Below, piece after piece: positions 1-64,000 of a DNA stretch of 64,000 nucleotides (position 1 is its first letter; each line of letters begins with the position of its first letter). A program made the position numbers and the translations under genes. This stretch comes from Lunularia cruciata (lineage: Eukaryota; Streptophyta; Marchantiopsida; Lunulariales; Lunulariaceae): assembly GCA_948567375.1 (NCBI GenBank), contig OX419755.1, positions 74,280,944-74,344,943 on the forward strand, written 5' to 3'. The notes beneath the pieces were generated by a model. The model made no database searches. It was not told where the DNA came from and saw nothing but the letters and a program-made list of their open reading frames with translations.

Positions 1-122
1 CTGGTTGGGAGATTTGAGTGACATTGTGAGGAAGCGTCAATTCTGCAGAGTGGAGATCTCATGCATGAGGAGTTTGAAATCAACAAAAAGCATGTTTGAG
101 TGTTTAGATTCATCTTGGGAAC

Positions 123-596
123 ATGGAGGGTCATCAAGAGTGGAAATTGAGATTATACAAGGTTCCCCAAGGGTTTGAGGTGATTGTAGGGGTGGATTTG
201 AGGAAAAGAGAGTTTACAATAGAATTTGAAGAGAGTGTTGAGAGGATCCAAAAACCTACACCACATGGAGGAAAGAGTGAGTCTAAGTGCTTTCTATGTA
301 GAGAGAAGGGACATAAGGCAATTTCATGTCCATTGACCTTTGAGAGCAAGAGATTGAGGGAAAGGAGAGGCTTACTTGACTTGGGTTTGCATGTTGGACC
401 TTCTTCACCAAGATTGGGAGGGAGAAGATCTAAGACCAAGGAGTTGTGTGAGGTTTGTGGAGTGGAAGGACTTCCAAAAGGACATGAGTGTAGTGGAGTA
501 AAAGCTTTTTTGGAGAATTTGGTGAAGGATCTTGAAGAGAGTCTTAGTACAACTACAAAAATACTACCACCTTCATCAGCTAGTTCTCAAGATTAG
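123..596 (+). CDS. Zinc-knuckle ORF upstream of gag in element A, function unknown
   Basis: This is a 157-codon ORF starting at ATG 123. It encodes a CCHC knuckle CFLCREKGHKAISCP (CX2CX4HX4C) near residues 56-70 and a second Cys/His cluster, CEVCGVEGLPKGHEC, near residues 109-123. The region between is rich in Arg and Lys, and the C-terminus is Ser/Thr-rich. It lies about 240 bp before gag in a different reading frame, and gag has its own knuckle, so this is an additional nucleic-acid-binding-like protein or a displaced gag fragment. A second open frame (frame 2) runs from base 2 into this region and may be an upstream part separated by a frameshift. I do not recognise the family. It could also belong to sequence that element A entered, because the 5' LTR is not visible. 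Confidence 0.5.
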   Translation: MEGHQEWKLRLYKVPQGFEVIVGVDLRKREFTIEFEESVERIQKPTPHGGKSESKCFLCREKGHKAISCPLTFESKRLRERRGLLDLGLHVGPSSPRLGGRRSKTKELCEVCGVEGLPKGHECSGVKAFLENLVKDLEESLSTTTKILPPSSASSQD

Positions 597-838
597 TGAT
601 GGAGATAATCTTTCAACTTATGGATAAACTATCCATGAGAGTTAGATTAATATGCACTTTAGGATTTGATGTTGCTATAGAAATCTTGGAGCAACCTAAA
701 ACTTTTGTGTTCCCAAGGGTGGATTACTCTCAAATGGTGTTAGTCATGTATATACTCTATTAGTTATAGAGTGAGAGAAAAGAAAAGAGAAAAAGAAAAA
801 GAAAAATTGAGAGAAGAGAAAGATAGTGAGAGGTTAAG
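597..838 (+). other. Element A leader between the zinc-knuckle ORF and gag
   Basis: This non-coding stretch ends in a purine-rich run (about 770-838, mostly g and a) directly before the gag ATG at 839. It contains no LTR end and no recognisable tRNA primer-binding site, so the 5' LTR must lie further left, beyond the window. Confidence 0.4.
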
Positions 839-2116
839 ATGGGGAAACTTCTGGTTTTCTTTGGCAAGGATAGAGAAGATGTGGAGGCCTTTGTGAGAGA
901 CTTCAAGAGAGCTTGCATCGGAAAAAATGAGAGGAGGAAGAATGAGTGGGCCTCATTATTACCAGATTTCTTTGAGGATGCAGCACTTACATGGTATGAG
1001 TCAGAATACCAAAACAGAGAGAGGAGAGATGGGGAAGAGGAGTTTTGGGAGAGTTTGACTTCAGCACTCATTGAGAACTTTCTTCTTGATGAGAGTTATG
1101 AGAGATTGATGAGTGAGGTTACATTTCTCAAGCAAGGAGATGGAGAGAAAGTGAGAGTCTATGTGGAAAGAGTGGAAAAGTTAGAGTCCAGATTTTGCAT
1201 AGTGTTGAGGAAGGGTGGGGATGATGTGGAGACTACAATGATTGGCATAGGGGCCATGCTCACCAAGAATTTTGTGGGAGGGTTGAGACCACAAATTAGA
1301 AGCAAGGTGAGATATGAAAAACCTTCTTCCAAGGTTGAAGCTATCAAAATTGCAATTCGTATGGAGGAGAGTTTGGAAGGGGATGAGAGTGATTTGGTGG
1401 TGAAGGAGGTTGTGCATCCTCCTCAAGGCTACAAGTATGGTGGAAGTTCTGATACTTTGGTGGCAAGGGTTGCACCACAAGTAGTAGTTGCTCTAATTCT
1501 TGCACCTCCACCAAAGGATCCACTTCAAACCATCACAGAACAACTTGCGGATCTCAAGATCAATGTGGTGCAACTATGGGAGAAGAGAGAGGTGGATCAG
1601 AATGTAGGGAGAGGGTCTAGGAGTTATGGAAACTATCCATATAGAGGAGTTCAACCAGCCACCAATTTCAATGATAGAAATTGTTTTGGTTGTGGTGGAA
1701 GAGGCCATATCCAAAGGAATTGCCCAAATTCTACTTACCATGGAGGAAGGGGTTATGAGGGAACCAATAGAGGGAAAGAGGGTGGTAGTGAAACCCAAGT
1801 GGCTCCTAATCCAAACAAAAGTAAGGGGATAGCATCCATAGATGTGGTGGAGAGCAAGTATGAGAAGGGAGAGTGCTCAAACTCCAAGAGTCTTAATTTG
1901 GAGCTTTTGGCACAAGAGAAGAAGAGAGCTCGTTTTGCAGAGGATGTTCACTCTTCTCAAGGATTTACTCCAAGCAAGGATACCCGTATTTCTACTAGGA
2001 GCACTCGCACCTCAACACCATCAACAACAAAGACTCCAAGGAAGAAGTTGGGGATGGAGGATTTCTTGATTTCAAAGCAACAATGGAACTTGGAGGATGT
2101 TGGTAGATGTTGGTAG
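839..2116 (+). CDS. gag: Element A Gag (capsid/nucleocapsid)
   Basis: The product is the structural Gag that packages the element RNA. The N-terminal part (residues about 15-130) has the usual plant retrotransposon gag pattern of hydrophobic and charged helices, including an LTWYESE-like segment and an FL..Y..L..L.Q..G..V..Y...F-like segment. A CCHC knuckle, CFGCGGRGHIQRNC, lies near residues 283-296, followed by a basic Ser/Thr-rich tail. The frame ends at 2116 only because the 10-bp unit gatgttggta is present twice in tandem (2096-2115). With one unit the frame would run directly into the protease, so gag and pol were probably one ORF. The start is the first ATG after the purine-rich leader. 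Confidence 0.85.
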   Translation: MGKLLVFFGKDREDVEAFVRDFKRACIGKNERRKNEWASLLPDFFEDAALTWYESEYQNRERRDGEEEFWESLTSALIENFLLDESYERLMSEVTFLKQGDGEKVRVYVERVEKLESRFCIVLRKGGDDVETTMIGIGAMLTKNFVGGLRPQIRSKVRYEKPSSKVEAIKIAIRMEESLEGDESDLVVKEVVHPPQGYKYGGSSDTLVARVAPQVVVALILAPPPKDPLQTITEQLADLKINVVQLWEKREVDQNVGRGSRSYGNYPYRGVQPATNFNDRNCFGCGGRGHIQRNCPNSTYHGGRGYEGTNRGKEGGSETQVAPNPNKSKGIASIDVVESKYEKGECSNSKSLNLELLAQEKKRARFAEDVHSSQGFTPSKDTRISTRSTRTSTPSTTKTPRKKLGMEDFLISKQQWNLEDVGRCW

Positions 2117-2456
2117 TCACAAGGCTAACATCACAGTGGGCCAATTGATTGCTTTGAACCCTACCTTGAGAAAGGAGCTTAGAGGTGGTTTGAGTTCTAC
2201 AAGGAGCAAGAGGAAGAAGAAGGCAAAAGTTCTAGTATCAATGAGGGTGGTGGATGCCAAGCCAACACCATGGGAGGCTTGTGAATATGCCTCCAAGATT
2301 GATGTGAGAGTGAATGGTCACAACATCAAGGATGCATTGGTTGATGGAGGATCAACAGTGAATGCCATGTCAGAAAGGTTGATGAAGAAGTTGGGTATGA
2401 TACCTTCAAGACCTTCAACATTTATGGTGAGCATGGCAAACAAGCAACAAGTTTGA
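2097..2456 (+). pseudogene. Element A aspartic protease (retropepsin) segment
   Basis: The frame encodes the retropepsin that processes Gag-Pol. The active-site motif is ALVDGGSTVNAM, near residues 80-91, where the canonical triplet D-S/T-G appears as D-G-G. A flap-like region follows. The frame is entered through the 10-bp duplication at 2096-2115, so as it stands it is out of frame with gag. It ends at a TGA (2454-2456) that is one C-to-T step from CGA, and the same frame continues into reverse transcriptase. The D-G-G active site may be family-typical or a mutation; one copy cannot decide. Confidence 0.75.
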
Positions 2457-2465
2457 ACAGTAGGG

Positions 2466-4547
2466 GTGATGGATAAAGTGGTAGTTTCAATTATGGGAGT
2501 TCAAAATCTCATGACTTTCCAAGTCTTGAAGGATTCAAGCTATGACTTACTTCTTGGGAGGCCATGGTTGAGAGCAACATGCACAACTGATCGATGGCAC
2601 AAAGGGTACTTGAGGATTGGGCCATCAAACTATAGAGTCATAGTTCTTGTGACTAACACCACCAACACTTCACATGCAGATATACCATCTTCTGATTATT
2701 GGGAATCAGATTCTGAAGAAGGAGCTTCAAGTGTGGACACAAGCATGGAAGAGGAGACTTCCATGGAGGAGGATGAATCTGAATCTGATTCAGATGTGTA
2801 TCCTTTGTGTGCTATGGATTTTGCACCTAAGCCAAAGGTTTTGAAGGACCCAGATAAATCACCATTGACACTTGAAGAGGTAGAGAGAAGGTTAGCTACC
2901 CTCAAGTATGGCCCAAATGTTACCAAGGAGGAGAAGGTGAGATTTGAGGAGATTTTCCGCAAGTTCATCCATGTGTTTGCTTTTAGTTACAAGGATTTGA
3001 AGGAAGTCACCTTGGAAGAGCACAAGATAGAGGTAGAGTCACATGCAAGACCAATCCGCCAAAAGCAACGTCGCATTAGCCCACCAATATCTTTGGTTGT
3101 GAAGGAGGAGATTGATAAGCTCAAGGAGGCTGGATTTATCTTTGAGGTAGAGAATTCAGAATGGGTGTCTCCAATTGTCATTGTGAAGAAAAAGAATGGC
3201 AAGCTTTGGGTATGTGTGGATTACAAGAAGCTCAATGTTATTCCCAAGAAGGACTACTACCCATTGCCATTCATTGATGAGATCTTGGAGGAGGTTGTAG
3301 GTCATGAGAGGTATGATTTTGGAGATGGTTATAATGGATATAACCAAATCAAGATTGCACTAGAGCATCAACAACTCACCACATTCACCACACCTTGGGG
3401 AACTTACGCTTTCAAGGTCATGCCTTTTGGGCTTTGCAATGCTCCAGCCACATTCCAATGGTTCATGAACAAGGTATTTGAACCTTTCATTGGGAAATTT
3501 GTGAGAGACTTCATTGATGACTTTTGTGTCTATGGAAGCAAGGAGGAGCACTTTGAGCACCTAATCAAAGTCTTGCAACGCTTGGATGAGGCAAATGCAT
3601 CACTCAACCCGGAGAAGTGCATTTTTGGATGTGAAGAAGGTTTACTTTTGGGGCACATCATCTCCAAGGATGGAATAGCAGTTGATCCTGAGAAGGTGAG
3701 GAAAATCTTAGACCTTCTATTCCCTTCAAGCTTGACAAAGTTATGCCAATTCTTGGGGATGGTTGGATACTATAGGAGGTTCATCTTCTCATTTTCCAAC
3801 AAGGCTTATGCATTGACCATCTATATGAAGAAAGGTGTAGATAACATGGTGATTTTGGAGGACAAGGAGGCTCTCAAAGCTTTTGAGGAGCTCAAGCAAT
3901 CCCTTGTTGTAGCTCCAATTCTTGCTAAACCTGATTGGAGTAAGCCTTTCATCCTCTACACTGATGCTTCTAATGTAGCTATAGGATGCACTCTTAGTCA
4001 ATTAGACCAAGATGGGCATGATCATCCAATAGCTTATGCTAGTAGGCAGATGGTTTCAGCAGAGAAGAACTACTCTATCACGAAGAGAGAAGGGTTGGCA
4101 GTGATCTTTGGTCTCAAGAAGTTTAGACACTACTTGATTGGAGGGAAAGCCACCATTGTCATGGATCACAAGGCTTTGAAGTACATCTTCAACAAGCCTA
4201 ATGTTGAAGGGAGACTAGCAAGGTGGATGATACTCTTGTCTGAGTATGACTACACCATTGAAGATAGGCCAAGAAAGAAACATGCAAATGCTGATTTGTT
4301 ATCTAGAGCATATGATCATGATGGAGATGAGCCAGTGGATGATTTCTTCTCGGATGAGGAGCTCATGACAATCTCAATCACTCAAGAGGTTCCAATGGAG
4401 TACAAGGAGATTGTGGATTTTGTGACAAAAGGTAACTATCCAGAAGGGATGCATGCTAGGGAGAGGAAGGCCCTTGCAGCAAGATCTAGACCTTACACAA
4501 TGGTGGAGGATATTCTTTTTCACCAAGGAGTAGATGGTCTACTTTGA
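2466..4547 (+). pseudogene. pol: Element A reverse transcriptase and RNase H
   Basis: This 693-codon frame first completes the protease (DLLLGRPWLRA near residues 28-38) and then gives a Ty3/gypsy reverse transcriptase. Visible motifs are VKKKNGKLWVCVDYKKLN, DGYNGYNQI with the first catalytic Asp, FKVMPFGLCNAPATFQ, and FIDDFCVYG carrying the catalytic Asp pair. The connection region has FLGMVGYYRRFI. RNase H follows with ILYTDASN (catalytic Asp), a REGLAV helix and KHANADLLSRA near the end. The frame ends at TGA 4545-4547 and resumes immediately as integrase, so this is one damaged pol. All catalytic residues I can place are present, which suggests fairly recent activity. Confidence 0.9.
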
Positions 4548-4553
4548 AGAGCA

Positions 4554-5399
4554 GTGGGTAAGGAAGAGTCTATCCTACTCATAAAGGAGTTTCATGAAGG
4601 TTTAGTATGTGGAGGACACTTTGCAGGAAAGGTGACTGCTTTCAAGATTCTAGATGCAGGTTACCATTGGAGAAGGATTTTCAAGGATTGTCTTAATTAT
4701 TGCAAAACTTGTCATGTTTGTCAAGCTTTTGCTAGAAAGTCTACATCTACTCCACCACTTAGATCAATTCCATTGCTAGGACCTTTTGAGAAGTGGAGAA
4801 TTGATTTTGTAGGTCCTCTCAATAGAACCCCAAGGAACAATCGATACATTGTGGTAGTTACTAATTACCTTACCAAGTGGGTTGAGGCTAGACCATTGAG
4901 GGACAAGAATGAAGATGAAGTGGGTAGATTTCTTTATGAACGCATTATCACTAGGTTTGGATGCCCTTTGGAGTTGGTTTCTGATAGAGGAGGAGAGTTT
5001 ATAGGAAGCATTACTATAGCCATGCTACGACATTTCTCTATCACACATAGATTAACTACATCCTATAAGCCAAATTCCAATGGCTTGGCAGAGAGAACCA
5101 ATCAGACCTTGTGCATGATGTTGGCCAAAGATGCAGAAATAGAGGGAGCTAAACATCATTGGGACAAGAGGATTCATGCAATTTTGTGGGAGTATAGGAC
5201 AACCATGAAGACTTCCACCGGATATTCTCCATTTCAATTGGTGTATGGTATTCAGTCTACCTTACCTATTCACTTTGATCTTCCTGCCTTCCAAAGCATT
5301 CATAGGAGATTGAAGAAAGCACAAGGAGGTGATGCAGAGAAGTCAAGGAAGGATCAACTCATGGAGTTGGAAGAGGCAAGAGCAGTTGTTATGGTTTGA
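4554..5399 (+). pseudogene. Element A integrase
   Basis: The product is the DDE integrase that inserts the element cDNA. The N-terminal HHCC zinc site is visible as EFHEG...GGHFAG...CKTCHVCQ. The catalytic core shows WRIDFVGPLN (first Asp), LVSDRGGEFIG (second Asp) and NSNGLAERTNQTL (Glu). A typical LVYGIQSTLP segment follows. The frame is the same as the reverse transcriptase before it and the tail after it, separated only by single TGA codons (4545-4547 and 5397-5399). It acts in the nucleus on the reverse-transcribed DNA. No chromodomain is found. Confidence 0.9.
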
Positions 5400-5666
5400 G
5401 TGGAGCAAGCCCAAAGGAAAAAAAAGGAGAGCTATGACAAGAGGCAAGGCAAGAAGAAGGTGGAGACTTTCAAAGAAGGTGATTGGGTAATGTTGTTTGA
5501 TTCCATTCGATTCAAGAGAGTGCAAAAGAAGTTTTTGCCTAAGTACTTTGGACCTTTCATAGTGGAGAAGGTGTGGGGCAATTACACCTATGATCTCAAG
5601 GAGTTGGGAGGAAGACACTTTGATAGGATTAACCATGATAAGTTGAAAATGTACCATAGAAGGTAA
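5400..5666 (+). pseudogene. Element A integrase C-terminal (GPY/F-type) tail
   Basis: This continues the integrase frame after the TGA at 5397-5399. It has a KKVETFKEGDWVMLFD strand and the GPF motif in KYFGPFIVEK, the GPY/F module found after the catalytic core of many Ty3/gypsy integrases. It ends in KLKMYHRR and a true TAA, about 45 bp before the polypurine tract. The terminus has no chromodomain, which separates element A from element B. Confidence 0.8.
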
Positions 5667-5700
5667 AGAGACCTTCACTTTGAGGACAAAGTGAAAACTT

Positions 5701-5714
5701 AGTCCGGGGGTAAA
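5701..5714 (+). other. Element A polypurine tract
   Basis: The sequence agtccgggggtaaa directly precedes the TG that starts the 3' LTR, the position where plus-strand DNA synthesis is primed in LTR retrotransposons. The assignment follows from position and the G-run. Confidence 0.65.
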
Positions 5715-6405
5715 TGTAACACCCATTTGTGCATGTGTGTGGTATTGTGATATTTAGCTTGGTATTACAAGTACTTAAGAGATATTATTTATATAGAGAT
5801 AAAGGATGATTCTACATTAGTCATGATTAGCTAAAGTAAGTCATAGCTAAGATAGAGGAGACCTTACTTTAGAGGAAATAGAAAAGATGAGCACCACTAT
5901 TTTGGATTTAGTGTGTTGACTTGGTATTATTCCTAGGTGTTTGGCTTTGAGGAAAGAGTTGAGAACTCTTGGGCCCGCAAGCCTTTTTGTTTTGGATTCT
6001 TCTTTAGTCCAAGGATAGCCCATGTAAAGGAATCCTTGACTTAGTGGTTGGGTCAAGATAAGACCACATGCTTAGGGGAATATGCCCATGTGAATAGATA
6101 TTCCTTTCTACTTTTTGACTTTACTTGACTTTTAGTCTAGTAACTTGAGTTACTATGGTAATTAGTAACTTTGGTACGTAACTATTTCACAAGTATATAA
6201 ATAAGAGGTGAGGAGGTACTCATCATCCTTTCATTTGCAACTATCTCTCTCTCATTGAGTTCTCTAGTGAGCAATGTCTTGAGTCTTGGAGTGTTAGCCT
6301 TGGAGGAGTATGATGGAGTTTGGGTTCCTTGTCTTCTTAGTCCATGGTGCGCTACCATAATAGCCATCAGAGGTTCATCCTGAGTGAGAGACAGGCCGGC
6401 TCACA
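5715..6405 (+). repeat. Element A 3' LTR (691 bp)
   Basis: The LTR starts tgtaacaccc and ends ggccggctcaca, so it has TG...CA ends. The solo LTR at 34975-35665 has exactly the same length and nearly the same sequence, and 37902-38593 is the same LTR inverted, which fixes both boundaries. A TATA-like box (tatataaat, 6194-6202) lies about 200 bp before the LTR end, the expected place for the transcription start of R. The bases after 6405 read directly into minus-strand element B integrase. Confidence 0.9.
6194..6202 (+). promoter_or_regulatory. TATA-like box in element A LTR
   Basis: The motif tatataaat in the 3' LTR is retained, with small changes, in both solo LTRs. It is the likely core promoter of the family; in the 5' LTR it would drive the genomic RNA. 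Inferred from sequence only. Confidence 0.5.
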
Positions 6406-7160
6406 ATCCCACCTCTCTTGCTCTTCTAAGGTAAAGCCGTGTAACATGTCTTCAATTGTGCAATTAGCCCGCTCTATTTGGCCATCTATTTGTGGGTGGT
6501 AAGTTGTGGACATAGCCAACTTGGTTTTGAAGGAACCAAAGAGTGTTCGTCAAAACAAATTGGTGAATTGAGTGCCTTTATCTATGATAAGTACTCTAGA
6601 CAAGCCATGGTGAGAGAAGACTACATCTAAGTATAATTGAGCTAGTTGTGGAGCGGTGACATCCTTGGTGGTAGGGCGTACATGAATCATTTTGCTAAGC
6701 CAATCCACAAAGACCACAATGGAGTCAAACCTTGAGGTGGTCTTGGGTAGTTCACAAACTAGATCCATACTCACTTGTTCCTAATGTTGGGTAGGTGTGG
6801 GGAGAGGTTGAAGGACCCCGGCATGAGCTTGATTAGAGGCTTTGTTTTGTTGACAAAGTAGGCAACTGTGCACATAGTCCATCACATCATTGCTCATCTT
6901 GGGCCAATAGTAATGGCGCTAGACTGCATCCAAGGTCTTGTCCACTCCGACATGACCTTTAATGGCCGAATCATGACATTTTGCTAGAATGGTGGTGCGT
7001 AATTTTGGGGCAATTGGGATCCATAATCTACCATCACAAAAGGTGAGTCCTTGGTGCTGGTGACGCCTTTGGATGATTGTGCTTCTACAATCTACGGATT
7101 AGTTTTTGTAGCAGCCAAAATCTTTGGCCAGAATTCAAGGTTAATCTTAACCTCTACCAC
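6406..7160 (-). pseudogene. Element B copy 1 integrase fragment
   Basis: On the minus strand this encodes the integrase zinc region and catalytic core, with stops and frameshifts. The clearest part is 6550-6774, which reads MSMDLVCELPKTTSRFDSIV and continues to a LIIDKGTQFT-like second catalytic segment (canonical D-R-G). The final E-bearing segment (GQTERAN-like in copy 2) is visible only in nucleotide alignment near 6460-6490. It is truncated by the element A insertion. Confidence 0.8.
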
Positions 7161-7169
7161 CAAGTTGTT

Positions 7170-7783
7170 TGCCATTGGCATGCGGGTAAATGCATCTGCA
7201 AGTTGCTTCTTACCTTCCACGTAGGTGATTGACATGTTGAAGTGTTGTCGTCACTCTGCTCACCAAATCTGGTGATGAGACAGATCCTTCTGCGTCTTGA
7301 GGTAGACTAGAGGTTTGTGGTCTATCTCTACTACAAATGCCTTCTCACCCAAATAGTGCTTCCAATGCTTGGTTGCCAGAACAATGGCCAGCTCTTCTCA
7401 TTTGGTGGTGTGGTATTTGCGCTCTATTGGTAACAACTTTCAAAGAAATATGCAATTAGATGCCATCCGTCATGCCACTCTTGTTGTAGGACTACTCCTA
7501 TTACTACGCTTGATGCATCTATAGCCAATTTGATTGGTCATTTTGGGTCATACCACTTGAAGATTGGTGCATGTAGCAAGGTGGCTTTCAATTCTTGAAA
7601 AGCCAACTCTTGTGTGGTTCTCCATGTCCACTTCTTCTCCTTGCCAAGTAGTGCCGTTAAAGGCTGTGCAACCTTGGAGAAGTCCTTGACAAATCTATGA
7701 TAGAATCCCATCAACCCCAAGAAGCTCTTGAGTTGAGTCTGATCTTCTAGGGCACGCCATTTTGAATTAACCACAAGGTACAT
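7170..7783 (-). pseudogene. Element B copy 1 late reverse transcriptase and RNase H
   Basis: Frame 7538-7783 on the minus strand carries DQTQLKSFLGLMGFYHRFVK and the PLTALLGKEKKWTW segment, which lie after the polymerase active site. The RNase H region follows to about 7170 with several stops. Its upstream edge is abnormal: the gag-side sequence is joined directly to this region near 7768-7772, so the palm motifs are missing. Confidence 0.8.
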
Positions 7784-7799
7784 TTATTGGCAATCTTTA

Positions 7800-8860
7800 T
7801 TTTCCAAAGTGATTTCCACCTCTTCTTCTTCAATGCGCCTCTCCATGTTGTTCAATGATTGCATGTATAAAGGCCGAGGGCCTCTAGGGAAAATGAGTAC
7901 AACAATTGGTAGATATGTGCCCAATACCGCCACAATTGTAACAACGGCATTGTTCTCCTTGTGGGACTCTATCTCTTTGTTCTTCTACCCGTCCATGCTC
8001 TCCTTGAAGCGGTCATGCTCCTCAATCTTGAAATTGAAGGTTGCCCAATTCCATCGGTACTGGTCCACCTATGTGTGGCATTTCTACCCAATAATGTTGA
8101 GGTAGAACTACTCCTTCACCTCCACCCAATGCTCCTATTATTCTCTATGCACAAGCAATGGCTTCAAATACCGTGTGGGGATTTTGCACCATGACTTCTT
8201 GGCAAATCCGCTCCTTAAACTCTTGTTTGAAATTATTGAGAGCCTTTGCTGGACTCATGTCAGTTATTGCGACTTGTAGATCCAGAAACGCCTCCACATA
8301 CTCTTGTACGCTATTCTTATGTCTCAATCCCCATAGTCAAGTTTCAGTCATTTGCACAGAATCCACCGATTGGAAATTCTTCAGCAATCCTTCTTGCATT
8401 GTTGTCCACGTGACCTCCCTTCTCTCTGCCAATATGGACCATTCTCACACATCATACCATGTGCGGGCTTTATCGATCAAGTACCCACATGCAAACAAGC
8501 ATGCAGCATGCTGCATGATCTCTATTGAGAACAATTGGAAATATTGATTCATTCTCGAGATCCAATTTTCCACTACTCCCATCATATGTTGCCCCTTGTA
8601 AGGCTTGATGTTGCAAGTCTTCTTCATCCGGAGTAGCAATGTGGCTTCATTGTTGATAGGGTTTGTAGCACAAGTGCCTCTCCAAGTACTTCCGTCATAG
8701 GTATTGGGTTTTGAGACGGCTCTTCTTCTTGCATGGCTTGATCGTTCCTAAGGATTTGCACTTGACTTTGTAACGTCTCCATGGTCATCTTAATCTCTCA
8801 AAATTCATTCAACATCCCTTGCATTCCTTGCACCAACTCTTGTAATTGCGGATCCATGAT
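7800..8860 (-). pseudogene. gag: Element B copy 1 Gag relic
   Basis: Minus-strand frames 8445-8639 (MKKTCNIKPYKGQHMMGVVE) and 8145-8327 (MRHKNSVQEYVEAFLDLQVA) are pieces of Gag matching those of copies 2 and 3. A zinc knuckle can be traced in the reverse complement near 7905-7950. The ATG equivalent to that of copy 2 is near 8856. Frameshifts and stops break the frame several times. Confidence 0.75.
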
Positions 8861-8885
8861 TCATGCAACACTCAATTGCTAATGT

Positions 8886-9354
8886 CTACTTCAATATAGA
8901 GTCAATATGATCACTCTGGAAGGCAAGAACTATTGAAACTACCATTGGGAGCTCAGAAGCTATCACTTGTTGATAATACTCCTTGCCGAAATTCCTAACC
9001 ACAAAATTTCTAAACATCACTTTTGGTCTCACTACATAATGGATTTCTACTTGAGTGTTGAAAGGGAGAGGATTTGGGACATTCACATCCATATTATCAT
9101 AATAGAATGTAGATTGTCAAGTCTCACTCTCTATCATATATCACCAAAGGTAGAATCACTGAGTTTGGTGAGTTCATCACCCTATCCATGAATTTTGCGC
9201 CAAAGTGATAAACTAGCGATACCCTCATTTGCTCACATTGGATGTACATAGCCTTGATGTGGAATGGATTTGGGAATGGAAAGCTAGGTGCAAGGAATTG
9301 TCCTCCCGTGCATCCATCACGTCTGCTCTCTAAAGTCCTTCCTAAGTCTAACAA
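8886..9354 (-). pseudogene. Element B copy 1 leader ORFs (possible SPFH/band-7-like fragment)
   Basis: Two minus-strand frames (9124-9354 and 8886-9092) lie between the primer-binding site and gag and recur in all three B copies. The second contains VEIHYVVRPKVMFRNFVVRN and FGKEYYQQVIASELPMVVS. This resembles the later half of SPFH/band-7 domains, where a hydrophobic-Y-x-VRP strand is followed by a yyxxVI..E helix. That resemblance is from memory and is tentative. In this copy the Gln in the last stretch is intact, whereas copy 2 has TAG there. Confidence 0.4.
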
Positions 9355-9447
9355 TAACTCAATTTACTATTCTCCACCTCAAATTACTCAATTTTAGTAG
9401 TTTGTGCTCTTCCAAGAGGTATGATCCACTCTCTTGGACTAAGACAC

Positions 9448-9461
9448 TTGCTCTGATACCA
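9448..9461 (-). other. Element B copy 1 primer-binding site (tRNA-Met)
   Basis: The minus strand reads tggtatcagagc immediately after the LTR end. This is the common plant LTR-retrotransposon site complementary to the 3' end of initiator tRNA-Met. The same site is present in copies 2 and 3. Confidence 0.85.
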
Positions 9462-9462
9462 T

Positions 9463-9657
9463 TGTAATACTCCTAGGACAAGAGAAGAGAGAAAACACAT
9501 ATTACACACTCAACATTTGGTTTTTGCTCTATTAGTGGAAGTACTCTTTTGGTGATACTTCTATCTGATCTATTTTGACTATCATGTATAACATCCTTCT
9601 AGATGTTACCAAAACAAATTTCATATCTAGATCATATGGCTAGCTTGTGGTATTACA
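9463..9657 (-). repeat. Element B copy 1 5' LTR with large internal deletion (195 bp instead of about 740)
   Basis: The minus strand starts tgtaataccacaagctagcc and ends ctaggagtattaca, so both termini are present. About 545 bp in the middle are missing, including the second sub-repeat and the TATA region. The junction (near 9511-9520) joins caaaaaccaaa to tgttgag, consistent with a deletion at a short caaa microhomology. This copy would have lost its promoter. Confidence 0.85.
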
Positions 9658-9689
9658 TAAGCACATCATAAGCAGGTTTGGTGGTTGAA

Positions 9690-10395
9690 TCCCATCATAA
9701 GCACATTATAAAACCTTTGTAGGTAAAAGGTTCATCCACCATAGACAAATACAATGAGCCCATGATCCCACTCTAGCTACATCCAACAACATGGCAAGTC
9801 CCATCCAAGAATGGACTTGATGTGTACTTGCTACACCTGGGTGCAAGAATCACCCATCAAAGTGACATTCTCCAAAATGTAATCTATAGAAAGGGATTGA
9901 TTAATGAACTTGGAGATATCATAGTATATGTAACATATCCCAAAACACACCAAAATAGAGATCCTAAAGACCTTGACCTTGACCTTGGCCAGCATGAGTA
10001 TGTCCTTGACATGGCTATCCAAAAATCACCAAAAGAATAAGACCATATCTCTCCAAATCCTACACCCCCAACAAAGAAATGTAAGTTGGTAGGGTCTTTT
10101 GGTAAACTCTAATTGTTGAAATTGGTAATAACTCAAGATACCAATAGGTCAAGTATGTCACATGATATAGAGAGATTCACTTAGCATTCTCATCTCTGTC
10201 TACATACAAGTACCTTTGTATTTGTATATTTGCTTGTAATATCACAACTAGTCCAATTTTAATTCCACCTCCAATAGACATATTCTCTCTATTGGATACT
10301 GGCAAGCAATGAGTGTGGTATCCAAAGGTGAAAATGTGATAGACTCCAAAGGCTCATCTTCACACTAGTCTCCTAGTGGTACAAAGGCTCCACTC
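9690..10395 (-). pseudogene. Cytosine-5 DNA methyltransferase-like domain in element C
   Basis: On the minus strand, motif I is visible as GGIKIGLVVILQ (10269 downward), the degenerate form of a FGGIGTGL-type S-adenosylmethionine loop, followed by RYLYVDRDENA at the place of motif II. Motif IV with the catalytic Cys is PCQGH (10014-10000), preceded by TAG where Trp is usual and followed by AGQGQGQGL. Motif VI is ILENVTLMGDS, with ENV at 9872-9864. Spacing I to IV (about 85 codons) and IV to VI (about 47 codons) fits C5 methyltransferases. The domain is spread over two or three frames with several stops, so it is dead. The target-recognition part would lie beyond 9690, where the LTR of B copy 1 cuts in. 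Confidence 0.72.
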
Positions 10396-10648
10396 CAAGC
10401 TTGTTGCACCAATTGATTTGCATGTTGTTGCAATGCCTCCATAGAACTTCACAATGGAACATCCAATGTGGATGGAACAATCCCACTTGTACTCCAAATC
10501 TGAGTGATCTCCTCTGGTACTAGAGTATCCTCTACATGTACATTCTCCTCCAATAAGTTATTAGGCCAAGTAAAAGAAGTGATGAAAGCTAGATATGATG
10601 TTATGGTCCTTGACTATAGTGAGCCAAGACTATAACTACTAAAGCATA

Positions 10649-11365
10649 TCAATAGGCAACACACCCATCCTCACTTGATTTCCAACCTAATCTATAGGAG
10701 GTTGTCTCCTCCCAATATTCAATACCAAAATCCATGGGGTATAACATTGCTCCACCAACAAGCATATCATATGACTCTACTATTATTGCAATGGCTTGAG
10801 CTCTCACCATGGAGTTATCAGTCGGATGGCCAAGTTGAATTTGGACAATGAGTTCTCTGCATGTGATATATTGTGTAGAACTACCCCTAGAGATGTCTAG
10901 ATCTGAAATAGACACCTCTTCACATAAGTCTTCCATAGCTCTAGATTGAAAATGGCAGCTTTCTCCAGCATAAGGAGATGCACACCAGAGTCTAGTAAGA
11001 CTCTAGTGTGTAATAAGAGTCTAATAAGACTCTAGTGTATAGACATTCCCTAAAGGTCCCACCAAATGGAAAACTCTCCTTTGGTTATCCAATAAGAAAA
11101 CTCCAAGTGTGAACCACACTTGCTCAAAGGCAAGTCTAGGTGGTAACTCTCCCAATCTAGTAGTTATTGCTTGCCATAAACCATGAGTTGTTGAGCGGAT
11201 CCCATACACCTCAACCATATTAGCTCTACTATCAACCACCTCTGCTCTAGTAGTAGGAACCAAATCATCCATACTCTCACAAAGTGTGGCAACCAACCAA
11301 GACATTAGAGCTAGGTCAACTCCCAATGTAAACATATCACTTGCTGAGAATAAAGGGAAGCGCAT
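10649..11365 (-). pseudogene. Element C retropepsin region
   Basis: Minus-strand frames 11021-11365 and 10649-10936 flank a short stretch in which VLLDSGVHLLML (DSG at 10984-10992) supplies the aspartic protease active site. The second frame contains ESYDMLVGGAMLYPMDFGIE and then YWEETTSYRLGW. I recognise this as the flap and C-terminal part of a retropepsin found in some plant retroelements, where it precedes a methyltransferase. A small local duplication of the sequence around agactctagtgt (10985-11040) separates the frames and probably caused the shift. Confidence 0.6.
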
Positions 11366-11559
11366 AATTAACTAAGCCACCCCCAACATTGTGCTAGACT
11401 CAATTTGTGTAGTAGTAGGTGGTTGACTACCATCTAGTCTACCGTGCACTCCATCACCACCTACCACATCTACACTTGGACATTTAGGAGCCATGGATTT
11501 CATTTATAGTGCCTCAAAGAGTGTGAAAGATTGGGGGAGTCTGACCTATCTACTAGCCT

Positions 11560-12960
11560 CTTCCCTTTATAAGTTCAACTCCATTGATGCTTCTTTAGGC
11601 TTTAGATCATATACTGCACTCCTAATCACTATGGTAGATACATCTACTTGTGCTACTTTGCACATAAAGCCCAAGATATCTTTATCACCAACATAAGAGG
11701 TGGAAGCCTCAACACCCAAATCTGATCTCCTTTGAGCTATGGCCATACTAGCTAATCTTTGCTCCAATTGCTCAATCCAAGTAGCCATGGTTGTATTAGA
11801 AGCAAGAGTAGTTACTTTGTCTCTATTAGGTGTGAATCCTCTACAACCTCTTCTTCCATGGCCTAGAGCTCTTTTACCACTTGCCATAGTAGCCCTACTA
11901 CTCCATAACTCTAGGTAAAGGTCAAAGCATTGGTCACTATTGTGACCAAATCTGTGTTAATGGCCATATTGTCTCAATGTTGGTTGTGGTGCACATCATG
12001 TTTGTTGCCCTGAGTGCACTCTCTCTTGTGGCAAGGTCCACCACAAGTCCAACAAACAACACCACCAACTCACTAGCTATTCCTAACATGAAAATGAAGG
12101 TAGACGTCTAGCTATTCTAGATCCTCCACTCGTTCCATAGGATCTAGGCTATCCATTATGTCCTCAAAAGCCAACATAGCATGGTGCACTCTATTGCACT
12201 CTAAAAGAAGTAAAAGTTGAAGATGCAGTCTCCCTACCAAATCCAAATATTACCACTCTCTCCTCCACCATGTTGAGCTCAATACACTCATCTAAACTAA
12301 AGACCATTGCCAAAGTAGGTGAAGTAGCCTATAACAATGTAGCATCATGTACTCTATATTGCAACTCTCTGTCCAAGATCCTATACTAAAATTGGAGTAG
12401 TTTGGCCTTAGTAACTCCCTAAGTGAAACTGATTAGTCATCTCATTCAAGTGTATACCTTGCATAGGCTCTTTCTAGCCTTCCATTAGAACTTTGACAAG
12501 CTCTTCCACTTGTCATTCTACACTACTTGGTAGTTTAGCCTCAAGCACTAGAAGAACTCCACCATGGGGTTAAACCATGGTACTACACCACCTCCACTTG
12601 TAGTAGCCCCATCTCCAACTAGTGCACCTCCATTAGATCCACCAATGCTACTAGAGCTAGAACTTATGGGTATTGTAGATCTATCTCTAGCAACCAAGCT
12701 TGAAGTGATGGAGTTATAGTTTGGAGACCAATATTGTCTTCATAGCTTGATCTCCTCCAAGTGAGCTCTCTTAAAATCATGATAGTCATCCATTGGTGGA
12801 CCCTCTAAGTGCTGAAACAACCTTTCCATGCCATGAAGGGTGTGAACAAAGTTGGGTTTTGTATTTATTGTAGATCACACCAATTATCAAACTCTTGGAT
12901 GAAGTCATCCAACTCAACGGTATTCATTGTACTAGAGAAGCACTTGGGGCTTTTGGAGGC
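11560..12960 (-). pseudogene. gag: Element C Gag remnant with Cys/His knuckle
   Basis: Translating the minus strand gives fragments typical of Gag: an EFDDFIQEFDNW-like segment near 12900 and GRLERAYARYTLE near 12480-12440. A knuckle CWTCGGPCHKREC (12016-12054) follows, spaced CX2CX4HX3C, so it is one residue short of the standard CCHC. Frame 11567-11887 follows with a helical IEQLEQRLASMA segment. The reading frame is broken repeatedly, and I assign it as Gag from layout and knuckle. Confidence 0.5.
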
Positions 12961-12999
12961 CCCAAGCCCATAAATCTTGTCCATATCTCACAACAACGA

Positions 13000-13666
13000 C
13001 CTGCAAATACACCAAGTGCACTCTCAACTAAATCAGCTCGTATATCAAACTCCAGATCATAATCAATCTCATCACTCATTTGAACTTGAGATACAAATTG
13101 AAACCAAGTGCAACTTTGGGTAAACCCATTGTGTATTGCAGTGCTATATTATCTAGAATCCCCCAAGAACTCTATCATGAAAATGTAACTCAAACCGCAA
13201 TTGTAACCACCACAAGTACCCCACCAAGGATCACCACCAAGTGCCAACACCAATTGAATACCACCCACTAATGTAGCTCTAGTTACAACAACTACACTAT
13301 GAGAAAGGGTGACCTATAATTTGTCATCATAGCATGCGCTCTCATGATCTACAAGTCAACACTTCTTACCTCATCAAAGAAAAACACATGTAGTCTAACT
13401 AGTCAGCACTCCAACCTCACTATTGAGAGCCTACCAAGCATCAATGCTCTAAATTCAAGACACCTCACACAAACATGATGTATAAATAGGAAGCAAAGAA
13501 TAGAGGGGATCCAATCACAAGAAGTCTAAATGAAACCTTTTGTCTCATAAATCAACACCGGATTGACTCTACCATCATTTGGCATTTGACATAATAGGAG
13601 TGTCTACCTAATTCCTAAACTATCAAGATTACCAAGAATGGGATCAAATGCCTCTCCTAGCCAAAG

Positions 13667-13734
<68 letters not shown>

Positions 13735-14704
13735 ATGGAATAATCACTAGGACAACAAGTGAAGGTGGACCCATTTGGTTAGGGTCCAAATATGTGAGGT
13801 CAAACCAAGATGCGCATAATCTAGAAAGGTGGGCATATTTTGCCAATCAATAACCAAAAACTCATCTAAACTAGCTAGACTCATTCCAGCAAGTTGACCC
13901 TTCTAGCCAACCATAAGTCTATACTTTAAATGCCAAACAAGGCCTTTCTTCTTGCCAATTTGAATCCTCTCCAAATCTGGCCAACTCAAGCACTAGGTAG
14001 GGCAATTTGAGCAAAATCCAACTCTAGGCAACCTCAACTACCTTAACGCATCTCTTCTATAGTTAGCTTACCACCAAATCCTTCACTAAATCTCAACTTG
14101 AGCCAAATTGGAATAATGAGGATCTCCAAATCTCTAGTTCAAGGAGATTGGTTCCCTATTCACCTTCAAGTTTTCATTTTGAATTCAATTCACACCAAAT
14201 CAACCTTGATTTCACTTCCAAGGCTCATTTTGAAAACTCATTGTCACTCATTGTCTCAAATTGGCTCCATTCTTAGAAATTTGTTTGGCACTTCTGCATA
14301 CGGTGTGCCACATTGCCAAATCTACATCAAATCACACACAGCTTCCGGATATAATCACTCTTAAGAAAATCTGAACTACATCTAAAGTACCAACAACCAG
14401 CCATGCTTGGAGATACCACCAACACCCTTAGTTTTTGCATTTAATTCCCCCTTAACTCTCATTTCTTTGATGTAGTCGGTTCTTTTTTCCACTCAAATCA
14501 CACTCAAATCAAGGATCTACTCAATCCTTCATTGATCTATCTGCCAGAAATTGAGCACTAATTATAGTCAAGCTACACTCACTCTACCTAAGAGACTCTA
14601 AGTGAGAATTACCAGCCTCTGTCCACCATAGCAAAGAACTTGAAGGCTCAACATCAAAGAAATGAGCTCTCTAGAGTTGCACTTTGAAGGTATACCCCTT
14701 TGCT
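13000..14704. other. Flanking sequence left of B copy 2, no recognised gene
   Basis: This stretch is compositionally like decayed retroelement sequence, with many short open frames and no family I can identify. It may hold the 5' region of element C (minus strand) and the 5' part of the decayed A-like element that resumes at 21316. It contains the (TA)n microsatellite at 13668-13732. Confidence 0.4.
13668..13732. repeat. (TA)n microsatellite, about 32 units
   Basis: An uninterrupted run of alternating t and a. The open frame through it (repeated Ile-Tyr) is a product of the repeat, not a gene. Confidence 0.97.
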
Positions 14705-15450
14705 TGTAATACCAAGAGCTAGCCATATGATCTAGATGTGAAATTTGGTTTAGTAACATCTAGAATGATGTTATACATGATGATCAAAATAGATCAGATA
14801 GAAGTATCACCAAAAGAGTACTTCTACAAATAGGGCAAAAACCAAAATAGACTTGAGAACCTTAGAACCAATAGCTAGACATATGATTTAAAGGTGAGAA
14901 TTTGTTTGGTAACATCTGGAAGGATGTTACACATGATGGACTAAACATATCAGAAAGAGGTATCACCAAAAGGGGACTTCTACTAATAGAGTAGGAACCA
15001 AAATATGCCTTCAATCTTTGAAGGCAATTTTGGAGGCCTAAACGGATGAATTAGGCCTTGAAAATGTGCAAATTCCCCCCCCCCTGCCCCAACTAAGGAC
15101 AGGCTGGCCTTCCCTCCCCATGCTTTGTCTCGTCGAGAGCTTTCCAACAGTACCTTACTCATGTGATTCTGAGATTCCTACAAGAAGATTCCCTAAAAGA
15201 TTCCCTCTGGTCAAAGCTTGTTTGACCAACCAGATAGGACCTAGACAAGACATGTCACCCACCCAAGTAAGTAATCCAAGGGTGGAGCTTGCTGACATGT
15301 CACCTATCTGTGTCCCTAATCCTATGGTGGAGCTTCCTTGGAGGAGATCCTCTTTGTCTATATAATAAAGAGAAGGTGCTCCCTTGGGGCATCAAATGTT
15401 TGAGTATGCAATCTGTGTTTTCTCTCTTCTCTTGTCCTAGGAGTATTACA
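14705..15450 (+). repeat. Element B copy 2 5' LTR (746 bp)
   Basis: The LTR begins tgtaatacca and ends gagtattaca. The first 320 bp consist of two diverged tandem sub-repeats with a period of about 156 bp, each with a tagct/caag start, a gtaacatct...gatgtta core and a tatcaccaaaag element. A TATA-like box, tatataataa, lies at 15359-15368. A C-run near 15078 differs from the 3' LTR. Otherwise the two LTRs differ at only a few positions by eye. Confidence 0.93.
15359..15368 (+). promoter_or_regulatory. TATA-like box in element B LTR
   Basis: The motif tatataataa is about 80 bp before the LTR end and is conserved in the LTRs of copies 2 and 3. It is the likely start of R and of the genomic RNA. 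Copy 1 has lost it by deletion. Confidence 0.5.
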
Positions 15451-15451
15451 A

Positions 15452-15464
15452 TGGTATCAGAGCA
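15452..15464 (+). other. Element B copy 2 primer-binding site (tRNA-Met)
   Basis: The sequence tggtatcagagc follows the LTR end after one base and matches the 3' end of plant initiator tRNA-Met. It primes minus-strand DNA synthesis. Confidence 0.88.
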
Positions 15465-15558
15465 AGTGTCTTAGTCCAAGAGAGTGGATCATACCTCTTG
15501 GAAGAGCACAAACTACTAAAATTGAGTAATTTGAGGTGGAGAATAGTAAATTGAGTTA

Positions 15559-16029
15559 TTGTTAGACTTAGGAAGGACTTTAGAGAGCAGACGTGATGGA
15601 TGCATGGGAGGACAATTCCCTACACCTAGCTTTCCATTCCCAAATCCATTCCACATCAAGGCTATGTACATCCAATGTGAGCAAATGAGGGTATCGCTAG
15701 TTTATCACTTTGGCGCAAAATTCATAGATAGGGTGATGAACTCACCAAACTCAGTGATTCTACCTTTGGTGATATATGACAGAGAGTGAGACTTGACAAT
15801 CTACATTCTATTATGATAATATGGATGTGAATGTCCCAAATCCTCTCCCTTTCAACACTCAAGTAGAAATCCATTATGTAGTGAGACCAAAAGTGATGTT
15901 TAGAAATTTTGTGGTTAGGAATTTCGGCAAGGAGTATTATCAACAAGTGATAGCTTCTGAGCTCCCAATGGTAGTTTCAATAGTTCTTGCCTTCTAGAGT
16001 GATCATATTGACTCTATATTGAAGTAGAC
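15559..16029 (+). pseudogene. Element B copy 2 leader ORFs (possible SPFH/band-7-like fragment)
   Basis: Frame 15559-15789 encodes 76 residues (NPFHIKAMYIQCEQMRVSLV and following). A second frame from 15821 encodes MDVNVPNPLPFNTQVEIHYV and then RPKVMFRNFVVRNFGKEYYQ, ending at a TAG where copy 1 has CAG. The two frames are offset, which suggests one broken protein of about 150 residues. Both are also present in copies 1 and 3, so this segment was part of the family's founder. The similarity to SPFH/band-7 proteins is my pattern recognition and needs a profile search. It is not a standard gag or pol part. Confidence 0.4.
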
Positions 16030-16055
16030 ATTAGCAATTGAGTGTTGCATGAATC

Positions 16056-17170
16056 ATGGATCCGCAATTACAAGAGTTGGTGCAAGGAATGCAAGGGATG
16101 TTGAATGAATTTTGAGAGATTAAGATGACCATGGAGACGTTACAAAGTCAAGTGCAAATCCTTAGGAACGATCAAGCCATGCAAGAAGAAGAGCCGTCTC
16201 AAAACCCAATACCTATGACAGAAGTACTTGGAGAGGCACTTGTGCTACAAACCCTATCAACAATGAAGCCACATTGCTACTCCGGATGAAGAAGACTTGC
16301 AACATCAAGCCTTACAAGGGGCAACATATGATGGGAGTAGTGGAAAATTGGATCTCGAGAATGAATCAATATTTCCAATTGTTCTCAATAGAGATCATGC
16401 AGCATGCTGCATGCTTGTTTGCATGTGGGTACTTGATCAATAAAGCCCACACATGGTATGATGTGTGAGAATGGTCCATATTGGCAGAGAGAAGGGAGGT
16501 CACGTGGACAACAATGCAAGAAGGATTGCTGAAGAATTTCCAATCGGTGGATTCTGTGCAAATGACTGAAACTTGACTATGGGGATTGAGACATAAGAAT
16601 AGCATACAAGAGTATGTGGAGGCATTTCTGGATCTACAAGTCGCAATAACTGACATGAGTCCAGTAGAATCTCTCGACAATTTCAAACAAGAGTTTAAGG
16701 AGCGGATTTGCCAAGACGTCATGGTGCAAAATCACCACACGGTATTTGAAGCCATTGCTTGTGCATAGAGAATAATAGGAGCATTGGGTGGAGGTGAAGG
16801 AGTAGTTCTACCTCAACATTATTGGGTAGAAATGCCACACATGGGTGGACCAGTACCGATGGAATTGGGCAACCTTTGATTCCAAGATTGAGGAGCACTA
16901 TCGCTTCAAGGGGAGCGGGGACGGGTAGAAGAATGAAGAGATGGAGTCCCACGAGGAGAAGGGACTCGAGGAGAACAACGCAGTTGTTACAATTGTGGCC
17001 GTATTGGGCACATATCTACCAACTGTCGCACTCGTTTCCCTAGAGGCCCTCGGCCTTTGTTCAGGCGATCTTTGAACAACATATAGAGGCACATTGATGA
17101 GGAGGTGGTGGAAATCACTTTGGAAAATGAAGATCGCCAGTATATGTATCTCACGGCCTTACTGGCTCAA
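16056..17170 (+). pseudogene. gag: Element B copy 2 Gag
   Basis: The ATG at 16056 starts MDPQLQELVQGMQGMLNEF, then a TGA follows. Later pieces are 16274-16468 (MKKTCNIKPYKGQHMMGVVE) and 16586-16768 (YVEAFLDLQVAITDMSP). A CCHC knuckle CYNCGRIGHISTNC lies at 16985-17026. This is the usual plant chromovirus Gag layout, broken by several stops and frameshifts. Confidence 0.82.
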
Positions 17171-17248
17171 TAAGGAAGCAGAGAAGCAAGGGAAGGAAGA
17201 AGAATAATGCACAACGATCCCGAAAGGCAACCTCACCATTGATTTGTC

Positions 17249-17611
17249 ATGAATGGAATCCTAGAAGGTAATCAAGTGAGAGTATTAATAGATCCAGGAG
17301 CAACAGAGAATTTCTTGTCTCACTCTGTTGCAATAAGATTGGGAATGGATTTAGAGAGAGATGGAAGTGAAGAAGTAGAGTTACCAAATAGGCAAACAGA
17401 GAGGATTGAATCATTACCTAGACGGGTAACCCTCTTTGTAGGAGAATATCAGGAAGCAATTGAGTGGCGAGTGATACAATTAGCCCCTTATGATGCAATT
17501 TTAGGCATGCTATGGATAGAGCAGTACAACCCTATGGTGGATTGGAGGAAGAAATTAGTGAGAACCCACCAATGGTCAATCATTGGGGTTAAAGAAAAAT
17601 CACATAGGTAG
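17249..17611 (+). pseudogene. Element B copy 2 aspartic protease
   Basis: The active-site region reads RVLIDPGATENFLS near residues 11-24. The common form is D-S-G-A, so the second residue is Pro here. Further on, APYDAILGMLWIEQYNP is the usual C-terminal retropepsin strand and helix. The segment follows the knuckle and precedes reverse transcriptase. Copies 1 and 3 have lost it by deletion. Confidence 0.8.
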
Positions 17612-17668
17612 AAACTACCTCTATATGTCGTAGGGACGGCAACTGTCTGTAAGACCAATAGATGTTTT

Positions 17669-18640
17669 ATGGGTCTAATAAGAGAAGTCCAGAGTGCACA
17701 ACTCGATGGAAAAATTCCTAAGAAATTGAAGAATGTGGTGGATGAGTTTCAAGATGTCTTTCTCGATGATCTACCCTCAGGATTACCACCAAAAAGGCAA
17801 GTAGATCACAAAATTGAGACACTTCCGTGGAAGATGCCTCCTTGTAAGGCCCCATATCGCCTATCACCTCATGAGTTGGAGGAGTGTAAGACTTAAATTG
17901 AGGAGATGCTGCAGAAAGGGTTCATCCAACCTAGCATATCACCATATGGGGCCCCTGTCTTGTTTGTGAAGAAGAAGGATGGTATAATGCGCATGTGCAT
18001 TGACTATTGGGGTCTCAATCAGCAAATAGTGAAGAACAAATACCCCTTACCTCGCATGGATGACCTGTTTGATCAACTCCATGGAGCGAGATACTTCACC
18101 AAACTGGACTTGCGGAGTGGTTACAATCAAATCCAAATGGCAAAGGAAGATGTGCACAAAACTGCCTTTTGAACCAAGTATGGCCACTTTGAGTATCTTG
18201 TGATGCCTTTTGGCCTCACCAATGCACCTGCCACTTTCATGAGCCTAATGAATGACATATTTCATCCATACTTGGATAAGTCTGTTATCATCTTCTTGGA
18301 TGATATCTTAGTATACAGTAGCATGATGACATAACACAAACAACATCTACAAGAGGTCCTCCAAATTCTAAGACAGAATCAGTTGTACACCAAAATCTCA
18401 AAGTGTGAGTTTGGCAAGTCCAAAAGAGGCTACTTGGGGCATAGAGTAAGTGCAAAGGGCATTCCAGTATTTACAGATAAAATAGAGGTCATTCAAAAAT
18501 GGAGTGCCCCAGAAGATCAGACTCAACTTAAGAGCTTCTTGGGGTTGATGGGATTCTATCGTAGATTTGTCAAGGATTTCTCCAAGGTTGCACAGCCTTT
18601 AACGGCACTACTTGGCAAGGGGAAGAAGTAGACATGGGGA
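17669..18640 (+). pseudogene. pol: Element B copy 2 reverse transcriptase
   Basis: Visible motifs are [40 protein letters not shown] (usual form IDYR, so Arg has become Trp), [11 protein letters not shown] with the first catalytic Asp, [14 protein letters not shown], and [11 protein letters not shown] with the Asp pair. FLGLMGFYRRFVKDFS follows. Stops at 17894-17896, 18170-18172, 18334-18336 and 18629-18631 break the frame, but the frame itself is mostly kept, so decay has been mainly by point mutation. Confidence 0.88.
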
Positions 18641-19160
18641 ACTGCACAAGAGTTGGCCTTTCAAGAATTGAAGGCCGCCTTGCTACATGCACCAATCTTG
18701 AAGTGGTATGACCCAAAACGTCAAATCAAGTTGGCTATAGATGCATCAGGTGTAGCAATAGGAGCAATCCTACAACAAGAGTATCATGACGGATGGCATC
18801 CAATTGCATATTACTCTCAAAATTTGTTACAAGCAGAGCGCAACTACCACACCACAGAACAAGAAGAGATGGCCATCATTCTAGCAACCAAGCATTGGAA
18901 GCACTACTTGGGCGAGAAGGCATTTGTAGTAGAGACAGACCGCAAACCTCTGGTCTACCTCAAGACGCAGAAGGATCTATCTCATCGCCAAATTTGGTGG
19001 GCAGAGTAGCGACAATGCTTCAACATGACGATCACCTATGTGGAAGGTAAGAAGCAACTTGCAGATGCATTCACCCGCATGCCAATGGCCAACAACTTGG
19101 TGGCAGAGGTTAAGATTAACCCTGAATTCTGGCAAGAGATTCTGGCTGCTACAAAAACTG
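18641..19160 (+). pseudogene. Element B copy 2 RNase H
   Basis: The frame 18653-19009 carries IKLAIDASGVAIGAILQQ with a catalytic Asp, HPIAYYSQNL, an EMAIILATKHWKHYL helix and FVVETDRKPL with a second catalytic Asp. It ends at a TAG (19007-19009) inside the usual RQ.RW segment, then resumes in the same frame with VEGKKQLADAFTRMP. Confidence 0.85.
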
Positions 19161-19189
19161 ACCCATAGATTGTATAAGCACAATCATCC

Positions 19190-20210
19190 AAAGGTGTCAC
19201 CAGTACCCAAGGACTCACCTTTTGGGATGGCGGATTATGGATCCCAAATGTCCCAGAATTACGCACCACCATTCTAGCAGAATGTCATGATTCGGCCATC
19301 GCAGCTCATGTCGGAGTGGACAAGACCTTGGATGCAGTCGAGCGCCATTACTATTGGCCCAAGATGAGCAACGATGGACTATGTGCATAGCTGCCTACTT
19401 TTCCAACAGAACAAAGCTTCTTATCAAGCTCCTGCAGGGCTCCTACAACCTCTCCCCACTCCTACCCAACGTTGGGAACAAGTGAGTATGGATCTTGTTT
19501 GTGAATTACCCAAGACCACCTCAGGTTTGACTCCATTGTGGTCTTTGTGGACCGGCTCAGCAAAACAATTCATGTACGCCCTACCACCAAGGAGGTGACC
19601 GCTCCACAACTAGCTCAATTATACTTAGATGCAGTCTTTGCTCACCATGGCTTGTCTGGAGTACTCATCACCGATAGAGGCACCTAATTCACTAGCTTGT
19701 TTTGGCAAACACTCTTTGGTTTCTTCAAAACCAAGTTGGCCATGTCCACAGCTTACCACCCCCAAATAGATGGCCAAACAGAGCGGGCTAATCGCACGAT
19801 TGAAGACATGTTACGCGGCTTCACCTTAGAAGAGCAAGAGAGGTGGGACACCCTACTCCCGTTGGTGGAATTTGCTTACAACAATTCAGTGAATGCATCC
19901 GCCCATGTCACTCCATTCTTCCTCATGTATGGTGAGCATCCCTTCACACCTTCTAGCTTGATGAAGATCCGTCTAGTGGCTACCAAGGTCGATGCAGTCA
20001 ACACATTTGTTTCTAGAATCCAACAAGATGTGGAGAGCGCCAAGCACAGATTACAAATTGCGCAAAATCGACAAAAGCAATATGTTGATACACCGTTGGC
20101 ACATGGAGTTCAATGTTGGGGATCAAGTGTGGCTATCGACAACCAACCTCACCTTAGTTGGACCTCGTAAGCTCAGACCTCGTTTTATTGGGCCTTTCTT
20201 GATTCTTCGT
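19190..20210 (+). pseudogene. Element B copy 2 integrase
   Basis: The zinc region (H...H...C...C) is visible around 19280-19420, and is better kept in copy 3. The core is seen as MDLVCELPKTTS (first Asp), the ITDRGT segment (second Asp, ending in TAA where Q is usual) and HPQIDGQTERANRTIEDML (Glu). Frame 19697-20170 covers the last part of the core. Several frameshifts separate the pieces. Confidence 0.85.
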
Positions 20211-20545
20211 TGCATCAGCGCTGTGGCCTATCACCTTGAGCTACCACCACACATGAAGATCCATCCAATGTTCCATGTCTCCCTACTATGCAGATATGCT
20301 CCCCAATCAGGCCAAGGTCATTCCACACCAGACATTCAACCTTGTCCGACACTCATTGATAGCACAGAGGAATATGAAGTGGAGCAGATTCTCCAGAAAC
20401 GCATGCGTGGTACTCGCCACCCACCGGTGGACTATCTAGTACAATGGAAAGGTTACCCCCTCTATGAAGCCACCTAGGAGCCCACTGCCAATTTGGCACA
20501 TGCACCTGTGTTGGTGCAAGCATTTGAGCAACAATTGCACAACGA
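20160..20545 (+). pseudogene. Element B copy 2 integrase tail and chromodomain
   Basis: Frame 19992-20477 gives the integrase C-terminus (LRPRFIGPFLI, GPY/F-type) and HPMFHVSLL. A chromodomain follows from about 20365: EYEVEQILQKRMRG, then VDYLVQWKGYP with the aromatic residues of the methyl-lysine cage. The Trp of the WEP motif is TAG (20475-20477). Chromodomains steer integration of chromoviruses to marked chromatin. Copy 3 has lost the segment by a clean deletion. Confidence 0.85.
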
Positions 20546-20559
20546 GGACGTTGCGTCTT

Positions 20560-20574
20560 AAAAGGAGGGAGGTC
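20560..20574 (+). other. Element B copy 2 polypurine tract
   Basis: The purine run aaaaggagggaggtc directly precedes the 3' LTR and is conserved as aaaaggggggaggtc in copy 3. Confidence 0.75.
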
Positions 20575-21315
20575 TATAATACCAAGAGCTAGCCATATGA
20601 TCAAGATGTGAAATTTGGTTTAGTAACATCTAGAATGATGTTATACATGACGGTTGAAATAGATCAGATAGAAGTATCACCAAAAGAGTACTTCTACAAA
20701 TAGGGCAAAAACCAAAATAGACTTGAGAACCTTAGAACCAATAGCTAGACATATGATTTAAAGGTGAGAATTGGTTTGGTAACATCTAGAAGGATGTTAC
20801 ACATGATGGACTAAACATATCAGAAAGAGGTATCACCAAAAGGGGACTTCTACTAATAGAGTAGGAACCGAAATATGCCTTCAATCTTTGAAGGCAATTT
20901 TGGAGGCCTAAACGGATGAATTAGGTCTTGAAAATGTGCAGATTCCCCCTACACCTTTGGATGAAAGGCTGGACTTCCCTCCCCATGCTTTGTCTCGTCG
21001 AGAGCTTTCCAACGGTACCTTACTCATGTGATTCTGAGATTCCTACAAGAAGATTCCCTAAAAGATTCCCTCTGGTCAAAGCTTGTTTGACCAACCAGAT
21101 AGGACCTAGACCAGACATGTCACCCACCCAAGTAAGTAATACAAGGGTGGAGCTTTCTGACATGTCACCTATCTGTGTCTCTAATCCTATGGTGGAGCTT
21201 CCTTGGAGGAGATCCTCTTTGTCTATATAATAAAGAGAAGGTGCTCCCTTGGGGCATCAAATGTTTGAGTATGCAATCTGTGTTTTCTCTCTTCTCTTGT
21301 CCTCGGAGTATTACA
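20575..21315 (+). repeat. Element B copy 2 3' LTR (741 bp)
   Basis: The LTR matches the 5' LTR over its full length with scattered substitutions and a different stretch where the 5' LTR has a C-run. It begins tataatacc rather than tgtaatacc. The target duplication ttgct follows directly. Confidence 0.93.
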
Positions 21316-22130
21316 TTGCTTGACCTAAGTCTCCAACTCTAATGACACTATGATGGCACATCCAATGATGCAAATGGTACAAGTATAGTGAGTCACACCA
21401 CGTGATTAATAGTCCTAATATAAAATTGAATTGCCAACATGTAGCCCATGAGTAACTACAAACACTACCACTCTAGTGTCCAAGCAACATAGCTTTGGCA
21501 CTACAAATTTCATGACATTGAAGCCACAAATTAAAACCAAAATGAAGTATGCATAGTCATCTTCAAAGGTTGATCTTATCAAAATTGTATTTCATTTGGA
21601 AGAAAAATTAGAAGGAGATGAATCAAATTTTGTTGCTCTTACAAATGTACTAGTTGCTCCTACAAATCTTGGACTTAGAGGAGTATTTCATATTGAAGTG
21701 GTTCTAGGAATAATATACATTGATGCAAAATTGAAGAAAATTATAGAGCAAATAGCAAATATGAAGATCAATATGGTGCAATGTAGGAGAAAAAACCAAA
21801 ATGTTGGAAGACTTCTTAAAGTGTATGAAATTACACACCAAGGAAAAATGGAGCTCAAGAATAGCCTATATATAATTGATCCACTTGCTTTCAGTGTGGA
21901 AGCAATTCTCATTTGATAATGTTTTGCTCAAAAGCTCCAAATGGTTGAAGGAGAAAGAATTAGCCTAATAAAGGAAATGGAGGAATGCTTCAAAACTAAA
22001 ATTGAGTTGGTAGATGTGACAAATACTTAGTAGAAATGAGGTGCTCATACTTCAAGAAAGGTGAAACATTAATCCAAGAGAAGAAAAGAGCTAGATTTGT
22101 AGAAGATTTGGAGGCTCCACAATTGACCAA

Positions 22131-22613
22131 GTGGATTTTCTAGCAACATCAAGGCAAAAGAAGAAGCTTGGGATGAGTAACCTTTTCAGTTTAGCCATTC
22201 AATGTCAATACAATATGGTAGATAATACTAGGAATAGAGCTAATATCATATCAAGGCAATTAATTACCTTGCACTCATCATTGAGAAGGGAGCTAAGGGA
22301 AGAACTTGGCTCAAAGAAGAGAAAGAAGAAGAAAAGGAAGTCATCTATAGATATGGAGATGGTGGATGCTATAGCAAAAGATTCTTGCAGCAAAGCATCC
22401 AAGATTGAAGTAAGCTTGAGTGGATATACACTCACCAATGTGCTAATAGATGGTGATTTAAAAGTAAATGTAAATTTTCAATACTTGATGGTAGCATTGT
22501 TTGTAGTCAGCATTGTTAACAAACAAAAGGTTCTACTTCCAAGGATAATAGATGAGGTATTATTCTCAACCATATGTATACAAAATGCAAGTATCTATCA
22601 AAATGCAAAATGA
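22131..22613 (+). pseudogene. Decayed A-like element: gag end and protease
   Basis: This 160-codon frame is the longest open part of the relic. Its LITLHSSLRRELREELGSKK stretch matches the LIALNPTLRKELRGGL stretch of element A (about 2145-2190). The later VLIDGDLKVNVN corresponds to the protease active site of element A, with the D-G-G triplet changed. Confidence 0.6.
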
Positions 22614-23039
22614 TTCAAGTTATAAACTCTTACTTGGAAGGCCTTGGTTGAGAGTAGCTAAAAGCATTGATAGATGGCCTAACATATATTTTGGATAGGA
22701 TCCAAGAACCATAAGGTCAAAGTAACTTTAATAAAATTCAAGGAAGAGACCTCCAATTTGGATTCATCAAGTGATGGATGGGAGAAATGAATCTACTCAA
22801 ATATAAAACTAGAAACATGAGAAAGCTCAACACAAAAGGATACAAATTTAGAGGAAGAACCCTTGGGTTTGAGCATGATTGATCTCCTACTTGGCCTCAA
22901 AATTCCAAGGATCTAGACAAGTTGTTGACAGAAGAATCTGCACTATCAAATATGGTGAGAATATGAGAATATGGATCAAAAGGCAAGATGAGGAAATATT
23001 CCACAAATACATCCATGTCTTTGCTTGTTGCTAATATTT

Positions 23040-24385
23040 GAGGGAGTTAACCTTGGAGGAGCATTGTATTGAGTTGGAGGAGAAAGCTAAGCATATTTGC
23101 AAAAAGCCAAGAAAGATCAATCCACCAATATTTGTGGTTGTCAGGGAGGAGATAGAGAAGCTTAAGGAGGTAAGATTTGTCTATCAAGGAGGAGATAGAG
23201 AAGCTTAAGGAGGTAAGATTCATCTATCAAGTGGATAGTTCAGAATGAGTCTCTCCCATTGTGATAGAAAAGAATAAGCATGGGAAGTTAAGAGTGTGTA
23301 TTTACTACAAGAAGCTCAATGTTGTGACTAAGAAGGGTTAATATCTTCTGTCCTTAATTGATGAGATCTTGAAGGAAGTTATAAGTCATGAATGGTATTG
23401 CTTTAGAGATTGTTATAATTACTATAGAAAATCAGCATTGCAATAGGACACTTACATTCAAAAACCTTTACTCCACCTTAGGATATATTTTCCTTCTCAT
23501 GTAATACACTTTGGTCTTTGTATGCTCTAGCAACCTCACAAAGATTTATGAATAAGATTTTTGAACTTTTCGTTAGAATGTTTATGAAAAATTTCTTTGA
23601 TGATGTTTATATTTATAAGAGTAAGGAGTAGCAATTTGGTCACTTTTCAAGATATTACAATGATTAGAAGCTAATGTGTCATTGAATCCAAAAAAGAGTT
23701 CTATTATTAAATCAATGCAATCAGTCCTACCATTAACTATATAAGGATTCCTTCAATTTGGTGTATATTTTTATGCATAAAAGATCTTTTGGTAGTAAAA
23801 TAAAATCTAAAGAAGGTATAGTTATTGATCTAAAGAAGGTGAAGAAGATATTAGGACTACCATTTTCCACCAACTTGTCAAAAGTAAGATCCTTTCTAAG
23901 AATAGTTGGATATTATCAAAGATTTATCCTCTACTTTTCTCAACAAAGCTCATACTTTGACCCTTTACAGGAGAAAATGAACATATATCCACTCTTCTTT
24001 GAAGATAAGGTAACTTTCGTATCCTTTGAGAAGTTTAAGAAGGCTCTGGTGTACTTTAGTTGAGTTTTATTAAAAGATCCCTTTCATCATCTATATGGAT
24101 GCATCCAACACAGCAATTTAGTGTACACTTAGCCAAACTAATGATGATTAGCATGATCACCTCCTTTCTTATGCTAGTAGATAAATGATTATTGTAGAGA
24201 AAAACTACTTAGTTATAGAGAGATACTTAGTAATGATCTTTGCTTTGAGGAAGTTTAAGCATTACCTAGTAGGAGGCAAGTTAACCATTATCATTTATCA
24301 CAAGACTTTGAATTTTATCTTCAATATGCCAAATAAAAAAGGAAGGATTGCATTATGGAAGATACTCTTGTCAAATTATGACTAG
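23040..24385 (+). pseudogene. Decayed A-like element: reverse transcriptase and RNase H
   Basis: Frame 23758-24063 has FLRIVGYYQRFILYFSQQ, matching element A FLGMVGYYRRFIFSFSNK. Frame 24185-24385 has FALRKFKHYLVGGK, matching the RNase H end of A. A 40-bp segment (aggaggagatagagaagcttaag) is directly repeated at 23146-23222, a small local duplication. The catalytic YVDD-type site is not readable. Confidence 0.65.
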
Positions 24386-25828
24386 AAAATCTGTGATTGG
24401 CTAGGAAAGAAACATGCAAATCCAAATATGCTATCTTGAGCTTATAATGAACAAAAAGAAGAGCTTATTAATGATAATTTCTTTATAGCAATCTATTGAC
24501 AATCAAATTCCAATTGAAACTAGAGGAGTACAAGGAGATTTGGAACTTTTTATCTTGAAGAAAATTTCCAAAAGGCATGCATACAAGATAGAAGAATGCC
24601 TTGGCACAAAGCTATAAACACTAAAATATTGTGGAGAATATATCATTTCACCAAGGTATTAATGGGTTGCTTTGGAGGGTGGTGAGCAAATAAGAGTTTA
24701 TCAAACTGATGATAATGGTCTATGATGGCCAAATATGTGGATATCACTTTGCATGAAAAGTGATAATATTCAAGATTTTATATTTTGTGTATAATTGGAG
24801 GGGTATTTATAAAGATTGCCTTGATTGTTCAAGACTTGTAATATTTTTCAAACATTTGCAAAAAATTCCTTGTTCTATTATTCAATGTGCATTGGATCCT
24901 TTGAGAAGTGGCATTTGGACTTTCTAAGGCCTTTGATAAAGACCTCATGAAATAATATTTACAATAATGTAGCTAAAAATGGCTTGACCAAGTAAGTGGG
25001 AGCAAGACCTTTGGAGATCATCAATAAATCTCTATTGAGGAGATTGTTAAATGAGATGATCATCTTTTGCTTTGGTTGTCTTCTTGAGATTGCATCAGAT
25101 TGTGGAGGAGGATTTTGTTTTTAATATGACTAGGTATGTGTAGCTACTTCTCAATCAAGCACAAGATTATAACATCATATAAGCCAAAGTCAATGAAGTT
25201 GCAAAGAGAACCAACTATACTATATGTATGATGTTGGCCAAGGATGCTAATATGGAAGTAATAGAGCACAATTGGTAAAAGAGGCTATATTTATTATTAT
25301 GGGAGTATTGCACTACCATGAAAGCTTCTCCTTTTAGAATGACTTGTAGGTTGGATTTCAAACTACCAATCTAATTTGATTTCCAAAAATTTGAAATTCT
25401 TAATGTTTGCTTGAAGTGAAGCAAGGATAAGTGGTAAAGAAGTCAGTCAGAAACAACTTATGGAGTAGGAAGAAGCTAGAGTTATAATCTTGGTTCAAAT
25501 CCAAAAGACTAAAGCCCCCAATAAAGAAGAAGTAACTACAAGCAATTATGAAGGAAAAGACAACCTAATTTCAATAAAGTTGATTTGGTAATGAGTTTTT
25601 ATTCCATTCATAACAAAAAAAATTGAGGAATAAGTTATTACTTATGTATTTTGGTCCTTATATCATATAGAGAACCTATAATAATAATTCTTATGATATT
25701 AGTGAGATTGATAACACTTTATTTGATTGACACTTTGATATAGTCAACTATAGATAAGCTTGAACTTTTCCATCAAAAGAAATGACATTTCATTTGAGAA
25801 TATTATTAAAAGAGAATTCAAGGTAAAT

Positions 25829-26379
25829 GTAACACCCTAGTATGCACATTAGTAACTAGAGGCATTTATATGGTTTGACATAGTTACAACTAGCTAAGTT
25901 TAGTATTAACAAAGTTAGAGGTATACCTAATGAAGCTTGTATGACTGACTAAGAGGAAAGATCTAGTATTTTATTCTTGGATTTTCAAAGAGACTCCTTA
26001 GTAATTTTTAAATTTTATTATATTAGAGTAGAATTTCTTTATAGAATTGTATATAAGAATAGGACTTTTAGAGAATCTATATTCAATGTGAATGGAATAG
26101 TACTTCTATCTTGGACTTTACATGGTCAAATTGACTTGGTATATAGTAAGTGTTGAGCTCCAATTGGCTTTACCTATCTAGGTGACCTTTGGTAGTATAG
26201 GTAGATCAAGTTAAGTACATTTGACTTGATTTTGGAATATAATGTTGTTTTAATTAAAAACAATGTCTTAGATGCATAGGAAATATGCTTAGAAGCTTCA
26301 ATAGAGAGGATTGCAAGGTAAAAAACCATGTAATGTGTAGGTAATATGCTTAGAAGCTTCCATAAAGAGGTTTGCAAGG
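25829..26379 (+). repeat. Left part of the decayed A-like 3' LTR
   Basis: It starts tgtaacaccctagtatgcac, comparable with the element A LTR start. Near its right end a 61-bp unit with tatgcttagaagcttc occurs twice (from 26281 and from 26342). The second unit is split by the solo B LTR, and its remainder continues at 27123. Confidence 0.55.
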
Positions 26380-27122
26380 TGTAATACCAAGAACTAGACA
26401 TATCATCTAGAGGTGAAAATTGGCTTGGTAATATCGGGAAGGATATTATGTATGATTGGCTAGGTAGATCAGATAGAGGTGTCACCAAAAGAGTACTTCT
26501 ACCAATAGAGCAAGAGCTAAAAATAGCCTGAATTTGTTATACCAAAAGCTAGATATATTATCCAGAGGTGAAAATTGGCATGGTAATATCTAAAACAATG
26601 TTATGTATGATGGGCTAGGTAGATCAGATAGAGGTATCACCAAAAGAGGACTTTTAATAATGGGGTAGGAGGCTGAAATAGCCTAGGACCTTCATAGCCA
26701 ATTTTGGAGGTCTAAACAAATGAATTAGGCCTTGAAAATGTGCAATATCTCCCCCTCCCTTCCTCACTGATGAAGGAAATGTTGGCCTTCCCTCCCCAAG
26801 CTTGTCTCATCGAGAGCTTTCCAATGGTACCTCATACAATTTGGAGATTCATACAAGAAGATTCCTTAAAGATTCTCTATGGTCAAAGATGGTTTGACCA
26901 ACCAGATAGGATCAGAAAAAACGTGTCATACATGCATACAACTAATCTAAGTGTAGAGCTTGTTGACATGTCACCAATCCATATATCTGATCCAAGGATA
27001 GAGCTTCCTTCAAGGGAGTCCCCCTTGTTATATAATGCAATCAAGGTGTTGCTTTGAGGCATCAAAGATTGAGTGCAAAGCTTTGTGTTTCTCTTAAGGT
27101 CTCTTATCCTTGGAAGAATACA
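26380..27122 (+). repeat. Solo LTR of element B family (743 bp)
   Basis: It begins tgtaatacca and ends gaagaataca. The 5-bp target duplication caagg is exact at 26375-26379 and 27123-27127. The two sub-repeats typical of B LTRs are present (start at 26381 and at about 26538). It is more diverged than the LTRs of copies 2 and 3, so it is older. It probably arose by recombination between the two LTRs of a former full element. Confidence 0.9.
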
Positions 27123-27399
27123 CAAGGTCAAAAACCCATGTAAAGGCCCATTGACAAAATATTCTTACCTAAGGTAATATGGTAACATAGAGATTTACTA
27201 CATCAAAGTACTTGTAACAATCATTATATATATAAGAATGAATAAGAAGAAGCTTAGGAGATGAAAGGAATCCACTCTTTAATTAATTTTGAACGTGAAG
27301 TGAGTGAGGGGAATGAGGCCTTGTGAATACAATCTACATTTAATTAATAAAGAGTGAGGTTTTCTATTTGAGAGTGTCACTAATATGGTATTGATCTTT

Positions 27400-28795
27400 G
27401 AGTAACCTCTATTTTATATCATCCATTGTGAGTGTTAGAGATTGACCTTGTATGTTGATATTTGTGAAGTATTTCTTTAGAGTCTATTTTGGAATAGCCT
27501 TGACAGAAGAGAGTGAATGAGTGATTTAAGCAAAGAATGAGAGGTTTGGAGAGAGTGAATAAGAGTTTTTTTTTGAGTTTTTATCCATGGTGCATTATAC
27601 AAACACGTTCTTTCTTTTAGCACACAATATATCTAAAATTTATCAATAGAAGTATACCTTGGTTGAGAGATACTTGGCACATATTTTGTTCTTACCTAAG
27701 AACACCTTATATACATGAAATCAATAAAAAATATGGAGTTTGTGATAAATGGGTTAGTTATGCATCTTGTCAAAGGAAAAATTACTTGGTGAATGTTTAT
27801 GATCCATTGTTACCTTTTTAATAATTTCCATTACCAAGTTATAAATTTGATATAGTATTTGTCAAATCATTCTTGTATTCATATAGTAAGATTAGATAGT
27901 TAAAGAATTTAGTAAGATTATATATAATTATGATAAAAACCACTAAAAGTAATCAGATTATATCATTCAATCTTTAGAAAATTATGAGGTGTATATATTC
28001 AATGGATTCTATCATTTTTAACTTATTTATTTATATTTTGCTAAAAATTCATTAGTTTGTTGGCTTTTCGTTTTTATGCTAATTTGAAGTAAGATATTGA
28101 AATTTATAAAAATCTATGCTAAACTTACTCTTCACTGCAAGCATATATTTGGGCATTATTTACAAAAATTAGAGAGACATCAGCCTTGCTAACCATATGA
28201 GGAAATTAAAAAATATATTTTGAATTTGGATCAATTAGTCTTGTAGCCTTCTATTTACACATGCATATTTACATATAAATTCTTATTAGCCTTATTGAAG
28301 GATAATTAAATGATATTATATATACATGGGAATTTTTAATTTTTGAAGGATGAATTATTTTTTAAGTTACTCATATTTATACAAATTATAATCTATCTCT
28401 AAAGAGTGAGTATATATTAAAACTCAAAATTAGTCTTAATATGAAAAGAATTGTAATTGAATGAAATTTTAAGTATATATGAAGAGATTTAATGAATTTC
28501 GTTGAGTATATATATAGTTTAGAGTGTAAGTCCATTTATCACCACTAATCTGTGAGGTAGTCAAGTTTATATTGTCAACTCTGATCAAATCCAAAAGAAT
28601 TTCCTTACATTTGAGGAGATAGACTTCAAAATATGTAGTTATAGTGAAACTATCAAGTCTAAATAAGACTAATTGAAGGTAGAGTAGTTTTAATGAGGCT
28701 AATTGAATTTATATAATTGTTGGTAGGAAAAATGTAAATTTTCTTTAAATTTGTTCATTTTATTGGCAATAAGTGGAGCTATAATATACAATCTT
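27400..28795. other. AT-rich sequence without recognised genes
   Basis: Very AT-rich with no open frame above about 60 codons on either strand. Nothing recognised except the left arm of an inverted repeat (aataagtggagct, 28768-28780) that pairs with 30140-30152. Confidence 0.6.
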
Positions 28796-30104
28796 CATAT
28801 TACTCATATATATTGGTATATGAGAATAGAAGCCGTCTCCAAATGGGTTATCCAGAACTCATGAAGTGCAAATGATTGATAAGCAATATGTACATGAATC
28901 ACAATGCTAAAGTAGAGTGACTCCCTAAGGTAGAATGCGTTGAATGTAACTTGCAGCAAAAGCATAATTGAAACAAACTGAGAATAACCGAAGGCCAATG
29001 GACTAATAAAGAACATGAAATCAAGAACATATATGCAAATGATAGTGAGGAATAGGAAACTTGATGTAAGAGCCTGCTAGTAAGCAATGCTTGAACAAAG
29101 ATGAAGAACAAGGGTTGGAGTCGGGTAGGAACACTACAGACACAAGAGAGTGAAGCAGGGAGCAGTCAAAGAGTAAAAGGAAAAGACTAAGGAAAGAATT
29201 AGTTGGGGAATGGAAGAGTGGAACAAAACAAGAGTTCTAAGATGATGTGGCTACAAAAATGGATCAAAGTGTAAAAGGGTAACGAGAGCAAATTGGAAGA
29301 ATAGGATAGGATATAAAGAATATCACAACTAGCACTATGGGCATTTCAGTCTTGAGACCCTAAGCAGCTAAGGGAAGCAAAATTTGGTCATACTAAACCT
29401 CCACAAAAACACTTGCAACCTCATCAATGCCTCATGCAGTGCCAAAGTAGTTGAGAAATTGTCAGTACCTCTCATATTGAGGTTCTGCTTGAAACTCATG
29501 AATGCCAAGGCAAACTCCATTGCTCCTCTAAAGTGCCACTCATAAGTAGTGGGAATGTCAAAGGAACAAAAGAACCAACATGGAAATGTGGAAATAAAAG
29601 GCAAGCTAAAATGTAAGTACAGAAATAAGCACAAAAGTCTCAGCCCTATAATGAGTATCAGGCAAGAAAGAAAAGAATCCACATGAGTAAGAGGAGGGAA
29701 GAAGACGAGACATACCTAATCGATCCTTGAAATCACAAACATGAATTAGAAGAGAGAAAATCCAATACACAACAAAGAGAAATAATCAAGCAAAGGTGCA
29801 TGAGTGATATGAAGGGAGAGCAAGAAACATCAGCGCTACATGGGAAGGGACTATGCAACTCAAAAAGGAGAAACAAAGGCAAACAGAGAAGGGAATAAAA
29901 GCACTAAAAGGATTGAGTGCATCTCAAGAAAGGGCAAAACAAGAAGGCAAAATCAACCTCAAGTGAATGCCTAGGTGGGCCCATGTGTCCATGGGCAAAC
30001 AATCAAAGTCCACATGGCAAATAGAGGCAATGTATATGTATCACTTCAGGAATCACAAAATGGTATACGAGTTTAACAAAAAGAATCATATTACTCATAT
30101 ATAT
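28796..30104. mobile_element. Unidentified 1.27-kb insertion between 18-bp direct repeats
   Basis: The 18-mer catattactcatatatat occurs at 28796-28813 and again at 30087-30104. The sequence between is clearly less AT-rich than either flank and purine-rich on the plus strand. Removing the insert and one repeat restores an AT-rich stretch whose ends (28768-28780 and 30140-30152) are inverted repeats. A target duplication of 18 bp would suit a non-LTR retrotransposon or a retroposed transcript, but I see no clear poly(A) tail and no recognised protein. The open frames inside (minus strand, up to 104 codons) match nothing I know. Confidence 0.45.
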
Positions 30105-31275
30105 GTGAATCTTTACTACTTATTATGAATTAAACCAAGAGCTCCACTTATTATCATTGAATGAAAATAGCTTGATTTCAACTCATAAAACTTTAAACAT
30201 ATTTTTATTTTAACATAAAAATTATTACTACTATTAGTAAAATTTATTACTATTATATTTATTTATATTTATTTTATGTGTAATTCTGTATTTTGAAATT
30301 TAGAATGGGAAAATATCCTTATTCAAAATTTCACTAAAAGATCATCATGCATAGTTGTGGTACACATAGTTTTTGCAAACAAAAAAAAAATATTTTCTCT
30401 CATTTCTACAATGATATGGTAGAATATTGCTTGTTCAAGAAAAAAACCTCTCAGATCTCATCAGAGTTGTGTTTATACATACAAGGATATGAAGCAAACA
30501 AGTAAAAAGCCAAATGTATCTCAAAGGAAGAATCACAAAGATGTCAAGTATGAAGAGTGGTATGAGGCACAGAACTCAAGTACAAAGGTCCTTTGGACCT
30601 AAAGATCATTTACCATTTTGGAATGTGTTGCCACCTAATTAGAGAACTACTTCCAAGGACCATTTGTGTAACCACAAGGTTTCATGTGTAGAAAATGACT
30701 ATTAAACTATTGAATGAAAAAGCTAGCTATAAATCAAGTGCATATGGAGTAATTTTGTTGTTTGTCAAGAGTTCTCACTCTCAAAACCAAAGAGTGAGCA
30801 AGTAATCCTAGATTTTTATAGTTCTTTAGAGTCTTTCTTAGTTGTTTGAACTTATTTCTTTGCACTCAATAGGAAACATGGTGTTTACTTCCAAAACCAT
30901 AAGGAAGATCCACCAAGCAATTCTTTGTTCCCAAAAGGCAAACAAATGGGTAATCTATTGCAAGAGTGAGATGGTCCAAAGCAAGCATCTCTTCTTCTTG
31001 CTTTGGAATTGGGAGCTTAATGGATTTTTGGATCATTTGTGAGGTGAGAGGAAGGAAAGAGAGAATGATAGTAGATCTTCAAGGAAACTCTTTGCATGGA
31101 TATATGAGAATTGGTGGAATCCTTGGGTTGGATGTAGCTCAATATATGGGTATGACTCTTGGCACCAAATTTGGTCATGTAGATGAGGAGATGAACACCA
31201 AATTACTAAATCCTTCAATGAGAAGTTATACACCAACAATAGCTAAAGGATAGGCAATATAAGGATTCAACATGA
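30105..31275 (+). pseudogene. Unidentified coding relic upstream of B copy 3
   Basis: From about 30842 the plus strand has open pieces (30842-31042 and 30966-31253) containing MVFTSKTIRKIHQAILCSQK and MIVDLQGNSLHGYMRIGG. I do not recognise them. Their position and strand suggest they precede the interrupted ORF described at 31276. The AT-rich part before 30400 holds nothing I can identify. Confidence 0.3.
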
Positions 31276-31475
31276 AGAGCGGTGGTTGAAGCAATCATGA
31301 AACCAGTTTGGCCAAAGAGGATGACCTATATAACTAATAGCCATGCCATCTTCTTCAAGTATATGTATCAAGGAGAGTTGGTAAATTGTGCATGCATGTT
31401 CTAATTGCAAGCAAGGAGCATGCTTATAGAATTTGGAGAAGATAGTAGAGAAACCTACCTAGCTCTCTTTGCTAT

Positions 31476-32215
31476 TGTAATACCAAGAGCAAGCCATATG
31501 ATCTAGATGTGAAATTTGGTTTATTAACATCTAGAATGATGTTATACATGATGGTAAAAATAGATCAGATAAAAGTATCACCAAAAGAGTAATTCTACAA
31601 ATAGGGCAGAAACCAAAATAGAATTGAAAGCCTTAGAACCAATAGTTAGACATATGATTTAACGGTGAGAATTGATTTGGTAACACCTGGAAGGAGGTTA
31701 CACATGATGGACTAAACAGATCAAAAAGAGATATCATCAAAAGGGGACTTCTACTAATAGAGTAAGAACCAAAATATGCATGTAATCTTTGAAGGCAATT
31801 TCATAAGCCTAAACGGATATATTAGGCCTTGAAAATGTGCAGAATCCCCCCCCCCATATGGAGGAAAGGTTGGCCTTCCCTCCCTCCTGTTTTTTCTTGT
31901 TGAGAGCTTTCCAATGGTACCCTATCCATGTGATTTTGAGATTCCTACATGAAGATTCCCTAAAAGATTCCCTCTGATCAAAGCTTGTTTGACCAACCAG
32001 ATAGGACCTTGACCAACATGTCACCCATCCAAGTAAGTAATCCAAGGGTGGAGCTTGATGACATATCATCTATCTGTGTGCCCAATCCTGTGGTGGAGTT
32101 TCCTTGGAGGAGATCCTCTTTGCTATATAATAAAGTGAAAGTGCTCCTTTGGGGCATCGAATGTTTGAGTGTGAAATCTGTGTTTTCTCTCTTCTCTTGT
32201 CCATGGAGTATTACA
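31476..32215 (+). repeat. Element B copy 3 5' LTR (740 bp)
   Basis: It starts tgtaataccaagagcaagcc and ends ggagtattaca. The two sub-repeats and the TATA-like ctatataataaag near 32130 are present. The primer-binding site tggtatcagagc follows at about 32217-32228. Confidence 0.92.
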
Positions 32216-32389
32216 ATGGTATCAGAGCAAGTGTTTTAGTCCAAGAGAGTGGATCACCCCTCTTGGAAGAGCACAAACTACTAAAATTAAGTAATTTGAG
32301 GTGGAGAACATAGAGTAATTGCTAGTCTAGGAAGGACTTTAGAGAGCGGATGGGATGGAGGCATCGGGAGGACAATTTCCTGCACCTAG

Positions 32390-33675
32390 ATTTCCATTCT
32401 CAAATCCATTCCACATCAAGTTTATGTACATCTAGTGTGAGAAAATGAGGGTATTGCTAGTTTATCACTTTGGTGTAGAATTCATGGACAAGGTGATGAA
32501 CTCACCAAACCCAATGATTCTACCTGTAATGATATATGACAGAGAGTGAGATTTGACAATCTACATTCTATTATGATGATATGGATATGAATGTCCCAAA
32601 TCCTCTCTCTTTCAACACTCAAGTAGAAATCCATTATGTAGTGAGACCAAAATTGATGTTTAGAGATTTTGTGGTTAGGAATTTTGGTGAGGAGTATTAT
32701 CAACGAGTGATAGGTTTTGAGGTCCCAATGGTAGTTTTGATAGTTTGTGCACCTTTTAGAGTGATCATATTAACTCTGTATTGAAGTAGACATTAGCAAT
32801 TGAGTGCTGTAGGAACCATAGATCCGAAATTGCAAGAGTTGGTGCAAGGAATGCAAGGGATGTTGAATGAATTTTGAGAGATTAAGATGACCATAGAGAC
32901 ATTACAAATTCAAGTGCAGATCCTCATGAACGATCAAGCCATGCAAGAAGAAGAGCCATCTCAAAACCCAATATTTGTGACTGAAGTACTTGGAGAGGTA
33001 CCCATGATTGGATCTCAAGAATTGGATTGGATATCAATAAATTGGATAAATTGAATAAATTGGATCTCAAGAATGAATTGATATTTCCAATGAATTGTTC
33101 TCAACAGAGATTACGGAGCATGCTACATGTGTGTTTGCATGTGGGTACTTGACCAATAAAGCCCTTACATGGTATGATGCTTGGGAACAATCCATGTTGG
33201 CAGAGAGAAGGGAGGTCACGTGGACAATAATGCAAGAAGGATTGTTGAAGAATTTCCAATCGGTGGATTCCGTGTAGATGGCTTGTACCCAACTATGGGG
33301 ATTGAGAAAAGAATAGTGTACTTCTGTATTTGGAGTATATGGAGGTATTTCTATATCTACAAGTTGAAATAACCGACATGAGTCCAATAGGGGCTCTCGA
33401 CAATTTCAAACGAGGGTTGAAGGAGCGGATTCGCAAAGAAGTCATAGTGCAAAATCCTTGCATGGTATTTGAAGCTATTACTTATGAGTAGAGAATAGTA
33501 AGAGCATTAGGTGGAGGTGAAGGAGTAGTTCCACCTCAACATTATCAAGCATAAATGACACACATGGGTGGACCAATACCGATGGAATTAGGCAACCTTC
33601 AATTTCAAGATCAAGGAGCACGACCACTTCAAGGGGAGCATGGACGGGTAGAAGAATGAAGAGATGGAGTCCCAA
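32390..33675 (+). pseudogene. gag: Element B copy 3 leader ORF and Gag
   Basis: The leader frame 32581-32784 repeats MDMNVPNPLSFNTQVEIHYV and FGEEYYQRVIGFEVPMVV, as in copies 1 and 2. Gag begins near 32826 with its ATG mutated to ATA, and continues with 33095-33277. The region around 33010-33075 is scrambled by a local repeat of aattggat units. The Gag knuckle is deleted, with the sequence joined directly to pre-reverse-transcriptase sequence near 33676. Confidence 0.75.
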
Positions 33676-34974
33676 AAGGATGGATAAATTCTTGAGAAAT
33701 TAAAGGATGTGGTGGATGAGTTTCAAGATGTCTTTCCCGATGATCTACCCTCAAGATTACCACCAAAAAGGAGAGTAGATTATAAAATTGAGATATTCCC
33801 ATGAAAGACACATCCTTGTAAGGCCCCATATTGCTTATCACCTCATGAGTTGAAGGAGTGTAAGACTCAAATTGAGAAGATGTTGTAGAAAGGGTTCATC
33901 CAACCTAGCATATCACCATATGGGGCTCCTATCTTGTTTCTAAAGAAGAAAAATGGTACAATGCGTATGTGCATTGACTTTTGGGGTCTCAATCAACAAA
34001 TAGTGAAGAACAAATACCCCTTACCTTGCATGGATGATCTGTTTGATCAACTCCATGGAGCAAGATACTTCACCAAATTGGACTTGTGGAGTGGTTACAA
34101 TCAAGTCCAAATTGCAGAGGAGGATGTGTACAAAACTGCCTTTTGAACCAAGTATGGTCACTTTGAGTATCTTGTGATACCTTTTGGCCTCACCAATGCA
34201 TCTACCACTTTCATGAGTCTAGTAAATGACATATTTTGTCCATACTTGGATAAGTCTGTTATTATCTTCTTGGACAATATCTTAGTATATAGTAGCATGA
34301 TGATAGAACACAAACAACATCTACGAGAGGTCCTCCATATTCTAAGACAGAATCAATTGTACGCCAAAATCTCAAAGTGCAAGTTTGGCAAGTTTGAAGT
34401 AGACTACTTAGGGCATAGAGTAAGTGAAAAGGGCATTCAAGTATTGATGGATAAAATAGAGGTCATTCAAAAATAGATTGCACTAAAAGATTAGACTCAA
34501 CTCAAGAGCTTTGGGGTTGATGGGATTCTATCATAGATTTGTCAAGGACTTCTCCAAGGTTGCACAGTCTTTAACAGCACTACTTGGCAAGGGGAAGAAG
34601 TGGACATGGGGAACTGCACAAGAGTTGGCCTTTCAAGAATTGAAAGACGCCTTGCTACATGCACCAATCTTGAAGTGGTATGACCCAAAACATCCAATCA
34701 AGTTGGCTACAGATGCATCAAGCATAGCAATAGAAGCAGTCCTACAACAAGAGTGGCATGACGGATGGTATCTAATTGCATATTTCTCTTGAAATTTGTT
34801 ACCAATAGAGCACAACTACCACACCACAGAACAGGAAGAGTTGGCTATCATTTTGGCAACCAAGCATTGGAAGCTCTATCTAGGCAAGAAGGCATTGGTA
34901 GTAGAGATAGATCACAAACCTCTAGTCTACCTTGAGATGCAAAAGGATCTATCTCGTCACCAGATTCGGTAGGC
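33676..34974 (+). pseudogene. pol: Element B copy 3 reverse transcriptase and first half of RNase H
   Basis: Frames 33934-34146, 34174-34476 and 34511-34792 give [31 protein letters not shown] and VIIFLDNILVYS. The catalytic pair D-D has become D-N, a change that alone would inactivate the polymerase. The RNase H segment IKLATDASSIAIEAVLQQ follows. The sequence stops at 34974, where the A solo LTR begins. Confidence 0.85.
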
Positions 34975-35665
34975 TATAACACCCATTTGTGCATGTGTGT
35001 GGTATTGTGATATTTAGCTTGGTATTACAAGTACTTGAGAGAAATTATTTATATAGAGATAAAGGATAGTTCTACATTACTCATGATTAGCTAAATTTAG
35101 TCATAGCTAAGATAGAGGGGACCTTACTTTAGAGGAAGTGAAAAAGATGAGCACCACTATTTTGGATTCTAGTGTGTTGACTTGGTATTATTCCTAGGTG
35201 TTTGGCTTTGAGGAAAGAGTTGAGAACTCTTGGGCCCGCAAGCCTTCTTGTTTTGGATTCTTTTATAGTCCAAGGATAGCACATGTGAATGAATCCTTGA
35301 CTTTGTGGTTGGGTCAAGATAAGATCACATGGTAGTGGAATATGCCCATGTGAATGGATATTCCTTTCTACTTTTTGACTTGACTTGACTTTTAGTCTAG
35401 TAACTTGAGTTACTCTAGTAATTAGTAACTTTGGTGCATAACTATTTTGCAAGTATATAAACAAGGAGTGAGGAGGTACTCATTATCCTTTCATTTGCCA
35501 CTATCTCTCTCTCATTGAGTTCTCTAGTGAGCAATGTCTTGAGTCTTGGAGTGTTAGCCTTGGAGGAGTATGATGGAGTTGGGGTTCCTTGCCTTCTTAG
35601 TCCATGGTGCACTACCATAATAGCCATCAAAGGTTCATCCTAAGTGAGAGATAGGTCGTCTCACA
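34975..35665 (+). repeat. Solo LTR of element A (691 bp) nested in B copy 3
   Basis: It begins tataacaccc and ends gtctcaca, with the same length as the LTR at 5715-6405. The flanks (ggtaggc and gtgcacaaagtgg) are together the split RNase H sequence of element B (ggtgggcagagtgg in copy 2), with the duplicated target bases now mutated. No internal sequence remains. Confidence 0.93.
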
Positions 35666-36885
35666 GTGCACAAAGTGGCAACAACGCTTCAACATTACAA
35701 TCACCTACGTGGAAGGTAAGAAGCAACTTTCAGATGCATTCACCCACATGCTAATGGCAAACAACTTGGTGGTGGAGGTTAAGATTAACTTTAAATTCTG
35801 GCCAGAGATTTTGGCTGCTACAAACACTGATCCATAGATTGTAGAAGTGCAATCATCCAAAGGTGTCACCAACACCCAAGGACTCATCTTTCATGATGGC
35901 AGATTATGGATCCCAAATGTCCCAGAATTACACACTATCATTCTAGCAGAATATCATGATTTGGCCATAGTAGGTCATGTCGGAGTGGACAAGACCTTGG
36001 ATGCAGTCCAATGCCATTACTATTGGCCCAAGATGAGGAACAACGTGATGGACTACGTGTGTAGCTGCCTACTTTGTCAACAAAACAAAGCTTCTAATCA
36101 AGCTCTTGTAGGGCTCCTTCAACCTCTCCACACTCCTACCCAACATTGGGAACAAGTGAGTATGGATCTTGTTTGTGAATTACCCAAGACCACCTCAAGG
36201 TTTGACTCCATCGTGGTCTTTGTGGACCGGCTCAAAAAAAATGATTCATGTACGCCCTACCACCAAGGATATGACCGCTCCACAACTAGCTCAATTATAC
36301 TTAGATGCAATCTTCTCTCACCATGGCTTGTCTAGAGTACTCATCACCAATAGAGGTACTCAATTCACCAGTTTGTTTTAGTGAACACTCTTTGGTTTCT
36401 TCAAAACCAAGTTGGCCATGTCCACAGCTTACCACCCACAAATAGATGGACAAACAGAGTGGGCTAATTGCACAATTGAGGACATGTTATGCGGCTTCAC
36501 CTTAGAAGAGCAAGAGAGGTGAGACACCCTACTCCCATTGGTGGAATTTGCTTCCAACAATTCATTGAATACATCCACCCAAGTCACTCTGTTCTTCCTC
36601 GTGTATAGTGAGCATCCCTTCACACCTTCTAGCTTGATGAAGATCCGTCCAATGGCTACCAAGGTCAATGTAGTCAACACATTTGTTTCTAAAATCCAAC
36701 AAGGTGTAGAGAGCACCAAGCATAGATTACAGATTGCACAAAATTGACAAAATTAGTATGTTGATGCACACTATAGGCACATGGAATTCAATATTGGGGA
36801 TCAAGTGTCGCTATCAACAACCAACCTCACATTAGTTGGACCTTGTAAGCTCAGACCTCATTTTATTGGGCCTTTCTTGATTCTT
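35666..36885 (+). pseudogene. Element B copy 3 RNase H end and integrase
   Basis: After the nested LTR, RNase H resumes (VEGKKQLSDAFTHM). Frame 35847-36335 carries the integrase zinc site: EYHDLAIVGHVGVD, then CSCLLCQQNK. The core follows with MDLVCELPKTTSRFDSIV and ITNRGTQFTS, where the second catalytic Asp (D-R-G) has become Asn. Frame 36538-36747 is the last part of the core. The integrase tail is cut short near 36885. Confidence 0.85.
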
Positions 36886-36989
36886 TGCCTGGGAGCCTGC
36901 CGCCAATTTGAGACATCCACCGGTGTTGGTGCAAGCATTTGAGCAACAACTGCATAATGAGGTCGTTGTGGCTTAAAAGGGGGGAGGTC

Positions 36990-37721
36990 TATAATACCAA
37001 GTGCTAGCCATATGATCTAGATGTGAAATTTGGTTTGGTAACATCTAGAATGATATTATACATGATTGTCAAAATAGATTAGATAGAAGTATCACCAAAA
37101 GAGTACTTCTACTAATAGGGTAGAAATCGAAATAGACTTGAAAACCTTAGAATCAATAGTTAGACATATGATTTAAAGGTGAGAATTGGTTTGGTAACAT
37201 CTTGAAGGAAGTTACACATGATGGACTAAATAGATCATAAAGAGGTATCATCAAAAGGGGACCTCTACTAATAGAGTAAGAACCAAAATATGCTTAAAAT
37301 CTTTGAAGGCAATTTTGGAGGCCTAAACGGATGAATTAGGCCTCAAAAATGTGCAAATTTTGCCCATGTGGAGAAAAGATTGGCCTTCCCTCCTCCTTGG
37401 TTTCTCTCATTGAGAGCTATCCAACGGTACCTTAACCACGTGATTTTGAGATTCCTACAGGAAGATTCCCTAAAAGATTCCCTCTAGTCAAAGCTTGTTT
37501 GACCAACCAGATAGGACCCAGACCAACATGTCACCCATCCAAGTAAGTAATCCAAGGGTGGAGCTTGACATGTCACCTATCTATGTGCCCAATCCTGTGA
37601 TGGAGTTTCCTTGGAGGATATCCTCTTTGCTATATAATAAAGTGAAGGTGCTCCTTTGGGGCATCAAATGTTTGAGTGTGAAATCTGTATTTTCTCTCTT
37701 CTCTTGTCTTGGAGTATTACA
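36990..37721 (+). repeat. Element B copy 3 3' LTR (732 bp)
   Basis: It begins tataatacca after the purine run aaaaggggggaggtc and ends ggagtattaca before the target duplicate gctat. Confidence 0.92.
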
Positions 37722-37901
37722 GCTATACACTTCTATATGGATTTTGACTTGCTTACAAAGGAGGAAAGAAGGAAGTTCCCAAGCCATTATCATCTTGCAA
37801 CCCAAAGGGAAGGCTTTCATTTAGAAGTATCAACTATAGATGCAAAACATGCAACAAATAGTAAGTTTGTACCAAGGGATGAAGAAGGAACCATTATGAT
37901 C

Positions 37902-38593
37902 TGTGAACCGGCCTGTCTCTCACTCAGGATGAACCTCTGATGGCTATTATGGTAGCGCACCATGGACTAAGAAGGCAAGGAACCCCAACTCCATCATACT
38001 CCTTCAAGGCTAACACTCCAAGACTCAAGACATTGCCCACTAGAGAACTCAATGAGAGAGAGATAGTTGCAAATGAAAGGATAATGAGTACCTCCTCATC
38101 CCTTGTTTATATACTTTTGAAATAGTTATGCACCAAAGTTACTAATTACTAGAGTAACTTAAGTTACTAGACTAAAAGTCAAGTCAAGTCAAAAAGTAGA
38201 AAGGAATATCCATTCACATGGATATATTCCCCTAAGCATGTGGTCTTATCTTGACCCAACCACTGAGTCAAGGATTCCTTCACATGTGCTATCCTTGGAC
38301 TAAAGAAGAATCCAAAACAAAAAGGCTTGCGGGCCCAAGAGTTCTCAACTCTTTCTTCAAAGCCAAACACCTAGGAATAATACCAAGTCAACACACTAAA
38401 ATCCAAAATAGTGGTGCTCATCTTTTCTACTTCCTCTAAAGTAAGGTCCCCTCTATCTTAGCTATGACTAACTTTAGCTAATCATGACTAATGTAGAATA
38501 ATCCTTTGTCCCTATATAAATAATATCTCTCAAGTACTTGTAATACCAAACTAAATATCACAATACCACACAGATGCATAAATGGGTATTATA
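37902..38593 (-). repeat. Solo LTR of element A, inverted (692 bp)
   Basis: This is the reverse complement of the 5715-6405 LTR, from tgtgaaccgg to gggtattata. The flanks share the 4-bp gatc (37898-37901 and 38594-38597), which may be what is left of a target duplication. The LTR interrupts the same unidentified reading frame that B copy 3 entered. Confidence 0.92.
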
Positions 38594-38597
38594 GATC

Positions 38598-40030
38598 AAG
38601 ACAAGGAGATCAACACCATCAATATCTCAAAATTCAAGCAAGAGACCAATGAAGATTTCCCAAGTAATATGTGTTTGGAAGAAGGAGAAGAAGACACAAA
38701 GGAAGAGGAAGGAGAAGAAACAACTCCCTCACCTTGCAAGAGTTAGCATCTAAATTGGAGGGCTGAGAGTAGTACAAAGATGCACAATCTACACCAAATC
38801 TCAAAGAGCAAAGTGCAAATCAAGAAGACTAAGCCAAATACCAACAAGAAGAAACAAAACTTTAGTTGGAAGAACCTTTTAGCCCACCCAAGAAACAAAA
38901 GTACCAAAAGAACAAGATGAAGCAAAAGAGAACTCCATAGAAGAAGTTGAAGGGAAGGCGGATATTATTGAATCTCGAGTGGAATGCATGCCAACATAAA
39001 AAAAGAAGCCATTCAAGAACAAAATAATCAAAGGAGCCAAGTAACCAGAGGAGCCACTTTTATCATAAATTTTCTAGTTTTTGTCTTGTAGCTCATGGAG
39101 ATGATCATACCCAATACCAACAATTTACCCAAATTTTATGTTATATCTCTCTTTTTTGAAGGTTGCACAAGACCATATAATCAGGAAGGCAAAGCAAGAC
39201 AAGTGGAAAGAAGACACAGAGAAGAGTTGAAATCTATACAAGGAACAATATTCAAAGATCAACATACTTATCAATAGAATTAATAAAGTGAAACCTCAAA
39301 ACCCTTCCTTCATTGTAGATTGGATCCAATACAAAGAAGACATTTGGAAGTTGCAATTAGACTTTAGAGCTCTTTGGCTTAGACATAATCAGAAACAATA
39401 AGGTTATAAAGGGAGCTCATGGCATGAGATAAGGAAATTGTAAGCATTCAAGGAGACTCAAATGTGGAAAGGTAAAGATCTTTACTCTAGAGTTGCGAAT
39501 GTCCAAATATAAGAAGGAAGTGGCCTAGCAACTTGAAAAGTTGGTTGAAGACTTGAAGAAGGCAAAGGAAGAAAGGGCAGCAAATCAATCATGAATGTTG
39601 GAGGAACTAACTAAGGAAGTGGAAGCCTTACACCTACACTCTCAAGAAACCAAAGCAAAGGAACTTTAGAAATTTGAGGAAGTTTGAGGTCAATTGGCAG
39701 AAATATTGGAGGAAGTAGCTCAAGTTAAAAGATGGATCAATTAGCAATTAGAATATATGCACATGCATAAAATTCATTAAGTCTTGCAATACCTTAGGTT
39801 TAGAAATTGCAGATTACAAAAAATGGATTGAACTCCTCATTTGGATTTGTAAAGGCAAAAGGAAGTTTTTCATAGTAGTACCTTAGGCCAAAGATCTTTG
39901 CAAAAGTTCTTTGTAGTTGGAGATATTCTTCTTGGCTGTATGATCTTCATAGATGTCAGTAGTAAGTCCAAAGAAGATAAACAAAATTTGTCTTTGGGGA
40001 TGAACTAAAACTTTTCTTTGCACATATAAA
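38598..40030 (+). pseudogene. Coiled-coil coding relic, unknown family
   Basis: After the inverted LTR the plus strand continues with acidic, Lys/Glu-rich coding sequence (an NEDFPSNMCLEEGEEDTKEE segment near 38650). From 39481 in one frame it gives a long heptad-like helix: QLEKLVEDLKKAKEERAANQ, ELTKEVEALHLHSQETKAK, QLAEILEEVAQVKRWIN. At least five stops (TAG, TGA) interrupt it, most at positions one C-to-T change from CAG, CAA or CGA. It may be the downstream part of the ORF at 31276-37901. I cannot assign a function. Confidence 0.45.
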
Positions 40031-41267
40031 TTGCCTAATTAACCTACATGTGAGAAGAATAAGATAAGATAAGATGATAGGGTTAGCAATGTACAATGAG
40101 GATGAGCCAAGAAGATCTTTGGAATTCCTCGACCACTGGCTTAAAGTAGGAGATACTATTTAGAGGTATGGCCTGATATAAATAATTCATTGTCAATCAA
40201 ACATGAATAATCCAAAAGGGCTAGAAGCTCTTTGTTGCTTTTGTTCACATTCCAAGTATTTATGCATGCCTTTATTGTAAGGAAACTTTGTAATATGAAC
40301 TTAAGTAGCTAAGTGTATGACCATTCATACTTGTGACTAGGGTTTGAGATCCGTAAGAGTTTTGAAGGTGCAAAGCAATACCTTGACGGATTAGAAATGA
40401 ACTATAATGTTGAATAGTACCACAAGCGTGAAGACAAAGAATTACATCAATGTAGTGTGCCTTCTAGGAAAGGTATAACATATTCTTTGTAGTTGAATGT
40501 CTTTGCAATGAAGCAAGCCCTTTGGAGTTGATTGAATTATCATAAGCATATTTGTTGTGAAAATGATCTTTTATTTCTGCATTTGCCACAGTGTGCCATC
40601 AAGGGTGACATTACATTCTTCTTGTAGTAGTTCTTGACCAAGGTTTTAAACAAGTAATAATGCAAAACTGCAAATTGTGATACTTCTCTTCAAATCTAGC
40701 CATTTTTCCCCATATCCTCAAGGAATCAAGGAACTATATATTTCTTGCCATTATATAACTTTTTTTATCAATATTGGGTTACCACAATAGTATCATTTCA
40801 TCTGATAATATTTTTGAATATGAAACAAACAACAATAAGATAAATGTTAGCTTTATTATTCCTTCCATTTTAATAACTAAAAGTTCTAGCTTTTTATTCT
40901 ACTTACTTCAACATTCAATTTTGAGTAGTAAATAGCTCAATGACATATTTATTGGCATGTAAGAGATCTAAATTTTTGTCTTGTTATATATGGTGGGTCA
41001 TTTAGATACTCGTTCTTTAAGAGGTAACAAAAAGATAATTTTAATGAAAAAAAACTCTTAATTGTAGCAAAAAAAAGTGCTTTATTTCAAGGAAGTATAT
41101 AAAAGATGAATATGCTCTTCAAAAGGACAAAATTATAATTTCTACTTGTAATTTATTTGAATTCTACCATGTTATTGTTTTTGAGACCCAATTGTTATAC
41201 TTGAAAGCCTACCTTTAATGATCAAATATTTTTTTGAAGTTATAATTTTAAGGAAATTTTTAATAAA
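40031..41267. other. No recognised gene
   Basis: AT-rich sequence with only short open frames. I see no repeat family or RNA gene. Confidence 0.5.
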
Positions 41268-41876
41268 AATAATACATAAATCTACTAAAAACATACAAGA
41301 GCTTTACTACTCTTTCTAAAACATATAAACATAAGAAATATCTTCCACTATGCTTTCCCACCACCACAAGGCTTGTTGCATCTCCGGAATTTCTGGCACA
41401 TTGCAAAAAGAAGTTTCAAGATAATCACTATGCAATTTTAGTGTATTGTTCAAAAGAAACAAAGAGTATCCTCGTTTCTTTATTGCGAATGAGGCAGAAA
41501 TTACATTGATGTAATTATTCTTGTATGTATTGAGATATTTATATGTTTATCTAATATTTCCAAATTTTCCAAATAAATAATACATAAATCTACTAAAAAC
41601 ATACAAGAGCTTTACTACTCTTTCTAAAACATATAAACATAAGAAATATCTTCCACTATGCTTTCCCACCACCACAAGGCTTGTTGCATCTCCGGAATTT
41701 CTGGCACATTGCAAAAAGAAGTTTCAAGATAATCACTATGCAATTTTAGTGTGTTGTTCAAAAGAAACAAAGAGTATCCTCGTTTCTTTATTGCGAATGA
41801 GGCAGAAATTACATTGATGTAATTATTCTTGTATGTATTGAGATATTTATATGTTTATCTAATATTTCCAAATTTT
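41268..41876. repeat. Near-identical tandem duplication, about 300 bp, period 308
   Basis: The block 41268-41567 is repeated at 41576-41876 with a constant offset of 308 bp. By eye I find one substitution (gtgtattgttc against gtgtgttgttc). The unit contains no recognised gene and has no TG...CA ends, so it is not an LTR pair. The identity implies a very recent event or an assembly effect. Confidence 0.95.
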
Positions 41877-44800
41877 AATGAACAAGTTCTCTCTAAAGAT
41901 ATTGTCTTATCCTTAAGTATTTTCTCTTCTCTTTCTTCTTGATAGGGAAAAAACCTCTTAGGTGATCAATGCAAGAAATGAGTAGTACTCAGATAGAATT
42001 GGAGAAACATAAAGGGCTTGTACATTGAAGTATTTTTCAACTTGTATCATTTAACTCCTAATATCAATCTTTTGATACAAATGTATTAATATTTAAGAAC
42101 ATCCATGGATAATTTTAATATGTTGAGATTTCACATGATATCTTGTGAATATTTGAGATGAGACATAATATTACTAGAGTGAGTTTATCTTTGTGTACTC
42201 GTTAGTCTATTGTGATTAAGAGACTATCTTTATATTACTAATATGTGAAATGATTTCTATTACAATCCACTCCTTCTATATTTCTTGTTAGGAAAGGTCT
42301 CAAATGAAATTCTGAAACTCTAGATGTGCAAACTGCTCTTATCAATTTGATCTTGATATAGTATCTCTTACTTACCCTAAACCCTAAAGTTTTCTTTTTT
42401 GATTCTAATATCTTAAACCGCGCAAGTATACACAAAATTTACATAGTAGATTTTATCTCACCCAAAACATAGAAGGACTTCCTTGGAACATTCATCAATA
42501 AGAGTTATACAAGCATAAACTAGTTATTGCAAATTACTCCTTTCCCTTTTGAAATAGCTAACTCCAAAACATCTTCTTGTGATCATGATGTTCTCAAAAC
42601 TAGTTGCTTGAAGCTTAATTGCCTAGTTTTTGTTGCTTCTTATTTGAGATTCTCCAAGATGGTAGAGATAAATATCATATACATATTTAATCCTTGGGCA
42701 TAATGCCACCTCATGATTAATGTTTCATCTATAAAACAATTATTTTTCATATTACCAAAGCTTAACATAAGTAAATCATGGACATTTCATACAAATTAAT
42801 TCTTAGTCTATATTGAATGAATATGTTCTTCTCAATAGATATCCTAAATGACACTTTTTAAATATTTCTTAGTGAATCTATTGTTGGAAATATTCATCAA
42901 ACACAAGTCTCTTAGGATGTAAATAAGTCAAGAAGTACTTCAAGACCATGAACTCAAGAAGCAAAAAGGAAGGAGCTTTGGGAGAGAATAGCAACAAATG
43001 CACATTAGCAAGATGTAGTGCGAAGGAGCATCACCAAGAGGAATCCATGGGATGATGTGCAATACAACATTGCTTTTAGAAGAAGAAATAATATTCTAAA
43101 TTAAAATATCATAATAGAAATTAAATTTAATAAAAATGTGAGATATAAAATCCTTATCATAATTTCTATAATATTAAATTTTTGTGTGATATAAGGACAA
43201 TTAATATAGCTATAATTTTATATAAATTCACTAAAAAGGAAAATTTTATGATTATATAATTTTTTCTAGAATAAGTGTTTTTTCAACAGAATAGAATTAA
43301 TTATAATTGTAGATCTACTCAAAATTTCACAAGTTTGTTTCAAACTTAAAGCCAATAAGACATTTTGATACTTGCTTTTTATCTTATTTCTAAGAATTTA
43401 AAATGATTTATCTAGCCAAAACATGGTTGAAAGAAATATAATAGATAATAGAATTTTTATATTTCTCAATTTGTAAAGAGTACATAACATAAAGACAAAG
43501 ATAATGTCCAAAAAGTAACAATATGCAAGAAAAGCTCAACTAAAAATAGCTTGGATATTTACAAACAAAAATATACAGCATCAGCTATTAACTATATAAG
43601 AGAAAGCCAACGCTCAACTAAGATGATTGATTATTTCTAATGTTAGAAATACTAATTTCCAACTAACTTCTTAAAAAAATAAAATTTAGTATGGACTTAT
43701 TGGATAACTAACTTTGATTACTAAACAAGGTCTTATATTCTTATCTATACCTTTTTATTAAATTTAGAGGAACTATTAAACCAAAAGATCAAGTTTCCAA
43801 AGAGCTTATTTCACATGGACTTAGCAAGCTTTGAAATTGCATCTTTAAATTGAAATTATAATATGTTAATCAATATTAGTGATTACATAAACTGTGGTAC
43901 TCTTAAATATATAGACTCTTAAGAAAAAACTCTTATATAATGTATATAAGTCTATTGATAGTGAGGCTAGATGCTAGACCAGACATCAAATTCAACAACT
44001 GGCTGAGAGAATTATTAATTAACCAATCAGTATCAACTTTCCATGCCTTGAGTTTTGAAGTAGGTTTTATATCTTTTGCATGTGGACAGTATTTTTGTTT
44101 CTATATTTTCCAACCTATAGTGATCCAAGTACAAATCCATTAGTTCACTAAAACACTATGGAATGGTGAAGGCCATGAATCAAGATAACTTAATTAGGCA
44201 TTTACAATGTAGCCTTTATAATGTACTAATTTGATAGTTCAATAATAAAAGATTATAAAAGATGATTTAAAAGTACCAAACTAATAGAAAAGAATTAATA
44301 ATCATATTCATTGTTACAAACAAGAAAACTAAACATTCAAGGATTTTTAAAGATTGGTCTAATAGGTAAATACTTGTTTGTGGTTTGTATTTGAAGTATT
44401 TATCAAGTCTTCTCTAATAGGTATAAATTTTCATATAATTGAGTTGTAAGTGTTTGTGGAAAGCTGTTTTAATTTCATATAAATAATACCAAAATTAAAG
44501 GAGTTACTAAATATCAAAGTTGTAGAGAAATAAGAAATATAGTGCGTTTTGGATCCTCATTTTAAGATCAATTTGCAAAGCATGAAAGATAATAGTATCA
44601 GAATTTTGAATTGGATTTATCAATGAAGGAACATAGGTAAAAAAATCTAAATGATATACTTTAGTTATTTAAGAAAATGTAATTTAAGTAGATACATTAC
44701 TAAGCTCTCCTAAATTTTGTGAAATTATAATCAAGACACTTTCAAATGTAAAAACTATAAGAGAAAATTTATCATTTTATATGAATCTTATCTTAAAATT

Positions 44801-45908
44801 ACAAAGTCCAATTATACTCATGAATCAAGGCTTTCAGTTTGCAGTAAAAATTTATGAATTGAGGAATAGTAGAGAAAATCACAAGAGTACTCTTGGTCAA
44901 ATTTTATTAGGTATCAATTTCAAGTGTTTTCAAGTGGTATTGATCGCTCTTTGAAGTGTTCATTTGAGAAGACCAAAATTATGAAAAATAGAGTTTTACT
45001 TTAAGTGATTTATTATATAGCTATAGACTCATTAATAGACTACATTGTATTGATTTCTAAGTCTACATCCATACATGGTAAAATAATGAAAAATATTATG
45101 CATATAGACTTATGAAAACTTCTTATAAATTATTGTTTCAAAGAATTAGTTTACAGTACAAAGCTTTTTGAATTTTACATCTAATGTGATTTGAAAACAA
45201 GACATTTCTCTATATTAAAACAAGAGAAATAAGAAATTTATTTTATCATGGTTAGCTCATTGTATAATTACTAAATTTGTTGAGTCCAACCCTATTGACT
45301 CAAGCATCAAGGTCTCTCCAATAACAAATTTGGATTTTAATATTTAATTTTTTATACTAATACAATATTTATAATTATGTGCTATTATATATTATATAGA
45401 ATAAATTTAAAATATTGCTAATTATATTAGTTATTTAATGAGACTATAGTCTTATAAAATTACACACAAATGAGGAAATTAATTGAAAAGTATAATTAAT
45501 CTTGGATACTTTAGCTTATGGTTGTAAAATCCAAGTTGATAGACTAGAGAATCAAGACCTACTCACTAATACTTTTGGAATCTAAATTAACAATTGATAG
45601 GGCAATTTACAAAATTCAACTTCCTGAATTTTGGAAACTTTTTATATATTGGAATTTTCAAGTGTTTGTTGCAATATTGTTAAGCTTTTAAAACTAAGTT
45701 TGAGTATAAAAGTTATAAAAATGTGGAGAAATTAATTTATCTTCAAAACTATCTTTATTATTATATAATCTTAAATCATGGATTCAAGAGTCAAATCAAA
45801 TAAAAGCCTTGGAGTTCAAATCCATGGATGATAGCTAAAAACTCTTAATCATTGACATGGAGCACATGGAGCACAAATCAAACCTAAACCCAAAAAACTT
45901 GTATACTA
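41877..45908. other. AT-rich region without recognised genes
   Basis: Four kilobases of AT-rich sequence. The longest open frames (42238-42435 minus, 43940-44143 plus) show no family resemblance. Nothing supports a gene. Confidence 0.5.
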
Positions 45909-45921
45909 CCTTGATTTTGAT
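45909..45921. other. Candidate target-site duplicate, left copy
   Basis: The sequence ccttgattttgat recurs exactly at 49377-49389, directly after the element's 3' end. The following bases (ttttgatttggattttgat) are of the same simple type, so the duplicate could be part of a short tandem repeat. Confidence 0.55.
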
Positions 45922-45953
45922 TTTGATTTGGATTTTGATCTACACCTTCCCAT

Positions 45954-47039
45954 GTGGGGTCGCCTAGAGCGGGTCGGGATACACCATGCCCGGTGTGTCA
46001 CCGACGCTTTACCTCGCAAGGGGTAAAGACCCATGTGGGAAGGATGCACAAGGACTATGATTGGACCACTTGGGATGCCCACGTGAGACAAGCGACCGCA
46101 TCGATAGTAGTGACACTCGAGATTACGCACGCTTCTTCTATACCTTCATTGATCGTTCCAGGGATACTGATCGAGTCGTGGGAGTGGTTAGCTTCTCAGG
46201 CGGGTTGCATTTTGGGGTTAGTTGAGACTAGTTTTCCATGTCCACGTCTATTCCATAGGCTACCCCGCACACTCCATGATGAGGCTAGACAGGCTTTTTG
46301 CCTACCACTGGATTGTTTGGCACGTGATTCCTTGGACGAGTTAGCATGGTTCCTATTCCTCCTACTCCCTTGATGGTATCTTCGTTATGCTAGAGGGGGA
46401 CGCGTGGGGCATAGAGAGGTGGCGGCTAGATTTTGTCGATTTTGAGCGGGGGATTGGGCAGCACTTCAGGAGGAGTCTGTTAGGGCTACACAATTTAGGA
46501 GATAGGCATCGCCACAACATACCATAGATTCCACTTGATTACAACGATGTAGGATATTGGATCAGGCGGGAGAGTTTAGTAGAGCAGCACGAGCGCTACA
46601 TCCTTTGTCTATAGCGAGTCCTACTGATGAGACCATCTCTTCCCTACGCTCATTGCATCCTATAGCAATAGAGGGACTACCACTAGAGGTCTTAGATTAT
46701 CAGCCTAAGCAGCCTTTATGTCTTGATAGGTCGCTATTTGCACAAGCATTGTGCACTGCCCCTCGTCTTTCCTCAGGTGGCTTGTCAGGGATGGTTTATG
46801 AGCACCTTAGAGATTGCTTCCAAGCAGATGATCCTTCTAGTGGTTTTACCAAGTTGTTTCAGGTAGCTGTAGCAATAGCAAGAGGAGACATTCCTATGTC
46901 TGTTAGTCGGGTCTTAGGTGCTAGTCGACTTCTTGCAATTGAGAAGGACATAGGAGGCATTAGACCGATTGCTATTGGAGAGATCTTTTTGCGTTTGGTC
47001 AGTTGTACCATTGTCCTTCAGCATCATTCTCACTTTTGA
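45954..47039 (+). pseudogene. RLE non-LTR element: N-terminal zinc finger and RT upstream region
   Basis: A C2H2 finger CPVCHRRFTSQGVKTHVGRMH (CX2CX11HX4H) lies at 45987-46049, residues 12-32 if the frame is counted from 45954. In R2-type elements such fingers bind the target DNA. A conserved-looking linker follows (LHDEARQAFCLPLDCLARDS). Frame 46557-47039, in phase with the first, carries LSSGGLSGMVYEHLRDCF and GGIRPIAIGEIFLRLVS, the first reverse transcriptase motifs. Stops between 46371 and 46556 and at 47037-47039 are in the same phase. The true start is uncertain, since no in-frame ATG is evident before the finger. Confidence 0.75.
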
Positions 47040-47603
47040 CAGCACCTTAGTCCACATCAGTTTGGAGTAGCTACACCTGGAGGATGTGAGGCTATATCTC
47101 TAGGCATTAGAGCACTCCTAGATATCCATCCGGAGTGGGTCGTCCTACAGGTGGATGTTGAGAATGCTTTTAATAGCGTCTCACGTGCATCCATCTTTAG
47201 AGAGCTTAGGGAGGCTGGTGGATCCTTGGTGAGTCTCATTCCTTTTGTGTGGTCTTTTTATGGCTCTCCTTCTTCCCTTTACTACCAGCATGGTGGTTCA
47301 CATGAGGGAGTCACCGTCTTGGAGTCAGCTGTTGGTACACGACAAGGAAATCCTTTGGGGGGCCCTTATTTGCCATGGCTCACTTTAGAGCTCTCCTATC
47401 TACTACTTTGGCCATGCCAGGTTGTGTATTTCACTCCTTGGCAGATGATACACACATCATAGGCCCTGTAGATCATATTAGGCAGGCCTTTGACTACTTG
47501 AATACCAAGCTACATCTAGTAGGCTTGAGAGTCAAGGTGTCAAAGTGTAGGGCATGGTCCCCTTTAGGTATCCCTCCCCATCTTGAGCTTCCAAAGGGGT
47601 GTA
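47040..47603 (+). pseudogene. RLE non-LTR element: reverse transcriptase core
   Basis: Motif A is VDVENAFNSVSR (first catalytic Asp, codon 47154-47156), motif B is GTRQGNPLGGP, and motif C is LADDTHIIGP with the Asp pair (ADD at 47441-47449). The frame shifts by one base between motifs B and C at the G-run 47357-47362, where one G has been gained or lost. Motif D-like GLRVKVSKCRAWSP follows. This is a polymerase of target-primed reverse transcription; the catalytic residues are intact. Confidence 0.85.
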
Positions 47604-47859
47604 TCACATCCACAGATGGACTTCGTGTTCTTGGAGTGCCAGTAGGATCGGAGGATTTTGTCACACGTCACATCCACAGATGGACGTTGTGTTCTTGGAG
47701 TGCCAGTAGGATCGGAGGATTTTGTCACACGTCACATCCACAGATGGACTTTGTGTTCTTGGAGTGCCAATAGGATTGGAGGATTTTGTCACACGTCACA
47801 TCCATAGATGGACTTTGTGTTCTTGGAGTGCCAGTAGGATTGGAGGATTTTGTCACACG
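47604..47859 (+). repeat. Four tandem 64-bp units inside the non-LTR ORF
   Basis: Units start at 47604, 47668, 47732 and 47796, each beginning tcacatccacagatgg or one change away and ending ttttgtcacacg. The period is exactly 64. The unit encodes VLGVPVGSEDFVTR, and single-copy sequence resumes with FLDAALEED. Because three extra units add 192 bp, the outer reading frame is kept, but the inner units are read in shifted frames and include stops. Confidence 0.95.
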
Positions 47860-49292
47860 CTTCTTGGATGCCGCCCTTGAAGAGGATGTTCTCTATGTGG
47901 ATGACCTTCCATTACTAGGAGATCCGCAGGTGGCATTTGGTATACTCTCTTCTAGTATTGCTTGTCGACCATCCTACCTCATCCGTATAGTTCCCCCCTC
48001 ACCGGCCTTCCTATCACATCCAAGAGCATTTGATAGGAGGATTATGGGAGTCTTTGGTGATATTATTGGACCAGGGACTTTTGAGTGTGTGACAAGGGAT
48101 TTGGCACGTAGACAGACGGCTCTACCGATCTCATGTGGTGGGGTTGGCTTGCTTTCTATGGAGGAGATGGCACCTATAGCGTTTTTGGGTAGTTGGGCTC
48201 TCTCGACACCCCTACTTGCCTCTTGTTTTGTGGTTGTTGATAGGCCGGTTTTGGAGACTTATGTGACAGAGGTGGAGGGAGGATCCTTTTCTCTCCATGT
48301 GTTATTGTGGCAGACGAGAGATAATCTATCCTCACAAGCACAAGAGGGTTTTCCATTGTTTGCTTCACTATCGTCAAATTGGACTAGAGGTCTACAGTCT
48401 TCCTTGATGGAGCGACTGTGTGAGCATACGTTACATTCTCTCTTAGTTGACTCGTCCATTCCTCAGGCTACTAGAGCATGTCTACGCTCTTGCTCCGGCA
48501 AGGGTGCAGGCTTATGGATCCTAGCTTGACCATGCATTAGGGCTTTCCGACTCGCACCGGCTACTTTCTCTACAACGATGAGGTTTCGCCTAGGTTTGGT
48601 CCACCCATCTGCATCTTCACTACTCACTTGTGAGTGTGGTTCTACACTAGATGCAGCGGCAGTCCACATGCACGGTGTCCTTTTGGAGGACAGAGGATAG
48701 CTACACATGATGCCATTAGAGACATAGTGTTTGCTATGGCACGAGAGAGTGGATACTTAGCTTGGAGGGAGCATTCGTATGCATTGCAGACGACACATGT
48801 CAGGGCAGACTTATACTTGGTCCAAGATGATCAGGTGACAGTAGCGGATGTCGTGGTCACGGACCCTATGCGGGATACAGTTTTGGAGGGAGTGATTACC
48901 CGTCCCCCTAGATGGGCGGCAAGTGCAGCAGCAGGTCGCAAGGTCTCCAAGTATAGGGGCATGCAACGAGGTCACCTCTTTGTTCCTCTAGCCTTGGAGT
49001 TATATGGAGCGATGGACACGGCATTTGACACATTGTCGGGGAGTGCGCGAGAGCTTATCATGTTAGGCGTCAGGGGGTACCACTCTCACTCTCATACTTT
49101 GTAGCTTACTTTAGACAGCGTGTGTCCATTGCTCTACAGAGGGCAGTGGCTGGTGCAATCCATAGGAGAGCAATCACATTAGGTGATGTTTCTTTGGATG
49201 CTCCAGTTGTGTGTAGACCGTACGACTTGCATAGCTCGGATATCTTAGGTGCGGTAGGGCAGATTTCTCATACAGACTCTATTGGGGCTTAG
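47860..49292 (+). pseudogene. RLE non-LTR element: C-terminal CCHC and restriction-like endonuclease
   Basis: After a helical region, the CCHC motif CECGSTLDAAAVHMHG-C begins at 48629 and is split by a one-base deletion near 48675. RIATHDAIRD (about 48697) matches the RHD/RHN motif of restriction-like endonucleases. The catalytic core follows: RAD (48802-48810), 13 residues later the Asp of VADVVV (48847-48849), and KVSKY (48940-48954). This is the PD-(D/E)XK arrangement used to nick the target. Another frameshift near 49095 brings the tail YFRQRVSIALQRAV into the last frame, which ends at TAG 49290-49292, about 85 bp before the element's 3' end. Confidence 0.78.
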
Positions 49293-49376
49293 CCCTATGT
49301 TACCTTTTTTGTCTCTCCCTTGTACGGCTTGATGGGGTCTTCCCATCCTTCATTTTTCCTACGTGGTCGCCTTTTT
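49293..49376 (+). other. 3' untranslated end of the RLE element
   Basis: The stretch after the stop is shared with the truncated copy at 50960-51057, including gcggctt-like, ggtcttcccatcctt and the terminal cgcctttttc. There is no poly(A) tail. The conserved end probably carries the RNA structure recognised by the reverse transcriptase; this is inference from how R2-type elements work. Confidence 0.65.
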
Positions 49377-49389
49377 CCTTGATTTTGAT

Positions 49390-50938
49390 CTCCTCAAATA
49401 TAGATCTACATTTATCACTTTATAAAACTATACTTATGCAATTTTTATTCCAACATCAAGGGTTATTTTGTCTTAATATCTTTATTCTATTTATGATTAT
49501 CAATGAATGTGGCTCCCTATGAATCCTTAGAGGTTGCCAAATCCTTAGAGGTTTAAGAATAACTTAAAAACACCCATCCATTTTCAAATTATTAATTTAA
49601 ACTTCAAATTTAATAATCATCACAACCTTCTTTTTGCCTAGATGTGTTGCCTTCTAGCTTACCTTCAAGTCACATGATATTTCATAGCTTACATTCCATT
49701 TGAAAGTAACCATGACTAGCTCTTGAATCCTTTTACTTGCCTTGTGACTCCCATTCTTATTAAAAATTAATAAATATTCATTTTTTAAAGCTATTATATA
49801 TCCAGAATTCATATAAATTTTATTTTTTCATTATGTTAGTATATTTTAAAGTATATTATTTAATTTAAAAATAATTGTTTTCAGTTAAATGTTACCCATA
49901 AACAATAAGTATTATATCTATTTATTTATGTATATAGGGTGTAATTTTTTACATAATTTTAATTTTAATTTACTCTTCTATAAATATATGGAGAAATTAA
50001 AATAATTATAAGCAATCTTTATGTAGAAATATAACAGTTTACATTATTGAAAAGGAAAAAAACGAATTCTTAACATCTTTTCATATTAATAATATATTTT
50101 TATTAAATATTACTCTATCTATCAAGAGCAGCCTATCCAACTTTTAATCTTTTTGTAAATATTATGTAAAATTTAGCTACTTTAACAAATATATTTTAAT
50201 CATTATAGAAATTACAATCATATCTTTAAGACAATGCATAGAATGAAAAACTTGGAGGTTGATTTGACTAATATATCTTTTGATAAAGAAATTATTATTA
50301 TATGTTAATATCAATTTTCTATAGATATTTAAATTTATATCTTAGTTAATTTCAATTCAATTCCTTGGATAAAAAAAGAATTGAGGCTAAAATATATTCT
50401 TTCACATTGCAACTGAATTGCTTCTTGCTTTAGGGTTTCAATTGGACTAATATGAAATCAGTAGTAAAACACTCATGTGAAGAACGAGGCAATATTGGTA
50501 TTAAGCAATTTAGGTTTGATTATATGATTTAAAAAATTGAGAATGAAATATGACCAATACCAGACATAGAATTGATTAAAACTAATAAACTTGTTTTTAT
50601 TTTTATATATATACAGATGCTTCATTCTTTTATTTCGATAATTTTCACTACCCTTGGAGTATTTTGATAATTACATTGATGATCAGGTATTAACTTCTAT
50701 GATATCTCCTTTGTATTACATTCATGTCTGTATCTACAACACATGTATCATTTATTAGCATCTGTACAAGGTTTTCATTTACGTATACACATAGTTAGTT
50801 ATTCTCTTGATAATACAAATGGTGTTTTTATATATGGTAGAGTTCTTTCCCGAGAGCATAACAACCGATACCTAGTAATCTATATATGTGAACTACAAAG
50901 GGAAAAAATAAGAAATATTCGAAAAAGTTATTGCAAAG
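49390..50938. other. AT-rich intergenic sequence, no recognised gene
   Basis: AT-rich, with one 80-codon open frame (50743-50985) that I do not recognise and that runs into the truncated element copy. No other features seen. Confidence 0.5.
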
Positions 50939-50959
50939 CATATAAAGATATGCCGATAT

Positions 50960-51057
50960 ATTGGGGCTTAGCCCCATGTAGATAAAATGTCTTATCCTTG
51001 TGCGGCTTAATGTGGTCTTCCCATCCTTCTTGTTATCCTAAGCAATCGTCTTTTTCT
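50960..51057 (+). mobile_element. 5'-truncated copy of the RLE element (last 98 bp)
   Basis: The sequence begins attggggcttagcccc, equal to the last codons and stop of the full element (49281-49296), and ends caatcgtctttttct. It shares ggtcttcccatcctt with the 3' end of the full element. Flanking repeats catataaag (50939-50947 and 51058-51066, extending with one indel to about 13 bp) mark the insertion. This is the usual product of incomplete target-primed reverse transcription. Confidence 0.82.
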
Positions 51058-51069
51058 CATATAAAGGAT

Positions 51070-52755
51070 ATAAAGATTACAGGATAATTGTGGGAATGAT
51101 AAGTAACTTTACTATACAAAGCGTTTATTCCATGTGCTTAAGCATTGTTTATTATGCTTGTACGCTTGGAGTTTTGTCCACTGACCACTTTTTTGAAGCA
51201 TATAAGTTAGTCTAACCCAACGTAATTCATTGTATAGTTTCAGGCGGTTGATGCATTGAGGATTTGCATTTCTGTTTGATCCTCTTTGGAATGGGATTTG
51301 CTTCCTATTTTTCTCATAAAGCCTTAAAGTACAAGCTGTTAGACTATGGAATTATCTACATTATCTATTATGAAATAGGACTCTACTTCTATAAATTGCA
51401 TGTTCTCCTATTAGGTTACTAAGTTGAGTGAGTCCAAAAATAGAAGTTACTATTGGCGGTAAGATATAACACAATGAATAGAAAGGCAAGAAAAGTTATG
51501 CAAGAATTTGAAGAAATAACAGAACCTCCATCTTTATTATCATCTTCTGCTTGACAAAAGATATATTAGTCATGTTGATAGTTTCAAGTTAGTATAGAAG
51601 ATGGAGTTCTTCAAACCAATGAGATGTAGATATTTCCGAGTACTCTCATCACAACCTCCATACATGATCAAAATTGAACCATAACGTAATTGAAAACTAA
51701 TGAATCTACTTTTAGAGTAATTTACAAGATCACATAAGTTTCCATCCAGTTTACTTACATGCATTATGTTTAAAACGGACAACAAAGCAGAGCTCTAATA
51801 AAAGTTTTGTTCTAAAACTCACAGAGAAATTGCTTAGTATTCGCAGGACATGGTTTGCCATGTGAAGCATTTCTCTCGCAAACTCACGTAATCAAGAGAA
51901 AGTTGGTAAGAGAAGAATATCTCATGCGTTTCTTTGTCTTCGAAGATGTAAAAGTTAGATAGAAGAGGAGAAGATGGGTACAAATTTAGAGAGGAAGAAT
52001 GGTTTAGCAGGACAAGAAGTGTTCAGAGAAGAGAATGCGAGAATATTGAAAGACAGAGAGAAGGAGTGCATCGATCGAGAAAGGGTAAAGGGGAGGGGAA
52101 GGCTGACTGTGCGTGACCCGACATCGTCGTCGTCCTTGGACAGGGAAAGAAAGAAAGCGTAGGGATGTTGGGAGTATGGTGTATGTGTGTGTGTGACCCG
52201 CACCCGTGTTCGTGGAAGCGTAGTAGAGGGGAGAGGGAAGAGAGGAGAGAGGAGGAGGAGCGTCCTGGCTGGCTGGCTGGCTGGCTGGCTGTGAGTGCGA
52301 AAGAGGAAGGAAAGCACGAATCCCCTGCATCCCTGATGTATCGTTGAGCAGAAAGCTTTCCGGTCCCTTTTTAGAAGTCGTCTTGTCTTGCAATCCATGT
52401 TGGTCGTGACGCTGGAGGGGGTGATCTGAAGGAGGTGTACATAGGAATCAGCGCAATCTACACTACTGGATGAGAGAGGGAGGAGACGGTGGTGGAGGTG
52501 GTGCTGTGATGGAAGTTAAAGGGTTGAAGCGGAGGAACAGGGAGTGCAGAAGAAGAGCTTGGATTGATTGACAGGAGAAGATCGGAAACTCATATCAGCT
52601 GGATAGATTAGTGGACGGACGGAAGGAAGCCGGTTATTGTGGATAGTGAAGGTAGGGAGTTTGCTTCGGAATACGGGTTTAGGATGGGGGAAGCGCCGTG
52701 TAGGCATCGGAATGGGAGGAGGTGAGGACAGGGTGGGGCAATGCGAGGGTAATTT
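51070..52755 (+). promoter_or_regulatory. Upstream region of the WD40 gene
   Basis: This interval contains the likely promoter and 5' untranslated region. The segment from about 51960 is purine-rich and much less AT-rich than the sequence before it, so a transcription start near there is plausible. It contains a (CTGG)n run (52265-52291) and a GT run near 52180. No TATA box or other site could be assigned with confidence. Minus-strand open frames here (51955-52398, 52004-52393) are products of the repeat-rich composition. Confidence 0.4.
52265..52291. repeat. (CTGG)6 microsatellite
   Basis: A pure run of ctgg units in the presumed 5' region of the WD40 gene. Confidence 0.95.
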
Positions 52756-52953
52756 ATGAAAGAATGCTGTTTTCCAGTTTTGTTTCTTGGTTACTGTTCT
52801 CTAGATCGGGTGGTAGAGGAAGGTGGTATGCTGGAGATATTGGACGGGACGTCGTGGCACAGAAGTAGGACTGATGGCAGCGCCAAATTCTCAGTCTCCC
52901 GCTGTAAGGACTCATTTCAAGACCCCGGAAGGCCGTTACAAGTTGTCTCATGA
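52756..52953 (+). promoter_or_regulatory. Upstream ORF overlapping the WD40 gene start
   Basis: An ATG at 52756 (and another in the same frame at 52829) opens a 65-codon frame ending at 52953. It runs past the main start codon at 52874 in a different frame. If the transcript begins upstream of 52756, this ORF would reduce translation of the main protein. Its peptide resembles nothing I know. Confidence 0.4.
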
Positions 52954-55900
52954 AAAAACTCATCCTACAGGCCTTCTTCACTACAGCCCCAGCAAGGCTA
53001 CTACGCAGGTGCGTCGTTCCTTTCATTCTGCTTGTGAACTTATTTTGGCACCAGCTTCCAACTCTTTCTTTAATTAATTATGAACTCTAAACGAGGGATT
53101 TCCATCGTGTCAGCATCGACGATGCTGAGCAGCGTCAATATGGACCGATACATAGATCTTTGCTACCTGGTGGACTCGGGTCTCCTGTCGTAGTCTCCTG
53201 TTTGGCACATCAATGTTTAGCTGCCATAATTCACTGGAAAATTCACCTTGAGAAACTCGGAGATTGCTGAAATTGTTAATTAAGCAAGAAATCAAACAGC
53301 ATGTCCAGCGGCAGCCACTCTTGTAAATTACTTGTTGGAGGTTCAGGTTGCCGAAAGCAATACATTAGCACTGTATAATTGTAATTTGTTTTTGATGACC
53401 TGTATGATCTCGGAGAACTGGTTTGGAAAGCTTTGTTTTTGTCCTCGGAAGAGGTAAATCACTGGGGAGGAATTCCCCTCTCGAGGTCACGCCTTGGTTG
53501 TGCAATTAGTTATCTTTCATAAGGTAGGGTTTCTCGGTGAGTGTGGGCACGGACTGCAACGGTAGGTAGGCAGGTGGATTAGGTTGAATTTTAAGGAGGG
53601 AATTCAAAGAATTCACCAAAGCATTTTGTTGCACTTGACAGTTGACGTTGGCTCACTTGAGAGACAAGCCGCCTCAAACACCCTCAACCAGCAGTTCTTC
53701 TAGCAGTAGTGGTGGTGTTGGAGCGAGGTTTTCCGCTGCAAGGTTACTGGGGGCTGGGAATGGGGGGCGGGGACTTGTATTTGGAGGAGGCAATGGGTTT
53801 TCAGGCAGACTGACAGGTGGAGGCAAGTCCACCAGCGTAGCTAATGCAGGCCTGGGACTAAGCAATGGTCCTTTGGCTTCAAGCTATGATGGAGAGGGAA
53901 CTTTCATCATATTCAACGTCGGGGATATGATTTTTATCAGTGACTATTTCTCTCAAGACAAGGCAAGTTCTGATCTGAATTTCCCTTGGTTTCTCGCCAT
54001 GAAGTTATGCTCTAAATCAATGGTAAACGTTTACGTCTCATGTATGGAGAGGTATGACCGTCATAAAGTACAGCAGAACGTGGACATATCGTATGTTAAG
54101 TCGTATGGTAAAGGCAACGCTCATGTTTCTCTCGCTAACTTATTTGTTCATTACTACAATAGCAGAGTCATGAAGTTCTATATTTCTTCTTTTACTGATG
54201 CAGGATCCTATCAAAGGTCTTCACTTTAGCAATGCAAATTCGATTCACCACACATTCGATCCGGATGCCAAAGAAGGCCATGACTTTCTTATTGGTTTGA
54301 GTTCTGGAGATGGTAAACAACTTTTCCTGTCCGCCCTCTAATAAGTTGAGGGCTGTGCCCCCTGTTGAAAACGTAACAAGCACTTAGCTTTCCGTCGAAT
54401 TACCTTACTTGGTGTTTTATGCAGTTAAGTTTGGTTTCGCTGAAGTAGTGCATGTTTAGATTCTGTGTTCTACTTTTCCTGAAGTAAAATTCCTATCTTG
54501 AAATTTAATCATTTGCATTCATCTCTGCAAGTGATTCCATTTTATGTTTACGTAGAAGCCTACCTACAAAAACATTTCTAGGTGTAACGCTCGTGTGAGA
54601 ATGGTAAACTGAGGTGGGCATAAGTCACAGAGCTTCGTAGCTTAGCTTTGCTCTGCCATAATGTTTCTCACGTGTTCACTTGCTGCAGTTTATACTGCAT
54701 CCTTGAGACAGCAATTACAAGACCCAGGAAAGAAGATAGTAGGAGCAATGCACTATAACAAGGACGGCTCTATCAATTCCAGGTATATCTCTTTCCTTCA
54801 AGGTTTATGCTCATCTTTTGGTGGTTATTGCGATTCTGCAACTTTGGAGCGAGGCTGGCGGATTTTTGTCAATGTGTATCTATGAAGACTGTATGCTATA
54901 GGATGTTCTTCGGTACCAACACATTTTGTATCAGTAAAGAGCACTACAAAGACGATTATCCTGACCGTTTCTAGCCAGTTTCATTTCAGCCGTCCGCTAT
55001 TAGATACATTTTCTCAATCTGGAAAGTAAATGTACTGAACATGTTCTTTTTGTTACTCGACAGCCGGTGCACTTCAGTTGCGTGGGTTCCTCACGATGAC
55101 GGGCTCTTTGTGGTAGCACATGCAGACGGCAATGTCTATATTTACGACAAAGTAATTGCCCCCAAGACTCATGAAGTTCGTCGTAGATATTCCTTCCGTG
55201 GTTCTGTATTTAGATGCTTCGTAGCTGAAGACTTGGAGGTATGGTAATAAATTTGATTGAACGAAGACGTCAAGTGGGATGATATGGAGCTATAGAGGAC
55301 GCTCTCCCCAGTATATAACTATTTGAGAATATAAATTGTGTTACCTCAAAGCAAGTTCTTCAAATTGATATGCTCCTCTTCTGGCTTGACTCAGAGCAAG
55401 GATGGGAGTGGAGATGTGGCTTTTCCTCCTGTGAAGGATCAGGCTCAATTTTCGGTGGCACACGCAAGGTCAAGCAAGGTGAATCTTCTCTACCAGAAAT
55501 GCTCTACCAAAGACATAAGACCGAAGTTCTATTCTTTCAGTTCAATAATACCCGTAATCTTACCTAGTGAATGCATCGCAGCAGCTGTATTCCGTGTTGC
55601 TTGTAGCTCTGCTTAAAAGCGTCTTATCAAGGCAAGGATTTAATGTGATACAATTCAGGTCCTCTCTTGACGGATTGTAGCATCCAATCTCTAACATGTG
55701 GGTTTTGAACATCCTCGTAATATGTCCTGCAACAGGAAAAATTCTAGTGTCTAGTCTGTGAGTTGCCAAATGCATATGCTGTACACGATCATTAATTGCT
55801 TTTCCTGTGGTGGTTTCTGTCTACCTAATGAATGGCCACAATGTATTGAGTTATCTATTGTGGTTGCAGAGCAATCCAGTCGCAAGATGGCACATCTGTC

Positions 55901-58436
55901 AGGGTTCTATCAATGAAATTGCCTTCTCGCCAAATGGCCTTTACCTCGCCACAGTTGGCAGAGACGGTATGTCCATTATGCTGGTGCAATCCGAGTGATT
56001 GCAAGCAAGTTGGTACTATCTACTTGTGCCCATCAACGAAGACGTTTTTGAGGAAATTCCTGTTCCAACCACTGATGTCACACATGCCTGTGTTTGCAGG
56101 TTATCTGAGAGTCTTCGATTACAGCAAGGAGCAGTTAACATGTGGCAGTAAGAGCTATTTTGGGGCTCTTCTTTGCTGTGCCTGGAGGTATGAGAGTTCA
56201 GCCTATAGTTCAACTTGTATCTTTGTTCACTGGGACCCGGGGCATTGTTCAAGTCGGAATAATGTCTCACTGTTTTCATGTGCATTGGTGAATGACTGAT
56301 GTGGTGCGAGGTCTAGAAGTCCAATTCTGGAAAAAGTAAAATCAACAATGTATAGGGTATCGAAAGTGAAGGCAAGAAAGCCAGCGTAATAGTGTGTCAC
56401 TAAGTGTGTCCTCATCCAAGGCAAGATCAAGCAAGAGCTATACGTATAGTGATGAAGCTAGATGTGGACTGTACAATCGGCGCAGCCTACCCTTTCTAGA
56501 TCCAGATCAGTTTTCTATCAATTCTTTCTTTCCATTCGCTTGACTGAGTCTGTCTATGCTGACATATATTTCCCCATCTCATCTCTGCGCCGATCTCGTT
56601 TTGTTCGACTTTATACCCTCTCTTATTCCGTTGGTAGTAGCCGATTCATCCCAGAGTCTTTATAAGTTTGTGTACACCTCCCTTAATCCCTTAATTAAAC
56701 ACCTTGATCGTACTCGCACCTGGGTGCTTTCTCTGCGCTTCCCTCTCATTCTGATTGGGTCTATGGTTTTGCTCATTTCGACGCAGAGTTAGCTATACAG
56801 AACGTAACTGAGTCTGCCCTGACACTCCAGAGCCATGATAGATAGCGATACCAGGGGTTGGAGTTCTATCCATCTACACCGACCCTATGACGGCCGTTTA
56901 AGGCATAGTGTTGTTGAACTGAGTTATAGTGACATTGCGGTTATTTCTGTCCGGTATTTTGTGGAGCGAGTCTTGCTGTAACTTAAGCATTGCCAGGATA
57001 GACAACATCTCAGTACTGGCCTTGCTCGACTTAGTCAGTTGATGATCTGAGGAATCGTTAGGCTGGTTCTACTTTGACACGGAGGAGTCCTTTGTTTGGT
57101 GATATGCGTTTTTTCCTGCCTCCATGTGTTGATGACCTTGGACGTTGATGCGCTGAATGAGGCGGCACGTCTGTTATGGAGAGAGTCTACTCTAGTTATA
57201 CGTAGTCGGAGTTTTCATGTAATATGTTGGGTATACTGCAGTTGTCAACAGACATTATCATATAATATTTTATGTTATAGCGACACTCACCACAGCTTGA
57301 AAGTTATGAATGAGCACACTTAATTGAGTCAGTCAAATCCTCGCAGACCAGAAAGCTTTTTCCAGAGGAATCTAAAAAGGTTCGAATTATACCATTGCAT
57401 CATATAGTCAGGGGATTTGTATTAGAATCTTCTGCAGGAAGATTGTACTTGCACTGCTGGGCAGGAACTGACAATGTGATCTGCCCTTTCTTGCATGGGA
57501 ACGAGTAGCCCGGACGGCAAATACGTTTTGACTGGAGGAGAGGACGATCTAGTCCAAGTCTGGAGTATGGAGGATCAACGAGTAGTGGCCTGGGGTGAGG
57601 GTCACAATTCTTGGGTAAGTTAGACTACAGGTGCAATTCGAATGCTAGCCCTTTCACTTACCTGCCTGCCTTTAAATGGATCTGATCTCTTACAGAGCTA
57701 TCTAAATACTTTTGACTGCGTAGACGTCTCAACTTTGATACAGAATGATGCCCCATACAGCATATGCTCCTCGCATCGTGCTCTTCTTACGTAAATTGGT
57801 GTGCGTTATTACCAGGTTAGTGCAGTCGCTTTCGACGCACATTGGGCAGCACCTCCTTCGGACGAGTCCGGAGAATCAGTGACTTACAGATTCGGCTCTG
57901 TGGGACAGGTACTTGTAGACCTATTTGGATAAAGTTCTTCGCAATAGATGTCCAAATTTCCACTGAGTCGATGGTCCAGACAGGGCGGAGGTGACTGAGA
58001 CCAAGCTCTATGGACTGCGTTTATTGTTCAGGATACACAGTTGCTTCTATGGGACCTAGCTATGGATGAAGTAGTGGTGCCCCTGCGCAGGCTGGGGGGT
58101 ACACTCGTTGGATCACCAGCTTTTAGAGAAGGAGCAGCGCAGTCAGCTCGATGGGACGGCGTGCAACCTGTTGGAATGCTTCATCAAGCTCCTGTTCGCA
58201 AGGAGGTGCCTAAGCTTGCACCTGTAATGGCACACCGGGTGCACACTGAACCGATGTCAAGCCTGATTTTTACGAAAGAGGCCATTTTGACTGCTTGTCT
58301 TGAAGGGCACGTGAAGATTTGGGATAGGCCAGGAGCTCAAGGAGATAGCCCGGCAAGGAACTCAGATAATGCTGACCCAAGTTCCAAAGAGAAGCAACCA
58401 CCAGTCAAGAGTGGTCTGTCACAATTTAAACAATGA
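52874..58436 (+). CDS. WD40-repeat protein of the CreC/WDR20-like family, 11 exons, 539 aa
   Basis: Exons by splice sites and protein similarity: 52874-53008, 53642-53962, 54204-54312, 54689-54782, 55064-55151, 55395-55478, 55870-55966, 56100-56187, 57509-57614, 57816-57908, 58032-58436. Their sum is 1,620 nt, phases agree at every junction, and the stop is TGA 58434-58436. The N-terminus has [12 protein letters not shown] and then a Ser/Gly-rich stretch. Next come [31 protein letters not shown] and [20 protein letters not shown] repeats follow: [54 protein letters not shown] and [11 protein letters not shown] (residues about 290-505). Length and order match plant homologues, such as those in Arabidopsis. 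Fungal CreC and animal WDR20 partner ubiquitin-specific proteases, so a scaffold role in deubiquitination is likely but inferred. It appears intact. Confidence 0.93.
53963..54203 (+). other. GC-AG intron 2 of the WD40 gene
   Basis: The donor reads AAG|gcaagt and the acceptor tgcag|GAT. Protein similarity (SQDK then DPIKGLHF) requires the exon to end at 53962, and no GT donor preserves this. AG|GCAAGT is the best-known context for GC-AG introns in plants, so this is likely genuine. Confidence 0.85.
56188..57508 (+). other. Long intron 8 of the WD40 gene (1,321 bp)
   Basis: Most introns of the gene are 180-640 bp; this one is over twice that. Donor gag|gtatga and acceptor agtag|CC are supported by the protein join CCAW-SPDGKY. 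I see no transposon end or coding frame inside. Confidence 0.8.
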
Positions 58437-60715
58437 TGATTGCTTTGTTGAATGCCCTCTCCTTTAAACCTCCTCTCCTCTCCGTTGTAGCGTATTGCTG
58501 GGCTGGAGTTGGAAAAAAATGTATCATGATCGGGAAGGGTTTTCTCCATTCTTTGCCTTACAATGTCGTTTATAATATGGCTAGTGAGTAGACATGCTAA
58601 CTTGCTCTAATTTAAGAGTACAAAAGCAGGAAATCACGGTTCTCCAATCTTGTCAATTATGAATGTAGATCAAATGTTTTATTTTAGACCGTAGGTTCTT
58701 TTCTTTGGGTTCAGCACAGAATCATCCATTGTTCCCTTTATGTTATCTGCGATGCTCCTGATAAAATTCAAAATTAAGGTGGCACCAGCTCCAACCGAGT
58801 TCTTCTTTCAGTCCCTCGTGCTTACTTTCTCTCTTTGCTTTACGTTGTCGTTAAGCTTTTGGCTATTGCGTGGACGTCCTTGAACAAGAACTACACAGCA
58901 ATTACAGATGTATCATTTTCTCAAGCTTATAAGTAGTGACACCTGTTACTCCCGATCGGAGTTCCTTTCTCTTCGGTAGGTACTCCCCCAGACGGAAAGA
59001 GGCACGAGTAGTGAAGCCATCCCGCAGACCTGCTTGCCACTAATTGAGGCCTTGTAGATTCCCCAGTACATGCTACAGCTAGAAAAGGAGTTAAGTAGAA
59101 AGTTATCTGCCAGTCTGGTCAGTCATTAGACAGAGTAGCTGCCTAGACAAGCATTGTGAAGCCTGTAGCAAAGCGCGGAGCAGAGGCCCGGCGACATCTA
59201 GTGGACCGTTTCTGAGCGTTTGCATCTTAGAGTCTTTATTCCCTGGGAGAATATGGTTTTCAATCTTGAGACCTTCAGTCGGGTGTTTGACCAAGGCTGA
59301 TAGGGTTATGCAACGAGGTCCTCTCATACCTTTCCCGAGCGAGGTGAGCGAAGCCTGTCAACCCATGGTGGGGAACTTTCTGGGTACTTTTGCACCAAAG
59401 CGTTGACACATTCTAGCATGGTGCTTCTAGCATAGCACACGCTTTGGTGCTTTCCAAGGCTTTCGGATGTCGTGATCTGGCTGGTTTCCTGAGCGAGACA
59501 TGGTAAAAGGTCCGAGCTTTCTGTATCAACTTCAAATCCATCGCCATGTGTTCCCGAGTTTCTATTCCTAGTATTCACGACAAGATCATTCTAGGATCCC
59601 TTGACTCGTTGCCATGTGGTACTACAGGTCTGTCAGTCTTTCCTCGTGTGCTCTCGACCAGTGGTCTAGCTTTCCTCTACTTGCAGGGCAGTTCTCGAGC
59701 GTCAACATTGATGCGACGAAAGGTTTCACAGGAAGAAAGTTTCTACATTTTATATCGCACCTTCAGCAAAGAGGCTATAAGACGGTTTGGTCCTTGTCAG
59801 TGAATGAGTCGGTCCCGCTTCCTGACATAGTCAAGACCCAAGGAAGTTCATCCGTGGAAGCAAATTGAAGCATTCAGTAGGTGCATCAAAGTGCAAATCT
59901 CCTCTGCTCGCTAAAGTGGACCAGCGATCCGGACAGAACAAAGATTGACGGGAAAACCGAAATCCGGCTTACTACAGTTTCAACTAGATGGTACAATATT
60001 GGATGCACCTCAAAAATCGCCTTTCCTATTCAAGTTGAATAGCGCCAAGATCTCTTATGAATGTAAAATCAATTAAGCAAACCGCAACCAAAATATGAAT
60101 TGCTCACAGGTTAAAGCAATGACGATTTCCCAGCAGATGGTACCCGCATGAAATGTACGGGAACAGTCAAAATCAAAATTTGCTACATTTGTTTGTAGGT
60201 GAACAATGTGTAGGTCACCGAAAGTGAAGGCTACAAATTTATGTGTCAGCAAACTCGTATTCTTAAAAGAAACATTCCATAGGATCGTCGGAACCTTCCA
60301 CAGTATGCGAGACACTAATTTGATCCATCAGAATTGGATGGTCCCAACCAGAGCACGGACCAAATTGTAAATTGATAGGCACTGCTTGTCCTCAATACAA
60401 AAGGCTATTCGTAATCAAAGCACGAATCAATCGCTACAACAGTGGGAATATTAGGTGAATGTTAGGAAGAACAGGACGACACTGCCTAATCCAGAAGGAA
60501 GGACCTTTATACAGAAAATGGCTCTCAATTCTTTGCGAAGTCTCGTACAAAGGATATATTCAGCCTTTGGTGAAGAGTATCTTACATGATGTAATGAGAT
60601 TGATTGCTTGATTGATAAAATCCATGAATCCAATATTCAAAACGTTTCGTACACCCAGTTGTATCAGATCACCTCAGCTTGATAAAGCAGTGAAACGGCA
60701 TGACATTGACAACAT
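58437..60715. other. 3' region of the WD40 gene and sequence beyond, no second gene recognised
   Basis: The first few hundred bases should be the 3' untranslated region. The open frames further on (for example 59614-59868 plus, 60073-60315 minus) are unrelated to any family I know and overlap each other on opposite strands. The composition is close to that of the gene's introns. Confidence 0.5.
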
Positions 60716-60720
60716 AGCAA

Positions 60721-60801
60721 CCAAACAAGATCTTAGGGAAATGCTACCGTAGATGCTTTATCAGATCGATGTCGCGTGGTCCAAACAAGATCTTAGGGAA
60801 A
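60721..60801. repeat. 21-bp direct repeat spaced exactly 60 bp
   Basis: The sequence ccaaacaagatcttaggga plus aa occurs at 60721-60741 and 60781-60801. The intervening 39 bp are not repeated. Confidence 0.9.
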
Positions 60802-63800
60802 CTGAGTCAGGAAACGACGCGTTGCGCGACGTCCTAGTGAGCAGTGGCCGGGATTTTCTGGTAAAGTAGAAGTGAATAGACCGAAGACTTTAGGTCGGTC
60901 TTGCGAATGGTTTACCAACAGTTCTGATCTCTCTCGTACGCGCGATAATACGGAACACCAGAATTTCTGGAGCTGAGAGTTCAGTTGAAAATTGCAATAC
61001 TTACAGAGTTGTCAATCTACCGTAGATATCATATATTACTCTTAGGGAGATAGATTACATCATGATCATGACGGAGCACGAATCCTTCGACTCTGCAAAC
61101 GTATGTTCCTCTCAAAGTTCGTGGACGACAGGCAAGTGCAACAGTAACAGAAGCGATACGACAGCACGAGGATTAGGCGCAAAAGAGGAAGTGCAATCCC
61201 TCAGTAGCCTACTCGTGACCTCTGGGGACTCGGCACACCCTAAGTCTTTGTACTCCTGTCACCAAACGAACAACAACAACAATAACAACATCGGGTACCC
61301 TATTTCCTCCTCGGACATCGTTCAGACGACGTTGTAAAATCTGTCTTGAAACTCACGACATGAGAATGACAATTTTGCAGCAATTCCGTGGAGGCATGAT
61401 GCACCCGCACAAGGATCGAGCCATGCCTCTTTACTAAAGCTAAGATCAAAGCTTCCGGGCTTTGACAATCCACGCTCTGCCACCAAAGACAGAGAGTTAT
61501 GAACTCTTCGAGATTTGAGTCCTGCAATCTCAGCGACGAGAAGCAAGGGGTATGCGCACTGCTACAGAATGCTAGTGGAATGACATGTCAAGCCACCTTG
61601 TCTCACGCTGCCGCCACGTGCCCTCCCTCTGTACCGAGTGCTGATCTCAAGTCAAGACTTGTTTACGTACTTCAGTCAATCGATGAAGCCCAGCTACAGT
61701 GTCGTGGTTCTACGTACATTATGCTTGACTTGTCTTTGGGCGCCTGCTGTTTGCGAAAGCGTCAAAATCTCCAATGGAACTCAATGGAGTGCACGAGAAG
61801 CTCCAAAACGAGTTTTCGTCGCCTTTGCCCTCCAAGCTGTATTGCTCTAGACATTCTTTGTCTGTTGAAGTGAACTCTCTCCCGTTGTCCTTGACCCAAA
61901 AATATGCTGGACTATCTATCAACCAATCATGTATTTTCATGAGGAGTAGTTTATTTGTATTTCGCATCATCATCATTTAAAGCATGATGGAACCGGTTCA
62001 AGCACTCGTTAGATAGATGGGCTCTTTTTTCGAGCCTTTTGTTGTTTATGGAGTTTGCTCTGTACTTTTGGTGTTTTTTTTTCCCCTACCCTTCGCTCTT
62101 ATCTCGATGCTTTTGTAAGGACACTTTATCTGCTACTCTGCTGAATGAATTATTACTATTATTACTATTAGAATTTCCCTTTCTATAATGCATCCCACCA
62201 TCATGGTTTCGTGTGTTCAGCTCTACAGCTCTTGAAGTAGGGTGTGGATGTACATTAGTCTTGGTTTTGGGAGGTGGTACATTGGATTAAGGAATACATG
62301 ATCAGTTATTACTATTATTATTACTGTATGAGAAACCATCATTCCAAGAGTCTATTTTCTACACAGCTCTCTGCACTATACCATCTCACCTCCACCCAAA
62401 ATCTATGGTAATTTGACGAGATCGGATCGGCGAAGGGTCAATCAAATAACTAAGTTAATCATGAAGAACTAATTACGTTTGTAACTACGGTAGTCAGTAG
62501 TAGTTGTAGTAGTAGCGCAGTTTCCCCAAAGTTACTGAGATCCGCAACCGAGTTAGTGGCCTAAAAGCAGGTACTGTACTGCAGTTATCACTGATACGTG
62601 CGTGATGATAATCTTATGACTTAATTAATCTAGTCAAATGCGAGTCTACTTCAAGTCGACGACAAAAACGAAGCATGATCAGATCAAAACCAATAACTGG
62701 AGGCCTCTATCTTTCTTCTTTCCTCAAAGAATGATGACTATATACCTCTGACATAAGAAAATTAGTATGAAATAAAATCGGTGCCTTCTTAGTTCCTGTT
62801 TGTCTCGCTCGGCTCTCTACATTCTTTGTCTTCGCATGTAAAATAGTTTTATTTTAAACGACAGTGAGTTCACTCGGTTGACTAGTGACAGCAGCTTCTC
62901 CTGGAATTGAGAGATATATAAATATTAAAGTTAAATAAAAATACATTATATTTAATTTATGCGATGCACATTAATATTATATTGATAGGGTCAGGTTGAT
63001 TGAGAGATCTGCTCACTCGACAAAAATACAAAACATACTTATGAAGTTACAACGACACAATACGAGCATGAGTGTACAAAATTTAATATAATATATGTAG
63101 ATATGGATGACAAAAGCCTAAGAAAGTTGGAGGCTGAGTGATTGTACCCATTCATGTTACTCCATGTAGAAGTGGATGATGATGATGGGTAGGGGTGAGG
63201 GGATGTATTTCCATAGAAGTCAAAGAGGTCACGAAAGTTAACACCAAGTAAAATGCCACAATTCCATGATAATAATCCTACCTAACTTGTCACTATCTCT
63301 AAAGTACGAGTTTCTTGGATGTTGCATCGAAGAATCTCCAGTGAAGTATGTACCTTTGAAATATAAGGCGCTTTTTCTTCGTAAAGCTATGGGGATTTGA
63401 TACCCCTGCTAAAGGAAAGGGGGCAACCACGCGTATTGATGGTCATATGAAACAATTTCATTTATTTGAGCCAAATATCACCAGCCACTTTTTCTGTCTA
63501 TGAGACAAGTTAGATGAACTATGGCTACCGTTACCATGATGCTATATGTAGTAAGATCATAAAGGTTGGTGCAAAAGCATAGCCTACAGTGCAATCAATC
63601 AATCAATCTTCTGTAGGGTAATAGTAACAAAACGTGCAATGAAACAGTACTTTGTTCACCAATATCAGTTTTTAACCATCATGAATTTTCAGCGGCATGT
63701 TTGTAAAGAAAAAGAGCATGGACGACCCCACTAGCTTAGTATCTCATGGTGGGGTTTCTATGTCCCTTCTTTTCCATCTTTCAAAGTTCTCCATATTAAA

Positions 63801-64000
63801 CTGGGACATGGATCCTGGCAGCTGTTTTCTCTTTCTATGATTTAGACTTACATGTTTGGTGGTACCCACTGGGAAGTAATAAACGTAAAAGCATTTCTTC
63901 ACCCTGAGGTTTGCAACATGCCCAAGTTTGAGAGTTTTCATCTCTTGTCCTTTTCCATCAAGTGATTTCCTCAACTTTAAGAAATAGTGTGAACGTTAGT
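60802..64000. other. Intergenic sequence with simple repeats, no recognised gene
   Basis: Contains tta-type trinucleotide runs (62148-62170 and 62306-62326), a gtagta run (about 62490-62515), an atg run near 63170-63190 and a caat run near 63594-63608. The frames 61062-61337 (with an Asn-rich tract from an aac repeat) and 61499-61873 are open but unsupported. A gene to the right of the window cannot be excluded. Confidence 0.5.

What the first reader, a model, noticed from the sequence alone, without database searches (positions are those of the whole stretch)
9690..10395. Retroelement carrying a cytosine-5 DNA methyltransferase domain
On the minus strand, after gag and a retropepsin, the sequence keeps C5-methyltransferase motif I (GGIKIGLVV), the RYLYVDRD segment, motif IV PCQGH with the catalytic Cys and motif VI ENV, at the right spacings. 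A transposon that carries its own DNA methyltransferase could mark its own copies or escape or exploit host silencing. DNMT-bearing retrotransposons are known from a few lineages, including algae; one in a land plant would bear on how long they persisted. The copy here is dead, but intact relatives may exist elsewhere in the genome.
Basis: partly seen in the sequence, partly recalled or inferred. Interest (0 to 1): 0.88.

Follow-up and report, generated by a model that had tools for sequence, protein, structure and literature searches.

The report
Methyltransferase-carrying plant retrotransposon with PHD finger
A dead copy of a land-plant jumping gene, with hundreds of related copies in the same genome, carries its own DNA-methylating enzyme and a PHD finger (a domain that often reads chromatin), although such methylase-carrying elements had been reported absent from land plants.

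Summary
Confirmed and extended. The segment is a decayed DNMT3-like cytosine-5 methyltransferase. Pfam misses it in the window copy, but 8 of 8 PDB hits at E<=10 are DNMT3A/3B and it tops scans of the whole window. Copies elsewhere in the same 566-Mb genome, 56-61% identical to it, show the element: gag, zinc knuckle, retropepsin motif, DNMT, an in-frame TAG, then RT, RNase H, integrase and a C-terminal PHD finger, with split direct repeats and 4-bp target duplications. The window copy is itself full length; two nested elements interrupt it, and its pol genes lie outside the window. The junction motif occurs 717 times; 709 keep TAG or TAA. Shared variants are depleted of amino-acid changes in DNMT (p=0.008), yet the DNMT frame is open in only 8 of 32 copies read. 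The host is a non-flowering land plant. Nearest published kind: KnitGypsy-Dnmt3 of the alga Klebsormidium. New here: a land plant, a PHD finger on pol, DNMT placed with Gag before a leaky-type stop. Activity is untested.

The parts
9664..10302 (-). Decayed DNMT3-like methyltransferase, motifs I to VIII (about the first half of the 434-residue DNMT stretch of L011); rest lies left of the window in L009:7645-6961
   Evidence: aligned to residues 998-1200 of the L011 frame, 57% identical
10003..10014 (-). Motif IV PCQG with the catalytic-type Cys
   Evidence: PCQ in 30 of 31 genome copies
9864..9872 (-). Motif VI ENV, in a shifted frame
   Evidence: ENV in 31 of 31 genome copies
10266..11100 (-). 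Retropepsin-like region and linker to DNMT; LLDSG near 10998, YDMLVG near 10771
   Evidence: motif pair in 0 of 300 shuffles; aligned to L011 frame; no Pfam or PDB hit
11101..13253 (-). Decayed gag region with zinc-knuckle-like CWTCGGPCHKREC near 12054
   Evidence: aligned to residues 1-871 of the L011 frame, 50-70% identical in pieces; low stop density
14492..14704 (-). Second part of the 5' A1 repeat of the element
   Evidence: 76% identical to A2 of L011
21319..21517 (-). First part of A1; 5' end of the element at 21517
   Evidence: 61% identical to A2 of L011, E 4.6e-11; terminus TGTCATG
21518..21521 (.). Target duplication TCAA; its partner follows the 3' end at L009:3805
14705..21315 (+). 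Nested LTR element B1 inserted in A1, TSD TTGCT
   Evidence: LTR pair 95.7% identical; ends and TSD
6407..9663 (-). Nested element B2 inserted in the DNMT, itself interrupted by element D (1-6405); its other LTR end is at the element's resumption in L009

Best explanation
The segment belongs to a full-length but dead copy of a high-copy Ty3/Gypsy-type retrotransposon of a non-flowering land plant. The element has two reading blocks: Gag, zinc knuckle, retropepsin and a DNMT3-like methyltransferase; then, after one in-frame TAG in a leaky-type context (UAG CAG CCA), reverse transcriptase, RNase H, integrase and a PHD finger. Most likely Gag-PR-DNMT is the abundant product, so the methyltransferase enters the particle at Gag-like amounts, and occasional read-through supplies Pol. 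The enzyme would methylate the element's own cDNA or its fresh insertion so that the new copy resembles resident silent chromatin, while the PHD finger steers the integrase by a histone tail. Shown: parts and their order, stop and its context, split repeats, target duplications, copy number, depletion of amino-acid changes among shared variants. Inferred: read-through, catalysis, what is methylated, what the PHD finger binds, and the benefit.
For: Architecture in genome copies; alignment of the window copy to it inside and outside the window; TSD in 5 of 6 copies examined, window copy included; 717 junction motifs with 0 in the backward control, 709 with TAG or TAA; CAR YYA after TAG in 31 of 32 copies, the consensus given as essential for TMV read-through (PMC2754532 passages); catalytic motifs kept; pN/pS 0.44 in the domain against 1.03 in the tail and shared-variant N/S 0.74 against 2.03 for singletons, p=0.008.
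Against: DNMT frame open from motif I to the TAG in only 8 of 32 copies read, and in 1 of the 20 not chosen for long frames; some stops recur at the same codon in several copies (six share one 174 codons before the TAG), from repeated deamination or from copies spreading with a broken DNMT. pN/pS 0.44 is above the <0.2 reported for Klebsormidium. TAG constancy is weak evidence: 19 of 40 codons around it are equally invariant, and the window copy has lost it. No RNA structure beyond chance after the stop. Copies were silenced-like: CG, CHG and also CHH C-to-T excess. No activity was tested.
Confidence: 0.6

Rival explanations
1. The methyltransferase limits the element rather than hiding it: it methylates its own copies, dampens transcription and insertion damage, and so lets host and element coexist.
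For: Old copies are strongly depleted of CG and CHG sites and copies show C-to-T excess at CG, CHG and CHH; de Mendoza et al. raise this possibility.
Against: Other elements in the window, such as D, are as depleted without a DNMT, so host silencing suffices to explain it; at least 717 copies do not suggest strong self-restraint.
Confidence: 0.15
2. The domain no longer acts as an enzyme on DNA: it is a structural or RNA-binding part of the Gag protein, or acts on RNA.
For: It sits in the Gag-PR block; the target-recognition region is divergent and the DNMT match in Pfam covers only profile positions 46-120; many copies are broken.
Against: Catalytic PC in 31 of 31 copies and ENV in 31 of 31; best PDB relatives are DNMT3A/3B, ahead of DNMT2.
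Confidence: 0.15
3. The TAG is a tight stop inherited by a young family; pol is made otherwise (for example from a spliced or separately started RNA), and DNMT is simply the end of ORF1.
For: 19 of 40 surrounding codons are as invariant as the TAG; no supporting RNA fold.
Against: 709 of 717 junction motifs keep TAG or TAA although the codon before it varies (listed rows); the following six bases fit CAR YYA in 31 of 32 copies; pol continues in the same frame directly after the TAG in L010, L015 and L016 or L011's flank.
Confidence: 0.2
4. A host DNMT3 or DRM pseudogene that landed beside a retroelement, not part of it.
For: The host has DNMT3-like and DRM-like genes.
Against: The DNMT is in one frame with gag in open copies up to 1428 aa and linked in all 32 copies read; motif order I-IV-VI-VIII is not DRM's; it lacks DUF3444 and groups apart from host DNMT3.
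Confidence: 0.01

Closest known systems
KnitGypsy-Dnmt3 of the charophyte Klebsormidium nitens (de Mendoza et al. 2018, PMC5890265; sections 9 and 11 and word-search passages seen)
   Same: Gypsy-type pol, DNMT3-related non-rearranged methyltransferase inside the element, repeats described as like those of DIRS elements, constraint on the DNMT
   Different: Land plant host; C-terminal PHD finger (the word PHD is not in that paper's main text; its figures are not held); TAG separating a Gag-PR-DNMT block from RT, where that paper places DNMT in the Pol ORF; very high copy number. Sequences could not be compared
SymbioDIRS-Dnmt3 and SymbioLINE-Dnmt of dinoflagellates (same paper)
   Same: Retrotransposons carrying a DNMT
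   Different: DIRS and LINE machinery; here RT, RNase H and DDE integrase of Gypsy type
Host-type plant DNMT3 with DUF3444 (Yaari et al. 2019, PMC6453930, passages)
   Same: DNMT3-like domain with unrearranged motif order
   Different: About 24% identical; host gene has DUF3444 and groups with DNMT3A
Phage C5-methyltransferases of DNMT3-like make (e.g. Pseudomonas phage Epa40, Roseobacter phage CRP-603)
   Same: 25-32% identical over the domain for six of seven compared, 23% for KashFlow; the seven were picked from top or spread tblastn hits
   Different: Free-standing phage genes, no retroelement
Chromoviruses (Gypsy with a C-terminal chromodomain)
   Same: Chromatin-type domain at the end of pol after integrase
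   Different: PHD finger, not chromodomain

Membership tests
DNMT-bearing Ty3/Gypsy retrotransposon (KnitGypsy-Dnmt3 kind) | DNMT in frame within a gag-pol element | tested here: met
   1428-aa open frames in L010 and L011 from gag region to DNMT; Retrotrans_gag only at E 0.06-0.07, below cut-off, in L015 and L010, not in L011
DNMT-bearing Ty3/Gypsy retrotransposon (KnitGypsy-Dnmt3 kind) | RT, RNase H, integrase in Gypsy order | tested here: met
   RVT_1, RT_RNaseH, Integrase_H2C2, rve in that order in L010, L015, L016
DNMT-bearing Ty3/Gypsy retrotransposon (KnitGypsy-Dnmt3 kind) | DIRS-like (split) repeats | tested here: met
   A1 ... B1-A2-B2 in L010, L014, L015, L016; L011 keeps 77 bases of A1
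DNMT-bearing Ty3/Gypsy retrotransposon (KnitGypsy-Dnmt3 kind) | Purifying selection on the DNMT | tested here: inconclusive
   pN/pS 0.44, shared against single variants p=0.008, but many broken copies
DNMT-bearing Ty3/Gypsy retrotransposon (KnitGypsy-Dnmt3 kind) | Common descent with the Klebsormidium element | not testable with these tools
   No Klebsormidium sequence at hand; homologous protein search switched off
C5-cytosine methyltransferase, DNMT3-like | PF00145 match over cut-off | tested here: met
   Not in the window copy; met in genome copies
C5-cytosine methyltransferase, DNMT3-like | Catalytic PC, ENV and RxR motifs in order I-IV-VI-VIII | tested here: met
DRM (rearranged DNMT3) | Motifs VI-X before I-V | tested here: not met
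   Order I-IV-VI-VIII-X in copies; DRM order recalled and seen as C-terminal I-IV matches
Plant host DNMT3 | C-terminal DUF3444 and grouping with DNMT3 | tested here: not met
   No DUF3444 in element frames; groups apart
DIRS retrotransposon | Tyrosine recombinase instead of DDE integrase | tested here: not met
   rve integrase found, no recombinase family in the six frames scanned
Chromovirus | Chromodomain at the C-terminus of pol | tested here: not met
   PHD (PF00628) there instead in L010, L015, L016; zinc-ligand pattern in 8 of 8 long copies

The most novel reading that the evidence does not exclude
A writer-plus-reader retrotransposon: one mobile element makes a DNA methyltransferase at Gag stoichiometry by a leaky stop and puts a histone-reading PHD finger on its integrase, so that it both chooses chromatin by histone state and installs DNA methylation on its copies. 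It amplified to hundreds of copies in a land plant with an enzyme that is not the host's DNMT3 and may descend from a bacterial or phage-type methyltransferase.
Probability: 0.3. Interest if true: 0.92.

Novelty: new variant of a known kind. Interest (0 to 1): 0.82.

Why it matters
Methylase-encoding transposons have been stated in print to be absent from land plants (Morozov et al. 2019, PMC6338049, passages seen). Here is a family with at least 717 junction copies, some with 97-99% identical terminal repeats, in a land plant that also keeps ordinary DNMT3-like and DRM-like genes. It makes testable whether a transposon gains by methylating itself: the genome holds copies with open and with broken DNMT side by side, and the leaky-type stop and the PHD finger give concrete handles on dose and targeting. 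It also bears on whether such elements persisted, or arose again, after plants reached land.

Tried and rejected
Chance similarity: rejected by PDB specificity, window scans and shuffles and finally by genome copies. Pfam and NCBIfam on the decayed reading: nothing. Gag and protease from the window alone: no support against element D or PDB. Viral contigs with the window segment and with a natural DNMT: no relative. RNA fold at the stop: not beyond chance. tRNA and Rfam scans of the window: nothing. A comparison with Klebsormidium could not be made. Structure prediction was not run: P0001 is decayed and holds X, and loci from the genome search are not among the sources the tool lists. An earlier count, 1 of 31 DNMT stretches free of stops and gaps, was dropped because trimmed alignment ends counted as gaps; one search replaces it. 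Searches for a DNMT retrotransposon in land plants or a PHD finger on a Gypsy pol; none seen in the rows listed. The library lacks most subscription papers, several searches listed only part of their hits, and no supplements were read.

Full report
What was claimed and what is there. The minus strand at 10395-9690 reads GGIKIGLVV, RYLYVDRD and PCQGH in one frame, ENV in the next, and a motif-VIII-like AHCICLWWMNL back in the first. No curated profile sees it: Pfam and NCBIfam give nothing at E<=10 (Pfam at E<=1). Yet the reading with X at stops, P0001, matched 8 PDB sequences of 177,635 at E<=10, all DNMT3A or DNMT3B, in two colinear stretches, best E 0.095. Three other decayed pieces of the same element matched 1, 0 and 0 sequences, none a methyltransferase. 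Against human DNMT3A the segment is the best of 1152 six-frame chunks, though phmmer gives it only E 0.096, and 0 of 2000 shuffles reach its score. A frameshift-tolerant scan gives 101-102 here and 76 at the next place, with 0 of 400 dinucleotide shuffles reaching it.

The copy is old: 0 CpG in the 732-base DNMT part, CpG o/e 0.09 and CHG o/e 0.27 over the element, against 0.63 and 1.16 in the gene-like stretch at 52.9-58.5 kb. Other repeats in the window, such as element D (0.10 and 0.35), are similarly depleted, so this reflects host silencing in general and is not a mark of the DNMT.

The own genome settles it. After eight unanswered requests, the genome search answered: 565.8 Mb in 74 contigs, eight of them 60-85 Mb among those met. 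PF00145 gave 123 scored matches from 2161 first-look candidates, all over the cut-off. Most cover profile positions near 48-120, several within open frames of more than 1000 aa, the longest 1428; a few (L001, L002, L003, L004) are host-type genes. Twelve of the loci held match P0001 at 56-61% identity over about 190 residues. In L010 and L011 a 1428-aa frame runs from the gag region to DNA_methylase (E 1.9e-7 and 3.4e-7). Retrotrans_gag appears only below cut-off (E 0.07 in L010, 0.06 in L015), and the zinc knuckle and retropepsin motif are read by eye. In L010, L015 and L016 the next frame holds RVT_1, RNase H, Integrase_H2C2, rve and, at the very end, PHD (PF00628, E 6.3e-11 to 7.4e-10). The PHD zinc-ligand pattern is present in 8 of 8 long copies. 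Its best PDB relatives are PHD fingers of CHD4, KMT2D/2C, PHF12, KDM5B, DPF3 and PHF21A.

The stop between DNMT and RT. All 32 copies read have TAG at this place. The next six bases are CAGCCA in 29, CAGCTA in 2 and CAGCAA in 1. The motif with any codon there occurs 717 times in the genome (backward control 0), and with TAG or TAA 709 times. These are exact-match counts, so lower bounds. CAR YYA after UAG is the consensus given as essential for read-through in tobacco mosaic virus (passages of PMC2754532). Against: 19 of the 40 codons around it are equally invariant in these copies, the window copy has lost it, and there is no RNA fold beyond chance. Read-through is likely, not shown.

Ends. 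Copies begin TGTCACG and end in GACA. The terminal repeats are split: A1 at the 5' end, B1-A2-B2 at the 3' end (A about 450 bases, B 102-110) in L010, L014, L015 and L016; L011 keeps only 77 bases of A1. Four of these five have 4-bp target duplications: L016 GAGG, L014 CATA, L010 ACTC, L011 TAGC; L015 has none. A1/A2 identity is 99.3% in L016 (413 bases), 97.5 and 99.2% in two pieces of L010, 97.6% in L014 and 89.4% in L015. The window copy's own repeats are 75% and 84% alike in two pieces, so it is much older.

The window copy is full length. Element B1 (14705-21315, TSD TTGCT) sits in its A1 repeat; the first part of A1 is found beyond it at 21517-21319 (61%). Element B2, with element D nested in it, sits in the DNMT and runs off the left edge of the window. 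In the next 10 kb (L009) the element resumes at 7645 with the DNMT C-terminus, RT, integrase, PHD and B1-A2-B2, lacking pol residues 384-658. Both ends carry TCAA. This explains why no RT was visible after the methyltransferase. The two flanks of B2 overlap by some 40 bases rather than a clean 5; I did not resolve that.

Is the enzyme kept? In 31 copies PC is kept in 31 and PCQ in 30, ENV in 31, the LFGGIS string in 23, RLR in 24 and GQAMDLN in 29. Among nine copies without a stop in codons 1-314, pN/pS is 0.44 there and 1.03 in the tail. Variants in three or more copies have N/S 0.74 against 2.03 for singletons (p=0.008; p=0.018 with CpG changes counted). So the domain was under constraint while the family spread. 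Against this, the frame from motif I to the TAG is open in only 8 of 32 copies. Seven of those 8 are among the twelve L005-L018 copies (six of them from stretches fetched at listed hits, most with long frames); of the 20 fetched without regard to frame, 1 is open. Six copies share a stop 174 codons before the TAG, and other stops also recur. Repeated deamination at the same codons or spread of copies with broken DNMT, helped in trans, would both give this.

Whose enzyme? A natural copy matches DNMT3A at 7.8e-10 in PDB, ahead of HaeIII, DRM2, HhaI and DNMT2. In a tree with a host DNMT3, DNMT3A and seven phage enzymes picked from tblastn hits, host DNMT3 and DNMT3A group (0.97, 98%) and the element stands apart on a long branch beside a divergent phage enzyme (0.93, 87%), which may be long-branch attraction. 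Identity to L011 is 24% for host DNMT3 and DNMT3A and 23-32% for the phage enzymes. Over motifs I-IV alone it is 32-34% to host DNMT3, DRM and DNMT3A alike. A recent capture of the host gene is not supported; an old or phage/bacterial-type source stays open.

The host. It has a DNMT3-like gene followed by DUF3444 (L019; PF11926 4.6e-8). That make-up is reported as conserved in non-flowering streptophytes, with DNMT3 absent from flowering plants (PMC6453930 passages); another paper gives it to land plants and says algal DNMT3s lack companion domains (PMC12344493 passages). It also has a DRM-like gene (L020) and 35 Dirigent matches (that this family is land-plant specific is recalled). So I take it as a non-flowering land plant. 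Eight large contigs and 566 Mb would suit a thalloid liverwort such as Lunularia (Gypsy bursts, and a 580-Mb assembly that I take to be its own, PMC9985172 passages); this is a guess.

What is known. DNMT3 in a Gypsy element with DIRS-like repeats is published for Klebsormidium (PMC5890265, sections 9 and 11). [quoted passage not shown] The words methyltransferase and PHD or DNMT do not occur in two surveys of plant LTR elements (PMC7264820 for methyltransferase and DNMT, PMC6317226 for methyltransferase and PHD). I found no report of a PHD finger at the end of a Gypsy pol in the searches listed under Tried and rejected. I therefore rate it a new variant of a known kind.

How it probably works. 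Shown: parts, order, stop, repeats, duplications, copy number, constraint. Inferred: the DNMT is made and packaged with Gag; read-through gives Pol; the enzyme methylates cDNA or new insertions, giving camouflage or a stable silent state; the PHD finger guides integrase. Self-limitation and a structural role remain possible.

Noticed in passing
window 46539-49104: Broken reverse-transcriptase-like ORFs, probably non-LTR (weak RVT_1, E 0.035 for 47306-47773), with a 64-base tandem repeat inside the coding stretch at 47604-47859.
   Followed up: no
window 52817-58436: Exon-like stretches of a gene that I recognise from recall as a plant WD40 protein; CpG and CHG are not depleted there.
   Followed up: partly
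window 41254-41876: Two head-to-tail copies of about 308 bases, 98% identical.
   Followed up: no
window 1-6405: Element D, a Gypsy element with large open gag and RT/RNase H frames despite CpG o/e 0.10; LTR-like copies also at 34974-35666 and 37901-38594.
   Followed up: partly
L009 1-726: A further stretch related to the element's gag in the opposite orientation just left of the window copy.
   Followed up: no
copies L007, L032, L035, L036, L037, L047: The same TGA 174 codons before the TAG in six copies: recurrent deamination or a lineage spreading with a broken DNMT.
   Followed up: partly
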